From positions 1 to 64,000 of the forward strand of contig JAADHU010000031.1 of NCBI GenBank assembly GCA_013151645.1: a stretch of DNA of 64,000 bases. Reading direction: 5' to 3'. This document shows, piece by piece, positions 1-64,000 of this stretch (positions are counted from its first letter, which is position 1; every line of letters begins with the position of its first letter). The notes below the pieces were generated by a model that was not told where the DNA came from, did not search any database, and saw nothing but the letters and a program-made list of their open reading frames with translations. The DNA is from Gammaproteobacteria bacterium (GTDB taxonomy: Bacteria; Pseudomonadota; Gammaproteobacteria; Steroidobacterales; Woeseiaceae). The position numbers and the translations under genes are program-made.

Positions 1-2
1 AT

Positions 3-1358
3 ATGACAACAAACATCGAATGTTTCAAAGCCTACGACGTACGTGGGCAGATTCCCTCGCAACTCAATGACGATATCGCATACCGCATAGGTAATGCGAC
101 GGCAGAATTCCTTAACGCCAAACGAATAGTTGTGGGCCGGGATATGCGTTTATCCAGTGCCAAGCTAGCTGACTCGGTTATCGATGGCCTCGTAGAGGCC
201 GGCGTTGAGGTGCTGGACATTGGCCTGTGCGGCACGGAAATGGTGTATTTCGCAACCTCTCACCTTGGTGTTGACGGCGGCATCATGGTTACTGCAAGTC
301 ATAACCCGGCGGATTACAACGGCCTGAAGATCGTGCGCGAAGAAGCGAAACCGATCAGTGCGGATACCGGTCTGAAAGACATTCGATCGTTAGCCGAGCG
401 TGATCGCCGTGCGAAGGCGCAAGAACCAGGCAGTCGTGAGCATGTCAACGTATTCGAGGCCTACATCGAGCATATTCTGGGTTACGTCGAGGCAAGCAAA
501 ATGAAGCCGCTTACGCTTGTTGTCAATGCCGGAAACGGTATGGCCGGGATGGCCATTGACGGGCTCGAGAAACACCTGCCGGTAAACCTAATCAAGATTC
601 ACCACGAACCGGACGGCAATTTTCCTAACGGCATACCAAATCCGATGCTTACCGAAAATCGCGCTTCAACGATTGATGCAGTTGTAGAAAACAACGCCGA
701 TATGGGCATCGCCTGGGACGGAGATTTCGATCGGTGTTTCCTGTTCGACGAAAACGGCGCTTTTATCGAAGGTTATTATATTGTTGGGTTGCTTGCGCAA
801 TGCCTGCTGGCTGAGAATCCGGGTGCCAGGATCATTCATGATCCGAGATTGACGTGGAACACACAGGACATTGTTGCAGCGGCAGGTGGCGAGACCGTGC
901 AAAGCAAATCAGGGCATTCTTTCATCAAGGAAAAAATGCGCGAAGTGGATGGGCTCTATGGCGGCGAAATGAGTGCACACCACTATTTCCGGAATTTTTC
1001 TTACGCCGATAGCGGCATGATTCCCTGGCTCCTGGTGGCTCAATTGGTGTCTGCCACCGGCAAACCGTTATCGGAATTGGTGGGCGATCGGATCGCAAAG
1101 TTTCCGACCAGCGGAGAGATAAACCGTACGGTCGGCGACGCAAAAAAGGCGTTGCAGGCGCTCTACGACGGCTATGCGGATGAAGCGATAGCCGTCGATG
1201 ACATCGACGGCTACTGCTTCGAATTTCCGCAGTGGCGCTTCAATATCAGGATGTCGAATACCGAACCGGTTGTGAGACTGAACGTCGAGAGCCGGGCGGA
1301 TGTGACACTCATGGAAGAAAAAACGGCCGAAATACTTCGGGTTCTCGAACGATTCTAG
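3..1358 (+). CDS. manB: Phosphomannomutase/phosphoglucomutase (ManB/CpsG/AlgC family)
   Basis: This cytosolic enzyme interconverts hexose-6-phosphate and hexose-1-phosphate, supplying GDP-mannose or UDP-glucose type precursors for polysaccharide synthesis. The 451-residue protein has the four alpha-D-phosphohexomutase signatures in order: the phosphoserine loop TASHNP (Ser99), the metal loop DGDFDR near residue 240, the sugar-binding GEMSAHHYF near 325, and the C-terminal phosphate-binding RMSNTEP. The ATG at 3 gives an N-terminus (CFKAYDVRG) that matches the family start, so the gene is complete. It lies convergent to the VanZ-like gene with about 10 bp between them. The sequence does not say whether mannose or glucose is preferred. 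Its position beside an exopolysaccharide locus suggests it feeds that pathway. Confidence 0.93.
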
Positions 1359-1367
1359 TCGGGTTGG

Positions 1368-2330
1368 TTATTTTTCCAGGCGAAAATCGTCGACTAATAT
1401 TCGTACCCCGTTCTTGGCGTGAGACTCGCTAATGACCAACGCCTGAACGTGAGCCAGATTGATCGGATCCCCCGTGGAATGACTCATCAAATCGACGAAC
1501 GGAACGACGTACCGAGTCGGTTTCGGACTGACAAGTAACTTCGTAAGATACCGGTGATGTGCGAAAGTCTCACTTGCACTCCCGGCGCGAACGGAGAACG
1601 TGATCGATACCGACTCATCCACGGCCGAGGCTGCCGTGAAGCTGACCGCACTATATTCGTGCCAGTCCGGATACGGGTATATTCGCAGCATGATTCCCCA
1701 CCGCCCGGCTGAGTGCAGCTGCCCGATACGGGAGTTCTTGACCGGCCAACCCACTGGCGCGGGAACAACGACGACATTTCCGTTCGGTATGGAGCTGTAG
1801 CGTCGCTCCCACAAACTCTCGAAAGCCATTATTTCCGGGAACATCAGGGTTCGCTGCGCCAGGCTGAGGGACAATGTTATGGTCGGCGTGAGTGTGACCG
1901 CGAGCGTCACTACACACGCCAAACCGGCGAATATCAGTCGGCGTCGATCCATCGTCCGTCGAAAGCTGGTTTGCATCAAAGCGTGCGCGCTGAGGAAACC
2001 TGCGATGCCTAATGCATCGACGAAGAGATCTTGGAACTGAGCATCTCGGGGCCCCGGAATCTGTGTGATTTCCGATAGGCCTGCTAACGCCATTGCGAAA
2101 ACAGCGGCCTTCAAATAGGTTTGGCGTTGTTGTCGAGATTCACCAAGCAGAAACAGGATCAGAACGGCCACGGTCCCGAAACCAGGTCCGTGGAGCGACT
2201 GAATGGCTTGCACCAGTAATTCGGAGGCGTTGTCCGGAAGGACCCGATGTGCCAGCAATACAGCGGCGGTGAGCAATAGTAAGGTCGAGATCGTCCAGAA
2301 GCGATTCAAACGATGGTCGCCGATGTTCAT
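1368..2330 (-). CDS. VanZ-like membrane protein with extra C-terminal domain
   Basis: The 320-residue protein has several hydrophobic segments in its first 160 residues. They include the VanZ-type signature SEITQ followed by DLFVDALG. A soluble C-terminal part of about 150 residues, rich in beta-strand-like text and ending ILVDDFRLEK, resembles a carbohydrate-binding-like jelly roll, but that is only an impression. VanZ-like proteins often sit in cell-envelope or polysaccharide loci and their molecular role is poorly known. The gene starts 18 bp after the wecB-like stop, so the two are probably one minus-strand operon. The start ATG at 2330 precedes a plausible first membrane segment. Confidence 0.75.
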   Translation of the reverse strand: MNIGDHRLNRFWTISTLLLLTAAVLLAHRVLPDNASELLVQAIQSLHGPGFGTVAVLILFLLGESRQQRQTYLKAAVFAMALAGLSEITQIPGPRDAQFQDLFVDALGIAGFLSAHALMQTSFRRTMDRRRLIFAGLACVVTLAVTLTPTITLSLSLAQRTLMFPEIMAFESLWERRYSSIPNGNVVVVPAPVGWPVKNSRIGQLHSAGRWGIMLRIYPYPDWHEYSAVSFTAASAVDESVSITFSVRAGSASETFAHHRYLTKLLVSPKPTRYVVPFVDLMSHSTGDPINLAHVQALVISESHAKNGVRILVDDFRLEK

Positions 2331-2348
2331 CGCTAAGCCAGGTTGAGC

Positions 2349-3446
2349 TTATTTTACCTGTAGCCGTTTACGGAGAAACTCGACTGCACGCGCCGCGGTC
2401 TTGCCGTCCCAAAGCAGCGGGCAAACACCAGACGGCCAGTCTCCCGACAGGACCTGGGTCAGGTTGGCCGCGAGGTTGTCTGCGCGGACGAGTCGATTGG
2501 TTCCCTGGGTAATCGTAACCGGCCGTTCCGTATTTTCCCGCAAGGTCAGACAGGGGATATTGAGGTAGGTGGTTTCTTCCTGTAAGCCACCCGAATCGGT
2601 GATCACCAGTCGTGCACCAGTGACCACGCTCATAAACCGGATGTATGGCAGTGGCTCCAACAGGGTAACGCCGCTCGCAGAGGCCAGCCGGGTTTTAAGT
2701 CCGAATTTCTCCAGACCATTAATGGTGCGGGGGTGCGCAACGAATACAACGGCCAACGATTTTGCTGCCTGGACCAACTCATCGACAATCGGAGTGAGCG
2801 CTTCGGCAGTGTCGACATTGGATGGGCGGTGCAAAGTAACCAGAGCGTATTCACCCGCGGTCAGGCCGAATTCCTTTTGAGCGTCGGACGCCTCAATCTT
2901 ATCGCGAAGCATCTCGAATGAATCGATCATGATGTTACCGATTCGGTCTATCTTCTCAGATGGGGTGCCCTCAGCGAGTAAATTTTCGTCCGCATCTTCG
3001 GATGGAGTCCATAACACATCCGCAATGGCATCAGTGACCAGACGATTGATTTCTTCCGGCATTTTACGGTCGCCGCTGCGCAGACCAGCCTCAAGGTGGA
3101 CCACGGGTATCCAAAGTTTCGTGCCTACCTGCGCACAGGCAGCGGTAGAGTTCACATCACCGACAACAACGATACAATCAGGCCGATGTTCAAGGCAGAT
3201 CTTCTCATAGGCGATCATGACACCGCCGGTTTGCTCCGCGTGTGATCCACTGCCAACTCCAAGGTGGAAGTCGGATTCGGGAACGCCGAGATCCTGCAGG
3301 ATCGCATCGGACATGTTGTGATCGTAGTGCTGACCGGTGTGAATCAAAACGGGCTCTGCCCAGTCGGTTGCCTTAAGGGCGTGATAGAGCGGAGCAACCT
3401 TCATGAAATTCGGCCGCGCGGCGGCGATGAGATGAATTTTTAGCAA
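2349..3446 (-). CDS. wecB: UDP-N-acetylglucosamine 2-epimerase, non-hydrolysing
   Basis: The enzyme converts UDP-GlcNAc to UDP-ManNAc in the cytosol, a precursor for surface polysaccharides. The 365-residue length is normal for the family. Visible motifs are TGQHYDHNMSD near residue 40, GDVNSTAACA near 97, HLEAGLRSGDR near 119, LHRPSNVD near 207 and SGGLQEE near 285. The start is a TTG at 3446, because no in-frame ATG lies just upstream and the protein begins like the family (LKIHLIAAARPNFMKV). It is the first gene of a minus-strand pair with the VanZ-like gene and is divergent from prsK. The WecG-type ManNAc transferase at 19741 could use its product, although those transferases vary in donor. 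Confidence 0.93.
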   Translation of the reverse strand: MLKIHLIAAARPNFMKVAPLYHALKATDWAEPVLIHTGQHYDHNMSDAILQDLGVPESDFHLGVGSGSHAEQTGGVMIAYEKICLEHRPDCIVVVGDVNSTAACAQVGTKLWIPVVHLEAGLRSGDRKMPEEINRLVTDAIADVLWTPSEDADENLLAEGTPSEKIDRIGNIMIDSFEMLRDKIEASDAQKEFGLTAGEYALVTLHRPSNVDTAEALTPIVDELVQAAKSLAVVFVAHPRTINGLEKFGLKTRLASASGVTLLEPLPYIRFMSVVTGARLVITDSGGLQEETTYLNIPCLTLRENTERPVTITQGTNRLVRADNLAANLTQVLSGDWPSGVCPLLWDGKTAARAVEFLRKRLQVK

Positions 3447-3783
3447 TTTATTATCTGCATTCTCGGCTAGGGAGTGCGCATACTAGTTCGTTTCGACCGA
3501 AAAATCGCCGAACCAGTCGCACAATTTTGTGTGAACGTCGACACCGAACGAATAAATGCGCCGAAGATACAATGGTGAGTCCAGTTCCTTTCAGCGGAGT
3601 CTTGCCGAATTACCCACTGGCGATGAATTCTACTACAATCACAATCTCGATTTGCGCATAGTATTTTGAAATTATTGGACTTTTACGTCGACTATCGAAC
3701 GAGTTACAGCGCGTCGCCGGATGCCGGTGTTGTGACGCCTTCGGAGCGGTGGAAGCCTTGTTGGCCGGTATGAAAGCACTCAG
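3447..3783. promoter_or_regulatory. Divergent intergenic region between wecB and prsK
   Basis: These 337 bp separate two divergent transcription units and must hold both promoters. I see no gene, tRNA or strong hairpin here. A palindromic regulator site of CRP type is absent, and I could not assign a confident sigma-70 or sigma-54 promoter. Confidence 0.5.
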
Positions 3784-5847
3784 ATGAACTCATTCGTCAC
3801 AGTTCTTGGATACAGCAGCGCGGGCATTGCGTTTCTCGCCCTGTTAGTCCGGCTACTTGCTGATCGGCATGAATTACTCGGTGGGCGGCAGCTGATACTG
3901 GCGACGTCGGTCACGATGATCTGGGCAAGCATGCTCGCGTTCGCGGCCGTGTCCAATCAACTAAGCGGATTTCAGGTTTTTCTCATTGAAATCAGTCACG
4001 ACACTGTCTGGCTAATATTCCTGGCCGCCCTCATGAGCGGAGCATTGAGCAGCGAGCGGATATGGTTGATGCGGTACGGAGGCGTACTACTGTCAATCGT
4101 CGTTCTGCTGCTCGGGGTCTGGTTTGAATTGACGGGAAGCCGGTACATCAATGGGTCCCAACTGCTCGTGGTCGGTTCGTTGGTGACAGCTCTATACGGT
4201 TTGATCGGTATCGAGCAGATCTACCGAAATGCCAGGCCGTCGCAAAAAAACGGATTGAAGTTTCTTGGTCTTGGTATCGGCGGGATATTCGGTTTCGATC
4301 TCTTTTTGTATTCGGATGCGGTGATTTCCGGTGGCATAAGCCCCCTCTTGTGGAGTGCACGCGGTTACGTTGTCACTATTTGCGTACCGCTTATTGCGAT
4401 CGCCGTCCAGAGAATCCCGGCTTCTTCCCGTGGAATTTTCTTTTCACGCAAGGTGGTTTTTTATAGCGCAACATTGGTAGGTGCCGGCATATATTTCACA
4501 GCTGTCGGTGGAGTTGGCTACCTGATTCGTGTCTATGGAAAGGATTGGGGGACCGTCGCGCAACTCGTCTTTTTCAGTACATCCGTGCTCGGCCTCTTGA
4601 TCGTTCTGATGTCGGAACAGACCAGAGCGAAAATTCGTGTGTTCATCGCGAAGCACTTTTTCGAAGAAAAATATGAGTACCGGAAAGAATGGTTGCGCCT
4701 GACCAATACGTTAATATCTCCCGAGAGCTCATTGCCGCTCAAAAAAAGGGCTATTAAGGCACTCGCACAAATAATTGGCGCGAAATGCGGTTACCTGTGG
4801 CTGGAGAGTGACGAGAGCAGCGGGTATCGATGCGAAACCAGTTGGAACACGAAACCGAAGACGGGCACGCTGTCGGCCGATTGCGCCGTGATTCAGTTCG
4901 TCAGGAAGACAGGGTGGGTGTTGAGCCTTGGGGATATAGTCGCCAATCCTGATCGTTATGATTCGCTGGCGTCTGAGGAGATCCCCGGAGAATTGTTCGA
5001 TTCTGGCATCATCGTTCCTTTGCTGCATCACTCGGAATTATCCGGCTTCGTCGAACTATCGCCGCCGCCGATAAAATTCGAAATGAATTTCGAGGATCAC
5101 GATCTGCTTAAAACAGCGGGGCAACAGGTTGCAAGTTTTCTGACACAAGAACTATCGACGGAGCAGCTCGCCGAGAACCGTCAGTTTGAAGCGTTTAATC
5201 GGCTGACGACATTCATTATGCACGACCTCAAGAATGTGATGGCACAGCAATCTCTTGTGGTTGAAAACGCCGAAAAACACAAACGAAACCCGGAGTTCGT
5301 TGACGATGTGGTCGAGACGATCAAAGGTAGTGTCAAACGTATGCGGCGCATGCTCGGTCACCTTCAGCAGGGCGGAGTGGACCAGAGAGCCGAAAGAATC
5401 GATTTGTCCAGACTCCTGCTGGAGGTCGTGTCACAATGCTCGGATCGTTCGCCCCTGGCACGAGCCAATCTGGGCGAAGCAGAAGTTCGAGTATTTGCCG
5501 ATCGCGATCGACTTTTTATGGCGATTAGCCACGCACTGCGAAATGCTCAGGATGCCACCGATAGCGATGGAGTCATTTCACTGGAATTGTCAGCGACCGA
5601 TACAGTCGCGGTTATTATGATTTCAGATAACGGCTGCGGTATGGACGAAGTTTTCGTTCGCGAACGCTTGTTCAAACCATTCGACAGTACCAAAGGGGCT
5701 CAAGGCATGGGAATCGGTGCTTATCAAATTCGCGAAACGATTAAAGGCGCCGGTGGCCACTTGACAGTAGTTAGTGTTCCTGGTGAGGGCACTGAGCTGA
5801 CCATTACCCTACCGCTAGCCGGAGCCGGGTCGGCGAGTAACCGGTGA
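3784..5847 (+). CDS. prsK: XrtA/PEP-CTERM system sensor histidine kinase PrsK
   Basis: This is a membrane sensor kinase of the family that accompanies exosortase A loci and normally partners with the sigma-54 activator PrsR. The 687-residue protein has about eight hydrophobic segments in the first 290 residues, a GAF-like region around 310-450, and the phosphoacceptor H-box HDLKN at His480. The ATPase domain has DNGCGMDE near 614 and the GMGIGAYQI loop near 640. The ATG at 3784 begins a hydrophobic N-terminus. The TGA stop overlaps the ATG of the deacetylase at 5847, so the two are co-translated. No response regulator gene follows, which is unusual for this kinase (see findings). Confidence 0.9.
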   Translation: MNSFVTVLGYSSAGIAFLALLVRLLADRHELLGGRQLILATSVTMIWASMLAFAAVSNQLSGFQVFLIEISHDTVWLIFLAALMSGALSSERIWLMRYGGVLLSIVVLLLGVWFELTGSRYINGSQLLVVGSLVTALYGLIGIEQIYRNARPSQKNGLKFLGLGIGGIFGFDLFLYSDAVISGGISPLLWSARGYVVTICVPLIAIAVQRIPASSRGIFFSRKVVFYSATLVGAGIYFTAVGGVGYLIRVYGKDWGTVAQLVFFSTSVLGLLIVLMSEQTRAKIRVFIAKHFFEEKYEYRKEWLRLTNTLISPESSLPLKKRAIKALAQIIGAKCGYLWLESDESSGYRCETSWNTKPKTGTLSADCAVIQFVRKTGWVLSLGDIVANPDRYDSLASEEIPGELFDSGIIVPLLHHSELSGFVELSPPPIKFEMNFEDHDLLKTAGQQVASFLTQELSTEQLAENRQFEAFNRLTTFIMHDLKNVMAQQSLVVENAEKHKRNPEFVDDVVETIKGSVKRMRRMLGHLQQGGVDQRAERIDLSRLLLEVVSQCSDRSPLARANLGEAEVRVFADRDRLFMAISHALRNAQDATDSDGVISLELSATDTVAVIMISDNGCGMDEVFVRERLFKPFDSTKGAQGMGIGAYQIRETIKGAGGHLTVVSVPGEGTELTITLPLAGAGSASNR

Positions 5848-6872
5848 TGGACTCTGCATTGCCGAAGTTCATTTTAAGTCAGGACTATGAATTGTTCTTC
5901 CACAAGAGTGGGTCGATAGAGAAATGCCTGTTCGAGCCATGTACGGCATTGCTGAATTTTGCCGACAGGCACGATTCCAAGATTACGTTCTTCGTCGATG
6001 CCGGTATGTTGCGATGTATGGAGCGTCATGCCAGATTGGAGCACTCTGCGAGGCGCGTGCTGGATCGAGTCAGGAAACACGTCACTTCTCTTGCTGATGC
6101 AGGCCACGAAATTGCGTTACACGTGCACCCGCATTGGGAAGATACGCAGTGGCTGGATAACGACTGGCAGTTCGCCGGAACGCGGTACAAGATCGATATG
6201 TTTTCGCTCGAGGAAACTGATCGAATTTTTCGTGACTATGCGGCGTGCCTCGCGGAACTGAGTGGATGCATGCCAACGGCCTATCGGGCGGGCGGGTTTT
6301 GTGTAGAACCGTTTGATCAGATCAGGGCGGTACTAAGCGATTTGGGCATATTCATCGACAGTAGCGTGCTGCCCGGTGCTCTCCTGCGGGACCCTGAAAA
6401 GGGCTTCGATTTTCGCCATGTGCCAAATCGGGAGTCATGGACGTTTCAGGACTCACCGACATCGCACGAAGTAGATGGTGAATTCCTCGAGATCCCGATC
6501 TCGGCGCAAAGAATGCCGTTTTTCTACTATTGGGAGCGTGCGCTCGATCGCGTTGGTGCGAGCAATATATCCACACATTTCGGCGACGGCTCCTCGAAGC
6601 GGATCGGCAGGGCCGAGATCGCCCGTAGACTGCTGGGTCTGAGTCGAGTTGCAGAGTTGTCAATCGACGATGCGAAAGCGGAGCACCTTCTGCGCTTCGC
6701 CAATCTCCATAGTGACCGCCAACTATGGCAAGTGATGGGCCATCCGAAACTACTCTCCCGTCGATCATTGCAGACGCTGGATCAATTCATGGAGCGCGTC
6801 GGCCTGCGTCGTTTTGACACCATAACGGCGGTTGCCGGGGAGATTCGCGCAGATCACGGCGCAACTGTCTGA
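5844..6872 (+). CDS. NodB-like polysaccharide deacetylase family protein
   Basis: This 342-residue protein is a likely deacetylase acting on N-acetyl sugars of the exopolysaccharide. It opens with FILSQDYELFF, a variant of the metal-binding Asp-Asp region of NodB domains. It then shows GHEIALHVHPHWED (the His-x-x-x-His metal ligands) and YRAGGFCVE, which matches the third NodB motif. No signal peptide is visible, so it may act in the cytoplasm or leave by another route. The ORF opens at GTG 5844, but ATG 5847, overlapping the prsK stop as TGATG, is the more likely start. The sequence diverges from the second deacetylase at 17520. Confidence 0.75.
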   Translation: MMDSALPKFILSQDYELFFHKSGSIEKCLFEPCTALLNFADRHDSKITFFVDAGMLRCMERHARLEHSARRVLDRVRKHVTSLADAGHEIALHVHPHWEDTQWLDNDWQFAGTRYKIDMFSLEETDRIFRDYAACLAELSGCMPTAYRAGGFCVEPFDQIRAVLSDLGIFIDSSVLPGALLRDPEKGFDFRHVPNRESWTFQDSPTSHEVDGEFLEIPISAQRMPFFYYWERALDRVGASNISTHFGDGSSKRIGRAEIARRLLGLSRVAELSIDDAKAEHLLRFANLHSDRQLWQVMGHPKLLSRRSLQTLDQFMERVGLRRFDTITAVAGEIRADHGATV

Positions 6873-6964
6873 AGCCCCAAAACGCAGCCCATCCCGGAAA
6901 AGACGAAACGGGCCGGTTTAGTGGACGAATTCGAGTGAATCGTGACTCGATGGGCGCTACGTTT

Positions 6965-6980
6965 AGTGACCTCTGTCACA
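6965..6980. promoter_or_regulatory. CRP/Clp-like operator upstream of the exosortase operon
   Basis: The 16-bp palindrome AGTGA-CCTCTG-TCACA differs from the CRP consensus TGTGA-N6-TCACA at one base. It lies about 170-190 bp before the likely xrtA start, in a 280-bp non-coding gap. In some gammaproteobacteria a CRP homologue (Clp) that responds to c-di-GMP controls exopolysaccharide genes. Binding here is inference from sequence alone. Confidence 0.5.
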
Positions 6981-7152
6981 CTTTTCAAGAGTGGCGAAAT
7001 CCTTGAGGACAAGTCTTCGATCCTGTTGTAACATATTGGATTGACGTTGGTTTTTGGGTGACGTCGACGATTCGCGTTTGGCACGTCGGCACGCGTTTTC
7101 AAGGACAGAAAATCGCAATCAGTGCAATACTGTGAATTGGGCGCAGATCAGG

Positions 7153-8706
7153 ATGATGGGGACCTCTGGATTGACTCTTCTTTGGCATCGCATACCGGAC
7201 GTATCGATACGGGTTTCGGCCGGCTGGATGTTGCTCTCAGTCGTCGGTTCGGTCTTGATCTTGTATTGGCCCAGTTTCGCCTGGCTGGGTGGCGAGTGGA
7301 CGTCGACGCGCGGCCTCTTTAGTCACGGCTACCTGATTGCCGGTATTTGTATTTTTCTATTGTTCAGATCAGTTCGGACATTGGACACCAGCACAGTGAC
7401 TCCCTGTTGGTGGGCAATTCCGGTGGTGCTGGCGCTGTCATTTATCTGGTTGCTCGGCTACGCATCGGACGTTGCCGCTGTGCAGACCATGTTGCTACCA
7501 GTAATAGTCCTTACCGCTGTGTTCGCCGCATTCGGTCGTTCGGCCATGATGGCGGTAATTTTTGCGATTTTGTATCTGTATTTTGCGATTCCTGCGTGGG
7601 AGCACCTGCGATTCGTTTTTCAGAACATTACTACCGCGATAGTGGATCTGCTAATTCGGTTGGTCGACATACCGGTATACGTTGAAGGCAATTTCGTTTA
7701 TGTCCCTGCGGGCACTTTCGAAATATCCGGTGGTTGTAGCGGCCTCGGTTTCATTCTCGTGGGTACGTCGTTGGCGGCTCTGTATGGAAAACTGTTCTAC
7801 GCCTCGAATCGCGATAAGTGGTTACTGGTTGGAATTTCTTTTCTCCTGGCCGTCCTGGTGAATTGGGTTCGTGTTTTTTCTATCGTCCTGATAGGGAATG
7901 CCAGTGACATGAATCATCCGCTTGTCGCAGATCACAGTACGTTCGGGTGGATATTATTCACCATCGCGATGGTGCCGATGTTCTATATCGCGTATCGAAT
8001 ACAGCCCGAGTCACAAATTGAGCCGAATGCCAGCGAGCCGTTGACATCGGGTTCGGGGACTAATGCGGCAATCGGTGTTTCTACGGTTCTCGTTATCTTA
8101 AGTCTTGCCGTTGCGCCAGCCTGGGGATATGCGCTGCGTGCCCGGTACGCGCAGCTTGAGCCGATTCATCTAAGTTTGCCACAGGCGCCTGACCGGTGGA
8201 GCGGGCCGGCCGCAATTTCATCGGAGTGGCAGCCAAGATACGTTGGTGCATCAGAGGAAGTCTATGGCGAGTACCAGTTCGCAGGCGATTCAGTCTGGCT
8301 GTACGCGAATGTCTATCAAACTCAGACACAGGGTCGGGAGTTAATCCATTTTGAAAATAGCGCAGTCGGCGATCTGAAACTGGAAACGACGCGTGTTCGG
8401 CGCCTCAATTTGCCAGATACGTTGCCCGGGAAGGTCATTGAAGTAGAGGCTGCTGGCATAGATCATCGATGGTTGATCTGGTATTGGTACGAAATCGGCG
8501 GCCGATGGACGACCGGTGAGGCGAAAGCCAAGGGGATGCAGGCGCTGGCCTTTATTTCCGGCAATCCGTCGTCTGGCATCGTAGCCTTGGCGACTCGTTG
8601 TCGATCGAGTTGCTCAGCCACGACCGCAAGAATGCAAGACTTTATCAGCGAGGCAGGTACGGAGCTAAGGCTTGACAGTATGCTGCAGAGCGGACGGAGC
8701 CGATGA
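7153..8706 (+). CDS. xrtA: Exosortase A with fused EpsI-type domain
   Basis: This inner-membrane cysteine transpeptidase-like enzyme is thought to cleave PEP-CTERM proteins and link them to the cell surface. Many hydrophobic segments cover the first 300 residues. The proposed catalytic triad is present: Cys in SGGCSGLGF (codon near 7735), Arg in NWVRVFS, and His in ADHSTFGW. The remaining 220 residues form a periplasmic EpsI/DUF3485-like domain. The frame is open from a TTG at 7054. I prefer ATG 7153 because the residues before it are polar and poorly family-like, but GTG 7132 is possible. The stop overlaps the prsT ATG (ATGA), which shows an operon running to about 14.6 kb. Confidence 0.92.
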   Translation: MMGTSGLTLLWHRIPDVSIRVSAGWMLLSVVGSVLILYWPSFAWLGGEWTSTRGLFSHGYLIAGICIFLLFRSVRTLDTSTVTPCWWAIPVVLALSFIWLLGYASDVAAVQTMLLPVIVLTAVFAAFGRSAMMAVIFAILYLYFAIPAWEHLRFVFQNITTAIVDLLIRLVDIPVYVEGNFVYVPAGTFEISGGCSGLGFILVGTSLAALYGKLFYASNRDKWLLVGISFLLAVLVNWVRVFSIVLIGNASDMNHPLVADHSTFGWILFTIAMVPMFYIAYRIQPESQIEPNASEPLTSGSGTNAAIGVSTVLVILSLAVAPAWGYALRARYAQLEPIHLSLPQAPDRWSGPAAISSEWQPRYVGASEEVYGEYQFAGDSVWLYANVYQTQTQGRELIHFENSAVGDLKLETTRVRRLNLPDTLPGKVIEVEAAGIDHRWLIWYWYEIGGRWTTGEAKAKGMQALAFISGNPSSGIVALATRCRSSCSATTARMQDFISEAGTELRLDSMLQSGRSR

Positions 8707-11486
8707 AAACGATCTCTCGCTTCCTGTTGTTTGCAATCGTCGCCGTACAACTCGTCGCCTGTGGTTTATCGGTTAGCGATGAAGATCGGCTGCTTCGGGC
8801 AGAGCGGCATATGGATCAAGGCGAGTACCGCACTGCCTCGATAGACCTCAAGAACGTTCTGGCCGCGGATCCGGACAATGCCAAAGCCAGGATACTTCTC
8901 GGCCAGGTGTACCTCGGTCTCGGCGAGATATTGAACGCCGAGAAAGAGATCCGTCGGGCGGCCGACCTTGGTGCCTCCGAATCCAGCGTTCGACCCCTGT
9001 TTCTCAAGATGCTGATCGAAAAAGGGGAATACACAACGGTGCTGGCAGCACTGAGTGACGGCCATAGTGGCCTCACTTCTGCACAGGAATTTGGTTTTCG
9101 CGGTGCCGCACTTTACGGTGTGAATAATCTTGCTGCAGCCGAAGCGACGTATCGGGACTGGATCGCCGAAGACCCCGGCAATGTGTCGGCGGTCGTTGGT
9201 CTGTCTCGTGTCTTGTCGTCGGTCGGTCGCCGAACGGACGCGATCGCGAAACTCGATGCGCTACTGAAAGTCGACCCCGACATCGCCGATGCCTGGGCAG
9301 AACTTGCCAGGATCCGGTTTTCGCTTGGTGAATACGCCGAGGCTGCGAAAGGCTTTGCGCTGGCACTCAAGAACAGCGACCTGGAGACGGGTTTCCGATC
9401 GTACTACGTGACGCTGGCAGGTCTTGCAGACTCACAGTTACGCGCACAACTTATCGAGGCTAGTCGCAACTCCATCGCACTTCTCACCGCGATGGACAAA
9501 TCTGCGACACTGACCTTGCTCCTGAGCGCCAGACTTGCGCAGATTGATCAGGACTTTCCGGCGGCTGCCCGGTATTTGCAAGAGATAGTGGCCCGTGATC
9601 CTGACGACTATTTCGCTTTGATGTTTCTGGCAGACATTCAAATGCGCCAACGGAATCTGGCGCAGGCTGAGGAATTGCTCAATAGAGTCGTAGCGTACGC
9701 GCCGGATAATATTCAGGCGCGCAAGCTGCTTGCTCGCGTGCAATTGAGGCAATCGAAACCCAGCGGGGTTGTCGAAGCATTGTCCCCTTTTCTGGATAGT
9801 GGCGATGCGGACGTTTACGGCCTGGTCGGTCAAGCCAATCTTCAGCGAGGCAATATTGACGCAGCAATATCGAACTTCCGCATGGCTGCCGATTCGAATC
9901 CGGGCGGCAATGCCGAGCAACTGAATCTGGCCATCTCTTACCTGTTTGCCGGCAATAACACGATGGCCATTGGCTTGTTGGTCGAGCAACCAGAAGGCAA
10001 GGATGGTGACTATCGTCGTGAGCAATTGCTGCTCATGGCCTATATGCGTAGCGGCAAGTTGGCGGCCGCCAATGTCATCGTGGAAGAACTGGAAAAAGGC
10101 CATAGCAACGATCCCGAGGCGCTCAGTCTTGCCGCAAGCTTTTATTTCGGTGTCGGAAAGCTTGATGTCGCCAAAAGTTTGTACGAAAAGTCGCTGAAGC
10201 TGGATTCGTCGAACATTACTGCGCTGCTGGGGCTGGCTCGGTTGGAAATTCAAACGGGCGAATTTATTGAGGCGGGCGGGATTCTCGACACTGTCCGTAC
10301 CCTCGAACGCGGACAGCTAGAGGCTACACTGGGTCTCGCACACATTGCCTCAATCGACGGCAACTACGATGCCGTCTATCAATTGTTGATGGAGGCAAGG
10401 GAATATCACCCGAACGATGTGCGTCCTGTTCTGGCGTTGGCGCTGGCATATTTTCGAAACGATTCGGTTGATCTCGCGCTGGCAACCGCGCGCGAGGCAG
10501 TAATGTTTGGCTCACAGGATCCATCAATTAACGCGGCGGTTGGCAGAGTGTTGATGGAGACCGGTGCCTATGACGAAGCGTTGGTGGCTTATGAAATCGC
10601 CGTAAACCGCGCACCAAATTCTCCTCGGCTCCTGATGGCCCTTGGATATACGTATCTGGCGCTCGACCGCTCTGTCGACGCTCAATCGGTCTTGGCTCGG
10701 GCGTTAAAAATCGATCCGGAACTGGAACCGGCCGCGGCAGCGCTGATTCTCGTCGAACTACGCCAGGGGCGGTACAACTCTGCTTTGATCAGAGTCCAGA
10801 AACTCCGCAAGAAACTGCCGGACCGCGTTGTAATGATGTTGCTGGAGGGCGAAGTTTACAGCAAGCGCGGAGAGCACATCAGTGCGGCGGATGCCTATGC
10901 TCGGGCGGTACAGAAAGGGGCGGGCAGCCGCGCTGTGTTTCGAGAATACCAATCACGGGTTCTTGGGGAGCAAAGCCGACCGGAAGCTCCATTGGTCGAT
11001 TGGTTGGCAAAGAATCCGGATGACGGGCAGGCTCGACGATTGCTGGGAGAGCGATACCAGGCGACAGGCAGGTCTCTTGAAGCCATTCAACAATACGAAC
11101 GGCTTATCGAGTCCAACCCGGACGATGGCGAATTGTTAAACAATCTTGCCTGGGAATACCTGACTTCCGGAGATCTTGAGCGTGCTCGTGCGGCGGCGGA
11201 AAAGGCTCGAAAACTATTGCCGGATTCGGGATCTGTCACCGATACGCTTGGCTGGATTTATCGTAGTCTTGGTGAGATGGATCGGAGTGAGGCGTTACTG
11301 CGAGAGGCTAGATCACTCTCTGCCAGCAACGGTGAAATAGAATACCATTTAGCGGTTGTGTTGGCTGAAACTGGGAAACGAGATGAATCCCGAGAAATAC
11401 TCGGTGATTTGTTGGTGAGGGGCGCGTCGTTTCCATCCATCGACGCAGCCTCAATTTTGCTGAACGAATTGTCGTCGGCAAACTGA
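8703..11486 (+). CDS. prsT: XrtA/PEP-CTERM system TPR-repeat lipoprotein PrsT
   Basis: This 927-residue protein belongs to the giant TPR family found in exosortase A polysaccharide loci, thought to scaffold export. The N-terminus is a lipoprotein signal with the lipobox LVAC (Cys20), so it is anchored in a membrane facing the periplasm. Almost all the rest is TPR-type helical repeat, with many A-x-x-x-Y/F and D-P-x-N/D hallmarks (for example LAADPDNAKARILLGQVYL). The ATG at 8703 overlaps the xrtA stop by 4 bp. The gene for the export lipoprotein follows after 13 bp. Length and position agree with the family. Confidence 0.92.
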   Translation: MKTISRFLLFAIVAVQLVACGLSVSDEDRLLRAERHMDQGEYRTASIDLKNVLAADPDNAKARILLGQVYLGLGEILNAEKEIRRAADLGASESSVRPLFLKMLIEKGEYTTVLAALSDGHSGLTSAQEFGFRGAALYGVNNLAAAEATYRDWIAEDPGNVSAVVGLSRVLSSVGRRTDAIAKLDALLKVDPDIADAWAELARIRFSLGEYAEAAKGFALALKNSDLETGFRSYYVTLAGLADSQLRAQLIEASRNSIALLTAMDKSATLTLLLSARLAQIDQDFPAAARYLQEIVARDPDDYFALMFLADIQMRQRNLAQAEELLNRVVAYAPDNIQARKLLARVQLRQSKPSGVVEALSPFLDSGDADVYGLVGQANLQRGNIDAAISNFRMAADSNPGGNAEQLNLAISYLFAGNNTMAIGLLVEQPEGKDGDYRREQLLLMAYMRSGKLAAANVIVEELEKGHSNDPEALSLAASFYFGVGKLDVAKSLYEKSLKLDSSNITALLGLARLEIQTGEFIEAGGILDTVRTLERGQLEATLGLAHIASIDGNYDAVYQLLMEAREYHPNDVRPVLALALAYFRNDSVDLALATAREAVMFGSQDPSINAAVGRVLMETGAYDEALVAYEIAVNRAPNSPRLLMALGYTYLALDRSVDAQSVLARALKIDPELEPAAAALILVELRQGRYNSALIRVQKLRKKLPDRVVMMLLEGEVYSKRGEHISAADAYARAVQKGAGSRAVFREYQSRVLGEQSRPEAPLVDWLAKNPDDGQARRLLGERYQATGRSLEAIQQYERLIESNPDDGELLNNLAWEYLTSGDLERARAAAEKARKLLPDSGSVTDTLGWIYRSLGEMDRSEALLREARSLSASNGEIEYHLAVVLAETGKRDESREILGDLLVRGASFPSIDAASILLNELSSAN

Positions 11487-11499
11487 TATCGGGAATCCA

Positions 11500-12126
11500 A
11501 TGAAATTTAATCGACAAACGACTTTTCGAAGACTGGTAAGTATGTTCTTGCTGGCAAGCCTCGCAACTGGCTGTGCCTCCGGTGGGGCGACATTTTCCGT
11601 AGCGGAGTGCCCGGCCCCCGTGGCTGGTTCGTCGGAATACTTCATTGGCGCAGGCGACAATCTTGAAATAATTGTTTGGCGCAATGAAGAATTGTCGGTG
11701 ACGGTGCCGGTCCGGCCAGACGGTAAGGTATCGATACCGTTGGTTGATGATATGCAGGCATCGGGAAAGACGCCGTCGCAACTCGCCAGAGATATGGAAA
11801 GCGTACTCTCGGAATATCTCAGGTCGCCTGTAGTAAGTGTCATCGTCACCGGGCAAGGGTCTGCGAACCAGATACAAGTAGTTGGTGAGGTCGTTTCGCC
11901 GCAGCCGTTGTCCTACCGTGACGGACTCCGGGTTTTGGATGTTTTCATTGCAGTAGGCGGCGTGACTGATTTCGCCGCCGGCAACAGAACTAAACTTGTT
12001 CGGCAAACAGAGCCCGGACAGGCGGAATGTCGTATTCGAGTGAAAGACCTCCTCGCCGGGGATATGTCGCAGAATATCAATCTGTACCCGGGTGATGTGA
12101 TCGTTGTTCCCAGGACCCGCTTCTAA
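11500..12126 (+). CDS. Exopolysaccharide export lipoprotein (Wza/EpsA-like, XrtA type)
   Basis: This is the periplasmic/outer-membrane export component of the polysaccharide machinery. The 208-residue protein has a lipoprotein signal (lipobox LATGC near residue 24) and a polysaccharide-export domain opening YFIGAGDNLEIIVWRNEEL. An SLBB-like segment around IQVVGEVVSPQPLSYRDGL follows, and the protein ends PGDVIVVPRTRF. It is short for Wza, as is usual in XrtA loci, where it lacks the C-terminal membrane helix of E. coli Wza. Its TAA overlaps the ATG of the chain-length gene (TAATG), so translation is coupled. Confidence 0.92.
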   Translation: MKFNRQTTFRRLVSMFLLASLATGCASGGATFSVAECPAPVAGSSEYFIGAGDNLEIIVWRNEELSVTVPVRPDGKVSIPLVDDMQASGKTPSQLARDMESVLSEYLRSPVVSVIVTGQGSANQIQVVGEVVSPQPLSYRDGLRVLDVFIAVGGVTDFAAGNRTKLVRQTEPGQAECRIRVKDLLAGDMSQNINLYPGDVIVVPRTRF

Positions 12127-13718
12127 TGAACGAACTGATCAATATGCTTCGTACCGAGCTTCGCGGTACCTGGCGGTACCGATGGGTGGCTATGATAACG
12201 GCCTGGACGATTTGCCTGATCGGTTGGGTCAGCGTGTTCGCGATGCCGGATATTTTCGAGGCACGGGCGCAGGTTTACGTCGATGCCGATTCAAGACTGG
12301 CCGACGTGATGGGTGAGGTCGGTGTGGCACCAACTATCGGGTCTCGAGTCTTTGTTGTGCGGCAGGCGATGCTGGGCAGGCCGCAATTGGAGCGCGTTGC
12401 ACGAGAAACAGACCTGGATTTGCGGGCGGCCACCGCTGCTGACAGGGAAGCGCTACTGATCAGTTTGCGAGAGAAAATCGGCGTAAGTTCCGGGCGGACG
12501 ACGCAAACCGAACACCTGTATACGATAACATTCGAGGATCGGGATCGAAATATGGCAGTGGCGGTCGTGCAGCAATTGCTGGATACGTTCGTCGAGGATG
12601 TACTGAAACTAAAAGAGCAAGGCGCTGATGACGTTTCGACCTATCTTGCCGATCAACTTTCCTATTACGCCGGTTTGCTTTCGGGCGCGGAACTAAGGCT
12701 TGCAACCTTTAAAAAGGAATATGTTGGCCTTCTTCCAGGCGAAAACGGCGGGGTATTCGAGCGGTTGCAGCAAGAGATGGACCTTCTTCGACAAGAGCGA
12801 CTGGACCTTCAGATTGAAGTCGACCGCAGAGATGAACTGCGACGACAACTCGGATCGGAGATTCCCTATATAGTCGATGATGGAAGCTCGACACAGAGCG
12901 CTGGCGTGCCTGGGAGTCCTACGGAAACCACGATCACGGGCCTGGAGGTTAAGCGCTCGGATCTCTTGCTTACTTTTACAGAGCGCCATCCGGACGTCAT
13001 CGCGATCAACGAGCAACTTGCGCAATTGTATGCGAAACGGGAAGCGGATCGGGCCGCATTGGCCAACTCCGCCAGTGGTATGGAGGGAGTCGCCAATTCG
13101 ACGAATCCCGTATACCAGAGTGTTCAAATCGCGCTGAACGAATCAGGCGTTCGCATAGCTGGATTGAGAAGCCAGGTCGTACAACGCGAAGCGACTGTTG
13201 AACAATTAAATGAGCAGATCAATACGATACCGGAAGTAGAAGCAGAATACGCTGAGTTAACGAGAGACTACCAGCAGTATCGTGCACTTTATTCTGAACT
13301 CTTGTTGCAGAAAGAACGAGAGAGAATGGGGAATGTCGGCGAGGAACGAGACGTTGTCAGTTTCAACGTAATTGACCCACCAGCCGCCGCACTGGAACCC
13401 ATTGCACCAAAACGGGTTTTGTTGTTGGTCGGCGTACTTTTACTGGGCATTGGCGGTGGAGTCGGGCTGGCATTCATATTGCACCAGATGAGTCCGGTCT
13501 TCCACGACGCACATGCGCTAAGAATCGCGTCGGGTCGCCCGATTCTCGGGGTTGTAAGCATGACGTGGCTGGAGCGACATCGGACGGCACGCCGCTTCGA
13601 CTTGTCGTCAGTTACATTCGCGGGGCTAGGATTGGTCCTGGTGTTTGTATTAACGGTAATTTTCCAGGAACCAGGCGTGTCAATGATTCAAAACATTATT
13701 CGAGATATGGCGAGTTAG
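12126..13718 (+). CDS. Polysaccharide chain-length determinant (GumC/Wzc periplasmic domain, XrtA type)
   Basis: This inner-membrane co-polymerase of 530 residues regulates chain length and bridges to the export lipoprotein. It has a membrane helix near residues 17-40, then a long periplasmic coiled-coil-rich region (about 150-400). The proline-containing second helix follows the PxxP-type stretch (IDPPAAALEPIAPKR). Unlike many Wzz proteins there is a further C-terminal hydrophobic segment (FAGLGLVLVFVLTVIF). The cytoplasmic kinase domain is a separate gene immediately downstream, as is common in XrtA loci. The start is coupled to the previous stop. Confidence 0.9.
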   Translation: MNELINMLRTELRGTWRYRWVAMITAWTICLIGWVSVFAMPDIFEARAQVYVDADSRLADVMGEVGVAPTIGSRVFVVRQAMLGRPQLERVARETDLDLRAATAADREALLISLREKIGVSSGRTTQTEHLYTITFEDRDRNMAVAVVQQLLDTFVEDVLKLKEQGADDVSTYLADQLSYYAGLLSGAELRLATFKKEYVGLLPGENGGVFERLQQEMDLLRQERLDLQIEVDRRDELRRQLGSEIPYIVDDGSSTQSAGVPGSPTETTITGLEVKRSDLLLTFTERHPDVIAINEQLAQLYAKREADRAALANSASGMEGVANSTNPVYQSVQIALNESGVRIAGLRSQVVQREATVEQLNEQINTIPEVEAEYAELTRDYQQYRALYSELLLQKERERMGNVGEERDVVSFNVIDPPAAALEPIAPKRVLLLVGVLLLGIGGGVGLAFILHQMSPVFHDAHALRIASGRPILGVVSMTWLERHRTARRFDLSSVTFAGLGLVLVFVLTVIFQEPGVSMIQNIIRDMAS

Positions 13719-13735
13719 CCGGGAGTATTGCGCAG

Positions 13736-14629
13736 ATGAGCAAGATTCAAGAGGCGCTGGCGAGGATTCAGGCGACGAAGTCCGCATCCAAGAGAGAAAT
13801 AGCCGGCAAAAAGATTGGCCAGTCGGAGTCTGTGGTTCTCGCCAAACTCGTCGATAACGGGGCAGTCGGATCGACGAAACCTGTCGGTGCAACGGGTGCG
13901 GGCAATCGATTTCTGGAAATCGATCGAGACGCGCTCAAGGAGGCCGGCTTGTTGGCGCCGGAGTATCACGAGCGACTTTTGGCCGATCAATACAGGGATA
14001 TTAAGCGCCCGCTGATCGCACATGCTTTCGGTAAGCGAGCGACCAAGATTGAAAATGGCAATTTGATCATGGTGACCAGCGCAGTAGCCGGTGAAGGGAA
14101 GACCTTCACAAGTATCAATCTTGCGTTAAGCATGGCCAGGGAAAAGGATCACACGGTGATTCTTATTGATGCCGATGTCGCGAAACCCCACGTGAGTAGT
14201 ATTTTCGGTGCCTCGGATGAGCCGGGTTTGCTGGATGCCATTGAGGACAGGACATTGAAGCTCCATGAGTTGTTGCTGCCGACGGACGTGCAAGGCCTCA
14301 GTTTTCTACCGGCCGGGAGACCCCGACATCATTCCACCGAACTATTGGCGAGTGCACGTATGGATGAGCTCGCAACGGAACTGCGAGAAGAGTATCCGAG
14401 TTCACTGGTGGTGTTAGATACACCTCCATTGCTGCAAACAAGTGAGTCGAAAGTGCTCGCGGCTATCGCCGGCCAGATAGTCATGGTGGTTCGTGCAGAA
14501 GCTACCTCGAAAGATGCGGTGTTAACTGCGATAGACATGTTTAGTGATACCAAAGCCGTCAACCTGATTCTTAATCAGGTTCGAAACGCCAAAGTAGAAT
14601 ATCAGTATGGATACGGATACGGTCAGTAG
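13736..14629 (+). CDS. XrtA-associated tyrosine autokinase (BY-kinase)
   Basis: This is the cytoplasmic bacterial tyrosine kinase that partners with the chain-length protein. The frame is open from 13565, but that part overlaps the preceding gene. The ATG at 13736 (MSKIQEALARIQ) is the family-like start and gives 297 residues. Visible motifs are Walker A SAVAGEGKTFTS, Walker A' VILIDADVAKP and Walker B LVVLDTPP. The C-terminus carries a tyrosine cluster (EYQYGYGYGQ), the usual autophosphorylation tail. It begins 17 bp after the chain-length stop. Confidence 0.92.
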   Translation: MSKIQEALARIQATKSASKREIAGKKIGQSESVVLAKLVDNGAVGSTKPVGATGAGNRFLEIDRDALKEAGLLAPEYHERLLADQYRDIKRPLIAHAFGKRATKIENGNLIMVTSAVAGEGKTFTSINLALSMAREKDHTVILIDADVAKPHVSSIFGASDEPGLLDAIEDRTLKLHELLLPTDVQGLSFLPAGRPRHHSTELLASARMDELATELREEYPSSLVVLDTPPLLQTSESKVLAAIAGQIVMVVRAEATSKDAVLTAIDMFSDTKAVNLILNQVRNAKVEYQYGYGYGQ

Positions 14630-14690
14630 GTACGGAGCGATTCCGTACGCATTGCGGAAAATCAGGAAAAGATGAATTCGGAGGAGTGAG

Positions 14691-16004
14691 ATGCACATCG
14701 TAGAAGAACAAATTAGACAACTGGGGAGATCATTCCTGATTGCCTCGCTGTGTGTTGCAGCCTTGGCTGGTGCCGCCATGGCGGCAGAAATCACTGCGAA
14801 TGTCAGTGCCGGTGTTGGCGTGTCGGATAACATCGCCAGAACTGATTCGGACCAAATCAATGAAACCTTCAACCTGGTGGGTGCCCAGTTCCAATTGACG
14901 GAATTGACACAAAACATTGATGCACAGATTCAAGCGAATATCGACTATTTGCAGTATCAGGACAACACATTCAGCGACCAGGTTGTGGGGGGAGTTGATG
15001 CTTCCATTGATTGGACCGTTGTCGACCAACGGATCAATTGGATCGTGGAAGAGACTTTTGGTCAACAGTTGCTAAATCCCTTAGCACCGCTCTCGCCGAG
15101 GAACCGGGAAAACATCAATTTTTTCAGCACTGGACCCGATTTTCTCATTCCGGTTGGTGCACGGAACAGTTTGGGTGCCAATCTCCGTTACACGAATATT
15201 AACTACGAACGGCGGCAGTTCGACAACGATCGATCGTCGGCCACCGTTTTCGTGCGACGTGCTATTCGGGAGAATGCCAATCTGTCGCTTAACGCATTTG
15301 CTGAGAAAACCAAATTCGATGCCGGTGTGATTGCACCGGATTTTGATCGATACGAGGGATATGTCCGGTTCGATGTCTTGTCGGCAAGAAATACGTTTGG
15401 CGTAGATGCCGGATATACAGGACTCGATATTAATGGCCAGCGCAGAAACGGAATGCTGCTTCGCGTCGACTGGACCAGAACCATCTCGCCTTTTACATCG
15501 TTCACGCTCGGAGGGGGAAGCCGTTACTCTGACCAGGGTAATATCTTCAATATATCGCAATCCAGAGCGAACAATCTTGCCGATGTTAACGACATTGGTA
15601 CGCTTGGAGTCCCGTTTCTCAATAACTTTTTCAATGCTAATTATGTGATCAATCGCGAACGAACGACGGCCGCGATCAACTTCAGCTGGAACCAGGAGGA
15701 CTACAAGGAAGGAGGGAATCTTGATCGAGACATCTGGAGAGTCGACGGCAATCTGAGTCGGGATATTACCGCGAATATTTTCACTCGACTGAGTTTCAGG
15801 TTCGATATTCGGGATTACAAATACTTGATTCGCCGGGACGATAGCTTGCGTGGTCAGGTAACCCTGGGATATCGATTCAACGCTGCTTTCAGCCTCTCGT
15901 TGAGTTATCAGTATGCGCAGCGAAAGAGCGATGCATCGCGGGCTGATTACAAGGAAAACAGAGGCGTGATACGGTTTTCCTACTACCCGGATTGGGGTCG
16001 TTGA
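14691..16004 (+). CDS. XrtA/PEP-CTERM system outer-membrane beta-barrel protein
   Basis: This 437-residue protein is the putative outer-membrane pore family of exosortase A loci (TIGR03016 type). A signal peptide ends near AGAAMA (residues 25-31). The rest shows alternating amphipathic strands, aromatic-rich turns and a C-terminal strand ending in YYPDWGR, as in beta-barrels. The ribosome binding site GGAGG sits 6 bp before the ATG. It follows the autokinase gene after 61 bp, in the place where an XrtA-associated ATPase gene is often also found. That ATPase is absent here. A large antisense frame over this gene is a shadow. Confidence 0.85.
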   Translation: MHIVEEQIRQLGRSFLIASLCVAALAGAAMAAEITANVSAGVGVSDNIARTDSDQINETFNLVGAQFQLTELTQNIDAQIQANIDYLQYQDNTFSDQVVGGVDASIDWTVVDQRINWIVEETFGQQLLNPLAPLSPRNRENINFFSTGPDFLIPVGARNSLGANLRYTNINYERRQFDNDRSSATVFVRRAIRENANLSLNAFAEKTKFDAGVIAPDFDRYEGYVRFDVLSARNTFGVDAGYTGLDINGQRRNGMLLRVDWTRTISPFTSFTLGGGSRYSDQGNIFNISQSRANNLADVNDIGTLGVPFLNNFFNANYVINRERTTAAINFSWNQEDYKEGGNLDRDIWRVDGNLSRDITANIFTRLSFRFDIRDYKYLIRRDDSLRGQVTLGYRFNAAFSLSLSYQYAQRKSDASRADYKENRGVIRFSYYPDWGR

Positions 16005-16082
16005 TGTCGGTTCCGAGAACCTGTTCACGGACATCATTTTCATGCACTGACAAACTCTGAGCGAAATAATAGATTCAAACTC

Positions 16083-17501
16083 ATGTTCTCGTTTCATTCC
16101 AAATCAAATCACCTTGCGCGGCTGCTCGTTCTGCTGGATATCGCACTATTGTCTTTGACGTACACCGTCGTGTTGCGCATCTATCCACTAGTGAGTGTTG
16201 AGCCGAATATTGACATTCTGGCTCACCTCGGACTATTTCCAGTGATTTTGGTCATATTTCTTCTTAGCAGGAGGTATTCTGGCGGTGTATCTGCTTTGCA
16301 AACGGGTTCGATCAAGATGCAGAGCTGGTGCCTGATAAAAGAGACCACCATCACTTTCGCGATTACTGCCGCACTGATATTTTTGCTGAAGTTGACCTAC
16401 GTAAGCCGGGCGGTACTCCTGGGATTTGCAGCGTCCGGGACAGTGGTGCTGATCGCGGTCCGGGCATTCGTGATCTGGTGGTATTTTTCCAGAAGTAAAG
16501 AAAAGCAGGAAAATTATCTCAATGTCCTGATCATCGGATCGGGTCGACGCGCACATCAGTTGGCAGATATCTTGCAAAGAACGCTCGAATGGGGCGTCAA
16601 CATCGTAGGCTTCCTCGATCCACTCGGAGAATCGGCCGGGCGTCGCTCATCTGACAACATCCTCGGTCACGTCGATCAGATTGGTGAGGTCTTGCGTGAC
16701 TCGGTAATCGAAGAAGTTATCGTAGCCGTTCCGCGATCCATGTTGGGAGGCGTTCAATCGATAATAGATGCCTGTCAGGAAGAAGGCGTCAAGTTGCGTT
16801 TCATGGCGGACATTTACGACTTCAATGCAGCACGAATTCGCCTGACGATGGTCGATAATATTCCGCTGCTCAGTTTCGAGCCGGTAGCGAGGGGAGAGAA
16901 TGCGTTAATTGCAAAACGGCTATTCGACCTGGTCGCCATCATATTACTCGTTCCGGTCTTGCTGCCCTTTCTCGCTATCGTCGCGATCGCCATAAGACTG
17001 GACTCGCCCGGACCTGCGCTGTTCGTGCAGGACCGTGTAGGACTGCACAAACGACGATTCCGGCTCTATAAGTTTCGTAGCATGGTCGTAGACGCCGAGG
17101 CGCGCATGCAGGATATTGAACACCTGAACGAAGCGGACGGACCGAATTTCAAAGTCAAGAATGATCCAAGAATGACTCGGCTCGGCCGCCTGCTGCGGCG
17201 CACGAGTATTGATGAATTGCCGCAGTTAATAAACGTCTTCCTCGGCGATATGAGTTTGGTCGGCCCCAGGCCGATGGCGTTACGCGATGTCGAGCTGTTC
17301 GACAAGGGCATTCAAAGGAAACGCTTTAGCGTAAGGCCGGGTATTACCGGTTTGTGGCAGGTATCGGGTCGGAGCGATTTATCCTTCGATAAGTGGGTTG
17401 AGTTGGATCTTGACTATATCGATCACTGGTCGCTAATTTGGGATTTCAAGATTCTGCTGAAGACGATACCCGCCGTGCTGAAAGGTAGTGGGGCGGTCTA
17501 G
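16083..17501 (+). CDS. Undecaprenyl-phosphate sugar phosphotransferase (polyprenyl glycosylphosphotransferase)
   Basis: The enzyme starts repeat-unit synthesis by moving a sugar-1-phosphate to undecaprenyl phosphate in the inner membrane. The 472-residue protein has four to five N-terminal membrane segments, a Rossmann-like CoA-binding region (VLIIGSGRRAHQLADIL), and a membrane hairpin near 285-310. The C-terminal catalytic domain is shown by RLYKFRSM, RTSIDELPQLINV and MSLVGPRP, and it ends with LWQVSGRS. The architecture is that of WbaP/EpsB-type enzymes. Donor sugar cannot be read from the sequence. It stands 78 bp after the barrel gene and heads the run of assembly genes. Confidence 0.92.
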   Translation: MFSFHSKSNHLARLLVLLDIALLSLTYTVVLRIYPLVSVEPNIDILAHLGLFPVILVIFLLSRRYSGGVSALQTGSIKMQSWCLIKETTITFAITAALIFLLKLTYVSRAVLLGFAASGTVVLIAVRAFVIWWYFSRSKEKQENYLNVLIIGSGRRAHQLADILQRTLEWGVNIVGFLDPLGESAGRRSSDNILGHVDQIGEVLRDSVIEEVIVAVPRSMLGGVQSIIDACQEEGVKLRFMADIYDFNAARIRLTMVDNIPLLSFEPVARGENALIAKRLFDLVAIILLVPVLLPFLAIVAIAIRLDSPGPALFVQDRVGLHKRRFRLYKFRSMVVDAEARMQDIEHLNEADGPNFKVKNDPRMTRLGRLLRRTSIDELPQLINVFLGDMSLVGPRPMALRDVELFDKGIQRKRFSVRPGITGLWQVSGRSDLSFDKWVELDLDYIDHWSLIWDFKILLKTIPAVLKGSGAV

Positions 17502-17519
17502 CCGCCGCTTTGCGTCGCA

Positions 17520-18569
17520 ATGAAACAGTTAGTGATGAAATTGATCCGGGTATCGAGAATTCTCGACGCCTGGAGGTTCTGGAATCGCAAGAAAATAACG
17601 ATTCTGATGCTACACGGTATTTCAGCGACGAAAGAAAAGGGTGTTTGGAATCCGTTGTGGGAAAGAGTTACACCAGAGAGACTCGACGCAGTGCTCAGTC
17701 AATTGTCAAAGCACTACAATTTCATTTCCCTGTCGGAGGCCGTCGAAATGCTATCGGGAACGATTCCGATGGTAAATCATGGGCTGGTACTGACGTTCGA
17801 CGATGGTTATCGCAACAACGTGACGGAAGCCTGGCCGGTACTAAAGCGACATAGCGCAGCAGCCACATTTTTCGTGGCGGCGGGTTTCGTCGAAACGGGT
17901 AAGTCCTTTTGGATTGATCGCCTCGATTACGCGTTACAGCAGGCCCCGGATTCGGCACGTCTATTGCGAAATCGACAATTTCGATTCGACTTCCGCGGGT
18001 TGTCCCGGGAACAATTGCAGAGCCAGTATAGAAATCTTCGTCTTGAAGTAAAGAAGAGTGCAGTCGACGATGAGGAGATGCTGAGCGTTTTCGATGCGAT
18101 GTCGGGAGCGCTCGAAATCGCCGCAGGAACGACAATATCGGATATCCTGGATAGTGACGAATCCGTGGCGATCGCGCGGTGGGATGAACTCGTTCAAGCA
18201 GCTTCCGAGGGAGTGACCATAGGTAGTCATTCGGTGGATCATCGTCAACTGGCAAGAATTCCGCAGGCGTTGCTGGATCGTCAACTGGTGAATTCGAAGA
18301 AAATGATTGAAGAGCACTTGCAGCAAGAGTGCAGATACTTTTGTTTTCCGAACGGCAGTTTCGATGAAGCGGTGGTTGCAAGTACTCGCGATGCGGGCTA
18401 TACGGCGGCGCTTACGACCGTTCGCGGGCTGAATAAGGTCGGTGATAATTTATTTACACTGCGGCGATATGCTTTGCCGAGCAAACCATCGGAATTCTTG
18501 AACTTGTGTTCAATTAGCGGAATATTCGAAATTCCAGTCTTGCGAAATATATTTCGGGCTATGTCGTGA
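17520..18569 (+). CDS. NodB-domain polysaccharide deacetylase
   Basis: This 349-residue protein is a metal-dependent deacetylase for polysaccharide N-acetyl groups. The NodB motifs are clear: LVLTFDDGYRNN (Asp-Asp) near residue 88, TIGSHSVDHRQLA (His-x-x-x-His) near 235, and YFCFPNGSFD near 275. There is no clear signal peptide; the short N-terminal basic/hydrophobic stretch may be a membrane association. It begins 18 bp after the sugar transferase stop. Its own stop overlaps the GTG of the following glycosyltransferase (GTGA), so it is part of a translationally coupled run. Confidence 0.88.
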   Translation: MKQLVMKLIRVSRILDAWRFWNRKKITILMLHGISATKEKGVWNPLWERVTPERLDAVLSQLSKHYNFISLSEAVEMLSGTIPMVNHGLVLTFDDGYRNNVTEAWPVLKRHSAAATFFVAAGFVETGKSFWIDRLDYALQQAPDSARLLRNRQFRFDFRGLSREQLQSQYRNLRLEVKKSAVDDEEMLSVFDAMSGALEIAAGTTISDILDSDESVAIARWDELVQAASEGVTIGSHSVDHRQLARIPQALLDRQLVNSKKMIEEHLQQECRYFCFPNGSFDEAVVASTRDAGYTAALTTVRGLNKVGDNLFTLRRYALPSKPSEFLNLCSISGIFEIPVLRNIFRAMS

Positions 18570-19744
18570 ACGTCGGCGCAGTACTTCAGCGTGACGTGAA
18601 GCCCTCCATTTGCTTCATTGCGCATAATGCGTTGGGTGCCTTGACGGGTAAGAACCAGTCTCACGTCGGCGGAATTGAGCGGCAGCAGGCCACTATGGCA
18701 AAATGGCTTGCTGACCGGGGATGGGACGTGACGGTTGTCACCTGGGATGAGACTGACGGCACGCCGGAACGGGTGGCCGGAATTCGAATCGCACGATTGT
18801 GCAAGCGCTATTCGGGAATACCCGGTTTGAGGTTCTTCTACCCACGTTGGACCAGTTTGAATTCAGTTCTGAGCAGAGTTTCCGCCGATCTCTATTATTA
18901 CAATTGTGGTGATCTGGCGTTAGGGCAGATTATGTTGTGGTCTGGCGTAAAACGAAAACCCGTTATTTTCTCGGTGCCCAGCGATCCGGACTGCGATGCG
19001 AGGTTGCCGTCCCTGCGCAGCTATCGTGAGAGGATACTTTATCGCTTCGGCCTTTCCCGTTGCAGGCACATAGTAGCCCAATCGGAAAAGCAACAAAGAA
19101 TGCTGCTCCAACATTTTTCGAAAGAGTCGGAGATTCTTGCGATGCCGTGCAAAGGGTTTGCACCTGCAGAAACAGGGGTTAGTGTCGGCAAGGACCGGCT
19201 TCGTGTCCTGTGGGTCGGACGTCTGAGCCCGGAGAAGCGGGTAGAGTGGTTGCTCGAAGTCGCCAAGAAGATGCCAGACACGGATTTCACCGTCGTCGGG
19301 GCGGCAAACCAGGACTCTGAGTATGCACAGGGAGTTCTGGCAGATGGTAAAGCGCTACCGAACGTATTATTTGCTGGCCGGGTGCCGTACGAACAGATTG
19401 CGGACTACTATCGCGACGCCGACATTCTTTGTTGTACGTCTGTATACGAGGGATTTCCTAATGTCTTCCTCGAAGGGTGGAGCGTCGGACTCCCGGTCGT
19501 GTCAACCTGCGACCCAGACGGGATTATCGAAAAAAATGAAATCGGTCAACACGTCGTGGATATTTCACAATTTGCCACGGCGATTGCAAGCCTTGGTGCC
19601 GACCAGGAAAAACGCCAGAGAATGTCGACTGCGGGGTTGCGGTACTTTGATCAGCACCACAGTCTGGATACCGCGATGCAAAAATTCGAAGAGTACTTTC
19701 TTGGCGTGCATAAATCGTATGTCGATGGAGCGGCTTCTCAATGA
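18566..19744 (+). CDS. Glycosyltransferase family 4 protein
   Basis: This 392-residue cytosolic glycosyltransferase has the GT-B fold. The N-terminal acceptor half contains SHVGGIERQQATMAKWLADRG. The C-terminal donor half has VLWVGRLSPEKR and the nucleotide-sugar motif EGFPNVFLEGWSVGLPVV (E-x7-E). It starts with GTG overlapping the deacetylase stop and ends overlapping the start of the WecG-type gene by 4 bp. It adds one sugar of the repeat unit; donor and linkage are unknown. Confidence 0.88.
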   Translation: MNVGAVLQRDVKPSICFIAHNALGALTGKNQSHVGGIERQQATMAKWLADRGWDVTVVTWDETDGTPERVAGIRIARLCKRYSGIPGLRFFYPRWTSLNSVLSRVSADLYYYNCGDLALGQIMLWSGVKRKPVIFSVPSDPDCDARLPSLRSYRERILYRFGLSRCRHIVAQSEKQQRMLLQHFSKESEILAMPCKGFAPAETGVSVGKDRLRVLWVGRLSPEKRVEWLLEVAKKMPDTDFTVVGAANQDSEYAQGVLADGKALPNVLFAGRVPYEQIADYYRDADILCCTSVYEGFPNVFLEGWSVGLPVVSTCDPDGIIEKNEIGQHVVDISQFATAIASLGADQEKRQRMSTAGLRYFDQHHSLDTAMQKFEEYFLGVHKSYVDGAASQ

Positions 19745-20514
19745 CTAGTAGATTTCAGTTTCCCGTTTGTCGCATCCTGAATACCGGAATTCACGCGGCC
19801 AGCCTGCCGCAGGCACTTGAGGCCATCCATGTCGCGATTAAGGAAAAAAGACGCTTGATGATTGGTGTTGTAAACGCGGCGAAGATCGTCAATATGAGTA
19901 AAGATGCCGAACTATTCGAGGATGTGTCCGGTTCCGACCTGGTTCTGGCCGATGGCATGTCTGTCGTGCTCGCTTCGAAAATTCTGGGGTCTCCTTTGCC
20001 GGAGAGAGTAACGGGAATCGACCTCATGATGGGTATTCTGGCGAAAGGACGTAGTGAACGTTATCGAGTGTACTGCCTGGGTGCCACCGAAGCAGTTTCC
20101 CAAATCGTTGAAGATAAGATCAAGGAGGATTTCCCTGGAGTCCAGCTGGTCGGGCGCCGAAACGGGTATTTTTCCGCCGACGAGGAAGCGGGAATCGTGG
20201 AAGACATTGCGAGACTCGATGTAGACGTACTGTTCGTGGCCATTACTTCGCCCAAAAAGGAGCGTTTGATGGCGAAGTGGTCGGATCAACTCAACGTCAC
20301 GGTTGTTCATGGGGTAGGTGGCTCTTTCGATGTCATGGCCGGTCTTGTCGATAGAGCTCCGGAGAGATGGCAACGAATGGGATTGGAGTGGTTGTACCGC
20401 GTCAAGCAAGAACCGGGACGCCTCTGGAAACGATATTTAGTTACTAATACCGCCTTCATCAAAATGGTCCTGGTCGCCTGGATTAAAGGCACCACGCGGG
20501 GAGCGAGACCGTGA
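19741..20514 (+). CDS. WecG/TagA/CpsF family glycosyltransferase
   Basis: This 257-residue protein belongs to the family that transfers N-acetylmannosamine or its uronic acid, or glucose, to lipid-linked intermediates. Family landmarks are NAAKIVNMSKD near 42, LADGMSVV near 69, ERVTGIDLM near 87 and the C-terminal GVGGSFDVMAG. WecG-like proteins act at the inner membrane. A UDP-ManNAc source exists in this window (the WecB homologue at 2349), which would fit a ManNAc-type donor. Overlaps of 4 bp with both neighbours show tight coupling. Confidence 0.9.
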   Translation: MTSRFQFPVCRILNTGIHAASLPQALEAIHVAIKEKRRLMIGVVNAAKIVNMSKDAELFEDVSGSDLVLADGMSVVLASKILGSPLPERVTGIDLMMGILAKGRSERYRVYCLGATEAVSQIVEDKIKEDFPGVQLVGRRNGYFSADEEAGIVEDIARLDVDVLFVAITSPKKERLMAKWSDQLNVTVVHGVGGSFDVMAGLVDRAPERWQRMGLEWLYRVKQEPGRLWKRYLVTNTAFIKMVLVAWIKGTTRGARP

Positions 20515-21425
20515 GTCAGCGCCCTACTTTGTTGTACATTCTTGCTCCGAGTTTCTCGGGCTCGACCCTGCTTACGTATCTGTTGGCGCAGCATCGCCAA
20601 ATCTCAACCGTAGGAGAGTTGAAAGCAACCAAAATGGGCAATGTTGACCAATATCAGTGCTCGTGCGGAACACTCATTCGGAGCTGTCCTTTCTGGCGCG
20701 AAGTAAAACGACGCGCCGACGCAGACGGCATCCGTTTTTCCATCGATGACTTTGGAACGGTGTTTCATGGCCGCGGACCGGGAGCCAATGCTGTGGTTCG
20801 GGCATCAGTGCGGGGGCGGAAATTCGAACTGCTACGCACAGCATTGTTGAATACCGTACCTCAGCGACTTTTAGGTACCAACGCGACAGCTGCGACCAAC
20901 TTTTCACTTGGACAAATTATTTGTGACATGCAGGGCGGAGAGATTTTTGTCGACGGATCCAAGGACTCCGTACGACTCCTGCATTTGATCCGCTCCGGAC
21001 GTTGGGACGTAAGAGTCATTTACCTGCAGCGAGATGGAAGGGGGGTAGCCAATTCCTACCAAAGACATCGGAATATTGAATTTTCGGCAGCAGTGCATTT
21101 ATGGCGTCGGGCGGTCGCTGAATTAGAGAACATGCGGGCGAGACTTGATGATCACGCCGTCTTCGACTTGCACTATGAATCGCTTTGTAGCGAACCTCAA
21201 AAAGTATTTCATGAGATATGGTCGTGGCTTGGCATTGGAGATCAAGCGATCGCACAACAGGATCTAAAACAAGGCGAATTCCATATCCTTGGAAACACGA
21301 TGCGTCTTGGCAATGTTTCGGAAATCCGACTTGATGAAGCCTGGAAAACGAGGCTATCGTCCGTTGAGCTTGATCTGTTCGCCCGAGAATGTGGTGCACA
21401 GAATCGAAGTATCGGGTACGACTGA
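20511..21425 (+). CDS. Sulfotransferase family protein (first of three)
   Basis: This 304-residue protein probably transfers sulfate from PAPS to a sugar hydroxyl of the polysaccharide. The N-terminal 5'-phosphosulfate-binding loop reads PSFSGSTLLTYLLAQH. The 3'-phosphate-binding region DGSKDSVRLLHLI is near residue 147, with YLQRDGRGVANSY after it. The GTG start overlaps the preceding stop (GTGA). Cys-rich text (QYQCSCGTLIRSCPFW) near residue 45 resembles that of the third sulfotransferase at 31201, so the two may be related. No PAPS-forming genes are in the window. Confidence 0.87.
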   Translation: MSQRPTLLYILAPSFSGSTLLTYLLAQHRQISTVGELKATKMGNVDQYQCSCGTLIRSCPFWREVKRRADADGIRFSIDDFGTVFHGRGPGANAVVRASVRGRKFELLRTALLNTVPQRLLGTNATAATNFSLGQIICDMQGGEIFVDGSKDSVRLLHLIRSGRWDVRVIYLQRDGRGVANSYQRHRNIEFSAAVHLWRRAVAELENMRARLDDHAVFDLHYESLCSEPQKVFHEIWSWLGIGDQAIAQQDLKQGEFHILGNTMRLGNVSEIRLDEAWKTRLSSVELDLFARECGAQNRSIGYD

Positions 21426-21591
21426 TCGTGTTGACGCAAGATAAGCATGCGTTCGTTTTCAGGATTGCTCTGGTCAATTGGGGCAGTTGGTGTCCGGTGG
21501 TCGGTGTTTTGAATCGTCCGGTTAAGCTTAATAGCACCTGGCACGGACCGACACGCCCAACGTGGACGCCCGCGGTCGCGCAATAGAATCA

Positions 21592-23181
21592 ATGTCAAAA
21601 TCAACAGAGAATGTCGACACCGATTCGACGGACAAAAAGGACGTCACTGGAAGAGACCGCCTTGTTCGAAACCTGATGGCCCGCTGGCTTGGGCAGATTG
21701 TTGTGGTGATATCCGGGTTCGTCATTCCCCGGGTGATCGACGGAAATCTCGGCGCATCGGCACTGGGAATATGGGATTTTGCCTGGTCAACTGTGGCCTA
21801 TTTCCGATTTATGGGACTCGGTCTCGCGAGCGGCCTGAATCGTTTTGTTGCCCTGTACAACGCCCAGGAAGCGACAGAGGACTTGCAGCGAGCTATCTCG
21901 TCAACGGTGGTCTTGCAGTTGATAGTTGCATCCATAACCGCGCTCGCCGCATTTGTTGTCTCGTACTATCTCCCGCTAATCTTTGATGATATCGCCGATG
22001 CGCAAGTAGTGCAGAGCCAATATCTGGTTATTTTTCTGGGCTGTGGTCTGGCGGTTCGGATGCTATTTTGGCCGGCTCGAAGCATTTTGACCGGGTACCA
22101 TTTGTGGACTGTTACTTCGGCCGTTACTGCGGGTGGTGACATCGTCTTGTTAGTCGGGCTTTTCAGCACGCTGAAATTCGGTGGCGGTCTGGCGCAATTA
22201 GGTATGGTGGGTCTCGCCGTCGCGATAGTGACAGAAGGGATTCGAGTTACGATGGCGAAACGTGTTTACAAAAGAAAGTTGTTGGTCTGGTCTGCTGTAG
22301 ATAGACCAACGATGAAAAAAATGATCATTTTCGGGCTAAAGAATAATGTTACCGGTCTGCCGAAAATTCTCGCAGTTCAGACGACAGGTCTGGTCTTGGC
22401 CGCGACGGCCGGGCCAGCAGCTTTGGCAGTATATGCCAGACCGCTTGCACTTTTTCATCACGTTGAGCGCATGATAAAGCAATATGCATTCTTATTGACA
22501 CCTATGGCTGGAAGCATTCAGGGACTGAAACATCAAAGCGAGTTGAAGGAGTTTTTTCTAAGTTCGTTACGGTCTTCATTCGCTATTTCCATACCACCGC
22601 TGCTCCTGCTCGGCGGATACGGAGATATTATTATCGATCTATGGATGGGCAGCGATTACGTTGTACCGTATCTTGCGCCGACTTTGGCTGCTGCATTTAT
22701 CTTCCCATTTTCCCATTCGGCAGCTATGCGTATTCTCGTTGGCGTGAACTCCCATGGTCGAATCGGTGTCTGGTCACTTGTCGCGACACTCGTTGCCTTG
22801 GCGATATCCGTGGTGGTTGCATCGGACTTCGGTTGGTCAGCGCAGATCGGTGCTATCGTGGTAGGTATCAGCCTTTCAGCGGGACCCGGATTAGTAGTGA
22901 TCATCGGGGCCTGCCGTCGGTTCTCGGTGAGTTTCAAGGAATATTGGCAGCGGGTGTTTCTTCATCCTGCGTTATGCAATCTTCCGCTTCTTGGCGTGAT
23001 TCTAATCTCAAGAGTGGCCGACTCAGACATGTCATTTCTGCATGCGTCCGGGTGGGGTCTATTCGGAGCCCTATCCGTCGTCGGGCTGTACTGGAAGTTT
23101 CTTCTTTCCGAGACGAACAGATCAAAGATACGGGCAAAATTGCCAGGCCGCGTTTCAACGGCTGCATCGACTCCCGATTGA
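21592..23181 (+). CDS. Polysaccharide flippase (Wzx-like, MATE/MOP superfamily)
   Basis: This integral membrane protein likely flips the undecaprenyl-linked repeat unit to the periplasm. About 12-14 hydrophobic segments span the 529 residues, with a typical first helix region GQIVVVISGFVIPRVIDG and the pattern of polysaccharide-synthesis flippases. The frame is open from GTG 21562, but ATG 21592 (MSKSTENVDTD) is the more natural start. A 136-bp gap separates it from the upstream sulfotransferase, so a new promoter is possible. Together with the polymerase at 29401 it implies a Wzx/Wzy-dependent route. Confidence 0.85.
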   Translation: MSKSTENVDTDSTDKKDVTGRDRLVRNLMARWLGQIVVVISGFVIPRVIDGNLGASALGIWDFAWSTVAYFRFMGLGLASGLNRFVALYNAQEATEDLQRAISSTVVLQLIVASITALAAFVVSYYLPLIFDDIADAQVVQSQYLVIFLGCGLAVRMLFWPARSILTGYHLWTVTSAVTAGGDIVLLVGLFSTLKFGGGLAQLGMVGLAVAIVTEGIRVTMAKRVYKRKLLVWSAVDRPTMKKMIIFGLKNNVTGLPKILAVQTTGLVLAATAGPAALAVYARPLALFHHVERMIKQYAFLLTPMAGSIQGLKHQSELKEFFLSSLRSSFAISIPPLLLLGGYGDIIIDLWMGSDYVVPYLAPTLAAAFIFPFSHSAAMRILVGVNSHGRIGVWSLVATLVALAISVVVASDFGWSAQIGAIVVGISLSAGPGLVVIIGACRRFSVSFKEYWQRVFLHPALCNLPLLGVILISRVADSDMSFLHASGWGLFGALSVVGLYWKFLLSETNRSKIRAKLPGRVSTAASTPD

Positions 23182-23224
23182 GTTTTCTGAAAATGGTATC
23201 GAACACGATTAATATGGATATGAT

Positions 23225-24367
23225 ATGCGAATAGTAATGTTTAGCCGATTCCCTTCTGATGTCAATCATCCGAAGGGCGGGGTTGAATCGGCAACGGTTG
23301 GACTTGTACGCGGACTCGCCGCTCAGCCCGGGCTGGAATTGCACGTCGTTACGCTTGAGCGAAGACTGAGTCATACCGTAGTAGAAGAATTGCCTTTTGC
23401 GACGATTCACCGTTTGCCGGGAAACCGTCGCCCTATGATTCTCGACGTGTTCGGCGGGCCGGGTCGACGTCGGATCGATGACTACATCGTGGGCCTTAAA
23501 CCGGATATCGTGCACTTTCAGGAGTCCTACGGTTTGGGCGGGCCTTACTCCGATATACCTACGGTATTTACCGTTCATGGATTCGATAGCTTGAACCTCG
23601 TTACGGAGCGCAAGTACGCCTGGTGGCTTCGTGCTCCATTGTGGAAGATCGCGGAGAAAAAGGGACTGCGGAAGCACGCAAACATAATTTCTATCGCTCC
23701 TTACGTTACGGAGAAACTCAAAGCGGAGTCGACTGCTGAGATTACAGAGATTCCCAACGCCATCAGTCCCGAGTTTTTTACGGTCGAAAGCAAACCGGTT
23801 CCGGGGCGCATATTTTTTGCGGGTTGGATCAACAGCAGGAAAAATGTTATGGCAGCCATCCGTGCGACCAATAAACTTCTGCAGCAAGGAATGGACGTAT
23901 CCTTGCATATAGCCGGAGATGTCGCGGACCAGGACTACGCGGATAAAGTAACTCAGCTAGTCGCTTACTTAGGGTTGGAATCAAGTGTACTGATGCTGGG
24001 GCGTATCGGCCACAAGGAGCTTCGCCAAGAATTGACAGAAGCGTCTGTATTCGTCTTGCCGTCGCTACAGGAGAACGCACCGATGGCCATTGCCGAAGCA
24101 ATGGCGGCGGGAGTGCCCGTTGTGACCTCCAACGTCTGCGGAATGCCGACGATGGTTGCTGAAGGCAAAGCCGGCTTCCTTATTGGGCCGAACGACATTG
24201 GGTCTATTGCGGAAAAACTTGCCGTGATTTTACAAGATTCGTCCCGCCGCGATGAGATGAGCAAATTTGTACGTAATCAAGCTCAGCAAACCTATCATCC
24301 GGACTCTGTTGTTTCGGCAACGCTTGCGTTGTACAAGAGAATCATTGACGGGCAGAATCGCGGATGA
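23225..24367 (+). CDS. Glycosyltransferase family 4 protein
   Basis: This 380-residue GT-B enzyme begins MRIVMFSRFPSD with the glycine-rich acceptor loop HPKGGVESATVGLVRGLA. The donor half has the signature FAGWINSRKN and VLPSLQENAPMAIAEAMAAGVPVV (E-x7-E). It is expected to add a sugar to the lipid-linked repeat unit at the cytoplasmic face. The start ATG lies 43 bp after the flippase stop. Donor and acceptor cannot be deduced. Confidence 0.88.
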   Translation: MRIVMFSRFPSDVNHPKGGVESATVGLVRGLAAQPGLELHVVTLERRLSHTVVEELPFATIHRLPGNRRPMILDVFGGPGRRRIDDYIVGLKPDIVHFQESYGLGGPYSDIPTVFTVHGFDSLNLVTERKYAWWLRAPLWKIAEKKGLRKHANIISIAPYVTEKLKAESTAEITEIPNAISPEFFTVESKPVPGRIFFAGWINSRKNVMAAIRATNKLLQQGMDVSLHIAGDVADQDYADKVTQLVAYLGLESSVLMLGRIGHKELRQELTEASVFVLPSLQENAPMAIAEAMAAGVPVVTSNVCGMPTMVAEGKAGFLIGPNDIGSIAEKLAVILQDSSRRDEMSKFVRNQAQQTYHPDSVVSATLALYKRIIDGQNRG

Positions 24368-24415
24368 ATTTGCATCGCCGATTACATGACGGCACACAAG
24401 AAACAGGAGTTTGTG

Positions 24416-25291
24416 ATGAGCGCCGATAGACCAATTTTTCTCGTTGGATTTGGCAGGAGCGGGTCGACTCATATCCATGGAGTATTCGCCTTTCACCCGA
24501 ATTTGGCGTGGTTGACTCGCTTTGCGGATAACTATCCAAATCGAATGGCCCTGAATGCACTGATAATGCGTTTGTTTGACGTGAAGCCGTTGTCGGACCT
24601 CGTTGCTCGGAAACTGCCGCCTCGTGAAGGCTGGAAATACTGGGATTCATTTTTTCCGGGTTTCAGCGAACCGTTCCGGGACCTGACGGCGGAGGACGTA
24701 TCGCCCTACTTACGAGAGCGAATGAAGAGGGCGGTCGCGGACATTGCAACGCAGTCGCGAGGCCGAGTCCTTATCAAGTTGACGGGGTGGCCACGAATCG
24801 CGTTTCTGCAGGAAATTTTTCCGGATGCCAAGTTCGTCCACGTCCTGCGCGATGGACGAGCGGCAGCCAATTCACTCCTGCATACGGAGTTTTGGCGCGG
24901 TTGGAAAGGCCCGAATCGATGGCGCTGGGGCGAATTAGGGACGGACTATACGGCGCAGTGGGAGCGTTGGGACCAATCGTTCATCGCGCTGGCCGCATTG
25001 CAATGGAAAAAGTTCGTTGACGCGATGGACATCGCGTCGGCCGGAATCGACAATTTTCTTGAGGTTCGGTACGAAGATATTTGCGCTAATCCGCAGGAGG
25101 GATTTCGACGGTTGGCGGAGTTTTGCGAAATCGACTGGCATGACGACCTGGAACAAAAGATCCACCGTACCGAGTTTCGTCAAGCGAATTACAAATGGCA
25201 AGAGGAGTTAACCGTCCGGCAACAGGAGACATTGCAAGATTTGCTCGGCGAAACGTGCGTCAGAATGGGCTACGACGAAAATCCAGGGTAA
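24416..25291 (+). CDS. Sulfotransferase family protein (second of three)
   Basis: This protein of 291 residues has the PAPS-binding P-loop VGFGRSGSTHIHG at its N-terminus and the 3'-phosphate region with VHVLRDGRAAANSLL near residue 140. A frame is open from ATG 24386, but a clear AGGAG ribosome site 7 bp before ATG 24416 selects the shorter form (MSADRPIFLVGFG). It follows a glycosyltransferase gene by 48 bp. The likely role is O-sulfation of the exopolysaccharide or of a lipid or protein acceptor. Confidence 0.85.
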   Translation: MSADRPIFLVGFGRSGSTHIHGVFAFHPNLAWLTRFADNYPNRMALNALIMRLFDVKPLSDLVARKLPPREGWKYWDSFFPGFSEPFRDLTAEDVSPYLRERMKRAVADIATQSRGRVLIKLTGWPRIAFLQEIFPDAKFVHVLRDGRAAANSLLHTEFWRGWKGPNRWRWGELGTDYTAQWERWDQSFIALAALQWKKFVDAMDIASAGIDNFLEVRYEDICANPQEGFRRLAEFCEIDWHDDLEQKIHRTEFRQANYKWQEELTVRQQETLQDLLGETCVRMGYDENPG

Positions 25292-25407
25292 TTTTCACCA
25301 GGTACGCTCTGCATTCGTGAACGGATCGTGGCTAGAAAGACGGCCAGGGCGAGAAAAACGATGAGACGTTCTGGATTGAAGCAGTAACAGGACGCGTCGA
25401 ATCCGGC

Positions 25408-26025
25408 TCAGACGGATTCCTCTGCGTCTACGGGTTGCTGCCAGGACTGAAGGGCTTCGATGGCCTGTGTGAAACCGTCATAGACCGTAATCTGATGACG
25501 ATCGGCGTAATCCGTCATCGTTTTTCTGACCTCGAGTACTTTTTGGAAATTTGTTGTCCAGTGATTGAAAAATGGCAGTGGGTTACGCATCTTTCGTTTA
25601 CGTGCCATGCAATTTCGATGATGTTGCTCTTCGGGAACGATGACCATTCCGATTGCGACAGTCTTGAGGAACTCGATCTCCGAAAAATTGTTCGGTAGAC
25701 GCCGACCCAGGACTACGATGGGACCATCATGATTTCGCATCAAGTCAATTACGGCATCAAAATAATATTGTTGGTGGATCGCAACCAGGCCCTTGTTCTT
25801 CTTGATCGCTCGTTGCAAGATTGGAATCGGTCGACTGATATACAACAAGAACTTGGTCAATGGTTTCTTTTGTGGCAGTTGTCCTGCGAAGTCAACCACT
25901 CGGTACCCTTCGAAAAAGCGATGGTCGCGCGCGAACGTGGACTTGCCGGAGGCGGCCATGCTCATCAGGTAAATTCGCTTGGGGGGCAAGAGCACGGTCT
26001 CCGTAGTAAATGGGTCGAATTGCAT
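25408..26025 (-). CDS. P-loop NTPase/kinase-like protein of unknown role
   Basis: This 205-residue protein has a degenerate Walker A motif, YLMSMAASGKSTFAR (residues 19-33), in which the first glycine of GxxxxGKS is Ser22. A Walker B-like strand PIVVLGRRLP and several Arg/Lys-rich segments suggest a small-molecule kinase of the adenylate-kinase type or a sulfotransferase-like fold. I cannot name a substrate. It is transcribed against its neighbours and sits between a sulfotransferase and a glycosyltransferase, so it has its own promoter. Codon use looks like that of the surrounding genes. Confidence 0.65.
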   Translation of the reverse strand: MQFDPFTTETVLLPPKRIYLMSMAASGKSTFARDHRFFEGYRVVDFAGQLPQKKPLTKFLLYISRPIPILQRAIKKNKGLVAIHQQYYFDAVIDLMRNHDGPIVVLGRRLPNNFSEIEFLKTVAIGMVIVPEEQHHRNCMARKRKMRNPLPFFNHWTTNFQKVLEVRKTMTDYADRHQITVYDGFTQAIEALQSWQQPVDAEESV

Positions 26026-26175
26026 CGTTCAGCGTTGTATTTTCGTACAATGAAGGCCAATCGACAAGCTATATCGCATTGTTGTCTATGGTAATTATCG
26101 ATTTCCGACACGGGAAATTGTATTTGGCGAATGGACTGGCGCCGCAATTTCGAATCGAATGAGGATTGCAATATA

Positions 26176-27402
26176 ATGACTTATCACCTGAAGCGTTGGG
26201 CGGCTGTCTCATTTCTGACATTGGCCTACGGATTCGCCATAGTAGTTGCACGAATTACCGGCACCCCACGTGCCGTTTCCGATGCCCGGAAAACCGGACG
26301 CATTCTGGTGATTGGGACGTTTCACAATCCCAATTGGTTCTATGCTCATCTGGAACCTTTGGCGCGCTGCTCGAATTCGCAAATTATTCTGGTCGCGGAT
26401 GGTTATACGGGCGAAGTAGAGGGATTGAAAGTAATCGTTCCCAATCGAATCGTATCGAAACTTTTATCTCGAGCGGGCGCTAAGCTTTTGTGGTCTGTGT
26501 GGTGTGCGATCAAGTATCGCCCCGATCACTATATGGGATACGCGATTTTTCCTGCGGCGACAACGGCGCTTATTCTTGGTCGGATTTTTCGCCGGCCGTC
26601 GTGTTTTCAGGTGACGTCCGGTCCATTGGAGCTTGCCGGCGGCGGTTTTCACGCTGAAAACAAGATCCTTTCGTCTCTGGGAAAACCGTCGCGGTGGATC
26701 GAGAAGTTAGCATTTTCGTTGACCAGTCAATTTGACTTACTGATCGTTCGTGGTCACAAAGCGAAAGACTTTATCCGCGGCTTTGGCGCGACCAACCGAA
26801 TTGAGACGATCACCGGTAGTGTAGAAATGCCGGCGGACTGTCCTCATTCACCGGCAAGGCGGGTCGATTTGATTTTCGTTGGGAGACTGACCAAACGAAA
26901 AAGACCCGATCGTTTCGTCGATGTCGTGGCTCGCGTTGCGCGCACTCTACCGGAAGTTCGTTGTCTTATCGTCGGCGATGGCCCGGAAGAAGAGGCCGTG
27001 CGGCAACAGATTGAAGACAATGGTCTGAATGATCAAATCACTATGCTGGGACTGCGAGATGATGTGCTGGAATTGCAGAGCCAGTCGAAGATTTTCGTTC
27101 TGACATCGCGTTGGGAAGGTGTCTCAATAGCGATGTTGGAAGCAATGTCTTCCGGTACGATTCCGGTTGTCAGTGATGTCGGCGACCTTCGGGACGTCGT
27201 TGACCAGGGTAAAAATGGATTCATACTCGACGAAAACGATGTTGACGGATTTTCGGTCAGAATTCTTGAATTACTCCAGGACGAGGAAAGACTTCTTCAG
27301 CTTTCCCTGGCGGCCAGGCAAACAGTGTATGACCGTTGTAGTCGAGAAGCCATTGCTCGAAAATGGCACGAGACACTCAAATCAATGGATATCGTCGCCT
27401 AG
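26176..27402 (+). CDS. Glycosyltransferase family 4 protein
   Basis: This GT-B glycosyltransferase of 408 residues starts at ATG 26176 with a GAGGA ribosome site about 11 bp upstream. The frame is open further, to 26131. The first residues form a hydrophobic segment that may tether it to the membrane. The donor half shows LIFVGRLTKRKRPDRF, LIVGDGPEEEAV and TSRWEGVSIAMLEAMSSGTIPVV (E-x7-E). Its TAG stop lies within the CTAG that flanks the left end of a 178-bp MITE-like element, so the element sits immediately behind the coding region. It presumably extends the polysaccharide repeat unit. Confidence 0.87.
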   Translation: MTYHLKRWAAVSFLTLAYGFAIVVARITGTPRAVSDARKTGRILVIGTFHNPNWFYAHLEPLARCSNSQIILVADGYTGEVEGLKVIVPNRIVSKLLSRAGAKLLWSVWCAIKYRPDHYMGYAIFPAATTALILGRIFRRPSCFQVTSGPLELAGGGFHAENKILSSLGKPSRWIEKLAFSLTSQFDLLIVRGHKAKDFIRGFGATNRIETITGSVEMPADCPHSPARRVDLIFVGRLTKRKRPDRFVDVVARVARTLPEVRCLIVGDGPEEEAVRQQIEDNGLNDQITMLGLRDDVLELQSQSKIFVLTSRWEGVSIAMLEAMSSGTIPVVSDVGDLRDVVDQGKNGFILDENDVDGFSVRILELLQDEERLLQLSLAARQTVYDRCSREAIARKWHETLKSMDIVA

Positions 27403-27576
27403 CAGTCTGTTGAAAAAACCATCCATGGTATTTTCAACACCGCAATTCGAAAAACGTCGTTTTCGAATTACTCACATTTTCAATGGCTTCAATGGCTTGC
27501 AGCCATCGAAAATGACGGTACATCCCTGTACCGTTCGCAGCCCGCCGAAAAACGGTGTTTTTCAACAGGCTGCTAG
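27399..27576. mobile_element. MITE-like element with terminal inverted repeats
   Basis: A non-coding element of about 178 bp is bounded by near-perfect 19-bp inverted ends: CTAGCAGTCTGTTGAAAAA at 27399-27417 and its complement at 27558-27576 with one mismatch. The outer CTAG on both sides may be a 4-bp target duplication. Inside are further hairpins: ATTCGAAAA paired with TTTTCGAAT, CATTTTC..GCCAT arms around a tandem TCAATGGCT, and GGTACA-TCCC-TGTACC. There is no ORF of note. It resembles the short palindromic elements ending in CAGCCTGTTGAAAAA that recur in gammaproteobacterial genomes. Confidence 0.75.
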
Positions 27577-27647
27577 TCGGCAAATTAATCGTTTCGACAG
27601 CATCAGCCATAGTTCTCTGGGAAAATCCGCGGCATTGTCAGGGATGG

Positions 27648-29282
27648 CTACTCCGCAGCCGGAATATATCGATGGTTGCCAATGTCACTGGCGCCATTTT
27701 TCTCACCACCGTCGGCGATCGCCAGTCTATTGCCGTCGATATCGAATAGAATGGACAGCTGTTCTCCGAAATAGCTCTTGAATTGAGCATCGGACTCTTG
27801 CAGCGTCGAGGTCCCGGTTCCGATCGCCGCACTATCGCGCCGCAAATTGAAATTGCCCTGCGCCGCATCGACGAACCCCGGATCAGCGGCGATGTTTCCG
27901 CGGCCTCTTGTCCGGTTATTCAGGTTGGCAGAGGTCGACGCCTTTGTTGGATTCCTGCCCCATCGGAACGGTATTGATTTTCCGTTATTCCAGAATATAT
28001 TGTTACGAATACTGCTTTGTCTGGCTACGTCGACGCCTACGTCGAGATATAGGCCGCGAATGTTCGCGAATATGTTGTTTTCGATTGTTAACTCAAAGTT
28101 GTCCCGCCAAAATTGATCGATGCCCGTCTCAGCTCCGTAGATGGTATTGCCGATAATTGTCAGGGGCTGGCCATTCTTTTCGAGAGAAATGGCTCTTCCG
28201 GAAACATTGGAGATTTGGTTGCCGACGATCCATGCGCCATAAACCTCCTCGACGCGAATGCCTTGAGCAGATTTGGAGACGTTATTGAACAGGATCCACG
28301 GGTTGGTCGGTGCGCCGTCCGATCCGATTACGATCGCGCTACCATCTGATCCGCTACTGTAGACACCGCAGAATGAGTCGTCGTCGAAGCACCATCGGAC
28401 GTCGGGGCGTGCGACTTTGTAGCCGTACATTGTATTTTGGGAAATAATGATATTTTCGCCGTACTTCAAATCGATCGCATTCTCACGGTCGCTATGCATG
28501 GTATTGCGACCGACATAGACATTACGCGGCGGAGCTTTTCGACATCCGTGGCAGAATTGAATGGCGTCGCCTCCGTTGTGGTGGTAATAGTTGTCGAGGA
28601 TCCAAACTCGGTTTGCGCCTGAGCGTACTGATGTTCCGTGCCTGTCGTCACCCTGATTGTGATGAACGTGATTGTTATAGAAGACGATATCTTCGCCATC
28701 CAGTACCGAGCCATTCTTGCGGGGATGACCGAAGATTTCGAGGTTGCGCATGGCGATAAACTGTCGGCCGTACGGCGCATCACGATTGCCGCCATTTCGT
28801 ACCTGCGTTTTGTTGAATATAAGGTTCTCGATAATGAAATACTTTCCTTGCAATGTTGCGTTTACCGCATTGAAAATCGATGGATATCCCTTGCCATCAT
28901 CCACGCCACGCAAAAAAACCGGTTTCTCCAAAGTACCGTTCGCGTTAATCGCTATTTTATTGCCATGGTAGTCATAGGGACCGCCGTGGACCTCCACCAC
29001 CGTGCCCGCCTTGGATATGTCAGTCGGTATGTCGCAACGGGGTTTTTTCTCTGTAGCGGGACCCCAATTGCTGCAATTCGACGCGCTGTTATCTACGTAG
29101 ATCGTATACGGTCCATTCCCCGCATCGCGGTATCCCTCTTGTCCATCGTAAATCCGATGAGTTTCCTTTATGCCAAACGGGGGAGAGGGTATAGCGATCG
29201 GCGGGCTCCATTCGACTGGTTCAGAGTATGCCGCCATAAAGGGCGCGACGAGGCAGAACACGGCGATAACTAGTTTTCCCAT
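27648..29282 (-). CDS. Secreted right-handed beta-helix protein (putative polysaccharide lyase/epimerase-like)
   Basis: This 544-residue protein has a signal peptide (about 21 residues, ending FMAAYS). A parallel beta-helix of repeated NxI/NxxF-type coils covers most of the chain. Such folds occur in polysaccharide lyases, epimerases and tail-spike-like proteins, so a role in trimming or modifying the exopolysaccharide is plausible but unproven. Distinct blocks are HHNQGDDRHG near 220, DRENAIDLKYGENIIISQN near 290, and WCFDDDSFCGVYSSGSDGSA near 320. The same blocks appear in the lipoprotein at 46921, showing the two are paralogues. It is on the minus strand, downstream of the polymerase gene. 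Confidence 0.75.
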   Translation of the reverse strand: MGKLVIAVFCLVAPFMAAYSEPVEWSPPIAIPSPPFGIKETHRIYDGQEGYRDAGNGPYTIYVDNSASNCSNWGPATEKKPRCDIPTDISKAGTVVEVHGGPYDYHGNKIAINANGTLEKPVFLRGVDDGKGYPSIFNAVNATLQGKYFIIENLIFNKTQVRNGGNRDAPYGRQFIAMRNLEIFGHPRKNGSVLDGEDIVFYNNHVHHNQGDDRHGTSVRSGANRVWILDNYYHHNGGDAIQFCHGCRKAPPRNVYVGRNTMHSDRENAIDLKYGENIIISQNTMYGYKVARPDVRWCFDDDSFCGVYSSGSDGSAIVIGSDGAPTNPWILFNNVSKSAQGIRVEEVYGAWIVGNQISNVSGRAISLEKNGQPLTIIGNTIYGAETGIDQFWRDNFELTIENNIFANIRGLYLDVGVDVARQSSIRNNIFWNNGKSIPFRWGRNPTKASTSANLNNRTRGRGNIAADPGFVDAAQGNFNLRRDSAAIGTGTSTLQESDAQFKSYFGEQLSILFDIDGNRLAIADGGEKNGASDIGNHRYIPAAE

Positions 29283-29400
29283 TTGACACTCCGGGCCGCG
29301 ATTCTGGTTGAAATGCGACTATTGCTACAAAAAATACTACGCTGTCTTTGACGTCGGTCCGACGCAAAAAGTTTAATGTTTATGTCAGGATTCTGCGCCA

Positions 29401-30858
29401 TCATTCAATATAGGTGCGCGCGGCTGTTGGTCGATTTCGCCGATTGTCAGAGACTATCGGCGCGAGTTCGGAACCGATGGCATCCTTTTCTCGCATGATG
29501 TATGCGCGCATCGCCAGCCCGATAACGGCCCACATGATCACTACGCCGGCACGCGGATAAAACGATTGCGCGCCGATTGATGCGACCAGTTGGCCGGCAA
29601 TATATGCTAGAGCTATGCCTCCAGTTGCAGTATAGAGCGGCGAGTCTTTGTCGCGGAACATTATTGCGCTTTGTTTCAGGATTACAAAAAAGAACCAGAA
29701 TACAGGTAATGCACCGACGAGGCCGTTATCGATGAGAAACTCAAGATAGGCGTTGTGAGGGTGTGGGAATCCCTTGCCTTTCACGGGGTAAAGTCGGCGA
29801 ATCTCCAAGCTGGCCCCGGAGGTAAAAAAGCCCTTTCGACCGTAGCCAAAAAGTGGCGCATCGCCTATCGCGCCAATGACACTCGGCCAGATCAAAATTC
29901 GATCAGAGGTTATGGCTGCGTAATCGTTGTTTCCGTCACCAAAAGTAGCCGACTCGAAGCGAGACTGTTCTCCAAATCCCTGGAACATTCTATCGCGCAC
30001 GGCGGGTACGAGGGATACCACGGCGAGCACCAGTATTGGCATAGCGAGCACGAGTTTTCGCCAACGTAAGGCGGACAGCAGCAATGCCACCGCAGCCCAC
30101 GAGACATATCCGGTACGGCCTCCGGTGAGCGCGAGCGACAAGATAAGAATCATGCCGATGCCTGTGAACGTCCATAACCAGAACTTGTTAGGCGCCAGTA
30201 CGCGGCTCACAAAAAATGCCCAGCTGGCGCTGGCCATCATGGCCGCCAGGTCCACACGGTGATAGCCAATTGATCGGTCTAGCACCCGCAACGCGCGCTC
30301 ACTCAGGGCATCACCATCGGAGAGATCGCTGAGCGGCATCCACCGGATGATCTGAATACCGAGAAAGAAGGACGCCAACAGACAGGCACCGAGTCCCCAC
30401 AGGAGGCGAGAACGTGTATTGCAACCGTGAAATATGAGTAAGCCCGGGACGACGTATTTCAGGGAGTTCAGCAGATCATCGATGAACAGTTCGCTGAGCG
30501 TCGGGATATTCTTGCCGGTGGAGTAGTAAAATTCCCGAATACTGCCCATTCCGTCCGTCATTCTGTAGAAACCGACGAAAACGACCGCAATGTAGATAAA
30601 CAATAGCCAACGGATCTGCCTGGAAAAATCCCAGGTCAGTTGTTCCCGTCGAGCATTAATCATCCACGCGATGACAATGAACACGATCAGGACATTCCAC
30701 GGGTTAAGGCCGGTAATACCCAGCATCTGGCGTGGCATGTCATACCTTTCGATAAACGCCATCAATACCAGTAAACCGCACAGACTTCGGTACCAGTCAC
30801 GAAACGCATAAACCGAAAGGACAAGAATGACCAGTGTCAGTAGAGTGTAGCGAATCAT
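29401..30858 (-). CDS. O-antigen ligase/polymerase-like membrane protein (Wzy/WaaL family)
   Basis: This 485-residue inner-membrane protein has about 11-12 hydrophobic segments and one long periplasmic loop in the C-terminal half, with RLYPVKGKGFPHPHNAYLEF. That H-N-x-x-L/Y-E pattern is the hallmark of O-antigen ligase-type enzymes. In an exopolysaccharide locus it is most likely the Wzy-like polymerase. It is transcribed together with the beta-helix gene downstream (118 bp apart) and is divergent from the sulfotransferase at 31201. The ATG at 30858 starts directly in a hydrophobic helix. Confidence 0.85.
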   Translation of the reverse strand: MIRYTLLTLVILVLSVYAFRDWYRSLCGLLVLMAFIERYDMPRQMLGITGLNPWNVLIVFIVIAWMINARREQLTWDFSRQIRWLLFIYIAVVFVGFYRMTDGMGSIREFYYSTGKNIPTLSELFIDDLLNSLKYVVPGLLIFHGCNTRSRLLWGLGACLLASFFLGIQIIRWMPLSDLSDGDALSERALRVLDRSIGYHRVDLAAMMASASWAFFVSRVLAPNKFWLWTFTGIGMILILSLALTGGRTGYVSWAAVALLLSALRWRKLVLAMPILVLAVVSLVPAVRDRMFQGFGEQSRFESATFGDGNNDYAAITSDRILIWPSVIGAIGDAPLFGYGRKGFFTSGASLEIRRLYPVKGKGFPHPHNAYLEFLIDNGLVGALPVFWFFFVILKQSAIMFRDKDSPLYTATGGIALAYIAGQLVASIGAQSFYPRAGVVIMWAVIGLAMRAYIMREKDAIGSELAPIVSDNRRNRPTAARTYIE

Positions 30859-31200
30859 ATGCGGTTCATCGGGTCTCGATCAGGATGTGAATTGCGGGAG
30901 TACGTAGAGCTGAATATACTACTCGGAATGCGCTGCTTTTTTGGTCAGAGTAAGACCTTGATATCGTCGCAGAAAAACAGCAGTTCGTCACACTATAGCG
31001 TCACGTTTTGATGTGTAATACCGCACTTCGATATACTAACGGTGAATGGTGAAAAAGTCGGTCTGTCAGGTGACAATTGGGACGGTCCCTGTCGAAATAT
31101 CCGATTTCCGGGAATCCCCAATGGAGTAATTTCCCTGAGATTTAGCACTATTTGCGCAACTACACTATATTAATTATTGAAAAGCACGGATCCGATCATA
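30859..31200. promoter_or_regulatory. Divergent promoter region between polymerase and sulfotransferase genes
   Basis: The 342-bp gap between divergent genes must hold two promoters. It is richer in A+T than the flanking genes, especially near 31160-31180 just before the sulfotransferase. No ORF with coding character, RNA gene or repeat was seen. Confidence 0.45.
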
Positions 31201-32235
31201 ATGTCAAATAGGAGTGTCGGGCAGGCGCAGTGTCCAAAGTACGTTTATATCGCCGGTCGCGGACATTCCGGTTCCACATTGCTCACGTTACTTCTGGCGC
31301 GTCACCCGAAGGTCGCTGCAATCGGAGAACTGGCGAACCTTTCTCTGCAAATGGCGCGCGACGAAAGTACACGTTGGGTGGGCCGCTGTAGTTGCGGGGA
31401 ACGCCCGTTTGAATGTGATGTGTGGGGGAAGGTTCTGCGCGAGATTGGTGAGGAAGAAGGCGTCGATCTCGAAAAACACCCGTTTTCATGGAAAATCTCG
31501 GACGTTGGCATGGAGGAAGAATTCCGGCATACAGCGTTCATCCGAGTCCCGCTCGTCTGGGCAAGAAATCGATGCTGGCGACTGCTTCGCTATTTGCAAT
31601 ACCTGTCTCCGGCGGGAATCAAACAACTATTCGGTTTTTACAAGCCGCAAAAAACATGGGCAGAAAATCGTAGCACGCTTGTGACGAAATTCGCCACGGT
31701 TTGCAATGTTGATGCCACTATCGATGCATCCAAAGACCCGTTGGATATGCTCGATATTTTCTATAACGCGACGGTACCCGTTAAAATAATATTTCTCACC
31801 AGAGATTGTCGTGGCAATGTCTGGTCTATGCTTAAGCGCCTTGCAGCCGGGGAGCGACGAAGCGAGAGGGTTGTTTCCGCCAGCAGGGAGTGGGTGCAGG
31901 TGAATGGGAGAATCTGGCGCCTGGTCAGTGATTTGCCGAAGTCGAATTGGTTGCATATCCGCTACGAGGATATGTGCAGTCATCCGGATGAAACGATGAA
32001 GAGCTTGTTCGAATTCATTGGGCTTGACTCGTTCGATGTGTCCGGTGTGCCATCCGGACCCGAGGGCGGTGCCGACCATGGGCACACAGTGGGCGGGAAC
32101 CGGATACGGTTTTCGAATGAAAAATTGAATATTCGTGAAGATCGGGCGTGGCGCGAAAAATTGACTGCCGAAGAACTCGACTTGATTGTAAAAATCGCCG
32201 GACCACTGGCCCGAGACCTCGGGTATGATCTTTAA
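31201..32235 (+). CDS. Sulfotransferase family protein (third of three)
   Basis: This protein of 344 residues has the PAPS P-loop IAGRGHSGSTLLTLLLARH and the 3'-phosphate region with ASKDPLDML and FLTRDCRGNVWSML. The frame opens at TTG 31177, but ATG 31201 (MSNRSVGQAQ) is the better start. Near residue 60 a Cys pattern (RCSCGERPFECDVW) parallels that of the sulfotransferase at 20511. A heparinase-like gene follows, as would suit sulfated uronic-acid polymers. The likely role is sulfation of the exopolysaccharide. Confidence 0.86.
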   Translation: MSNRSVGQAQCPKYVYIAGRGHSGSTLLTLLLARHPKVAAIGELANLSLQMARDESTRWVGRCSCGERPFECDVWGKVLREIGEEEGVDLEKHPFSWKISDVGMEEEFRHTAFIRVPLVWARNRCWRLLRYLQYLSPAGIKQLFGFYKPQKTWAENRSTLVTKFATVCNVDATIDASKDPLDMLDIFYNATVPVKIIFLTRDCRGNVWSMLKRLAAGERRSERVVSASREWVQVNGRIWRLVSDLPKSNWLHIRYEDMCSHPDETMKSLFEFIGLDSFDVSGVPSGPEGGADHGHTVGGNRIRFSNEKLNIREDRAWREKLTAEELDLIVKIAGPLARDLGYDL

Positions 32236-32302
32236 GAAGGACCCTCGTGGCGCCGAGTAAATCGGTCGACACTATCGAAGAGGTTCCCGTCGGGAAAAAA
32301 TA

Positions 32303-34303
32303 ATGCAAAAACCGAGTTGGTACCTGCATCGACTGAGATCGATGAATGCGTCGGAAATACTGTGGCGAATGAGAGGCGTGGTTTCTGCAAATATTGACCT
32401 GGTTCGGATTCCACTGCGGATGTACCCGAAGGTGGATGTTACCGGCACCCTATCGGTCAGCCGGTTCACCGGTGGATTCGAGTGTAGTCCTGTTGCGACG
32501 GAATCAAGTATGGACTGGGGGAGCGAGCCCTTGCGTTCATGGCGAGACCGGCTGGTTCACAAGGCGGATGCGATTCTTGCGAACCGATTGAGTTTTTTCG
32601 ATCTGGTTGATCAGGACGTCGACGATCCGGTTAACTGGCACACGGACTTTTCGTCCGGCAAGACAGCAGCTCTTAAATTATCTGGCCTGATTGACTACAG
32701 GAACTTTGATGATGTAGGTGATTGCAAACTGGTTTGGGAACCGAATCGACACCACCAGCTTGTGGTGCTGGCGCGTGCATACGTAGCTACCTCTGACAAG
32801 CGATATGCCATTAAGATCGCGGACTTAATGAGCGAGTGGTTGGACAGCAATCCGTTCGGCTACGGGATGAATTGGAAAAGCCCGCTAGAGGTGGGTATTC
32901 GCCTTATTAACTGGGTTTGGGCAATCGAACTAAGCAAAGAGGCGAACGTTTTTTCCGCCGAACTGTGGAGTCGCGTGCTAGAGAGCATCTATCTCGCAAT
33001 GTGGGACTTACAGCGTAAGTTTTCGCAAGGATCTTCAGCGAACAATCATCTTATTGGTGAGGCGGCGGGGGTCTTCATTGCCACGAGCTATTTCTCCGAA
33101 TTTGCAGACATCGGTAAGTGGAGAGAGGAAAGTCAGAAAATTCTCGAGGAACAAATTCAACTGCAAAGCTATTCGGACGGATGTACCCGTGAACATGCAT
33201 TCGGATATCAGTTCTTCGTTATTCAGTTTCTGACGCAGAGCCTCCTGGCGGGGAATCAAACAGGTCGACCGTTTTCTCCGCAGTTTCAAAGCAGGCTTCA
33301 TCAAATGTATCGATTTATGGCCGAGTTGTGTGCCGACACCGGCGGCCCTCCGAATTTCGGCGATGCAGACGATGGCTATGTTCTGGATCTGGGTGACCTG
33401 CCGGAACAAGCGAAGCAACTGTTGGCCGTTGGCGCACAGTTATTCGATGACGAGAGTCTGGTCATTGGAGAGGAGTCAGAGACAGCGTTCTGGCTGTTTG
33501 GAAAACAAACTGTGGGTGCTCCGACCGCGCACGAGAAGACAGAAAGTATGCCGTTCAAAGAATCCGGTTACTATATTCTAAGAGCAGGCAATGCAGGAAA
33601 GCAGGGATGCGATAACGTCAGCGTGTTTTTCGATTGTGCCGATCTAGGGTACGGTTCGATAGCAGCGCACGGTCACGCCGATTGCCTGAGTTTTACCTTA
33701 GCAGTTGGCGACCAGGAGATTTTCGTGGACTCCGGAACCTACGACTATTTTACCCATCCGGAATGGCGGGAGTATTTCCGCTCTACTCGTGCCCACAATA
33801 CGCTGGCAGTGGATGGGCAATGCCAGTCGGAGTCGCTTGGCCCGTTTATCTGGGGCCAACGCGCGGAAGCTAAACTGCTTGACTGGCAAGACGACAATCA
33901 GCGGACAACCGTAAGCGGAGAACATAGCGGTTACCTTAGGTTACCAGACCCCACTGTTCATCGACGCACGTTGACGCTCCACAAGGATTCGGGGAGATTG
34001 GAGATTCGTGACAGACTGGTCGCGAAGCAACAGCACAATGTCAGAATATACTTTCATACGGCACCCGGAACCGAATTGGACGAACGACCGAATGGCGACG
34101 TAGTTGTCAAGCGCGGGTCCATCGAGTTACTGGTCGAGTCAGATGGCGGCCGACTGCGTGTTTTCTACGCGGATGAAACCGGGCCGATTGACTGGATAAG
34201 TGATGGCTATCACCGAAAGAAGAAAAGCGGCTGTATCGTCCTGGAACTGGAAGTCGGTGGCGACACAGACATACTGACGCAAATTCGGTTCAAGGCTACG
34301 TAA
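32303..34303 (+). CDS. Heparinase II/III family protein
   Basis: This 666-residue protein has the alpha/alpha-barrel plus C-terminal beta-sheet architecture of heparinase II/III-type lyases. It has helical toroid text (WHTDFSSGK; SSANNHLIGEAAG near 247) followed by GHADCLSFTLAVGDQEIFVD and TRAHNTLAVDG near 470-510. His and Tyr residues in these blocks match the expected catalytic region. No signal peptide is obvious, which is common for the members encoded in exopolysaccharide loci. It may cleave or edit a uronic-acid-containing polymer, so chain-length control or release is a reasonable guess. It lies 67 bp after the sulfotransferase. Confidence 0.85.
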   Translation: MQKPSWYLHRLRSMNASEILWRMRGVVSANIDLVRIPLRMYPKVDVTGTLSVSRFTGGFECSPVATESSMDWGSEPLRSWRDRLVHKADAILANRLSFFDLVDQDVDDPVNWHTDFSSGKTAALKLSGLIDYRNFDDVGDCKLVWEPNRHHQLVVLARAYVATSDKRYAIKIADLMSEWLDSNPFGYGMNWKSPLEVGIRLINWVWAIELSKEANVFSAELWSRVLESIYLAMWDLQRKFSQGSSANNHLIGEAAGVFIATSYFSEFADIGKWREESQKILEEQIQLQSYSDGCTREHAFGYQFFVIQFLTQSLLAGNQTGRPFSPQFQSRLHQMYRFMAELCADTGGPPNFGDADDGYVLDLGDLPEQAKQLLAVGAQLFDDESLVIGEESETAFWLFGKQTVGAPTAHEKTESMPFKESGYYILRAGNAGKQGCDNVSVFFDCADLGYGSIAAHGHADCLSFTLAVGDQEIFVDSGTYDYFTHPEWREYFRSTRAHNTLAVDGQCQSESLGPFIWGQRAEAKLLDWQDDNQRTTVSGEHSGYLRLPDPTVHRRTLTLHKDSGRLEIRDRLVAKQQHNVRIYFHTAPGTELDERPNGDVVVKRGSIELLVESDGGRLRVFYADETGPIDWISDGYHRKKKSGCIVLELEVGGDTDILTQIRFKAT

Positions 34304-34368
34304 GGGCGGATTTCATTGCGGGGCGGGTGCCTCACAATTTCCTCAGATCGAATCCCGTCGAGACCTTG

Positions 34369-35481
34369 CTAGGCAGCGTTACCCGGCGTCTTCAGGAAAC
34401 GCCCATTGGGCCATAGCGGTAGAGCATGCAGCGACAAGCTTGCAAGACGCTTATTCGTCACAAATAAATCGCAACCGCTTCGCTCCAGCGCTCCCCATCG
34501 CTTCTTGTGGCTGGAATATCCGCCAAGAAAATCATACTCTGAAACGCCTCGATTGCACAAATTCTGAATGACGTGGACCCGGAGGGCTGATCCGGCCCCG
34601 GCTGAATAATCCGGATCGATACCCTCCAGAAGCTGAGAAAAAACATCGTTGTATATAAACCCGTATTGCGCGGCGACGGGTCTGCCGTCTATCTGCAATA
34701 TATACAATTTCAGCCATCCTTCATTGAGCGCCCTTGATGCGAATAGATCATGAAACTTCTTGAGCATCGGCAGTTTGGCAAATGATCCGCGTTGACCGAG
34801 TTGGTTCCATCGCTTTTGGTGAAGCTCCGTCAGAATCAACAACGCGGCCGCGAGATCTTCGTCATTCGACGGTTCCGCGATGTGAGCGGACTGCATTTGA
34901 AGTATGTCCTGGTCCGCGCGTTTCATTGAGCGCCGTTGATTGGCCGATGCGTTCGCAAGAAAGTCTTCGAACGTATCGGGTAGTGGCAGGTAACTGAACG
35001 GTTTCGTTCGGCCGCGGAGCGATAGTTGAGACTGATCGATAGTATCGACGACAACTCGTGAACCGGCAGACCACTGTGGAAAATCATGCAGCCAAACGAA
35101 GTCCCACTCTTCTCGGTGTTGATGCAGGACATTCATCATCTGAGCCAAGACATCGTTTTCGGTGAGTCGATCGACGATGAAGTTACCGTATTCGGCAGCG
35201 GTGTTGTCATCGCCGATTATCCGGAGACAACTGCTGTGAATAGCGCCGAAAAGACGGTATTCGCTTTTGTAAAATGGTGCGATGCCAACCAATCGCCGGT
35301 TCTCATCTCGAATCGCAATGACGAATAACTGGAGGGGCGAACCGCACACTGCCAACCAGGTAGATAACCATTGCCAGGTGAGAAAAATAGTATTGGATCG
35401 ACTTCTTTCCAGGACGCTGTTCCACTCACTTGAGAGTGCGTGCAGTTCGTCGACCGTTCTGAAGATGTCGTACTTCAACAC
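34369..35481 (-). CDS. FemAB-like GNAT acyltransferase (exosortase-associated/CelD type)
   Basis: This 370-residue protein belongs to the GNAT/FemAB group found in exopolysaccharide loci. The C-terminal acyltransferase core shows GRPVAAQYGFIYNDVFSQLLEGIDPDY, then SALRVHVIQN (pyrophosphate-loop equivalent), and DFLGGYSSHKKRWGA. The acyl donor could be acyl-CoA or aminoacyl-tRNA; the sequence does not decide. It is convergent with the heparinase-like gene and has a 508-bp upstream gap, so it is probably monocistronic. Related proteins are common near XrtA, and a role in modifying the polymer or a cell-surface partner is inferred. Confidence 0.78.
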   Translation of the reverse strand: MLKYDIFRTVDELHALSSEWNSVLERSRSNTIFLTWQWLSTWLAVCGSPLQLFVIAIRDENRRLVGIAPFYKSEYRLFGAIHSSCLRIIGDDNTAAEYGNFIVDRLTENDVLAQMMNVLHQHREEWDFVWLHDFPQWSAGSRVVVDTIDQSQLSLRGRTKPFSYLPLPDTFEDFLANASANQRRSMKRADQDILQMQSAHIAEPSNDEDLAAALLILTELHQKRWNQLGQRGSFAKLPMLKKFHDLFASRALNEGWLKLYILQIDGRPVAAQYGFIYNDVFSQLLEGIDPDYSAGAGSALRVHVIQNLCNRGVSEYDFLGGYSSHKKRWGALERSGCDLFVTNKRLASLSLHALPLWPNGRFLKTPGNAA

Positions 35482-35989
35482 GATTGTCCAGACAATCCGC
35501 TGTTCTTAAAGATCGAAGGTGAAGCGTAATCGCTCCTGCAATTCAGATTTCCGTTACGTCGCCCGTTCGATTGACACGATGTGTGTAATGCAGGGTTCAC
35601 GCGCGGCATGTCGGTTGTCGTCCAATTGCCCGATAAATCGATCAGCATATAGTATCATGACGCGATCTGCGTAGAGACACCGTTTGAAGAGTAGAGTGTC
35701 GTCGCCCGAAAATTGTTAACTGTTCGTTTTGAATTGTGTAGATAGTGTTATACAAATCGATCATGATTATCGCCCGGGTGGTTGGCGGTCTGGATACTGA
35801 CCGGGATGAGAGTCGGACTGTGTCGTTTTTCGTCGGATCTTGCCGCTCGCGATTTCTTCGTATTTGCCAGTGCTTCTTGACCGGCTGATTGCTCGCGGGT
35901 TCGAATCTCCGATCGGTGTATCTGGTGATGGAAGCAGGCCGTTGGCCTGGACACGGGGTTATTCAAATGAAACAGGAAAGTGGCCATAG
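35482..35989. promoter_or_regulatory. Divergent region before the small-molecule gene cluster
   Basis: These 508 bp lie between the divergent FemAB-like gene and the GH3-type gene. A T/A-rich stretch near 35721-35755, with TTATAC at 35748-35753, could belong to a promoter for the forward operon, but no good -35 box is paired with it. A minus-strand frame at 35748-35987 has no coding character. No RNA gene or repeat was seen. Confidence 0.4.
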
Positions 35990-37669
35990 ATGATTCGAAA
36001 AACGCAGATCGCCTCAGAGAAGCGGCCGTCCGGGTCGAAGATTGACCAATTTCGCAATCCGCCTACGGGACTGCGAAACGTACAGCAGCAGGTTCTATCC
36101 GAGGTCCTCCGAAGAAATTCAAAGAGTCGGTATGGTCAAGTGCACCAGTTTGAGCAGATCACCGATACCGGCGAATACCGGCGCCTGCCGTTCATGACGT
36201 ACGACCGGGTGGAAGGTGTTGACGCGTACTGGGATGAAGCGGCCAATTTTACGTCGGATCGACTGATTGCCTATTTTTTGACCAGTGGGTCTTCATCGAC
36301 GCCGAAAAGGATACCGGTAACATCGAGTCTGGTGCGTGAAAAGGCCAAGGCGTTCGGTCTTTTTTGGGAAGCTATTTATACAGCTCACCCGAAGCTGAAG
36401 AATGGCTATTTTATTGCCAATTTCGCCGATTCAGGCAGTTCTACGCGAAACTCGGACGGCATTGTTGAGATTGCGGAGACTACCTTCTGGAACCAGCGTA
36501 TGCAGGGTTTTCAGGACTCGTCCAGATGGCCGGCAGGTAAATACCTGACGGCCATCAAGTCGGCGGAGTTGCGTTATTACGCCGCCGCAAGGCTTGCTTT
36601 ACAAAGTCCATTGCACTGCATGATGAGCCTGAACCCAAGCACATTGGTAAAGTTCTGTCACGTAATAGAAGCCCATTCGACGGATCTCGCTCGAGGCATG
36701 CAGGACGGGTTGTGGGGTTTGGCCGAACTGGATTCGAAGATGGATCTCCCTGCGGAACTGACAAACGCACTGCAGAAAAATGCTGAAGCGGCGGGGAAAC
36801 TGACAACGGCCTGCGAGTCTCGGGGCGTCTTCTTCCAGTTACGGGACATTTGGCCGGAATTGGAATTGGTCATTTGTTGGCAATCGGACCTTGTTGAGCC
36901 GTATCTTCGTTTATTGAGACAGTACACCGAAGGCGTTAGCTATCGCGACTATATTACCCAGTCGAGCGAGTGCGTGATTGCCGTTCCGGTTGCAGATGAC
37001 GTTTCGGGCGGTCTGCTCGCATATAGCTCCCACTTCTTTGAATTTATTCCCGAGGATCAGGTCGATAAAGTGTCGCCACAGACCGTTCCTGCGTGGGAAG
37101 TCGAGGTGGGGCGGAAATATGAGGTTGTAGTGACGACCGGAGGCGGCCTCTATCGATATCGTACGGGTGACTGTGTTGCGGTTAACGGTTTCGACGGAGA
37201 AATACCACAGATCGGTTTTCAATACAGGCTTGGCAGGACGTCGAGCATAACCGGGGAAAAACTGACGGAGCAACAGGTCCTTACGGCGCTCCGCGAGGCA
37301 AGGTCACCGAATATCGAGGTTTCGAATATTGTCGTTTTTCCCCGGACGGGTGCTCAGCCACACTACGCGGTCATGTTGCCGAGAACCGCAGTAGACGGTG
37401 GCGATCTCGAAAACGTTTTGGCGAATTGGCTGTCCGTATTCGATCGGGAGTTGGGAAGGGCCAACGGCGAATATAAGGACAAGCGCGAGTCGTTGCGCCT
37501 TGGAGGACCCTGTGTGCTCTTGATCGGTGAAGCCGAATTTGATTCGTTTCAGTCGAAGAACAGGGCCGCTCATGTTGGCGACGATCAATACAAGCCAGGG
37601 GTATTGAGAAAAGATCGCGATCTTGAGCGTGGAATTGGCGCAACTGAAGAATACCGTGCGAATCGTTAA
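35990..37669 (+). CDS. GH3-type acyl-adenylating (amino acid conjugating) enzyme
   Basis: This 559-residue protein has the GH3 auxin-responsive fold of ANL adenylating enzymes. The phosphate loop reads YFLTSGSSSTPKRIPVT near residue 95, the central block is YSSHFFEFIPEDQ near 345, and the YRYRTGDCVAV hinge is near 385. Plant GH3 enzymes join carboxylates to amino acids via acyl-AMP. Bacterial relatives are less studied. It is the first gene of a five-gene run; the next frame overlaps its 3' end, so the genes are co-translated. It may couple the cluster's acid product to an amine. Confidence 0.82.
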   Translation: MIRKTQIASEKRPSGSKIDQFRNPPTGLRNVQQQVLSEVLRRNSKSRYGQVHQFEQITDTGEYRRLPFMTYDRVEGVDAYWDEAANFTSDRLIAYFLTSGSSSTPKRIPVTSSLVREKAKAFGLFWEAIYTAHPKLKNGYFIANFADSGSSTRNSDGIVEIAETTFWNQRMQGFQDSSRWPAGKYLTAIKSAELRYYAAARLALQSPLHCMMSLNPSTLVKFCHVIEAHSTDLARGMQDGLWGLAELDSKMDLPAELTNALQKNAEAAGKLTTACESRGVFFQLRDIWPELELVICWQSDLVEPYLRLLRQYTEGVSYRDYITQSSECVIAVPVADDVSGGLLAYSSHFFEFIPEDQVDKVSPQTVPAWEVEVGRKYEVVVTTGGGLYRYRTGDCVAVNGFDGEIPQIGFQYRLGRTSSITGEKLTEQQVLTALREARSPNIEVSNIVVFPRTGAQPHYAVMLPRTAVDGGDLENVLANWLSVFDRELGRANGEYKDKRESLRLGGPCVLLIGEAEFDSFQSKNRAAHVGDDQYKPGVLRKDRDLERGIGATEEYRANR

Positions 37670-38759
37670 ATGTGAGCTTTTTCGTCTCCAGACTCCGTTT
37701 CGCAGGGCGTTTAAGCATGCGGCAGCAGAGCGATCTCATGGTGACGCGATTATCGTCAACGTCGTCACCGAAAACGGTGTACACGGTTTTGGAGAAATCC
37801 AGGCGCGGCCATACGTCACCGGCGAGAACAATGATGATATTTGGCAGACTCTTGCACCGGGTATCGCGAAACACGTCGTTGGTTGCGTTGTTTCAACCAG
37901 GCAAGAGGTTTATGAGCAACTAGGCGCGAGCGCCGCGTACGAAGAGCGACCCGCGTTGGTCGGCGGCTTCGACATAGCAGTTCTAAATGCGTTGGAACTT
38001 GAGCATGGTCTCGATTGGCCGAAAATTTTCGGGCCCGCAAGACAGAGGAAAGCCGAAAAGTGCCTGACCGTCGGAGAAGACTATTCCGGCGATGACCTCC
38101 GAAACCAGGCCCGCCTCGCCCGCCTGGGTGGGTACGCCGTCGTCAAGTTGAAAATAAGCGGTGTCGAAGATGTCGCGCGTATCGCAGATCTACGACAGTG
38201 GGTCGGCGACGATATCGCGCTACGTCTGGATGCTAACGGACAACTGGTTTTTTCCTCCGCAAGTGAATTGCTGGATCAATGTGCCGGTTACGGTATCGAG
38301 TCGATTGAAGAGCCGCTAAACAAGTCTGCACCGGATCTTGTTCGCGAACTTACCGAACTGTATCGCAAAACCGGCGTAGCGTTGATGGCGGACGAATCGA
38401 TTTGTACCGAGGCTGATTTGGCCCGTTTTGCCGGCAAGGGTGCCTACCAGATCGTAAATATTCGCATTGGCAAATGCGGCGGAATCAGTGGTGCGGCGGC
38501 AGTCCTTAAAGCGGCGCTCAATGCCGGTCTTTCCATTGCGTCGGGGACAATGGTGGGAGAAACCAGCGTGATGTTGCGTGCCAGTCGCAAGATGCTCGCT
38601 TACTGCAACGAGTTGAAATACGTTGAGGGTCTTGATCAATCGAAGAAACTGCTGCAAGCTCAGGCACTTGTAAACGTGGACGGTAATCCGAGCCGTCATT
38701 TCGAATGGCTGGCAGATATCGCAAGAAAATACGTCGTAGGATCGAAAACTGCCGAATAG
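37656..38759 (+). CDS. Enolase-superfamily enzyme (MLE/dipeptide-epimerase/OSBS-like)
   Basis: This protein of 367 residues has the enolase capping domain and TIM barrel. GTG 37656 overlaps the preceding stop and gives the family start (VRIVKCELFRLQTPFR); an upstream TTG 37623 is possible. Catalytic-type residues are the KxK motif (VVKLKIS, Lys164/Lys166), metal ligands Asp192 (RLDANG), Glu218 (IEEPL) and Asp in MADES. The partner position usually read as Lys in NIKxxKxGG is Arg270 here (VNIRIGKCGG), with Lys273 two residues on. Reactions in this subgroup start by proton abstraction next to a carboxylate. The exact substrate is unknown. Confidence 0.82.
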   Translation: MRIVKCELFRLQTPFRRAFKHAAAERSHGDAIIVNVVTENGVHGFGEIQARPYVTGENNDDIWQTLAPGIAKHVVGCVVSTRQEVYEQLGASAAYEERPALVGGFDIAVLNALELEHGLDWPKIFGPARQRKAEKCLTVGEDYSGDDLRNQARLARLGGYAVVKLKISGVEDVARIADLRQWVGDDIALRLDANGQLVFSSASELLDQCAGYGIESIEEPLNKSAPDLVRELTELYRKTGVALMADESICTEADLARFAGKGAYQIVNIRIGKCGGISGAAAVLKAALNAGLSIASGTMVGETSVMLRASRKMLAYCNELKYVEGLDQSKKLLQAQALVNVDGNPSRHFEWLADIARKYVVGSKTAE

Positions 38760-38826
38760 CGCAAGTTTCCAGCGTGAATATCTCGATAAACTAGGCGCGC
38801 CACTAAACCAAGAGAGTGAGAGCACA

Positions 38827-39066
38827 ATGACCGAGAAGTCGAAACAAGAGCAAATTCAAGAATTTATTGGAACATTGAATCCTGCTGCTAAGGATGGCAT
38901 CGATAATGGCGCCAACCTTCTGGAGGAAGAAATCGTGGATAGTGTGGCGATGATGGACCTCATTGTCTGGTTTGAGGAAAACTTCAACATGACGATCGAT
39001 CCTGACGACTTGACACCCGATAATTTCGGGTCAGTCAATGCGATGGTGGCCTACCTGGAGCGCTAA
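38827..39066 (+). CDS. Acyl carrier protein
   Basis: This 79-residue acidic helical protein has the 4'-phosphopantetheine attachment motif EIVDSVAMMDLIVWFE (Ser39). The C-terminal half (LTPDNFGSVNAMVAYLER) matches the third and fourth helices of ACPs. It is flanked by an enolase-like gene 67 bp upstream and an acyl-CoA ligase-like gene 14 bp downstream. A free ACP beside a ligase suggests the intermediate is loaded onto the carrier and processed there. The DS motif is a variant of the usual DSL. Confidence 0.9.
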   Translation: MTEKSKQEQIQEFIGTLNPAAKDGIDNGANLLEEEIVDSVAMMDLIVWFEENFNMTIDPDDLTPDNFGSVNAMVAYLER

Positions 39067-39080
39067 CGCGCCGTTCATCA

Positions 39081-40601
39081 ATGCGTCTTGAAGAAGCACT
39101 AGGCGAAATAGCGGCGGAATGTGCCAGCAAGACGGCGTTGGAAGTTTGTGGCGCTTCGTCAATTAGTTTCGCCGAACTCGTCGATCGTAGCGACGCAGCA
39201 GCATGTTTTTTACGCCAGAGCGGGGTCACACCCGGTAGTCGTGTTGGTATTCTGTCGCGTCACGATCCGGAAGCCGTCGTATTATTCTGGGCGGTGTTCA
39301 AGGTTTCCGCCATCGTGGTTTGGCTGAACGATGACGCGGGTAGCGAGACGCTTTCTACCATTATTGACGATGCCGATCCGATCGTCATATTTGCGCAGTC
39401 AGATCGACATATGGACATGCTACATTCGGTATGTGGCAGCCGTGACGGACTGATGCGGATTTCTGAGATCTCGTCCAGTGCCAAAGCGAATTTCTCAGTC
39501 GATCCAACGGGCGACGAAGCCGGACCCGATGCTGTTGCGGCGATCGTCTATACGTCAGGTAGTAGCGGTAAACCCAAAGGCGTTTGTCTCACTCATAGAA
39601 ATCTATTGACCGTATCGAATGCCGTCATCCAGCATATGCCGATTACGAGCGATGACTCGTACTTGATGGTTGTTCCGATGCACTATGTCCACGGATTGAT
39701 GCAACTATTGGTTCACGCGCTGGCCGGCGCAACCGTTTTTTGTACGAACAGCTTCGCGTTTCCGAGAAAAATCGTTGAACTCCTTCGTTCGACCGGGGTG
39801 ACGGGATTCTCCGGTGTTCCGTTTCACTTCAATTCACTGGTGAGTCGCGGAAACTTTCTGGAAGCGGAGCTGCCTTCGCTAAAATGGTTAACCGTGACGG
39901 GTGGCAAGCTCGCAAATAGCCGGGTGATCGAAATCATGGATAGCTTTCCGAAAGTCGATTTCCATATAGCCTACGGGCAGACGGAATGTGCGCCGAGAGC
40001 GACCGCCCTCGATCCTGGAAAATTGAGAAGCAAACCAGATTCAGTTGGCTCTGCGATTCCGGGAGTGAATATCTTGTTGTTCGGCGATGATGGCCAACCC
40101 GTTTCGGCGGGAGAAGTAGGCGAGGTCGCCGTTGAAGGTGCGAATGTAATGGCGGGATACTGGAGAGATGCGGAAAGCACTGCGAAGGCGCTTGATTCGG
40201 AAGGGCGCTTGTTGACCGGTGACCTGGGTAGATTCGATGAGGATGGCGATCTGTTTCTGGTTGGCAGAAAATCGGAAATGATAAAAGCGGCTGGTGAAAG
40301 GATCATTCCGGAAGAGCTGGAGAAGGTTCTTACTTCGCACAATTTCGTGGACGATGCGGTAGTGGTCGGAGTTACCGATAGTATGTACGGCCAGCGAGTT
40401 GTCGCCCATCTATTGCTTTCTGACCGCTGCGAGAGCATGGACAACAACGAAGTAATTGCGGGTGTTCGAAGCCATTGCCTGGAAGCAGTGCCCTTTGCGC
40501 GTGCACCGCGTGAGTATAATTGCTGGAAAGCGTTTCCGATGAAATCCAATGGCAAGCCGGATCGCCAGGAGATTGTAAGGACGAGTCAGGCTGGTGACTA
40601 G
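39081..40601 (+). CDS. AMP-dependent acyl-CoA/acyl-ACP ligase-like enzyme
   Basis: This 506-residue ANL-family adenylating enzyme activates a carboxylic acid as acyl-AMP and probably passes it to the neighbouring ACP or to CoA. Motifs are YTSGSSGKPKGVCLTH (157-172), the substrate region YGQTECAPRA near 300, the hinge LTGDLGRFDEDG near 380, and the catalytic C-terminal lysine in SNGKPDRQE. It lies 14 bp after the ACP gene. The stop overlaps the GTG of the UbiD-like gene by 8 bp, so they are co-translated. The size is that of aryl/acyl ligases, but substrate type is unresolved. Confidence 0.87.
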   Translation: MRLEEALGEIAAECASKTALEVCGASSISFAELVDRSDAAACFLRQSGVTPGSRVGILSRHDPEAVVLFWAVFKVSAIVVWLNDDAGSETLSTIIDDADPIVIFAQSDRHMDMLHSVCGSRDGLMRISEISSSAKANFSVDPTGDEAGPDAVAAIVYTSGSSGKPKGVCLTHRNLLTVSNAVIQHMPITSDDSYLMVVPMHYVHGLMQLLVHALAGATVFCTNSFAFPRKIVELLRSTGVTGFSGVPFHFNSLVSRGNFLEAELPSLKWLTVTGGKLANSRVIEIMDSFPKVDFHIAYGQTECAPRATALDPGKLRSKPDSVGSAIPGVNILLFGDDGQPVSAGEVGEVAVEGANVMAGYWRDAESTAKALDSEGRLLTGDLGRFDEDGDLFLVGRKSEMIKAAGERIIPEELEKVLTSHNFVDDAVVVGVTDSMYGQRVVAHLLLSDRCESMDNNEVIAGVRSHCLEAVPFARAPREYNCWKAFPMKSNGKPDRQEIVRTSQAGD

Positions 40602-41964
40602 TCAGAAAGGCAGCGAGCTGGACCTTCGTGCATACCTTAACTACGTAAACGAGAAGGGCAAGAGCGCGTATCTCCAGGTTGAAAAGTCTATATCGCCACG
40701 CTGGGAAACGACAGCAGTCGTGAGCGGGCTCGCAAACCGAATGCGCAGTCCTGTTGTATATTTTTCGAACGTCAAAAACAGCACGATGCCGGTCGTATCC
40801 AATGTGTGTTGTTCAATCGAACGAGTCGCGAACAGTGTTGGAAGATCGGGCGAAGAATTGAACCGGAATTTTTCGGATTCGATGGAAAACCTCGTTTTGC
40901 CTGAAATTATTCACCGCCAGAGTGCGCCTGTTCGGGAAATTACTGTTGATGCCGAAGATTTGTCGCTCGGTAGTTTTCCCCAGTTTTACTATACGGCGAC
41001 GCAATCGCATCCGTACATAACGGCCGCATTGATAGTTGCGCGCGATCCCGATTCCGGCGCGCACAATATTAGTTTTCATCGGCTGATGATCTGTAGTGAC
41101 AATTCAGTGGCTATTTTTATGACACCCGATGGCCATCTGGATCAAATTTGGCGGAAGAATGTCGCTCAGGGTCGGGCAACACCGTTGTCAGCGGTCATCG
41201 GTGTGCACCCGCTCTGGAGCTACGCGAGTCTTGTTTGCGGCGCCCTGGACCATGATGACTATTCAGTCCTGGGTGCGGTACTTGGTGAAGCGATTCAACT
41301 TACGCACGGTACAATTGATGAGCAGCTTCTGGTGCCTGCGCGAGCAGAAATAGTATTGGAAGGACAGATCGAACCTTCAATGAGTCACGATGAAGGGCCA
41401 TTCGGCGAGTTTCTCGGCTATGTTGCCAGTCGGGAGTCAAGACCGGTCATTCATTTTCAATCGATGAGTACCCGGAAGAGTCCGATCTATCAGGATGTGG
41501 TCGCTGGTGGAATAGAGCATCTGACGATGTCGAGCATCGCATTGCGTGCTCGGCTTCATCGGAACTACTTTTCCGCCAATGCCGCCATCACGGATTTTCT
41601 GTTACCAGCCGCGCTTACGTTGTTTCTTGCGATCGACGAGACGCGACAACCGGATTTCGATGCCGGGCGTCTGATGAAAAAACTATTGGATGAGGAGCGC
41701 TATCTGAAGCAAGTGGTGTGTTTCGATTCCGGTGTTGACTTGCGAAAGCAATCCAGCGTCCAGTCCGCGATGGCGTGCCATGTTCAGCCTGATCGGGATA
41801 TCCGGATAATCGGAGACTACACGGGCAATGGTATTGATCCATCGGAAGTTGACGGCAAGACTGCAAAAATGGCGATTGACGCGCGAATCAAGACCGAAAT
41901 CGTGAGGAATGAGTTACCCGAGGAGTTTCTTTCCCGGTTCGATCTTTCGGTATGGACTGGTTAA
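40594..41964 (+). CDS. UbiD-family prenylated-FMN decarboxylase
   Basis: This 456-residue protein matches UbiD/Fdc-type decarboxylases, which use prenylated FMN to decarboxylate aromatic or alpha,beta-unsaturated acids. Visible blocks are HRLMICSDNSVAIFMTPDGH, IWRKNVAQGRATPLSAVIG and the active-site strand SHDEGPFGEFLGYVAS, where the acidic residues are expected to be catalytic. It starts with GTG inside the ligase gene. The cofactor is made by a UbiX-type prenyltransferase, which is not in the window and must come from elsewhere. It is the last gene of the forward run and lies convergent to the SDR gene, 21 bp apart. Confidence 0.87.
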   Translation: MTSQKGSELDLRAYLNYVNEKGKSAYLQVEKSISPRWETTAVVSGLANRMRSPVVYFSNVKNSTMPVVSNVCCSIERVANSVGRSGEELNRNFSDSMENLVLPEIIHRQSAPVREITVDAEDLSLGSFPQFYYTATQSHPYITAALIVARDPDSGAHNISFHRLMICSDNSVAIFMTPDGHLDQIWRKNVAQGRATPLSAVIGVHPLWSYASLVCGALDHDDYSVLGAVLGEAIQLTHGTIDEQLLVPARAEIVLEGQIEPSMSHDEGPFGEFLGYVASRESRPVIHFQSMSTRKSPIYQDVVAGGIEHLTMSSIALRARLHRNYFSANAAITDFLLPAALTLFLAIDETRQPDFDAGRLMKKLLDEERYLKQVVCFDSGVDLRKQSSVQSAMACHVQPDRDIRIIGDYTGNGIDPSEVDGKTAKMAIDARIKTEIVRNELPEEFLSRFDLSVWTG

Positions 41965-41985
41965 GCCGACCGAGTCGGTGGTACA

Positions 41986-42762
41986 TCAGCGTGCTGTTCT
42001 TCCGCCATCGACGTTTAGCATTTGACCCGTGATAGAGTGGCTTTCCTCGGCCGCCAGATAACAAACGAGAGATGCGACGTCTTCCGGCGTCACCAGTGAT
42101 CGAGTCGGAGTATCTTTTATCAAGTCCTGCTCATGCTGTTCCAGGCTGACGCCTTTGATCTTTGCTCGAGCCTGCTGAGTCTGATGGAACAGTTTGGTTC
42201 GTACGTAACCGGGTTGCACGGCATTGACCGTAACCCCGGTCCCTGCGACTTCTAGCGCGAGCGACCGAACGAATGCCGCCACACCCGCTTTTGACGCAGC
42301 ATAAATAGCGTTGAACGGTGCACCGACTTCGGCAGAAATTGATCCGATATGCACGATACGTCCGGAGCGCTGTCGAATCATTGGCCGTAGTGCAGCCTGG
42401 CTGATGATGAATGAACCGAGAGTATTCGTATTGAGCACCTTTTGCCATTCGGCAACCTTGCCCAATAATACCGGTGCTATATAGCTGATTCCGGCACAGT
42501 TCACCAGGCAGTCAAGCCGTCCATGGTTAGCCACGATGTCGGTAACGGCGGCTCGACAGCTGCTCTGGTCAGTGACGTTGAGCACGGCCGTCCCCAGAGA
42601 ACCACCGGTTTCCGCCAGTACGCCGCGCGCACTTTCTACTCTCTCCTTCGTCATACCCGAGACAATGACTGTGGCACCGCTTTCAAGCATTTGTCGACAT
42701 ATCGCGAGACCAATGTCTCCGCAGCCCCCTACAACGAGGCAAACTCGATTTTCTAACCCCAT
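41986..42762 (-). CDS. Short-chain dehydrogenase/reductase
   Basis: This 258-residue Rossmann oxidoreductase has a cofactor loop (VVGGCGDIGLAI, residues 10-21), a variant of TGxxxGIG. It also has NCAGISY near 88 and the catalytic Tyr-Lys pair in IYAASKAG near 155. The C-terminus is VDGGRTAR. The absence of an acidic residue right after the loop leaves NAD versus NADP open. It is the last gene of the minus-strand run; its start overlaps the flavoprotein stop by 10 bp. It probably reduces a carbonyl or oxidises an alcohol of the pathway intermediate. Confidence 0.9.
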   Translation of the reverse strand: MGLENRVCLVVGGCGDIGLAICRQMLESGATVIVSGMTKERVESARGVLAETGGSLGTAVLNVTDQSSCRAAVTDIVANHGRLDCLVNCAGISYIAPVLLGKVAEWQKVLNTNTLGSFIISQAALRPMIRQRSGRIVHIGSISAEVGAPFNAIYAASKAGVAAFVRSLALEVAGTGVTVNAVQPGYVRTKLFHQTQQARAKIKGVSLEQHEQDLIKDTPTRSLVTPEDVASLVCYLAAEESHSITGQMLNVDGGRTAR

Positions 42763-44474
42763 GGGCTAATCCGGATATCACCGGGTCGATCAAGCCACCC
42801 GTTCTCTTCGTTTATCCAATGCTTTCTCAAGCTGATTTCGTTTTTCTTGTGTGTCGCGAAAATATTGGTTAGCCATTTACCGTCATCACGGTCAGGGTAA
42901 TCACTGCGATAGTGCGAGCCGCGGCTTTCCTTGCGCATATCAGCCGCTTCGATAATAACTTCGGCTACATCAAGAAGGTTGCGTTGTTCGTACGCGAGCG
43001 CGATATCGAACGGGTTACCAATCCCCAGTTCGTTCTTCAGTCGCTGCCGATCACGTTGCACGTATTTTCTGGCCTCCGAAAGACTTGCGGCATCTTTTTC
43101 GACGGTCAGCAATTGCCACATTTTCCGCTGAAGTTCTCGTCGCATTACGTCAATGCCCAGCGCGCCTTTGCTCGACTTGAATCCCCGCAGTACGTCGAAC
43201 ATCGCACCGGCGTCGTCGTCCGCTATCGGGCCAGGACTGCCTTGATTGCAGAGATCACCGGCATGCCGACCGGCACGCCAGCCAAATACTTGTGATCCAC
43301 CTAACATCGTGCCGCCAAGACGATCAGCGCCCTGCCACCCCGAGGTTTCACCTATCGCGTAGAAGCCGCGAACGCCGGATTGGGCGTTCTGGTCGATGCG
43401 TATGCCGCCGTTGCTTGTGTGGTGATGAATCTGCACCTGAATCATGTCATTTTTGATGTCCATGCCTCGCGCCAGCATGAATTCTTCAAAGAGTTCCGGC
43501 TCGAAGCCGCGTTTCGCGTGCGATAGATCAAGATAGATCGCATCAAACTCTGTTCCTCGACCCGCGATGACCTCTGCCTTGATGGCTCGATCGAGATTCA
43601 GAGCGGCGTCGCGACAACTAACGGGCCAATGAGCCGCTTTCAGACGGCAGCCCTCTGCCATCGATTCTGCATCCTGGAAGTAATTCTTAAGGAATGCTTC
43701 ACCGTGGACGTTGAGTAACCTGTACGGATCTTCCATTTCGTAAAGCATCACCATCGTCTGCTGCGGCCAGGTGGTAGCCAGTCCCTGCTGCATAAACTCC
43801 ATGTTGAACAATTCAGCACCGGCACGCATTGCCATAGCGTAACCGTCACCGGTGTTGCCAGAAGGGTTAAAACTGTACTGGAATAGCTGCCCGACGCCGC
43901 CGGTGGCCATGATCACCGCACCGGCTTCGACAACAAACGGTTCTCCGTGATCGTCTACGCCGACGGCGCCGACACATCGATCGCCGTCTACGACGAGGTC
44001 CGTCAAGTTGGCTTGTTCCAAAACCTGCGTGTTCGTTTGTTCAATAATCGCTTTCTGAATTTCAACAATTCGGTTCGTTTTCCCCTCACTCGCGCGCCCT
44101 TCCATTGTCGCAAGCATCTTGCTTTGGAACTCCATTCCCATCGTTTGCAGACGCTTGAGAGCATCGGAAACCTCATCGACGAATATCTTACAGAGATCCG
44201 GATCGGCCATGCCGAGCCCCGCCTGGATCATGTCAGCCAACACGGCATCGGGTGGGTTAAAAAAACTGCCTTTTGGACCGACTGTCCGTATCGTCCAAAA
44301 ATCACCGATCGGATTGGAAGTCGCTCCGGCGCCACGAACGCCCGGTACACCGAACTTTCCTTTTACGGCAAGCATTGTTCTGGCGCCGGTTTCATGCGCA
44401 GCGATAGTCGCAGCAGTCGCAGCGCCACCACCACCGACTACCAGCACATCCGTGTTATACCTTCGGATCTCCAT
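42753..44474 (-). CDS. FAD-dependent oxidoreductase, FrdA/SdhA/NadB-like
   Basis: This 573-residue flavoprotein is of the fumarate reductase/succinate dehydrogenase flavoprotein type. The FAD-binding GGGGAATAATIAA loop is near residue 15. The middle contains IMATGGVGQLF and QIHHHTSNGGI near 350, matching the conserved His/Thr active-site part. The C-terminal domain has ADMRKESRGSHYRSDYPDRDD, typical of the SdhA helical domain. The iron-sulfur and membrane subunits expected for a respiratory complex are absent, so a soluble dehydrogenase or desaturase role is more likely. The gene is 3 bp after the methyltransferase stop. Confidence 0.85.
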   Translation of the reverse strand: MEIRRYNTDVLVVGGGGAATAATIAAHETGARTMLAVKGKFGVPGVRGAGATSNPIGDFWTIRTVGPKGSFFNPPDAVLADMIQAGLGMADPDLCKIFVDEVSDALKRLQTMGMEFQSKMLATMEGRASEGKTNRIVEIQKAIIEQTNTQVLEQANLTDLVVDGDRCVGAVGVDDHGEPFVVEAGAVIMATGGVGQLFQYSFNPSGNTGDGYAMAMRAGAELFNMEFMQQGLATTWPQQTMVMLYEMEDPYRLLNVHGEAFLKNYFQDAESMAEGCRLKAAHWPVSCRDAALNLDRAIKAEVIAGRGTEFDAIYLDLSHAKRGFEPELFEEFMLARGMDIKNDMIQVQIHHHTSNGGIRIDQNAQSGVRGFYAIGETSGWQGADRLGGTMLGGSQVFGWRAGRHAGDLCNQGSPGPIADDDAGAMFDVLRGFKSSKGALGIDVMRRELQRKMWQLLTVEKDAASLSEARKYVQRDRQRLKNELGIGNPFDIALAYEQRNLLDVAEVIIEAADMRKESRGSHYRSDYPDRDDGKWLTNIFATHKKNEISLRKHWINEENGWLDRPGDIRISPWG

Positions 44475-44477
44475 AGT

Positions 44478-45647
44478 CTATTTAACCGCCGTAACAATAG
44501 CGGCATATTGATCCGGAAACCCTTCTTCGAGTTTATCGAGGTCCGGACAGAACTCAGCCTCACGGAAACCGGCGAGCTTGAGGACGCGTATCCAGTTGTC
44601 CGGAGATAAGTAGCAATGCATCGGCCGGTAATCCGGATTGCGAATAGCGGCAGTTCGGTGATAAATGGACAAATTCAGAGTCAGCTCCCTCGGTGCCATA
44701 TCGGTCGGTGTGAGGCGAATGCGCTCGGAAAACAGTACTCTGCCACCGGGTCTCAAAGTGTCCCTGGCGCTTTTCAAGAAGGCGACGATATCCTTCGCAA
44801 CGTGTGCGGCATTAACCGCATAGATCAGGTCAACGCTTTCTTTTTCAATTTTTTGTTGCTGAAGAGGGATATTCAGGTCGGCAAATCGCCAGTCCGTATT
44901 GACGTCCGGATAGGCCTTGCGAATTTCCTGTCGTGTCGACATGATGAACTTCTGACTGATATCAGTGAAAGTATATTTATGAATACGATCGAGTTCATTT
45001 TTCGCGCCAAGATGTCGAAATAAATTTCGGATACCACTTCCGGTCCCACCACCGATTTCCAGTATATCGCCGGCATCGAACATCCCGTCGATCGCGACCG
45101 CACCCATCACGCCATGTACGTTCTGTAACGGATCTATATTGGTTGCACGGAACCACAGATCTTCCCATTCAGGCTCGCGACCGGACAGGATTCGATCAAG
45201 AAAGTCAGGATCGTCTTTGAGAGCGTATTCGAAATGGTCATCGCCAAACTGAAGAAATTCCAGTGTCGTCAAATATTCCTCGCCAAGCTCTGACACTTTC
45301 TCTCGAATTTGTTCGAGACTGCCGGCATGATTTGGAACGTTGTTGACGTGATGATATTTGACAGCATTGCCTACGAGCGTTCTCGCGACAAAGGCATAGC
45401 GCGAAGACAATCTTTCAAGCACCGCATCCAGGGTGATGTGTGCGCTCTCTACGTAGCCGAGTTTCCCCGAAAGTTCTTGCGGACTTGTTGGCGCGCGGAG
45501 GTGGTTCTTAAAACCGAGTCGGCTATAAATAGCAAGGAGATGGGCATTTAATGCCTGCTGTAATAGTGCGGAGGCTTTGACAATATCCTCGGCAAACAGC
45601 ACATCCCGGCACCATTGTGTATAGGCTTTACGCATGTCGTCCTGCAT
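44478..45647 (-). CDS. Class I SAM-dependent methyltransferase with N-terminal extension
   Basis: This 389-residue protein carries the class I SAM motif ILEIGGGTGSG at 195-205, followed by FTDIS and LNIPLQ, and the post-motif segment DLIYAVNAAHVAKD. About 150 residues before the fold are helical and probably bind acceptor or lid. This resembles stand-alone methyltransferase domains of polyketide/nonribosomal pathways. The start ATG has a GGAGAAA ribosome site 7 bp upstream. It is the second gene of the minus-strand run. Acceptor (O, N or C) cannot be read. Confidence 0.83.
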   Translation of the reverse strand: MQDDMRKAYTQWCRDVLFAEDIVKASALLQQALNAHLLAIYSRLGFKNHLRAPTSPQELSGKLGYVESAHITLDAVLERLSSRYAFVARTLVGNAVKYHHVNNVPNHAGSLEQIREKVSELGEEYLTTLEFLQFGDDHFEYALKDDPDFLDRILSGREPEWEDLWFRATNIDPLQNVHGVMGAVAIDGMFDAGDILEIGGGTGSGIRNLFRHLGAKNELDRIHKYTFTDISQKFIMSTRQEIRKAYPDVNTDWRFADLNIPLQQQKIEKESVDLIYAVNAAHVAKDIVAFLKSARDTLRPGGRVLFSERIRLTPTDMAPRELTLNLSIYHRTAAIRNPDYRPMHCYLSPDNWIRVLKLAGFREAEFCPDLDKLEEGFPDQYAAIVTAVK

Positions 45648-45725
45648 AGAAATTTCTCCACCGATTGCATGTGTCCGCGTTGGGATGATCCCTTTACGCG
45701 ACGAAAAACGATGCCAACTGCGTCA

Positions 45726-46496
45726 CTATTCGCCATGATTACCGGAATAAATCAGCCATTCCAGCATCGCTTGAGCTGTCCTTTCAGGATCGTCAAATTG
45801 TAACCCGTGTTCTCCGCTAATTGTGATTTTTCGCTTCAGCGCCGCCTTCGAGATCTCGAAGGCTTTTTCGTGTTTTGCAATGTCGGCCAAACGATCGTCG
45901 CTGGCCAGCACCATAAGACTTGGTATTCTCAATCGGACCCAGCGTGGTGCGAGCATAGTTGTCATTTTGATCATTACGGCGTTGAATCGCGGTGAAACCG
46001 CCGTCGTACGAAGGCGGTCTGGCACGATGTAATTCTCATACGCAGGACCACTCGTAAACCGGTCTATCGGTACCAGCGGTTTTTCCGTCGGTTCAGACGA
46101 TTCGCCCGCAACGATGTCGGCATTCGCGATGTCGCTTGCGGGAAATACTGATGGAGCGATCATGATCAATGATCGAAAAGCGTCCGGGTATTTCTCAATA
46201 CAGCAGATCGCATAGGTTGCTCCCCAGCAAAATCCAGCGATATGAACAGGCGTTCCGGCACGGGCGTACTTGAGGCGAATTGCAGCGACATCCTCGATCA
46301 AGGAGTGAGCATCTTCAGCATCGCCGGGGGATTCGGTGTTGAGGCCCACGCCGCGTCGATCCGGGCAGATTACCTCTATGTTGTTCTTCGCCAGTCGTTC
46401 GGCAATCGGCTTCAGCCAGTCTGAATGACTGACAACGCCATGCAGTAAAATCACCTGAGCATTTGTCTGTGCAGGACGCCACCATCGTACGGCCAC
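45726..46496 (-). CDS. Alpha/beta hydrolase with Cys nucleophile motif (start uncertain)
   Basis: This is an alpha/beta-hydrolase of 256 residues from the GTG at 46496. The nucleophile elbow reads AGFCWGA (Cys90), like the GxCxG elbow of dienelactone hydrolases. The acid (VLASDDRLAD) and His (GEHGLQFD) positions follow. The reading frame stays open upstream to 46568, and the extra 24 codons read like the family N-terminus (FTAGTETIRAFDGYPVA). That stretch holds no ATG, GTG or TTG, only a CTG at 46547. The true start may be non-standard, or the 5' part may be damaged. It is the first gene of the minus-strand run, 78 bp before the methyltransferase. Confidence 0.75.
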   Translation of the reverse strand: MAVRWWRPAQTNAQVILLHGVVSHSDWLKPIAERLAKNNIEVICPDRRGVGLNTESPGDAEDAHSLIEDVAAIRLKYARAGTPVHIAGFCWGATYAICCIEKYPDAFRSLIMIAPSVFPASDIANADIVAGESSEPTEKPLVPIDRFTSGPAYENYIVPDRLRTTAVSPRFNAVMIKMTTMLAPRWVRLRIPSLMVLASDDRLADIAKHEKAFEISKAALKRKITISGEHGLQFDDPERTAQAMLEWLIYSGNHGE

Positions 46497-46568
46497 AGGG
46501 TAACCGTCAAATGCACGAATAGTCTCTGTTCCGGCGGTGAACGTCAGTGTATTGCCCGTTAAACGTTG

Positions 46569-46920
46569 TTATCGACTAGGGTGAATTGGATTGATTCAGG
46601 ATCAATACCGCTTTCGAGCGCGATTATGCCACCCATTCTGGCAATAGTCGTCACTTTTTCGGCGGAAGGCGGCGTAGTCCGGTTGGTTGGACAATATCGT
46701 GGTCGCCAGGGCGATTTGCAGGATCGTCGCAGAGTGATCGTCTGTTGGCGGTGCGCCGGCGGGAGCTTTGATAATCGACTGCTGACTGATGACGATTATG
46801 CGCGTACGAATCAGTCGTTCGTACGCGCCTCGCTTGCAAGCATTGCCACCGCGCCCGCTATCACAGGATAGTATTCATAGCAGGCTTACGGTGGCAGGCG
46901 GAACGGCTTTGTCCAATTTG
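46569..46920. other. Intergenic region with possible decayed reading frames
   Basis: These bases between two minus-strand genes hold no gene I can trust. On the minus strand a frame ending in a TAA at 46559 has protein-like text (for example IARMGGIIALESGIDPESI). Another frame upstream also has it (SATILQIALATTILSNQPDY). They would need a frameshift to join. A plus-strand frame at 46566-46871 covers the same bases with no start signal. This may be a small decayed gene or chance. Confidence 0.3.
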
Positions 46921-48300
46921 CTAATTCACCGTATTGCCACTTGCTCCCGGTAGCGCGTTGATATCGGCCTGAGTCGCCGCTGCCGTATTGCCACAAATCA
47001 CGGCTCCGCTGTTGGTGAAAGAATTCTCAACTAATGTTCCAGCTTCACAGACAGACCGGGCTTCGTAGTTGACGGCGGCCTCAGTGATATTTTCGAACGA
47101 ATTTCTTTCCACGAAGAGTGAGAAATTTGAGCGCCAGTTCTGGTTGATTCCGCGGTTCGCATTGCGACAGGTATTGTCAGTAAAAACGGTATTGAAACCG
47201 TCTTTATCAAGTTGAAGACATCTTGAGACCAGGTCGTGGAAATTGTTGCCGGCGATCGCTATTTGTATGCCTTCTTCAATTCGAATCGCATTCACAGTGT
47301 TGTAGATTTCGTTGTTGATAATCTGCACATTGGTCGGTCCGCCGGCTGACCCAACAAGAATCGCGCTACCGTCCGAGCCGCTGGAGAAAACGCCGCATCC
47401 GGACCCATCGTCGAAACACCACATTTCGCCTGCTGGCGCCCTGACTAAGCTATGAAAAACATTCCCTTCGATGATGACGTCTTCGATGTATTTCAGATCG
47501 ATGCCATTTTCCCGATCGGAATAAAACAGATTCGCACCGATATAAACGTTTCGTGGCGGGTTTGCGGAGCAGAGGTGGCATGCCTGGAATCCGTCACCGC
47601 CGTTGTGATGTATTTCATTGCGAAGTATCCAAATACTGTCGGCTCCGGATGCGACGAAAATTCCATGTCGATCGTCGCCCTGATTGTGGTGAATCTCGGA
47701 ATCAGTGATTACCATATTGGTTCCACGAAAAGACGATCCGTTTTTTCCACGAAGGTTGCGGATTTCTACATTTCGGAAGATGTGATGATCGCCGTTCGTT
47801 CGTGGTTGTATATTGTCGAATATTGTTCCGACAAAAATACACCATGATCCACTGATGGAGAATACGTCGTTATCTCCCTGCAACGTGCCGCCGACAATAA
47901 ATGCGGGGTTCTGTTCGGTTCCGGAGCAGCTGATGCTCAAATCCTGATTGACGTTTTGAAGAGTGAAGTTCAGCACTTCGCCGGCGCCAATTGTCGCTGG
48001 CAGAATACCTGTGGCAGTCGCCGTACCAGGTTCCTGTTGGTATTCAAACGGGATGTCCGGAATGGAGGTTATTTCCCCGACTGGTGGTGGCGGTGGGGGA
48101 GGCGGCGGCGGCGTCGTTGGCGGCGGTGGCGGCGGTGTTGTTGGCGGCGGCGTCGTCGGCGGCGGTGTCGGTGGCGGTGTCCCGGAGGACGGCGGCGGGG
48201 TCACATCGGCAACGGCCACTGGCTCGCCGAGATCCAGACAACCACCCAATGCCAGTGTGGCAATACAGATAGACAATGACAGTATTGTTTTATATCTCAT
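46921..48300 (-). CDS. Beta-helix lipoprotein with proline-rich linker (c-di-GMP riboswitch-controlled)
   Basis: This protein of about 459 residues is the paralogue of the secreted beta-helix protein at 27648. A lipoprotein signal with ALGGC near residue 20-25 is followed by a proline/threonine-rich linker (PPPTTPPPPPPT type, near 35-85) and then a parallel beta-helix. Shared blocks are HHNQGDDRHG, DRENGIDLKYIEDVIIEG and WCFDDGSGCGVFSSGSDG. The ORF opens with GTG at 48315; ATG 48300 (MRYKTILSLSI) gives the best signal. The linker suits spanning a surface layer, so an extracellular polymer-binding or lyase-like role is likely. A GEMM riboswitch lies about 150 bp upstream. Confidence 0.82.
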   Translation of the reverse strand: MRYKTILSLSICIATLALGGCLDLGEPVAVADVTPPPSSGTPPPTPPPTTPPPTTPPPPPPTTPPPPPPPPPPVGEITSIPDIPFEYQQEPGTATATGILPATIGAGEVLNFTLQNVNQDLSISCSGTEQNPAFIVGGTLQGDNDVFSISGSWCIFVGTIFDNIQPRTNGDHHIFRNVEIRNLRGKNGSSFRGTNMVITDSEIHHNQGDDRHGIFVASGADSIWILRNEIHHNGGDGFQACHLCSANPPRNVYIGANLFYSDRENGIDLKYIEDVIIEGNVFHSLVRAPAGEMWCFDDGSGCGVFSSGSDGSAILVGSAGGPTNVQIINNEIYNTVNAIRIEEGIQIAIAGNNFHDLVSRCLQLDKDGFNTVFTDNTCRNANRGINQNWRSNFSLFVERNSFENITEAAVNYEARSVCEAGTLVENSFTNSGAVICGNTAAATQADINALPGASGNTVN

Positions 48301-48447
48301 AACATCCATTCCCACGTGACCTTGACCAAGCGAATTAAATGCTACCGGCCTCGTTTAGCAGCACTTTGGGTCGATCGTCAGGGGAGACTAAATGACAGCA
48401 CAAGAACTGCCTGAGATACTGCGTTACGCAGGCGAAAATCGCCTGGT

Positions 48448-48536
48448 TCTCTGGCAGCCCCGCTATCATAGGTACAACCCTTAGACCGGAAGCTTTGCGT
48501 CCCTGCCTTTCAGCAGGTTTGCCATTTTCAACACAC
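48448..48536 (-). promoter_or_regulatory. Class I cyclic-di-GMP (GEMM) riboswitch
   Basis: Reading the minus strand from about 48536, the sequence shows the GEMM-I landmarks in order: GGCAAACC (48516-48523), a GAAA loop (near 48506-48513), GGGACGCAAAGC (48492-48503), a CTAAG element (48480-48484), and a closing GATAGCGGGGCTGCC (48453-48467). This is the GGCAAACC / GGGACGCAAAGCC / GGTAGCxGGG plan of the family. A short hairpin, CAGGCGA-TTT-TCGCCTG (48429-48445), follows. It lies upstream of the beta-helix lipoprotein at 46921 on the same strand. Whether it turns expression on or off is not visible. Confidence 0.85.
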
Positions 48537-49192
48537 GATCATTTAATCCAAGACCCTGTACTTAGGCAAGGACTTGCATCGTTCTCATCAATCCGCAGCT
48601 AACAGTACTTCGGTTTTGGAGTGCAAGCACCCCATAGCTGCAAGAAATCTACCTTTAGCCGCGCGTGAATATGGAAAACGGTTTCTGAATCAATTCTCGC
48701 CAAACCTGATGACACTGAGTAAAATGCAAATCTTGGATAAGTAAAAGCAAGTCTCGTGCCATAAATAATAAAGCACTTTAAATACAAGCGTATATCACGA
48801 TAAATTAGAATCAAAATTCAAAGTAGAATATTCGACAGCCGGAATTTTTCGTAAAGTAGTCGCCATTTGCACACAGTAACCTAACGACACAGTTATGTTA
48901 TTTAGCTAAGTTCGTAGAAACAATGAAATTAAGTACTGTCGCGATTTGCAGACAGGAAAAATATTTTTAGCGGATTTTTTCAACTACTGCTCGGTCGCGA
49001 TCTTTTGCGCGAACGGTGCGTGAGGATCAGAGATTATGTAATCGGTTTTCAGTGTATTGTTACGTGTGTTGAATCGTCCACAGTGAACGAGTTTCGCGTC
49101 ACTGTCGCCCCGTCTGTGAACCCGCAAGGCCGTTCAGGTTTTCTGATAAACTGCGGCTTGTCTTCCCTGCTAAAAAGTCAGAGTTAAACCAA
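48537..49192. other. AT-rich non-coding region between riboswitch and gltX
   Basis: The region has no convincing gene. Bases about 48560-48990 are clearly more A+T-rich than the rest of the window. Frames found there (for example 48599-48814 minus and 49005-49187 plus) lack start signals and coding character. It should hold promoters for the minus-strand riboswitch transcript and for plus-strand gltX. A sequence ending TTTTTTCAACTACTGC near 48975-48990 is only superficially like the MITE end at 27560. Confidence 0.4.
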
Positions 49193-50611
49193 ATGACCGT
49201 CCGTACTCGTTTCGCTCCCAGCCCGACGGGGGTTTTGCATATAGGCAGCGTCCGTACAGCGCTATTTTGCTGGCTTTACGCCAGGCACCATGGTGGTCAA
49301 TTCGTACTGAGAATTGAAGATACTGATCGCGAACGCTCTACGAAAGAGAACGTCGATGCCATACTCGACGGCATGGACTGGCTGGGCTTGCATCCGGACG
49401 AGGGGCCATTTTTTCAAACAGACCGTATGGGCCGCTACCAGGAGGTCATTGATACCTGGTTGGAAAATGGCAATGCATACCACTGCTATTGCAGCAGGGA
49501 CGAGTTGGAGGCATTGCGTGCAAGACAAATGGCGGCGGGCGAAAAGACACGCTACGACGGTCGTTGCCGCGACCGTGAGAAAGCGGAAGGTGACGTCAAA
49601 CCGGTGGTGCGTTTCAGGAACCCGCTTGAGGGTGAGGTCGTGGTCAATGACCATGTCCGGGGGCGGGTGGTTTTTCAGAATGCGGAATTGGATGATCTAA
49701 TCATCGCTCGATCCGACGGGACTCCTACGTACAATTTCACGGTAGTCGTCGACGATTCTGATATGGAGATTAGCCACGTAATACGTGGCGACGATCATCT
49801 GAACAATACCCCGCGGCAAATGAACATGATCGCGGCACTTGGCGTCGATCCACCGGCTTACGCGCATTTGCCGATGATACTCGGACCGGACGGAAGCAAG
49901 CTCTCCAAACGCCACGGCGCGGTCGATGTTCGGGAGTATCGCGAAGAGGGCTATTTGCCGGAAGCGCTTTTGAATTATCTTGTCAGGCTCGGTTGGTCGC
50001 ACGGTGACCAGGAGATTTTCTCGATTTCCGACATGACTCGACTTTTCGATATTGCGAACGTCAATCAGTCGGCGTCGGCATTCAATCCAGAGAAGTTGGT
50101 GTGGGTTAATCAGCAATACATTATGGCCGGTTCTGCTGAAGATATTGGTAAAAAACTCGTGCCGTATCTTGAAGGCATAGGCCTCAACCTGCTTGATGGA
50201 CCCGATCCTGCGGATGTTGCGGACGGCTTCCGAGAGCGAGCGCAAACTCTCTTACACATGGCGGCAAGCGCGCGCTATTGTTATGAAGACTTCGAGGCAA
50301 TAGAGCCGAAGTCGGCTAAGAAACAGCTTCGGCCAGTAATCCTCGAGCCGTTAAAGCGGGTGAGGGCCCGGTTAGCGGAATTGGGCGACTGGAACAAAGA
50401 GGCCATTGCAGTGACGATCAGGGAAGTAGCCGAGAGTTTCGAGGTGAAGATGGGTAAGCTCGGACAACCGATCAGAGTGGCTGTGACTGGCGGTCCGGTG
50501 TCGCCGCCGATCGATGTGACTTTGTGGTTGGTAGGCTATCGCAGAACGCTTGACAGACTTGATCATGCGATCGAAATCGTCGAAGCCAGGCGAGCCGCCG
50601 GAGGCTGCTGA
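49193..50611 (+). CDS. gltX: Glutamyl-tRNA synthetase
   Basis: The class I aminoacyl-tRNA synthetase charges tRNA-Glu in the cytosol. The 472-residue length is normal. The HIGH-type motif is in TGVLHIGSVRTALF near residue 12 and the KMSKS-type motif is SKLSKRHGAVD near 237. The C-terminal helical anticodon-binding domain follows. The ATG at 49193 starts the family-like VRTRFAPSPTG. It is a housekeeping gene marking chromosomal backbone; tRNA-Ala and tRNA-Glu lie just downstream, the latter being its substrate. Confidence 0.97.
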   Translation: MTVRTRFAPSPTGVLHIGSVRTALFCWLYARHHGGQFVLRIEDTDRERSTKENVDAILDGMDWLGLHPDEGPFFQTDRMGRYQEVIDTWLENGNAYHCYCSRDELEALRARQMAAGEKTRYDGRCRDREKAEGDVKPVVRFRNPLEGEVVVNDHVRGRVVFQNAELDDLIIARSDGTPTYNFTVVVDDSDMEISHVIRGDDHLNNTPRQMNMIAALGVDPPAYAHLPMILGPDGSKLSKRHGAVDVREYREEGYLPEALLNYLVRLGWSHGDQEIFSISDMTRLFDIANVNQSASAFNPEKLVWVNQQYIMAGSAEDIGKKLVPYLEGIGLNLLDGPDPADVADGFRERAQTLLHMAASARYCYEDFEAIEPKSAKKQLRPVILEPLKRVRARLAELGDWNKEAIAVTIREVAESFEVKMGKLGQPIRVAVTGGPVSPPIDVTLWLVGYRRTLDRLDHAIEIVEARRAAGGC

Positions 50612-50727
50612 AGCAACGCGTTCCGGATCCACTAACGTAACGCAACCCTTTGTTTCAATAGCTAAACAATGTCAATTGACGCGTTGCTTGACAGCTCCGA
50701 TGAGTGTCCGTAAAGTTCCGGCCTCTT

Positions 50728-50803
<76 letters not shown>

Positions 50804-50851
50804 AAGGTCACGCTTGGCTTCATAAATTAGTTTCGGCAGATAACAACTTAG

Positions 50852-50927
50852 GTCCCCATCGTCTAGAGGCCTAGGACACCGCCCTTTCACGGCGGTAACG
50901 GGGGTTCGAACCCCCCTGGGGACGCCA
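50852..50927 (+). tRNA. tRNA-Glu (anticodon TTC)
   Basis: A 76-base cloverleaf runs from GTCCCC to an encoded CCA. The anticodon stem CCGCC/GGCGG encloses the loop CTTTCAC (anticodon TTC). The T arm reads GGGGGTTCGAACCCCCC. It lies 48 bp after tRNA-Ala and near its synthetase gene gltX. Confidence 0.97.
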
Positions 50928-50929
50928 CT

Positions 50930-50960
50930 CCCCTTACATAACTATTTGGAATGTAAGGGG
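50930..50960 (+). terminator. Hairpin after tRNA-Glu, possible terminator
   Basis: A 10-bp perfect inverted repeat, CCCCTTACAT / ATGTAAGGGG, encloses an 11-base loop just 2 bp after the tRNA-Glu CCA. It is not followed by a T-run, so it may be a processing or partial transcription-stop hairpin rather than a classical Rho-independent terminator. Confidence 0.55.
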
Positions 50961-51427
50961 AATCGTGCGTGGGTAACGCGCCGTTGCGCACGATGTTACT
51001 TACGCGGTTACGTCGGTCGGTCGGCTTGATGGCGGTCGTAGGGATTGCGGCCGGGGGAGCTCACTGACGTCTGCCACGAACCGGGCGGAATCTCGGTACT
51101 GGCCAACCGGCCGTGCCTGGACACGCGTCAGGGAGCGCCGTTTGCGGGCAGTGCTAAACGGACCACGGCGTCACGATGTGTAGTGAGTGCCAACTACTTG
51201 AAATACCATTGCGGCTCGTCTGACGAACGGTTGGCGGTGCTTTGGGCAGGGAATACGAACTGGAAACACGTCTTTGGTGAGATGAATTTCTGCTACAAAC
51301 CGTGGCCGCATCGGAGTTCATCGACAAGCCGGCTGCAGATTTCGGGTTGCAGCAAATGCATAGAGACATGATCGAGTGCCGGGTCGTTTCGAAGACTATG
51401 CAGTCCCGGGACTCAAAGGAGGTGGCA
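50961..51427. other. Non-coding stretch downstream of the tRNA genes
   Basis: These 467 bp hold no feature I trust. Frames at 51045-51371 (plus) and 51154-51561 (minus) lack plausible starts and coding character. No copy of the tRNA-Glu 3' end was seen here, so there is no sign of an integration site. Confidence 0.4.
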
Positions 51428-51541
51428 ATGAATTCTCTTGCAGAGGAGCAGGCGATCGCATTCCTCGTGGGTCGATATATTTCCAAAACGTTAAGCGCAG
51501 CACATCGGGAGGTAACTCTTGGCGGCAGACTAGGGTATTGA
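51428..51541 (+). CDS. Possible small protein (37 residues)
   Basis: An ATG at 51428 is preceded by AAAGGAGGTGG (51415-51425), an almost perfect anti-16S match at proper spacing. The 37-codon frame begins MNSLAEEQAIAFLVGRYISK and ends at 51541. I do not recognise it. The frame is open upstream to 51302 without an equal signal. It stands alone before the ATP-grasp gene (116 bp away). The strong ribosome site is the only real evidence. Confidence 0.35.
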   Translation: MNSLAEEQAIAFLVGRYISKTLSAAHREVTLGGRLGY

Positions 51542-51656
51542 GAGATATTTGTCTGCCGCATCCGATAAAATACTAAAAGCCTATACTTACCCGGACGATT
51601 TACGACAAGTCACTTTTGATGAAATCTGTTAGTTATATAATTCAACTGTCGCTCCC

Positions 51657-52850
51657 ATGAAAAGCAATCGATCAGTTGCCGCGATTTTCGGCTCGTCAGA
51701 TTGTGCCTATTTCATGAGCAGTGGGCTTTTAAAGCGGGAAATCGATATCGTTGTGTTCGCGAGCAAGACGCGCGATTCATTCGGAAACATTTCGATAGAG
51801 CAATGTCCGTCCCCGGATTCGCCGACGCAGTTGGTTTCATTCTTGAAGTCGTATGCGAACGGATGTCCCGGCGTGGATTTTATTGTCATACCTTCTTCAG
51901 ATGAGTATGCAATGTTTTTCGCCAATTATCATTCGGATCTCGCACCGCGATTTCAAATTCTCTCGCCACCGCTTCAGTCAGTCAGAATCTGTGCAAATAA
52001 GCTGGAATTCAGCGAGTTTTGCGAAAAAAACGGGATCGATGCACCCAGGTCTTACGGCATAAATTCTGAACGGGAATTTCAGAATCATGCGTCCAGTATC
52101 GACTATCCCGTAATAGTTAAGCCGATAATAGCTCGTGGGCTACCGGCATCCATCGTGCCGAAAGTTATTCTTGCAGAGGATCATGAAGAGCTACTTGCTC
52201 TTGGCAAGAAAATCTGGGCATTGGATCGACCGCTTTTTTTCCAGGAACTCATACCGGGCAGTCGAGAAGCACTGGTATTTGTTGGTGGTGTTGTTCGTTC
52301 CAAGGATAGCGAAGAGAAAATATTCGTGGGTACGAAGATCATGGATCACCCAAAGCTTGGCGGGAATACGACGTTTGCGAGGCTGCAATGGCAGGAAGAG
52401 GCTGTGACCAGTGCTCGCAGTATCTTGAGGGAATTGGAGTTTGATGGCCTATTTGACATTGAATTCAAACGCGACCATCGCGATGGCTTGTTGAAGGTTA
52501 TAGAGGTGAACCCGCGCATCGGCCTTTGGCACCGGATCAGCGACGACGGTGAAATGGATATTATTTCCTATTACTATTCTCTGCTCACCAATTGCCATGA
52601 GCGTAGCCGAAGTAGTTACATTGCGCATGTTGACCATCGAAAATGGATGTCGAAACACCGTCACTTAATCGCACTTGTGGAATCGCACGGCATTGTATTC
52701 GGAAGTGGCCGGTGGTTTGTAGACCTGTGTAGACGTCCGCAAGTCCGCGACTGGAATTTTCGAAACTGGAGACGGAATTGGAAGTGCGTGAAAATTGTAG
52801 TCGGTCGATTTCGCCAGCTAGGCGTCTCGGTTCTGCTGCTCGGAGATTGA
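51657..52850 (+). CDS. ATP-grasp domain protein (carboxylate-amine ligase-like)
   Basis: This 397-residue protein has an ATP-grasp fold. There is an N-terminal Rossmann-like part (AAIFGSSDCAYFMSS) and the ATP-binding strand YPVIVKPIIARG near residue 143. The acid-metal block IEFKRDHRDGLLKVIEVNPRIG is near 275. Members join a carboxylate to an amine or thiol through acyl phosphate. It is followed 1 bp later by a GNAT-like gene and has no obvious partner peptide nearby. A role in coupling an amino acid or modifying a surface molecule is inferred only from the family. Confidence 0.78.
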   Translation: MKSNRSVAAIFGSSDCAYFMSSGLLKREIDIVVFASKTRDSFGNISIEQCPSPDSPTQLVSFLKSYANGCPGVDFIVIPSSDEYAMFFANYHSDLAPRFQILSPPLQSVRICANKLEFSEFCEKNGIDAPRSYGINSEREFQNHASSIDYPVIVKPIIARGLPASIVPKVILAEDHEELLALGKKIWALDRPLFFQELIPGSREALVFVGGVVRSKDSEEKIFVGTKIMDHPKLGGNTTFARLQWQEEAVTSARSILRELEFDGLFDIEFKRDHRDGLLKVIEVNPRIGLWHRISDDGEMDIISYYYSLLTNCHERSRSSYIAHVDHRKWMSKHRHLIALVESHGIVFGSGRWFVDLCRRPQVRDWNFRNWRRNWKCVKIVVGRFRQLGVSVLLLGD

Positions 52851-52851
52851 A

Positions 52852-53544
52852 ATGAATAAAGGGCGAGGAATTCTGGCTCGAATCCGAAATCGAGAGTATC
52901 GATATATTTTCAAACGGATATTTCCGACCGACAACAATATCTTCTATGCGGGTCGGCAAGTGATTTTGGGGCAGAAAGATCTCGAAACCATTGAAAGGTA
53001 CTACGAGCTATTCAAGAAGAAATTTAAACACCAGATTGTTGCCGTCGACGAAGAAATGCGCGATCGACTGTTCGAAGCATTTCCAGACGACAAATCGAAG
53101 TTTGAACGTCGTCTTGCGCGTGGCGCAAACTGTTACGTCTCGATTACGGACAGTCAAATTTCTGCGTATGTCTGGGTTCAACCACCAGCAAGGGCTTATG
53201 AGACCAATAGTTTGTGGGTTTTCAAACCAAAGAATGTCCATTCGATGTGGTTCTTCGATATTTACGTGTTGCCACAGTTTCGGCTAAAAGGTCTTTTCGG
53301 ATATTTGTCCGGGGCGGTACGTTCGATCTATAGCGACGATAGTCCGGTGGTGGTTTGCGCGGAGACATCCTATAACAATCGAAAGTCACTTCGAGCCCAT
53401 TTCAGTATGGGGTATGAGATAACGCACGTTGTCGATTTTGTATCTATTTTTGGATTAAAGATTTACCTGGCGAGGCAATTGAATCCAAAGAATTTGAGGA
53501 TTTCGTGCCGGTTTGAGCTAAACCCCAAAGCGTACCGGCTTTGA
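52852..53544 (+). CDS. GNAT-family acetyltransferase-like protein
   Basis: This 230-residue protein has a GNAT-like core: WFFDIYVLPQFRLKGLFGYLSG near residues 140-162 resembles the V-x-x-x-x-R/Q-x-x-G-x-G/A acetyl-CoA loop. CAETSYNNRKSLRAHFSMGYE near 178 matches the fourth motif (N-x-x-S-x-x-x-x-x-x-x-G-F/Y). The start ATG is 1 bp after the ATP-grasp stop, so the pair is an operon. Acceptor is unknown. Confidence 0.75.
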   Translation: MNKGRGILARIRNREYRYIFKRIFPTDNNIFYAGRQVILGQKDLETIERYYELFKKKFKHQIVAVDEEMRDRLFEAFPDDKSKFERRLARGANCYVSITDSQISAYVWVQPPARAYETNSLWVFKPKNVHSMWFFDIYVLPQFRLKGLFGYLSGAVRSIYSDDSPVVVCAETSYNNRKSLRAHFSMGYEITHVVDFVSIFGLKIYLARQLNPKNLRISCRFELNPKAYRL

Positions 53545-53808
53545 CTTTTACCAACAGATCGGGAATGTACGGAAGTACAGGGCCGAATGATTGAAGGGAT
53601 GGCCTAACGTCCTGAGCAGAGGATTGGGGCGCCCGCCGGGCTTCGTTCTCGCGCGTTTGCCGTAACTCGTAGAAACTCGCCAGGGTATTTCAACAGCCAC
53701 TGCGTCTACGGATACGCAAGCCGTTAGCGCCGTTTGTTTACGACGTGACGTACGGGCACCGGGTCAGGCGCTCCAACCAGCAGAGCGCCCGTGAGTTGCG
53801 TTAGTCGA
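53545..53808. other. Intergenic region after the GNAT gene
   Basis: These 264 bp between convergent genes hold no coding signal. A GGCGCTC/GAGCGCC stem near 53770-53790 on the minus strand follows the PASTA gene stop but has no T-run after it. Confidence 0.35.
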
Positions 53809-55617
53809 CTACGGTGTGCAATCAGTTGGAATCGACGGCGTTGGCCTCAGCCGAATAAAGTCGAATTCCGCGCGCAAATCCGGAGGCGCTCCGAAGCTGA
53901 GCGCAACCATACCGACCTGCAAGGTGTTGGGCAGATCCGGTCGCGCGAATACGTCGGTTTGGGACCAACCTGCGTCACCGTCCAAAAAGCGAAAGGAGTG
54001 AAAGTTATCGCCGATTCGGCACAAGATGAGTTCGCCGAAATTCGCGCCCTGATCCAGGAACAAGGTTGAATTCGAGTTGACCGTTGTCTTTGTTTCACTG
54101 CCGACCCGGGTCGCTATCCGGCCGTCTTGCCGGCCCGTGTTGAGCATGATGTAATTTTCCGGACCGGTTGCACCTGCCGGGTTTCGTGCAAGGAGACCGG
54201 CTGAATTGAAATCGGAGCCTGGTGGCTGACCTGGATTCGACACGCTGTCAGCGAGTACCCGAACGTGCACCGCAAAATTGCCGGTTAGCATTTTAAATAT
54301 CAGCGGAGCGTCTCCATCGTCAAACCATCCGGGCGTCAGCGTCGGTATGATCGTCAAACGGCCAGCAGTGGATTGGTTGATATCAAGCGTTGTGTATTGG
54401 GCGGCTGTGCCTTCGACAACATGACGGAGTGACCACTCGTTCAGGCTGTCGGCGTTGAACTCATCGCTAAACGTCGTCGCTGCCGGGCCTTGAGAGATAG
54501 TCAGATCGACAGCAGACCCAGGCACAACCAAAGTTGCCGCTACGGGGTTCTGGCTGATCACGTTGCCGAGCGGAACATTGTTGTCGTTTTGCTGGGTAAC
54601 AGTACCGACAACCAGGCCGGCCGTATTGATGTCTGTTGTTGCCTGTGCCTGGCTCAGCCCGATGACATTGGGAACTGCAACATTGGCGGCCGGTCCATTC
54701 GATATAAGCAAATCTACGGCGCTTCCGGCACTGACCAGGGTGGCCGAGACGGGATCCTGGCTGATGACGTTGCCGACCGGCACATTGTTATCGTTTTGCT
54801 GGGTGACGGTGCCGACGACCAGGCCGGCCGCGTTGATGTCCGTCGTTGCCTGCGCCTGGCTCAGGCCGACGACATCGGGAACTGCGATGGTGGCCGGTCC
54901 GGTCGATACGACCAGATCAACGGCGCTGCCGGCGCTGACCATGGTGGCCGAGACGGGATCCTGGCTAATGATGTCGCCGATTGGCACGTTGTTGTCGTTT
55001 TGCTGGGTGACGGTACCGACGACCAGACCGGCCGCGTTGATGGCCGTCGTTGCCTGTGCCTGGCTAAGCCCAACAACGTTGGGAACTGCAATGTTGGCGG
55101 GGCCGGACGATACAATCAGGTTGACGGCGGTTCCGGCGCTGACCATGGTGGCCGAGACAGGGTCCTGACCGATGACGTCGCCGACCGGTGCATTATTATC
55201 GTTTTGCTGTGTGATCGTGCCGACGACCAGGCCGGCTGCATTAATATCCGTCGTTGCCTGTGCCTGACTTCGCCCGACAACATCGGGAACCGCAATATTG
55301 GCCGGGCCAGTCGATATAACAAGATTGACGGCGCTTCCGGCGTTGACCATGCTCGTTGATGCCGGATTTTGGCTAATGACATCGCCGCTGGGGACCGTGT
55401 CGCTGGACTGGTTCGTAATCGTGCCAACGGTCAGGCCTGCCGAGACAATGTTGCTTTCGGCCGTGGTCCGATCCAGGCCGGTGACGTCCGGAACTGCAAT
55501 CCTGGCCGGCGGTGGAGTGGGTTCGTCACCGCCGCCTCCTGAAGAGCACGCTGCTGCCTGGATTAGAAACAAAATTGTAACGGCCCAAATTACTTTTCTC
55601 TTAGCGAGCATATTCAA
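53809..55617 (-). CDS. PASTA-repeat lipoprotein with C-terminal DUF1349/lectin-like domain
   Basis: This 602-residue protein starts with a lipoprotein signal (lipobox AAAC, Cys24). Five tandem PASTA domains of 67-69 residues (about 39-378) follow, each opening with xIAVPxVxGL and ending in a xISxGP-type strand. Repeats 2-5 are very similar to each other. The last 220 residues read like a concanavalin/DUF1349-type beta-sandwich (DEFNADSLNEWSL...GWSQTDVFARP). PASTA domains usually bind peptidoglycan fragments or beta-lactams in kinases of Gram-positives; their use in a proteobacterial lipoprotein is less common. It is monocistronic on the minus strand. Confidence 0.87.
   Translation of the reverse strand: MNMLAKRKVIWAVTILFLIQAAACSSGGGGDEPTPPPARIAVPDVTGLDRTTAESNIVSAGLTVGTITNQSSDTVPSGDVISQNPASTSMVNAGSAVNLVISTGPANIAVPDVVGRSQAQATTDINAAGLVVGTITQQNDNNAPVGDVIGQDPVSATMVSAGTAVNLIVSSGPANIAVPNVVGLSQAQATTAINAAGLVVGTVTQQNDNNVPIGDIISQDPVSATMVSAGSAVDLVVSTGPATIAVPDVVGLSQAQATTDINAAGLVVGTVTQQNDNNVPVGNVISQDPVSATLVSAGSAVDLLISNGPAANVAVPNVIGLSQAQATTDINTAGLVVGTVTQQNDNNVPLGNVISQNPVAATLVVPGSAVDLTISQGPAATTFSDEFNADSLNEWSLRHVVEGTAAQYTTLDINQSTAGRLTIIPTLTPGWFDDGDAPLIFKMLTGNFAVHVRVLADSVSNPGQPPGSDFNSAGLLARNPAGATGPENYIMLNTGRQDGRIATRVGSETKTTVNSNSTLFLDQGANFGELILCRIGDNFHSFRFLDGDAGWSQTDVFARPDLPNTLQVGMVALSFGAPPDLRAEFDFIRLRPTPSIPTDCTP
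54484..55503. repeat. Five tandem repeats encoding PASTA domains
   Basis: About 201-207 bp units repeat five times within the lipoprotein gene. The middle four are highly alike at DNA level: the phrases CTGGCTGATGACGTTGCC and CCGACGACCAGGCCGGC recur. This suggests recent tandem expansion or gene conversion. Confidence 0.85.
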
Positions 55618-55815
55618 ACCATCCGGGTGGTGTTCGACGAATCAGATATCAATAGTCAGTGTATCAGCGTAAAGAATCAACTGCGCGCCAAAGTGGGGTT
55701 TTCGAGCGACGTTGAGACGGCACGTCTTTCCGCTCCGAAACCCGTGCCGGCGCAGAATCTCGGCTATGCGGGTCTGAACGAGTTGGATGTCGGTCTTGAA
55801 CAAACCGTGCCACAC

Positions 55816-55842
55816 AAAAAAAGGGGCCATCCGGCCCCTTTT
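55816..55842 (-). terminator. Rho-independent terminator of the PEP-CTERM gene
   Basis: On the minus strand a GGGGCC-GGAT-GGCCCC stem-loop is flanked by A and T runs (AAAA before, TTTTTTT after). It lies 22 bp after the stop of the PEP-CTERM protein gene. The symmetric A/T arms mean it could also act on plus-strand transcripts. Confidence 0.9.
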
Positions 55843-55864
55843 CTCAATAGCAACACTACAGTCG

Positions 55865-56524
55865 TTATCTTGTAGTGCCCAGGAATTTTCTCGATGCGGC
55901 AAGCGCAAGTAAGCCGATTCCCAGCAGCCCGATCGGAGCAGGCTCTGGCACTGACGCGCAAGATTCGTTTTGCCCCTGATTGATTGAGAACCCACCGACG
56001 CCCCAGTCCTGTGGTTCAACGATAATTTTCGTAATCGACGAACACGCGTCGGTGCTAAAGACTCCGAATCCAGGTGTATCGCCCGGACCAACACGAAAGC
56101 GGGTGAAAGCGGTATCGCCGTTGCCGTCATATGCTTCGATCCAGCCGCGGCCGAAAAAGCTTGCGCCTACAAAGAATGAGAAGGCGTTGGTATTTCGCGG
56201 CATGATCAATTCGACCCAGCTCACCGTCGTCGTATAGACATTACCCTGATCGTATTCCCACCAGAGCGGGTCGTAAACGGTCATGCCAAGTGCATCGCCG
56301 CTCCTGGTTTGAAACACAACGCTACCGTCGATCGGGGATTCGGCCTCATAGGCCAAAGCCGCGCACGATTCGCCGGGGCACGCAGGCGGCGCAAAATCAG
56401 TCATCGTAAAGCCGCCCAACTCGTCCGGCGCATCCGGACCATCGAAGGTTGTGACGATCGGATCTGCCAGCGCGACGAACGGCAGGAGGAGGAGTGTGAT
56501 GGATAGACGCTGTATCGTTTTCAT
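55865..56524 (-). CDS. PEP-CTERM sorting-domain protein (exosortase substrate)
   Basis: This secreted protein of about 219 residues has a signal peptide (MKTIQRLSITLLLLPFVALA) and ends in the exosortase signal: VPEPAPIGLLGIGLLALAA, then Arg-Lys. That is the PEP motif, a membrane helix and a basic tail. The frame opens at 56566, but ATG 56524 gives the signal peptide directly. The middle resembles small beta-rich extracellular domains with paired Cys. A terminator follows at once, so it is monocistronic. It is the only PEP-CTERM protein in the window and a likely target of the XrtA at 7153. Confidence 0.88.
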   Translation of the reverse strand: MKTIQRLSITLLLLPFVALADPIVTTFDGPDAPDELGGFTMTDFAPPACPGESCAALAYEAESPIDGSVVFQTRSGDALGMTVYDPLWWEYDQGNVYTTTVSWVELIMPRNTNAFSFFVGASFFGRGWIEAYDGNGDTAFTRFRVGPGDTPGFGVFSTDACSSITKIIVEPQDWGVGGFSINQGQNESCASVPEPAPIGLLGIGLLALAASRKFLGTTR

Positions 56525-56618
56525 TGAACTGCTCTCTACAGTATGTTCGTATGTATATCGAAGCAAGTTTCATGCCAATCAATTATATCCTTGAAAAACA
56601 ATCAATTAACTAAATCGG

Positions 56619-56936
56619 GTGAATGGCATTGTCAAGTTTTTCGACGCTATCGAACAGCTTGCTTCGAGCGACGTCCGCGGCCTGAGGGATGCGGCTAAAC
56701 ACCGCCAGCTCATTGTCATAGCCAATTTTCGCCGCCCGGGAATCGCTTGCCTGCAGGCGATGTCTGCGGGGCGTTTTTCTGGCGAAAATCGACGACGTTG
56801 TGACACCGTATTCGCCGTACTGGCTGAATGTGTTTTAGTCGATACGACCCATGCCGGACTAGCGGGTCTTATGTCACGTTCGGCGCGGGACCCACGTCAC
56901 GGTCTCAGTAAAGAGCTGTTGAAATTGGCTCATTAG
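56619..56936 (+). CDS. Hypothetical small protein upstream of the adenylation-hydrolase gene
   Basis: This is a 105-codon GTG-started frame beginning MNGIVKFFDAIEQLASSDV and ending SKELLKLAH. Codon use looks like real genes (few rare codons, G/C at many third positions), and the frame ends 80 bp before the next gene. The ribosome site is weak (TCGGG before GTG) and I recognise no domain. It may be the first gene of the following operon or a chance frame. Confidence 0.4.
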   Translation: MNGIVKFFDAIEQLASSDVRGLRDAAKHRQLIVIANFRRPGIACLQAMSAGRFSGENRRRCDTVFAVLAECVLVDTTHAGLAGLMSRSARDPRHGLSKELLKLAH

Positions 56937-57015
56937 TAACCGATGATCAAACGGTCCTGCAGTTGGCCTGTTCGGGCCCGGATTCTTGTACAGATGCGCT
57001 GGTATAAACGAAATC

Positions 57016-60000
57016 ATGTCCGGCTTAACCATTGGCGTTAAAGGCATAACGTTGGGAATCGAAGACGGAAACAATTTGCAGCTACCGCACAACCGGCTGA
57101 AGACGTCTCAATTTCCCGCGGAGAAAAGGACGCTTGGTGGTCCAGGATTTGCGTGGACACCGACGACCGTCGACGCAGTCGACAACGAAGATGCGGCCAG
57201 AATTATCTCCGCCTGTGCCGCGCTGTTGTACCGATACTCGAATCAAAAAAATATCCCAATGTCAGTAGCAATTGTGACAACGGACGGACCCGTATCTGTC
57301 ATTGGGCTAAAGCCCAGTGTTGCCGGATGCAGAACATTGAGTGCTTTACAGGCAGATATCGCTACCGACCTCTCTCGTACTGAATGTGGTGTGGACGGGG
57401 GAGCACCCGTGTTTATAAGTATCTTGAACGGCGATTTCGAAGATCAGCGTTCAATGTGCGCAGAACGTGCGGAAGCTGAATCTGCGGAAATACATTTGGA
57501 ATTCAGTATTGATTTCGATTCGATCGAAACGGCCGTTCACTACGATGCTACGTTGTTTGAAGAATCCACTATCAGACTTTTTCAAAAACATCTGGGCCGC
57601 ACGCTCACGGCGGCGCTGGAAGCACCTTCGACTCCCGTTGCATCAATTGAACTGTATTCCGAGGAAGAAATAAAATGGTTTGACCGTCACTGCAAGGGAG
57701 AAGAAAAGAGATACGATTTTTATCCGATTCATGCGGAATTTGAAGATCAGGCAGCAAATAGACCTGACAAAGAAGCCATAAGATTCAAGGGTGAGGCATT
57801 GAGTTATGCGGAGCTCAATCAGCGGGCTAACCAGGTTGCGCGCTTTCTCCGCTCAAGAGGCGTCTGTCACGAAGACCGAGTGCTTCTTTGCATGGATCCA
57901 TCGCTGGATTTCGCCGTTTCGCTGCTGGGTATCTTCAAGGCTGGTGCATCTTATGTGCCGCTCAACCCCGCCTATCCCGAATTTCGAATTGGGGCGATTA
58001 TCGACAGTACCAATCCGAAAATCATATTGACACAAGTCGATCTGGCACATCTGGTTGATCGCTATGGTGTAGAAAGTTTCCTCGTGGATGGTGATTCCCG
58101 AGCACTTGCTGATCAAGACACGGACAACCTGTCTCTTGATATACGCCCGCATCAGAACGCCTATATTTTTTATACTTCAGGTACGACCGGCCAGCCAAAG
58201 GGAGTGATGGCAAGCCATAACAATCTGATGCATATGATCAAAACCTCGCGTGAAAGGTACGGCGTAACAACCGATGACGTCATGCCGGCGATCGCAAGCT
58301 TCAGTTTCAGCATTAGTATGTATGAGCTGCTTTCGCCGCTTTCTGTGGGCGGGACTTTAGTGTTGCTTGATAGGAAGCAGGTGTTGGATGCGGAGTATAT
58401 GGCTGCGCTCTTGCAACGAGTAACGATATTTCACGCCGGCCCCGCACTCCTGAAGAATATCGTCAAATACATCAAACTGAATATTTCCGACTACTCTGTT
58501 TTCAAGAATGTGCGGCATGCATCCTCCGGTGGCGATATGGTTCCACCAGAGTTGCTCCAGGACATGCAGGAGATTTTCGAATTCGCTGAAGTCTTTGTAA
58601 TTTACGGATGCAGTGAAGTCAGCCTGATGGGGTGTACATGGCAAGTGCCGGGGGGAGCGTTAACGCGGACCTTTGTGGGCAGACCGTTTACCAATGTGCA
58701 TTTGTTGGTATTGGATGATGATGAGAATCAGGTGCCAATTGATGTAATCGGTAACATTTGCTTCGGCGGAGATGGAGTGGTTCCCGGCTACCTCAATCAT
58801 CCGAAGCTTATGAAAGAGTTGTTCATCGAACGCGATGGTATTCGGTATTACCGGACGGGAGACAGAGGCAGACTCGATAAGGACGGCGATCTCGAAATCC
58901 TTGGACGTCGCGATTTTCAGGTGAAAATTCATGGAATGAGAGTCGAGCTCGGTGAAATTGAATACCACCTTAGACAGGCGCACGGAGTAATGGATGGCGT
59001 CGTTGCCGGTCAGAGGAAGCCCAGTGGTGAAAACGCACTTGTCGCGTACTACGTTGCAGAGCCGGGTGAGCAGGTCAGTACCGACGCCTTGCGAGTGCAC
59101 ATGGTCAAGTATTTGCCGGCTTACATGGTTCCGGCGTTTTTCGTGCAACTTGATTCATTGCCACTCAATCACAATATGAAGGTGGATCGAAAAAATCTTC
59201 CAGACGTTGTTCACAGTGAAATGTCGGGGAGTGTGCCGGCCGTATCCGATGAAGAGAAAGCACTGGCACGAATCTGGTGCGAATTATTGGGCCTGGAGAC
59301 TGTCGGTATCGATGCGAATTTTATGTCGCTCGGCGGAGATTCCCTGCTTGCGATGCAGATGATTTTCATTGTGGAACAGCGATTCGGCACGAAACTCGAT
59401 GGCATGGATGTATTGCGCGAATCTCTTTTCGTTTTGGCACAGATGCTCGGGCAGCGATCAGGTACTAATCCCGGCAAGGCTGTTCACAATAAAGTCTCTT
59501 TGATGAACCCGGTGAGTCCGATTGAGGCGTTTTATTTCGGGGACAAGGATAGTTTGTATGGTATGTATCATCCGGCCGCGATTGAGGTCAATGCAACACC
59601 GGTTCTGATTTGCCCTCCCATCGGCTACGAATACGCTCGTTGCCATTTTCTGCTGCGCGTTCTCTCAGAGAATCTGTCCAGACTTGGCATCGCGTCTTTA
59701 CGATTCGATTTTTTCGGATCTGGCGATTCACTTGGTAAAGACATCGACGTTAGTGTCAACCGGTGGCGTTCGGATCTGCTGTGTGCCTACAAGGAGTTAG
59801 TATCCAAAACCGGTTCCAGAAAAGTACGCGTGTTTAGCGCGCGACTAACTTCGATACTGGCGTTTCAATCGTTGCAAGAAACCGATGTCGATCGCTGGGT
59901 CCTGTGGGATCCGATTGTCGACGGATATACCTATTATCAAGGGCTTTCAAGAATGACCAGGGAGAAGGTGCTCAAGCTCCTTGTCGTGCGAAACTTTAAC

Positions 60001-60306
60001 TTTCCCAAGAACGGAAATGACAGCGAGGAGTTGGTTGGTAGCAGATACTCGTCCGCCACTGTCGAAGAGATTAAGTCATTGGTTTTACGGCGTGAGGACT
60101 TACCCCGGAATGCGGAAGTATGTCAGGTACTTTCCAGAAATTTTTCGGGCAGCCAGGAGGCGGAGCAATTGTGGGGTAACATTCTCGGGGAAATCCCGGC
60201 AAGGACGGTCGAAGCGGAATGTGATTGGTACAGTTCGACTCGTATAACGACGTCCATTATCTTTCAGTCAGTTTTGAAAAATCTCGAAGAGTCTTTGCGT
60301 GATTAA
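57016..60306 (+). CDS. Adenylation-carrier-hydrolase fusion with condensation-domain remnant (XrtA-associated type)
   Basis: This 1096-residue protein is NRPS-like. Residues 1-220 match the C-terminal half of a condensation domain (HYDATLFEESTIRLFQKHL) but lack the HHxxxDG active-site part. The adenylation domain at about 235-735 has YTSGTTGQPKGVM (386-398), YRTGDRGRL (612-620) and the Lys in NMKVDRKNL near 722. A carrier domain has GGDSLLAMQ, Ser776. From about 838 there is an alpha/beta-hydrolase-like domain whose nucleophile elbow reads VFSARLTS, without a GxSxG serine. An upstream TTG at 56986 is possible, but ATG 57016 starts better. It resembles acyl-ligase and hydrolase families seen with exosortase A. 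Confidence 0.83.
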   Translation: MSGLTIGVKGITLGIEDGNNLQLPHNRLKTSQFPAEKRTLGGPGFAWTPTTVDAVDNEDAARIISACAALLYRYSNQKNIPMSVAIVTTDGPVSVIGLKPSVAGCRTLSALQADIATDLSRTECGVDGGAPVFISILNGDFEDQRSMCAERAEAESAEIHLEFSIDFDSIETAVHYDATLFEESTIRLFQKHLGRTLTAALEAPSTPVASIELYSEEEIKWFDRHCKGEEKRYDFYPIHAEFEDQAANRPDKEAIRFKGEALSYAELNQRANQVARFLRSRGVCHEDRVLLCMDPSLDFAVSLLGIFKAGASYVPLNPAYPEFRIGAIIDSTNPKIILTQVDLAHLVDRYGVESFLVDGDSRALADQDTDNLSLDIRPHQNAYIFYTSGTTGQPKGVMASHNNLMHMIKTSRERYGVTTDDVMPAIASFSFSISMYELLSPLSVGGTLVLLDRKQVLDAEYMAALLQRVTIFHAGPALLKNIVKYIKLNISDYSVFKNVRHASSGGDMVPPELLQDMQEIFEFAEVFVIYGCSEVSLMGCTWQVPGGALTRTFVGRPFTNVHLLVLDDDENQVPIDVIGNICFGGDGVVPGYLNHPKLMKELFIERDGIRYYRTGDRGRLDKDGDLEILGRRDFQVKIHGMRVELGEIEYHLRQAHGVMDGVVAGQRKPSGENALVAYYVAEPGEQVSTDALRVHMVKYLPAYMVPAFFVQLDSLPLNHNMKVDRKNLPDVVHSEMSGSVPAVSDEEKALARIWCELLGLETVGIDANFMSLGGDSLLAMQMIFIVEQRFGTKLDGMDVLRESLFVLAQMLGQRSGTNPGKAVHNKVSLMNPVSPIEAFYFGDKDSLYGMYHPAAIEVNATPVLICPPIGYEYARCHFLLRVLSENLSRLGIASLRFDFFGSGDSLGKDIDVSVNRWRSDLLCAYKELVSKTGSRKVRVFSARLTSILAFQSLQETDVDRWVLWDPIVDGYTYYQGLSRMTREKVLKLLVVRNFNFPKNGNDSEELVGSRYSSATVEEIKSLVLRREDLPRNAEVCQVLSRNFSGSQEAEQLWGNILGEIPARTVEAECDWYSSTRITTSIIFQSVLKNLEESLRD

Positions 60307-60312
60307 TATCCA

Positions 60313-61158
60313 ATGCGTGAGTTAGCCTGCGAATTCGGTGTCGATGGCCGTCTGAAAGGCGTTCTTTCGATACCGACAACGAACCGTCGTCCCGGGCTGG
60401 CCGTCGTGCTCGTGTCTGCTGGATTCACGTCCAAAGTCGGCCCTTACCGACTCTACACCGAACTCGCGCGGACGGTCGCCGAGATGGGGCTGGTTACCTT
60501 GAGATTCGATCTCGGCGGTATTGGTGACAGTCAAATACTCAAGCCGGATCAATCGCTTAAGATACGCACAGAAGCGGATATTCGGGAAGCACTGAACTAT
60601 CTTCGGGATGATCACAATATCGGGGAAATCCTGATTGGCGGACTATGTTCGGGCGCCGAAGATGCCTTTCGATTTGCGGAGGAAGATACACGTGTTGTGG
60701 GTGTCGTACTGATAGATCCGCATGCTTATCGGACAAAATGGTGGTGGGTGAGAAATTTATTCAGTCGGTATTGCTTCAATCGCGTACTTTACAAGGTGCT
60801 CAGGATGCTGCGGGTTATTAACATTCCCAAGGACGATTCAGGGAATACTGATCTTGAGGGTTTTGAAGGCGATTTAATCAACTACCACTACATGGCGAAA
60901 GAGGAATCCACGCGGATATTGCAGGTGTTGATTCAACGAAATGTCGCTTTGCATTACATTTATACGGGGGGGCGCACCGAGCAATTCAATCATACCGGCC
61001 AATTCAAGAGAATGTTTGATGGCGTCGATTTAAGAAGCGGTCTGGTTCTGGATTATCTGCCGCATATCGGGCACGTGCAGGTATTTGAAAAAGACAGAGC
61101 CGAGTTGATTTCGACGATCGCCGGGCGGATTCGCGAATCTCACCTGAATTGTCAGTGA
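60313..61158 (+). CDS. Alpha/beta hydrolase, exosortase-A-associated type
   Basis: This 281-residue alpha/beta hydrolase has the oxyanion segment VLVSAGFTSKVGPYRLYTE and RFDLGGIGDS. The nucleophile elbow GGLCSGAEDA has Cys112 in the position of the usual Ser, and the catalytic His region is LPHIGHVQVFE. It begins 6 bp after the fusion protein and resembles the stand-alone hydrolase often found with XrtA loci. It probably acts with the fusion protein on a thioester or ester on the carrier domain. Cys instead of Ser is a family-level trait of some such hydrolases, not necessarily a defect. Confidence 0.8.
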   Translation: MRELACEFGVDGRLKGVLSIPTTNRRPGLAVVLVSAGFTSKVGPYRLYTELARTVAEMGLVTLRFDLGGIGDSQILKPDQSLKIRTEADIREALNYLRDDHNIGEILIGGLCSGAEDAFRFAEEDTRVVGVVLIDPHAYRTKWWWVRNLFSRYCFNRVLYKVLRMLRVINIPKDDSGNTDLEGFEGDLINYHYMAKEESTRILQVLIQRNVALHYIYTGGRTEQFNHTGQFKRMFDGVDLRSGLVLDYLPHIGHVQVFEKDRAELISTIAGRIRESHLNCQ

Positions 61159-61325
61159 TACTCGGTCACGAATAGTCCGTTTCTCGATCGAGCTCGCAGA
61201 AGACGTCCGCATCCGGTATTAGAATAACAATGAGAAAAAAATGATGGCATTCGCTGTTGGCACTGTTTTTGGCCGTGTCATGAAAGGTCGGAGGGCAGCA
61301 ATGCTGTCTCCAGACCGGGAAAGGT

Positions 61326-62423
61326 ATGCAACTCCATGTAAATAGAATTCATGCGTTAGATGCCATGCGGGGCATTCTCATGATGATGGGGGTCATCTTG
61401 CACGCGTGTCGCTTTTACAATCCAGCACAAACCTGGGTTGTATACGGCACCAACAATACTATTGTCGCGAACTACATCGCTGAAAGCATTCACGTGTTCA
61501 GAATGCCCGCGTTTTTCGTGGTGTCCGGATTCTTCTGTGTACTAACGATCAGGAGGTACCGGCCGCAAGAGTTCCTGCAGCTAAGATTCAAACGTATTGT
61601 CGTTCCACTGGTGGTTACTGCGCTCACGCTAAATACGATTCAAACCATCGCTACGACGTATGCTGGATTCGGTAGTTTCGACTGGAAAGACTACGTTTTG
61701 CATGGCGGGTGGGTTTTTCATCTGTGGTTTTTGAACATATTGATCGTCTATTTCGCATTAGCCACGGCGTTAGCCGCCTTTGCGGGTCGATTTACCGAAT
61801 ATGCAGGTAAGCAGGTTGAGCGACTATTCTTGTCCGTCCCTGTTCTTGCCGTGATTTTGATGTTGCCGCTCAGTACGTTGGCGATTTTCGCTTTGAACAA
61901 ATACGGTCTTTCGCTTCGCTCGAACGTTATGGGAATATTCGATGTATTTAATATTCTCCGCTACCTGCCCTATTTTGCGTTCGGCGGAATTCTGGCGATT
62001 AGCGGGAAGCTCTTGAACCGGTTTTCAAGCGTCAATCCAATCGTAAGCCTTCTGTTGATATCGATTTTCTTGCTGGTGCTTGAACAGGTGTCTGACGGCG
62101 ACAGTTTAAGTTATCGGATAACGACAGAATATCTGCAAGGATTGATCGTCTGGTTGGCAATTTCGGTTTGTTTCTACGTCTCTTTCGCATTTATGAGCAA
62201 ACCATCGAAAATCTGGCTCTTCCTTTCCGATGCGTCGTATTCGGTTTATCTGTTTCATCACATTATTGTTGTGTTCCTGGGTCTCGTTCTGATTCGCCTG
62301 GACATGCCGGCTCTTCTGGGCCTTCCGCTTCTGATCGTCACTACGGCCGTTCTTTCTCTCATCATTCATAGACACTTTATCGTCAAATATCGGATTACCC
62401 GCTATCTCTTTAACGGCAAATGA
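61326..62423 (+). CDS. Acyltransferase family 3 (OpgC/NodX-like) membrane protein
   Basis: This 365-residue integral membrane O-acyltransferase has about ten hydrophobic segments. The N-terminal signature is RIHALDAMRGILMMMGVILHACRF, containing the conserved Arg and His of the family. Members transfer acetyl or succinyl groups to sugars at the membrane. It lies 167 bp downstream of the hydrolase gene and is convergent with bfr. It may O-acylate the exopolysaccharide, but location outside the main locus leaves this open. Confidence 0.85.
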   Translation: MQLHVNRIHALDAMRGILMMMGVILHACRFYNPAQTWVVYGTNNTIVANYIAESIHVFRMPAFFVVSGFFCVLTIRRYRPQEFLQLRFKRIVVPLVVTALTLNTIQTIATTYAGFGSFDWKDYVLHGGWVFHLWFLNILIVYFALATALAAFAGRFTEYAGKQVERLFLSVPVLAVILMLPLSTLAIFALNKYGLSLRSNVMGIFDVFNILRYLPYFAFGGILAISGKLLNRFSSVNPIVSLLLISIFLLVLEQVSDGDSLSYRITTEYLQGLIVWLAISVCFYVSFAFMSKPSKIWLFLSDASYSVYLFHHIIVVFLGLVLIRLDMPALLGLPLLIVTTAVLSLIIHRHFIVKYRITRYLFNGK

Positions 62424-62496
62424 GCAAGCGCCGTGTGTTTTCTGCGCATCGACGTGGCGACGTCGTGAATGATAAAGTGATACCGCTAGTCGGGGA

Positions 62497-62961
62497 TCAA
62501 CTCTGCAACTGCGTGTAGTTTTCGATACCCATCTTCTGAATCAGTCCAAGCTGAGTTTCCAGCCAGTCCACATGCTCCTCCTCAGACTGCAAGATCGCGT
62601 CAAACAAATCCCGACTGACAAAATCCTTAACTTTTTCGCAGTAGGCGATCCCGGCTTGTAAATCGGGTATCGCATCCAGTTCAAGATCCAGGTCACATTG
62701 CAGCATCTCGGCCGCGTGTTCGCCGATTCTGAGCTTGCCAAGCGTTTGCAAGTTGGGCAAACCTTCGAGAAACAGCGTGCGCTCGATAAGAACATCCGCA
62801 TGTTTCATTTCGTCGACGGATTCGGCTTGCTCGTGTTCGGCGAGTTTTGTCATACCCCAGTCCTTGTACATGCGGGAATGGAGAAAATACTGGTTGATTG
62901 CCGTGAGTTCGTTCTTGAGTACGCGGTTCAGGTGTTCTATGACTGTGGCGTCGCCCTTCAT
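62497..62961 (-). CDS. bfr: Bacterioferritin
   Basis: The 154-residue protein is a haem-containing iron storage ferritin forming a 24-mer. The ferroxidase ligands are at the usual positions (Glu18, Glu51, His54, Glu94, Glu127/128, His130), and the haem ligand Met52 is in VDEMKHAD. The sequence is close to E. coli Bfr in layout. It is on the minus strand after the Bfd gene, separated by 156 bp with a short repeat, so the two may be co-transcribed. Such pairs store and release iron. Confidence 0.97.
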
Positions 62962-63074
62962 TGGGGTCTCCCGCTGGCTGTGGTTTAGGTTGGTCTATAG
63001 TAATTTGCTGGGAGGGATTGGCAAGGGGGAAATGAGAATGGGGCGATGAAGTCTGGCAGCCGTCGGTATTGCGG

Positions 63075-63099
63075 TCGCCGGTCAGGTCCCGCTCCTACC
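63075..63099 (-). repeat. REP-like short repeat, copy A
   Basis: A 25-bp element of the GTAGGAGCGGGACCTGACC type lies on the minus strand between bfr and bfd. It differs slightly from copies B and C near 63.4-63.5 kb. Confidence 0.7.
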
Positions 63100-63117
63100 G
63101 GTTTACCGCCGGTATTG

Positions 63118-63321
63118 TCAGGCTGCGGTGGGGGTGTAGAGGGTTGGTTTTGTCGGCGCGCTATTCGTTTCTTGCAGAATCGCATTGGCCATGTCGGCGC
63201 AAGTGCCGCAGACCGATGCCACGCCCAGGGTTTGGCGGAGCTCGTACAGGTTATCGACGCCGTCGGCGGCCGCTCGGCGGATTTGCTTGTCGGTAATGGC
63301 TTTGCAGAGGCAGATGTACAT
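63118..63321 (-). CDS. bfd: Bacterioferritin-associated ferredoxin (Bfd)
   Basis: This small [2Fe-2S] protein reduces bacterioferritin to release stored iron. The frame is open further upstream (to 63468), but ATG 63321 gives the family start MYICLCKAITD and 67 residues. The cluster ligands are Cys4, Cys6, Cys38 and Cys41 (CxC then CxxC). A Fur-type operator lies 20 bp upstream, so low iron should induce it, as in relatives. It stands upstream of bfr on the same strand. Confidence 0.93.
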   Translation of the reverse strand: MYICLCKAITDKQIRRAAADGVDNLYELRQTLGVASVCGTCADMANAILQETNSAPTKPTLYTPTAA

Positions 63322-63340
63322 GGGGCTATTTAAACGCGAA

Positions 63341-63355
63341 TGAGAATGATTGTCA
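63341..63355 (-). promoter_or_regulatory. Fur box upstream of bfd
   Basis: The 7-1-7 palindrome TGAGAAT-G-ATTGTCA closely resembles the Fur consensus TGATAAT-n-ATTATCA (two base differences). It lies 20-34 bp before the bfd start codon, where it would overlap a promoter. Confidence 0.8.
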
Positions 63356-63417
63356 ATGCGGTTTGAGTGTTGCTGTGAGGCAAGTTCAGGTTTTTGGGTT
63401 TTTGTTGGGGTGGGAGG

Positions 63418-63441
63418 TCGCGGGTCAGGTCCCGCTCCTAC
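63418..63441 (-). repeat. REP-like short repeat, copy B
   Basis: This is the reverse-oriented copy of GTAGGAGCGGGACCTGACCC. With copy C it forms an inverted pair about 70 bp apart between bfd and the TonB receptor. Confidence 0.75.
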
Positions 63442-63511
63442 AGCCGTGCCATAGATTGGTTGTCGCATTGCCCGCGGGAATTGGCTTAAACGACGGTGTG
63501 ATTAACGAAGT

Positions 63512-63536
63512 TGTAGGAGCGGGACCTGACCCGCGA
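63512..63536 (+). repeat. REP-like short repeat, copy C
   Basis: This is the plus-oriented copy (TGTAGGAGCGGGACCTGACC then CGCGA), paired with copy B in inverted orientation. It lies 15 bp beyond the end of the receptor gene. Confidence 0.75.
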
Positions 63537-63551
63537 CTGTGCCGGGAGTGA

Positions 63552-64000
63552 TTACAGGCGGTAACTCAGGCCGATGTAAGCCGTTCGGTCCAGCCCCGGA
63601 CGCAGGCCGGCCGGGCGGCGGGCCGCAACGTATACGTCATCAAAAAGGTTATCGACTTTGATATAGGTGCTCAAAGACTCAGTAAAATGCCACCTTGCCA
63701 GCATATCCCAGACGACGCGTGAGTCGATGCTTTCAGCAGCGATGTAAGGGCCCTGGCCGGCGACTGTCCTCATCTTGCCGACGTAGTTCGCCGACAGACT
63801 CAGGCCGAATCGCTCATGCTCTATGGCTGTCGAGACGCGCAGCTGATGCTCCGGGATGTAGGGCAGCTGGTCGCCAATGTCTACGTTTCCCCACGGTTGG
63901 AAATTGCTGTCAAAGGCGTTATCGAATTGCGCTTGAGACGTCCAGGTGTATTGCAGTTTGAGCGGCAGGTCGAAACGGCCATTGCCGAGGTCCGTGAACG
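63552..64000 (-). CDS. TonB-dependent outer-membrane receptor, C-terminal part
   Basis: About 148 residues at the C-terminus of a TonB-dependent receptor are seen; the rest lies beyond the window edge. The frame is open to the last base and reads ...QLPYIPEHQLRVST, YVGKMRTVAGQGP, then YIKVDNLFDDVYV and a final strand ending GLSYRL. The last Leu rather than Phe is a normal variant. It is probably a siderophore or iron-complex receptor, given the adjacent bfd/bfr. Substrate cannot be read. Confidence 0.88.
   Translation of the reverse strand, partial: FTDLGNGRFDLPLKLQYTWTSQAQFDNAFDSNFQPWGNVDIGDQLPYIPEHQLRVSTAIEHERFGLSLSANYVGKMRTVAGQGPYIAAESIDSRVVWDMLARWHFTESLSTYIKVDNLFDDVYVAARRPAGLRPGLDRTAYIGLSYRL

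Follow-up and report, generated by a model that had tools for sequence, protein, structure and literature searches.

Bacterial GH3 enzymes are numerous, yet of the 20 papers listed among 331 matching a literature search a single one concerned a bacterial GH3 pathway, that of OlsH. The excerpted text of PMC12493201 describes OlsH as a GH3 enzyme that produces an N-acyl amino acid and OlsI as an O-acyltransferase of the alpha/beta-hydrolase superfamily, both belonging to planctomycete ornithine lipid synthesis. A second comparison is offered by the stieleriacines, whose N-acyl amino acid synthases are tied to PEP-CTERM/exosortase loci (PMC7293339, in excerpt). The cluster described here, which lies in a 64,000-nucleotide stretch of DNA (the window), has in common with OlsH/OlsI a GH3 enzyme, an alpha/beta-hydrolase-superfamily partner and an acyl carrier protein (ACP), NCBIfam holding an ACP family associated with OlsHI; unlike OlsH/OlsI, it adds enolase-type, UbiD, FrdA-like, short-chain dehydrogenase (SDR), ligase and C-methyltransferase genes. 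It resembles the stieleriacine system in its suspected N-acyl amino acid-type product and in the exopolysaccharide/exosortase genes alongside, and differs in that the amide would presumably come from a GH3 ligase. The nearest NCBIfam model to the cluster's acid ligase, among the matches listed, is the exosortase-A-associated ligase TIGR03098, and an XrtA locus adjoins the cluster; the other families of the cluster do not, to our knowledge, usually accompany that ligase.

Membership of the OlsHI, TIGR03098 and TIGR03694 systems was rejected on scores or absence: the GH3 protein reaches 80.3 bits against the OlsH model NF052613 (cut-off 620), the ACP 21.6 bits against the OlsHI-associated model NF052616 (cut-off 130) and the ligase 287.7 bits against TIGR03098 (cut-off 592), and a TIGR03694 acyltransferase was not found in the one genome concerned, the cluster's own (98% complete). 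A menaquinone-like logic, considered for resemblances to MenC, MenE and MenH, was discarded on matches far under the NCBIfam cut-offs, and the pathway to butenolides in a Nannocystaceae strain was set aside, PMC8777810 describing CybE/CybF chemistry in its excerpted text. In this cluster a GH3 enzyme is tied to an ACP, to a C-methyltransferase, to a prFMN decarboxylase and to an FrdA-like subfamily under strong constraint.

The sequence-only reading had proposed nine genes in two convergent runs at 35990-46547, and the ORF list of the window contains them there:

35990..37669, + strand: GH3-family acyl-acid amido synthetase (559 aa; PF03321/PF23571/PF23572)
37656..38759, + strand: enolase-superfamily enzyme, muconate-lactonising/dipeptide-epimerase subgroup (367 aa; PF13378)
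38827..39066, + strand: acyl carrier protein (79 aa; PF00550; Ser39 in a DS motif)
39081..40601, + strand: AMP-dependent acid ligase (506 aa; PF00501/PF13193)
40594..41964, + strand: UbiD-family prFMN decarboxylase (456 aa; PF01977)
41986..42762, - strand: short-chain dehydrogenase, FabG-like (258 aa; PF13561/PF00106)
42753..44474, - strand: FrdA/NadB-like flavoprotein from a separate subfamily with very high conservation (573 aa; PF00890/PF02910)
44478..45647, - strand: polyketide-type C-methyltransferase, stand-alone (389 aa; Methyltransf_12)
45726..46496 or ..46547, - strand: alpha/beta hydrolase with a Cys nucleophile, G-x-C-W-G (PF12146, 92 bits)
34369..35481, - strand: GNAT/FemAB-type acyltransferase, a neighbour and possible partner, not a strict member (PF13480, 84 bits)

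All nine cluster proteins exceed their Pfam cut-offs, which confirms the family calls that had been made from motifs; none reaches a curated NCBIfam cut-off among the matches listed (the best 25 for the ligase, SDR and FrdA-like proteins). The longest ORF of the enolase-type gene begins at 37623 (378 aa), and its most likely start is the alternative GTG at 37656, which would give 367 aa as in the homologue at locus L031 and a 14-base overlap with the GH3 gene. The hydrolase ORF begins with GTG 46496 and the boundary drawn earlier, 46547, is a CTG codon; similarity of the added N-terminus to those of homologues favours CTG 46547 as the start. Promoter- and terminator-like sites in the cluster are no more frequent than in shuffled sequence. 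The gene set, catalytic residues, co-occurrence and methyltransferase type reported here were all computed in this analysis.

A profile of the FrdA-like protein, searched against 84,980 species genomes, identifies 20 loci with relatives at 59-79% identity, distributed by record title over six phyla. The complete nine-gene set occurs together in five of these (L031, L034, L040, L045 and L046) and everything except the methyltransferase in four more, with several arrangements of the two runs among other phyla. The GH3 and FrdA-like genes are strongly associated within one bacterial family, both being present in eight of 29 genomes, GH3 only in one, FrdA only in none and neither in 20 (Fisher P 2e-6), and they are found in the same genome even where unlinked. 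GH3 matches at E <= 5e-199 are present in 16 of 19 FrdA-bearing genomes, and the cluster genes diverge in a correlated way (r 0.68-0.95 over 21 gene pairs). GH3 is located away from the enolase gene in G403 and G406, and G436 has GH3 and UbiD with no FrdA match. In Exilibacterium, trpG-trpD-trpC precede the cluster. Searches of plasmids gave a best identity of 35% with GH3 (6 records) and only matches below 60% with FrdA (391 records; first listed 32%).

The opposite strands of the runs would suit two unrelated operons that are neighbours by chance, but this explanation is hardly credible, as other phyla also carry the two runs together, arranged in several ways, and the co-occurrence persists where the genes are unlinked. 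Chance neighbours were rejected on the 8/1/0/20 table and the recurrence in other phyla; the possibility, raised earlier, that the two runs never meet in other genomes does not hold. Since the same genes recur in scattered, distantly related bacteria, the cluster looks like a genuine pathway and not like an accidental string of genes. The nine genes probably form one conserved biosynthetic unit, sporadic in occurrence and probably spread horizontally. Full-text literature searches found no description of the nine-gene cluster. The proposal of a single unrecognised cluster is supported.

The N-terminal, central and C-terminal GH3 domains all score above 23.6 bits in Pfam, and the nearest solved structure is JAR1 (4epl, 174 bits). 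Motifs to which we assign presumed roles in adenylation are invariant in nine sequences, and the genome contains a single GH3 match. The closest solved relatives of the enolase-type protein are L-Ala-D/L-Glu and dipeptide epimerases (1jpm 191 bits, 3jva 185, 2p88 184). The dipeptide-epimerase signature of two catalytic lysines and metal Asp/Glu/Asp is present in 9/9 sequences, with K175, K177, D203, N205, E229, D257 and K284 invariant (378-aa ORF numbering). It shares both catalytic lysines with these epimerases and differs in the DxD motif, which we take to contact the substrate ammonium group: after a conserved GE all nine sequences have E/D-G-[LIK], lacking the second Asp, in a region aligned by eye where the profile alignment ends before the motif. 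Intact predicted catalytic residues in the nine sequences agree with the conjugation and proton abstraction that had been proposed for these two enzymes. A second, distant GH3-hydrolase-enolase set in Exilibacterium, adjoining a type I polyketide synthase, suggests that they work in succession.

Residues D38 and S39 of the ACP are invariant in 12 sequences, and the acid ligase, for which 12 sequences were aligned, is presumed to load it. The model of the methyltransferase (pLDDT 92) superimposes on the CurJ C-methyltransferase 5thy with Z 34.4 and rmsd 3.3 over 361 aligned residues, in a comparison that re-ranks Foldseek matches and so covers the families in the Foldseek list. Profile comparison also finds CurJ (E 2.9e-16), and all seven PDB profile matches are polyketide-pathway methyltransferases. 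N279, H282 and E308 are invariant in 10 sequences and include the His-Glu pair of C-methyltransferases. The protein has the fold, the His and Glu residues and a nearby carrier protein in common with CurJ, DszA, CalH and AmxMT1, and unlike these it is a stand-alone gene in a nine-gene set without a ketosynthase. On this modelling it is predicted to be a C-methyltransferase of the polyketide type, a class described in the excerpts of PMC9821293 as acting on carrier-bound beta-ketoacyl substrates. The methyltransferase type makes an ACP-bound thioester intermediate likely, as the earlier reading had it. That reading's methyltransferase family was right, and its methylation step is now assigned to the polyketide C-methyltransferase type. 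The step may be optional, since the gene is present in only 10 of 21 loci in a locus-level search; the surroundings of the L036 cluster (about 60 kb) and of the Paraliomyxa cluster (80 kb) showed none.

The hydrolase has an invariant GxCWG motif and one invariant His, the Cys nucleophile that had been proposed being found in 13/13 sequences; such a nucleophile is compatible with acyl transfer no less than with hydrolysis. Its model has a monoglyceride-lipase fold (Z 27.8, from re-ranked Foldseek matches). This similarity to monoglyceride lipases, like the family resemblances to OlsH, OlsI and their ACP, would suit an amino-lipid pathway of the OlsH/OlsI type, in which an N-acyl amino acid would come from GH3, the Cys hydrolase would serve as an O-acyltransferase drawing on the ACP and the remaining enzymes would remodel the head group. 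Such a pathway is nonetheless improbable, with the GH3 and ACP scores so far under their cut-offs and no enolase-type, UbiD or FrdA-like enzyme mentioned for OlsHI in the excerpts of PMC12493201.

The UbiD protein retains N158, R163, H181, E267 and E272 in all 12 sequences, which we take to be the prFMN/metal and Glu-Arg-Glu residues; its proposed decarboxylase role thus retains the predicted catalytic residues, and a UbiX gene is present in the same genome. Its best solved relative is 6h6x (344 bits), presumably HmfF, a furan-2,5-dicarboxylate decarboxylase, with which it shares the aligned EHL histidine and from which it differs in gene context. This likeness is as compatible with an aromatic acid as with a desaturated amino acid. 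UbiD, muconate-cycloisomerase-type enzymes and acid ligases are also found in degradation pathways, and the presence of all three here could indicate catabolism of an aromatic or furan acid. That the cluster is degradative is very improbable, however: the dedicated ACP, polyketide-type C-methyltransferase and GH3 amide ligase indicate biosynthesis, and no degradation gene was recognised among the clustered locus ORFs (covering the annotated part of the flanks, with oxygenases outside the scope).

In the SDR, S141, Y154 and K158 are invariant in 15 sequences. In the FrdA-like protein 201 positions are identical across 18 sequences (disregarding gaps and X), and its motif provides a sequence marker for finding the cluster. 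Of the residues we take to be the dicarboxylate ligands of E. coli FrdA (His232, Arg287, His355 and Arg390), the first two are replaced in 18/18 sequences aligned to 7d6v and the last two are retained in 18/18 as H352 and R385; Arg252 (17/18) lies near the lost Arg, in a region where the alignment is uncertain. The FrdA-like call stands as to family, which Pfam confirms, and with two of the four fumarate-site residues lost a fumarate or succinate enzyme is unlikely; fumarate/succinate metabolism was accordingly rejected for this gene.

These observations are consistent with a conserved unit making an amide-type small molecule by a carrier-protein scheme and linked to surface-polysaccharide loci, a reading to which we give a probability of about 45%. 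We infer its substrates, step order, product and destination as follows. The AMP ligase would load a carboxylic acid onto the dedicated ACP, the SDR would set the beta position as ketone or alcohol, and the C-methyltransferase, where present, would add a methyl group to the alpha carbon of the beta-ketoacyl chain while the chain is bound to the ACP. Release or transfer of the acyl group would fall to the Cys hydrolase, and GH3 would join acid and amine with ATP; the amine is most likely an amino acid, the kind of partner used by plant GH3 enzymes and by OlsH. The resulting N-acyl amino acid would lose its alpha proton to the enolase-type enzyme, usually encoded directly after GH3, leading to epimerisation or elimination; the FrdA-like enzyme would desaturate adjacent to the carboxylate and UbiD would remove the carboxylate next to the desaturated position. 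The product would belong to loci for surface polysaccharide, in some cases with exosortase, either decorating the polysaccharide or being made alongside it. The nine-gene set has no ketosynthase, and the source of the beta-keto chain is unexplained, which counts against the scheme. So do the methyltransferase's restriction to 10 of 21 loci, the furan-acid relative of UbiD, the separation of GH3 from the enolase gene in G403 and G406, the lack of an FrdA match in G436, the Arg252 near the lost FrdA residue, and the genomes with no close polysaccharide marker. More tentatively, the cluster may represent a class of ketosynthase-less carrier pathways across at least six phyla, in which GH3 and an enolase-type enzyme, together with a fumarate-reductase fold put to new use and with a prFMN decarboxylase, yield a decarboxylated (enamide- or heteroaromatic-type) amide in or with surface polysaccharide. 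The earlier outline survives in its single cluster, likely ACP-bound intermediate and polysaccharide vicinity, with the roles of the methyltransferase, hydrolase and FrdA-like protein refined. The gene set is defined for expression, and several of its enzyme reactions are open to assay.

The window cluster adjoins the XrtA locus, and its position beside polysaccharide genes, pointed out at the outset, recurs beyond what chance would give: at least 7 of 12 contigs carry polysaccharide markers no farther than 30 kb away, where no more than 2.3 would be expected (by a simple upper bound in which contig ends are disregarded). Sixteen genomes were searched, and G398, G406, G407 and G413 were omitted, their cluster or GH3 contig being under 25 kb. 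The nearest marker in G404 is 30.1 kb away, just outside the limit; among the matches listed, no marker shares a contig with the cluster in G400 or G408, and none comes within 50 kb of it in G411. The cluster may bear on the presence of small-molecule genes in some exosortase and exopolysaccharide loci.

These neighbours also raise polysaccharide decoration, in which a GNAT/FemAB-type acyltransferase or the Cys hydrolase would transfer the cluster's acyl group to the exopolysaccharide's free amino sugars. A deacetylase-related gene in the window locus (64.5 bits against PgaB, under the cut-off of 321.9) could expose amines, and GNAT-like genes flank or interrupt the cluster in L031, L033, L036, L040, L045 and L046 as well as in the window. 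We consider decoration of this kind unlikely, given that G400, G408 and G411 lack a close marker and that a GNAT would be unneeded where GH3 already makes amides. The GNAT-like genes mostly fall under Pfam cut-offs and come from different groups, only two of which (L031/L033 and L046) are clearly related; this heterogeneity counts against decoration too, and led us to reject the GNAT gene as a strict tenth member of the cluster.

The region 35990-46547 is filled by nine open reading frames in two convergent runs, within which neighbouring genes overlap or are separated by 3 to 78 bases. Pfam comparisons confirm a GH3 protein, an enolase-C protein (muconate-lactonising subgroup), an acyl carrier protein (ACP), an AMP ligase and a UbiD protein in the rightwards-transcribed run, and an SDR, a FrdA-like flavoprotein, a class I methyltransferase and an alpha/beta hydrolase in the leftwards-transcribed run, as the sequence-only reading had proposed. 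None of the nine meets a curated NCBIfam cut-off among the matches listed (the best 25 for the ligase, SDR and FrdA-like proteins). The enolase-type gene most likely starts with GTG at 37656, inside the 3′ end of the GH3 gene. The hydrolase gene probably starts ahead of its first standard start codon, at the CTG at 46547 where the cluster boundary was first placed, because the added N-terminal residues resemble those of its homologues.

The cluster is sparsely but widely distributed. A FrdA profile scan of 84,980 species genomes, preselected with two heptapeptide patterns, gave 148 matching stretches, 20 of which encode FrdA-like relatives (59-79% identical); this is a lower bound because the patterns are specific. 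Judged by record titles, these loci derive from Gammaproteobacteria (Woeseiaceae, Exilibacterium and one other), Chloroflexi, Planctomycetota, Gemmatimonadota, Acidobacteriota and Myxococcota/Deltaproteobacteria (Paraliomyxa, Nannocystaceae), with three titles naming no phylum or only a proteobacterium. Within the order, the FrdA-like enzyme is present at E <= 1e-70 in 4 of 396 genomes (window genome counted). A separate search of 99 related genomes, again counting that of the window, gave GH3 matches in 21. The only close GH3 match among the 99 (56% identity) is in Woeseia sp. OFTM247 (G009), which has the complete set of nine arranged in the same pair of convergent runs. The OFTM247 cassette is inverted as a whole relative to gltX, and a GNAT-like gene is inserted in it together with a remnant of the SDR (L024, 9554-11004). 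The FrdA-like gene of a metagenome-assembled genome (G112; L029/L032, 813-2531) has one in-frame stop, a sign of pseudogenisation or of an error in sequencing.

Layouts were determined by tblastn with the window genes and further representatives. Besides the window, complete nine-gene sets occur in five loci (L031, which is OFTM247, L034, L040 with a partial SDR match, L045 and L046), so both runs are found together in other genomes, as expected of the single unrecognised cluster first proposed. Eight-gene sets with no methyltransferase seen are present in L036, L048 (a 9.5 kb contig with the ligase match in two pieces), Paraliomyxa (L071/L072) and a Nannocystaceae locus (L043/L086; contig 25 kb). 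The remaining 11 of the 20 loci have partial sets, many on short contigs. The order GH3, enolase, ACP, ligase, UbiD is constant wherever all five lie together. In one layout (type I) the SDR, FrdA and hydrolase genes lie past UbiD on the opposite strand, with the methyltransferase either among them or ahead of GH3; in the other (type II) the SDR and hydrolase genes precede GH3 and FrdA lies past UbiD. Some sets are split over contigs. In G403, GH3 stands by itself, a second contig has a UbiD-ligase-ACP-enolase-SDR run, and FrdA lies elsewhere with the hydrolase and a further SDR; G406 is similar. In G436, GH3, enolase and ligase share a contig, the hydrolase, ACP and UbiD genes share a different one, and a profile search for FrdA gave no match. 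Three myxobacterial loci (L042 4163-6244, L043 7863-9950, L044 7782-9944) have a related gene between UbiD and FrdA, which in L044 codes for a Na/H-exchanger/TrkA-C (KefB-type) protein. Four (L035 12634-13131, L042 8367-8897, L043 12894-14045, L044 12033-12704) have another past FrdA on the opposite strand, a low-molecular-weight phosphotyrosine phosphatase in all three tested.

The genes also travel together. This GH3 is present at E <= 5e-199 in 16 of 19 FrdA-bearing genomes (G396/L031 being outside the count); G398 has a weak match only, its cluster contig stopping inside the ligase gene, and GH3 was not found in G402 and G415. Profiles of both proteins in 29 genomes of the Paraliomyxa family give eight with both, one with GH3 only, none with FrdA only and 20 with neither (Fisher P 2.1e-6, uncorrected for relatedness). 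UbiD of this type is present in all six genomes checked, including G436. Pairwise identities across 8-10 loci are correlated in all 21 pairings of seven genes (r 0.68-0.95, each with a permutation P of 0.0005, the smallest value possible there), part of which is common descent because the species tree was not subtracted. FrdA has changed least (61-79% identity to the window protein vs 27-69% for the other six); leaving gaps and X aside, 18 sequences agree at 201 of its 573 positions. Recurrence and co-occurrence place the original observation on firmer ground than the sequence alone had offered, and the cluster is conserved and, as a pathway, apparently uncharacterised.

The active sites are largely intact. 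GH3 has three Pfam domains and invariant motifs in nine sequences that we take to be adenylation motifs; its nearest solved relatives are plant JAR1 and other GH3s. The enolase-type protein, closest among solved structures to L-Ala-D/L-Glu epimerase, dipeptide epimerase and 2p88, retains in nine sequences what are presumably its two catalytic lysines and its metal ligands. The second Asp of DxD, which we assume to be the ammonium-binding motif of dipeptide epimerases, is absent in all nine (aligned by eye). This makes it plausible that the substrate lacks a free amine, as an N-acyl amino acid does. UbiD residues that we take to be catalytic are invariant in 12 sequences, UbiX is present in the window genome, and the nearest solved relative is 6h6x, presumably the furandicarboxylate decarboxylase HmfF. 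An excerpt of a related-enzyme paper (PMC7976604) attributes furan specificity in HmfF to a His. An EHL His is common to 6h6x and the cluster UbiD at the aligned place, so the latter may act on a heteroaromatic substrate.

The SDR catalytic Ser, Tyr and Lys are invariant in 15 sequences. The FrdA-like protein was aligned to a solved SdhA; we take His232, Arg287, His355 and Arg390 to be the dicarboxylate ligands of E. coli FrdA. Other residues occupy the places of His232 and Arg287 in 18/18 sequences, and His355 and Arg390 equivalents are retained in 18/18. A fumarate or succinate enzyme is unlikely because two of the four ligand places are changed; the retained residues may hold one carboxylate. 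Arg252 lies close to the lost Arg in 17/18, where the alignment is uncertain. All 13 hydrolases have the nucleophile motif G-x-C-W-G, and one His and several Asp are likewise constant among them. The predicted model is similar to monoglyceride lipases (Z 27.8 over 247 residues); the Cys nucleophile would fit acyl transfer or thioester release.

Of all the clues to the cluster chemistry, the methyltransferase type is the strongest. The predicted model of METHYLTRANSFERASE (pLDDT 92) matches polyketide C-methyltransferases across almost its full length, including CurJ (Z 34.4, rmsd 3.3, 361 residues), AprA MT2 (Z 32.1), DszA (31.8), citrinin synthase (31.3) and CalH (28.3); among the matches listed, methyltransferases outside this group score Z <20 except for the ladderane-cluster enzyme 8hd2 (22.9). 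All seven sequence matches in the PDB are polyketide-pathway methyltransferases. N279, H282 and E308 are invariant in ten sequences and match, by alignment, the NxxH and the Glu found in CurJ and DisA, and an excerpt of PMC9821293 describes a His-Glu pair and an ACP-bound beta-ketoacyl substrate for such enzymes. In the loci where this gene was seen (10 of 21, counting the window), one would expect a carrier-bound chain whose alpha carbon is acidic.

The ligase would load the ACP, and GH3, from its family function, would form an amide. Adjacency and overlap suggest that GH3 and the enolase-type enzyme act in succession, as does a second, distant Exilibacterium set (L096, G404:C82, 905-13059) with GH3, hydrolase and enolase-type genes adjoining a reducing type I polyketide synthase and a thioesterase. 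Desaturation would precede decarboxylation on chemical grounds, and the product may be destined for the cell surface. The interpretation first offered thus has partial support: the analysis establishes the gene set and its co-occurrence, intact active-site residues, the C-methyltransferase type, the Cys nucleophile and enrichment near polysaccharide genes, and the steps above are proposals. In another Exilibacterium locus (L088, G404:C116, 1774-10291) trpG, trpD and trpC precede the GH3-to-UbiD run on its strand, a short gap away.

The nearest known system in logic is the OlsH/OlsI pathway, as excerpted from PMC12493201; the cluster falls below the OlsH/OlsI NCBIfam cut-offs. An extract of PMC7293339 links N-acyl amino acid synthases to exosortase loci, a parallel rather than membership. 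Full-text searches of open-licence papers gave no description of a cluster combining UbiD and GH3, with or without ACP, nor of wider combinations of these families, and the three papers that matched at all do not contain UbiD. Such a cluster may be described elsewhere; the main text of the Paraliomyxa genome paper mentions neither GH3 nor UbiD. The cluster is surprising in enzyme mix and spread, and ordinary as one of many orphan biosynthetic clusters.

Features flanking the cluster in the window are:
7054-34303, XrtA/PEP-CTERM exopolysaccharide locus, left of the cluster
46921-48315, minus strand, right-handed beta-helix gene (Pfam), adjoining the leftwards-transcribed run
48450-48533, minus strand, c-di-GMP-I riboswitch (84.6 bits), upstream of the beta-helix gene and on its strand

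The left-hand locus contains PrsK, exosortase, PrsT, export, chain-length and tyrosine-kinase proteins, a sugar-phosphate transferase, glycosyltransferase-like genes, three sulfotransferases, MatE-type and Wzy_C-type membrane proteins, and deacetylase-related and heparin-lyase-related genes, the last two far below their cut-offs. The sulfotransferase, heparin-lyase-related, deacetylase-related and Wzy_C-type genes suggest a sulfated polysaccharide.

Proximity to polysaccharide genes is enriched across genomes. Sugar-phosphate transferase (PF02397) and glycosyltransferase (PF00534) markers were searched in 16 genomes, and the 12 GH3-bearing contigs of >=25 kb were counted, including the window and leaving out four shorter ones. 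The nearest marker among the matches listed is within 20 kb in six of the 12 (<=1.5 expected; P 0.0012), within 30 kb in seven (<=2.3; P 0.0015) and within 40 kb in nine (<=3.1; P 0.00012). Contrary cases are G411, with its nearest listed marker 50 kb off, and the GH3 contigs of Paraliomyxa (G400) and G408, with no marker among the matches listed. Exosortase is above cut-off in nine of 20 genomes and is not itself the common factor, because outside the window only G396 and G401 have it on the same contig as GH3. In seven loci, counting the window, GNAT-like genes adjoin the cluster or lie within it, only two of their groups being clearly related.

The right flank also contains gltX, a glutamyl-tRNA-synthetase-type gene, and two tRNA genes. 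To the right of gltX (51657-62423) is a possible second small-molecule set, with an ATP-grasp protein, an NRPS-like protein with adenylation and carrier domains (56986-60306), an alpha/beta hydrolase and an Acyl_transf_3 acyltransferase.
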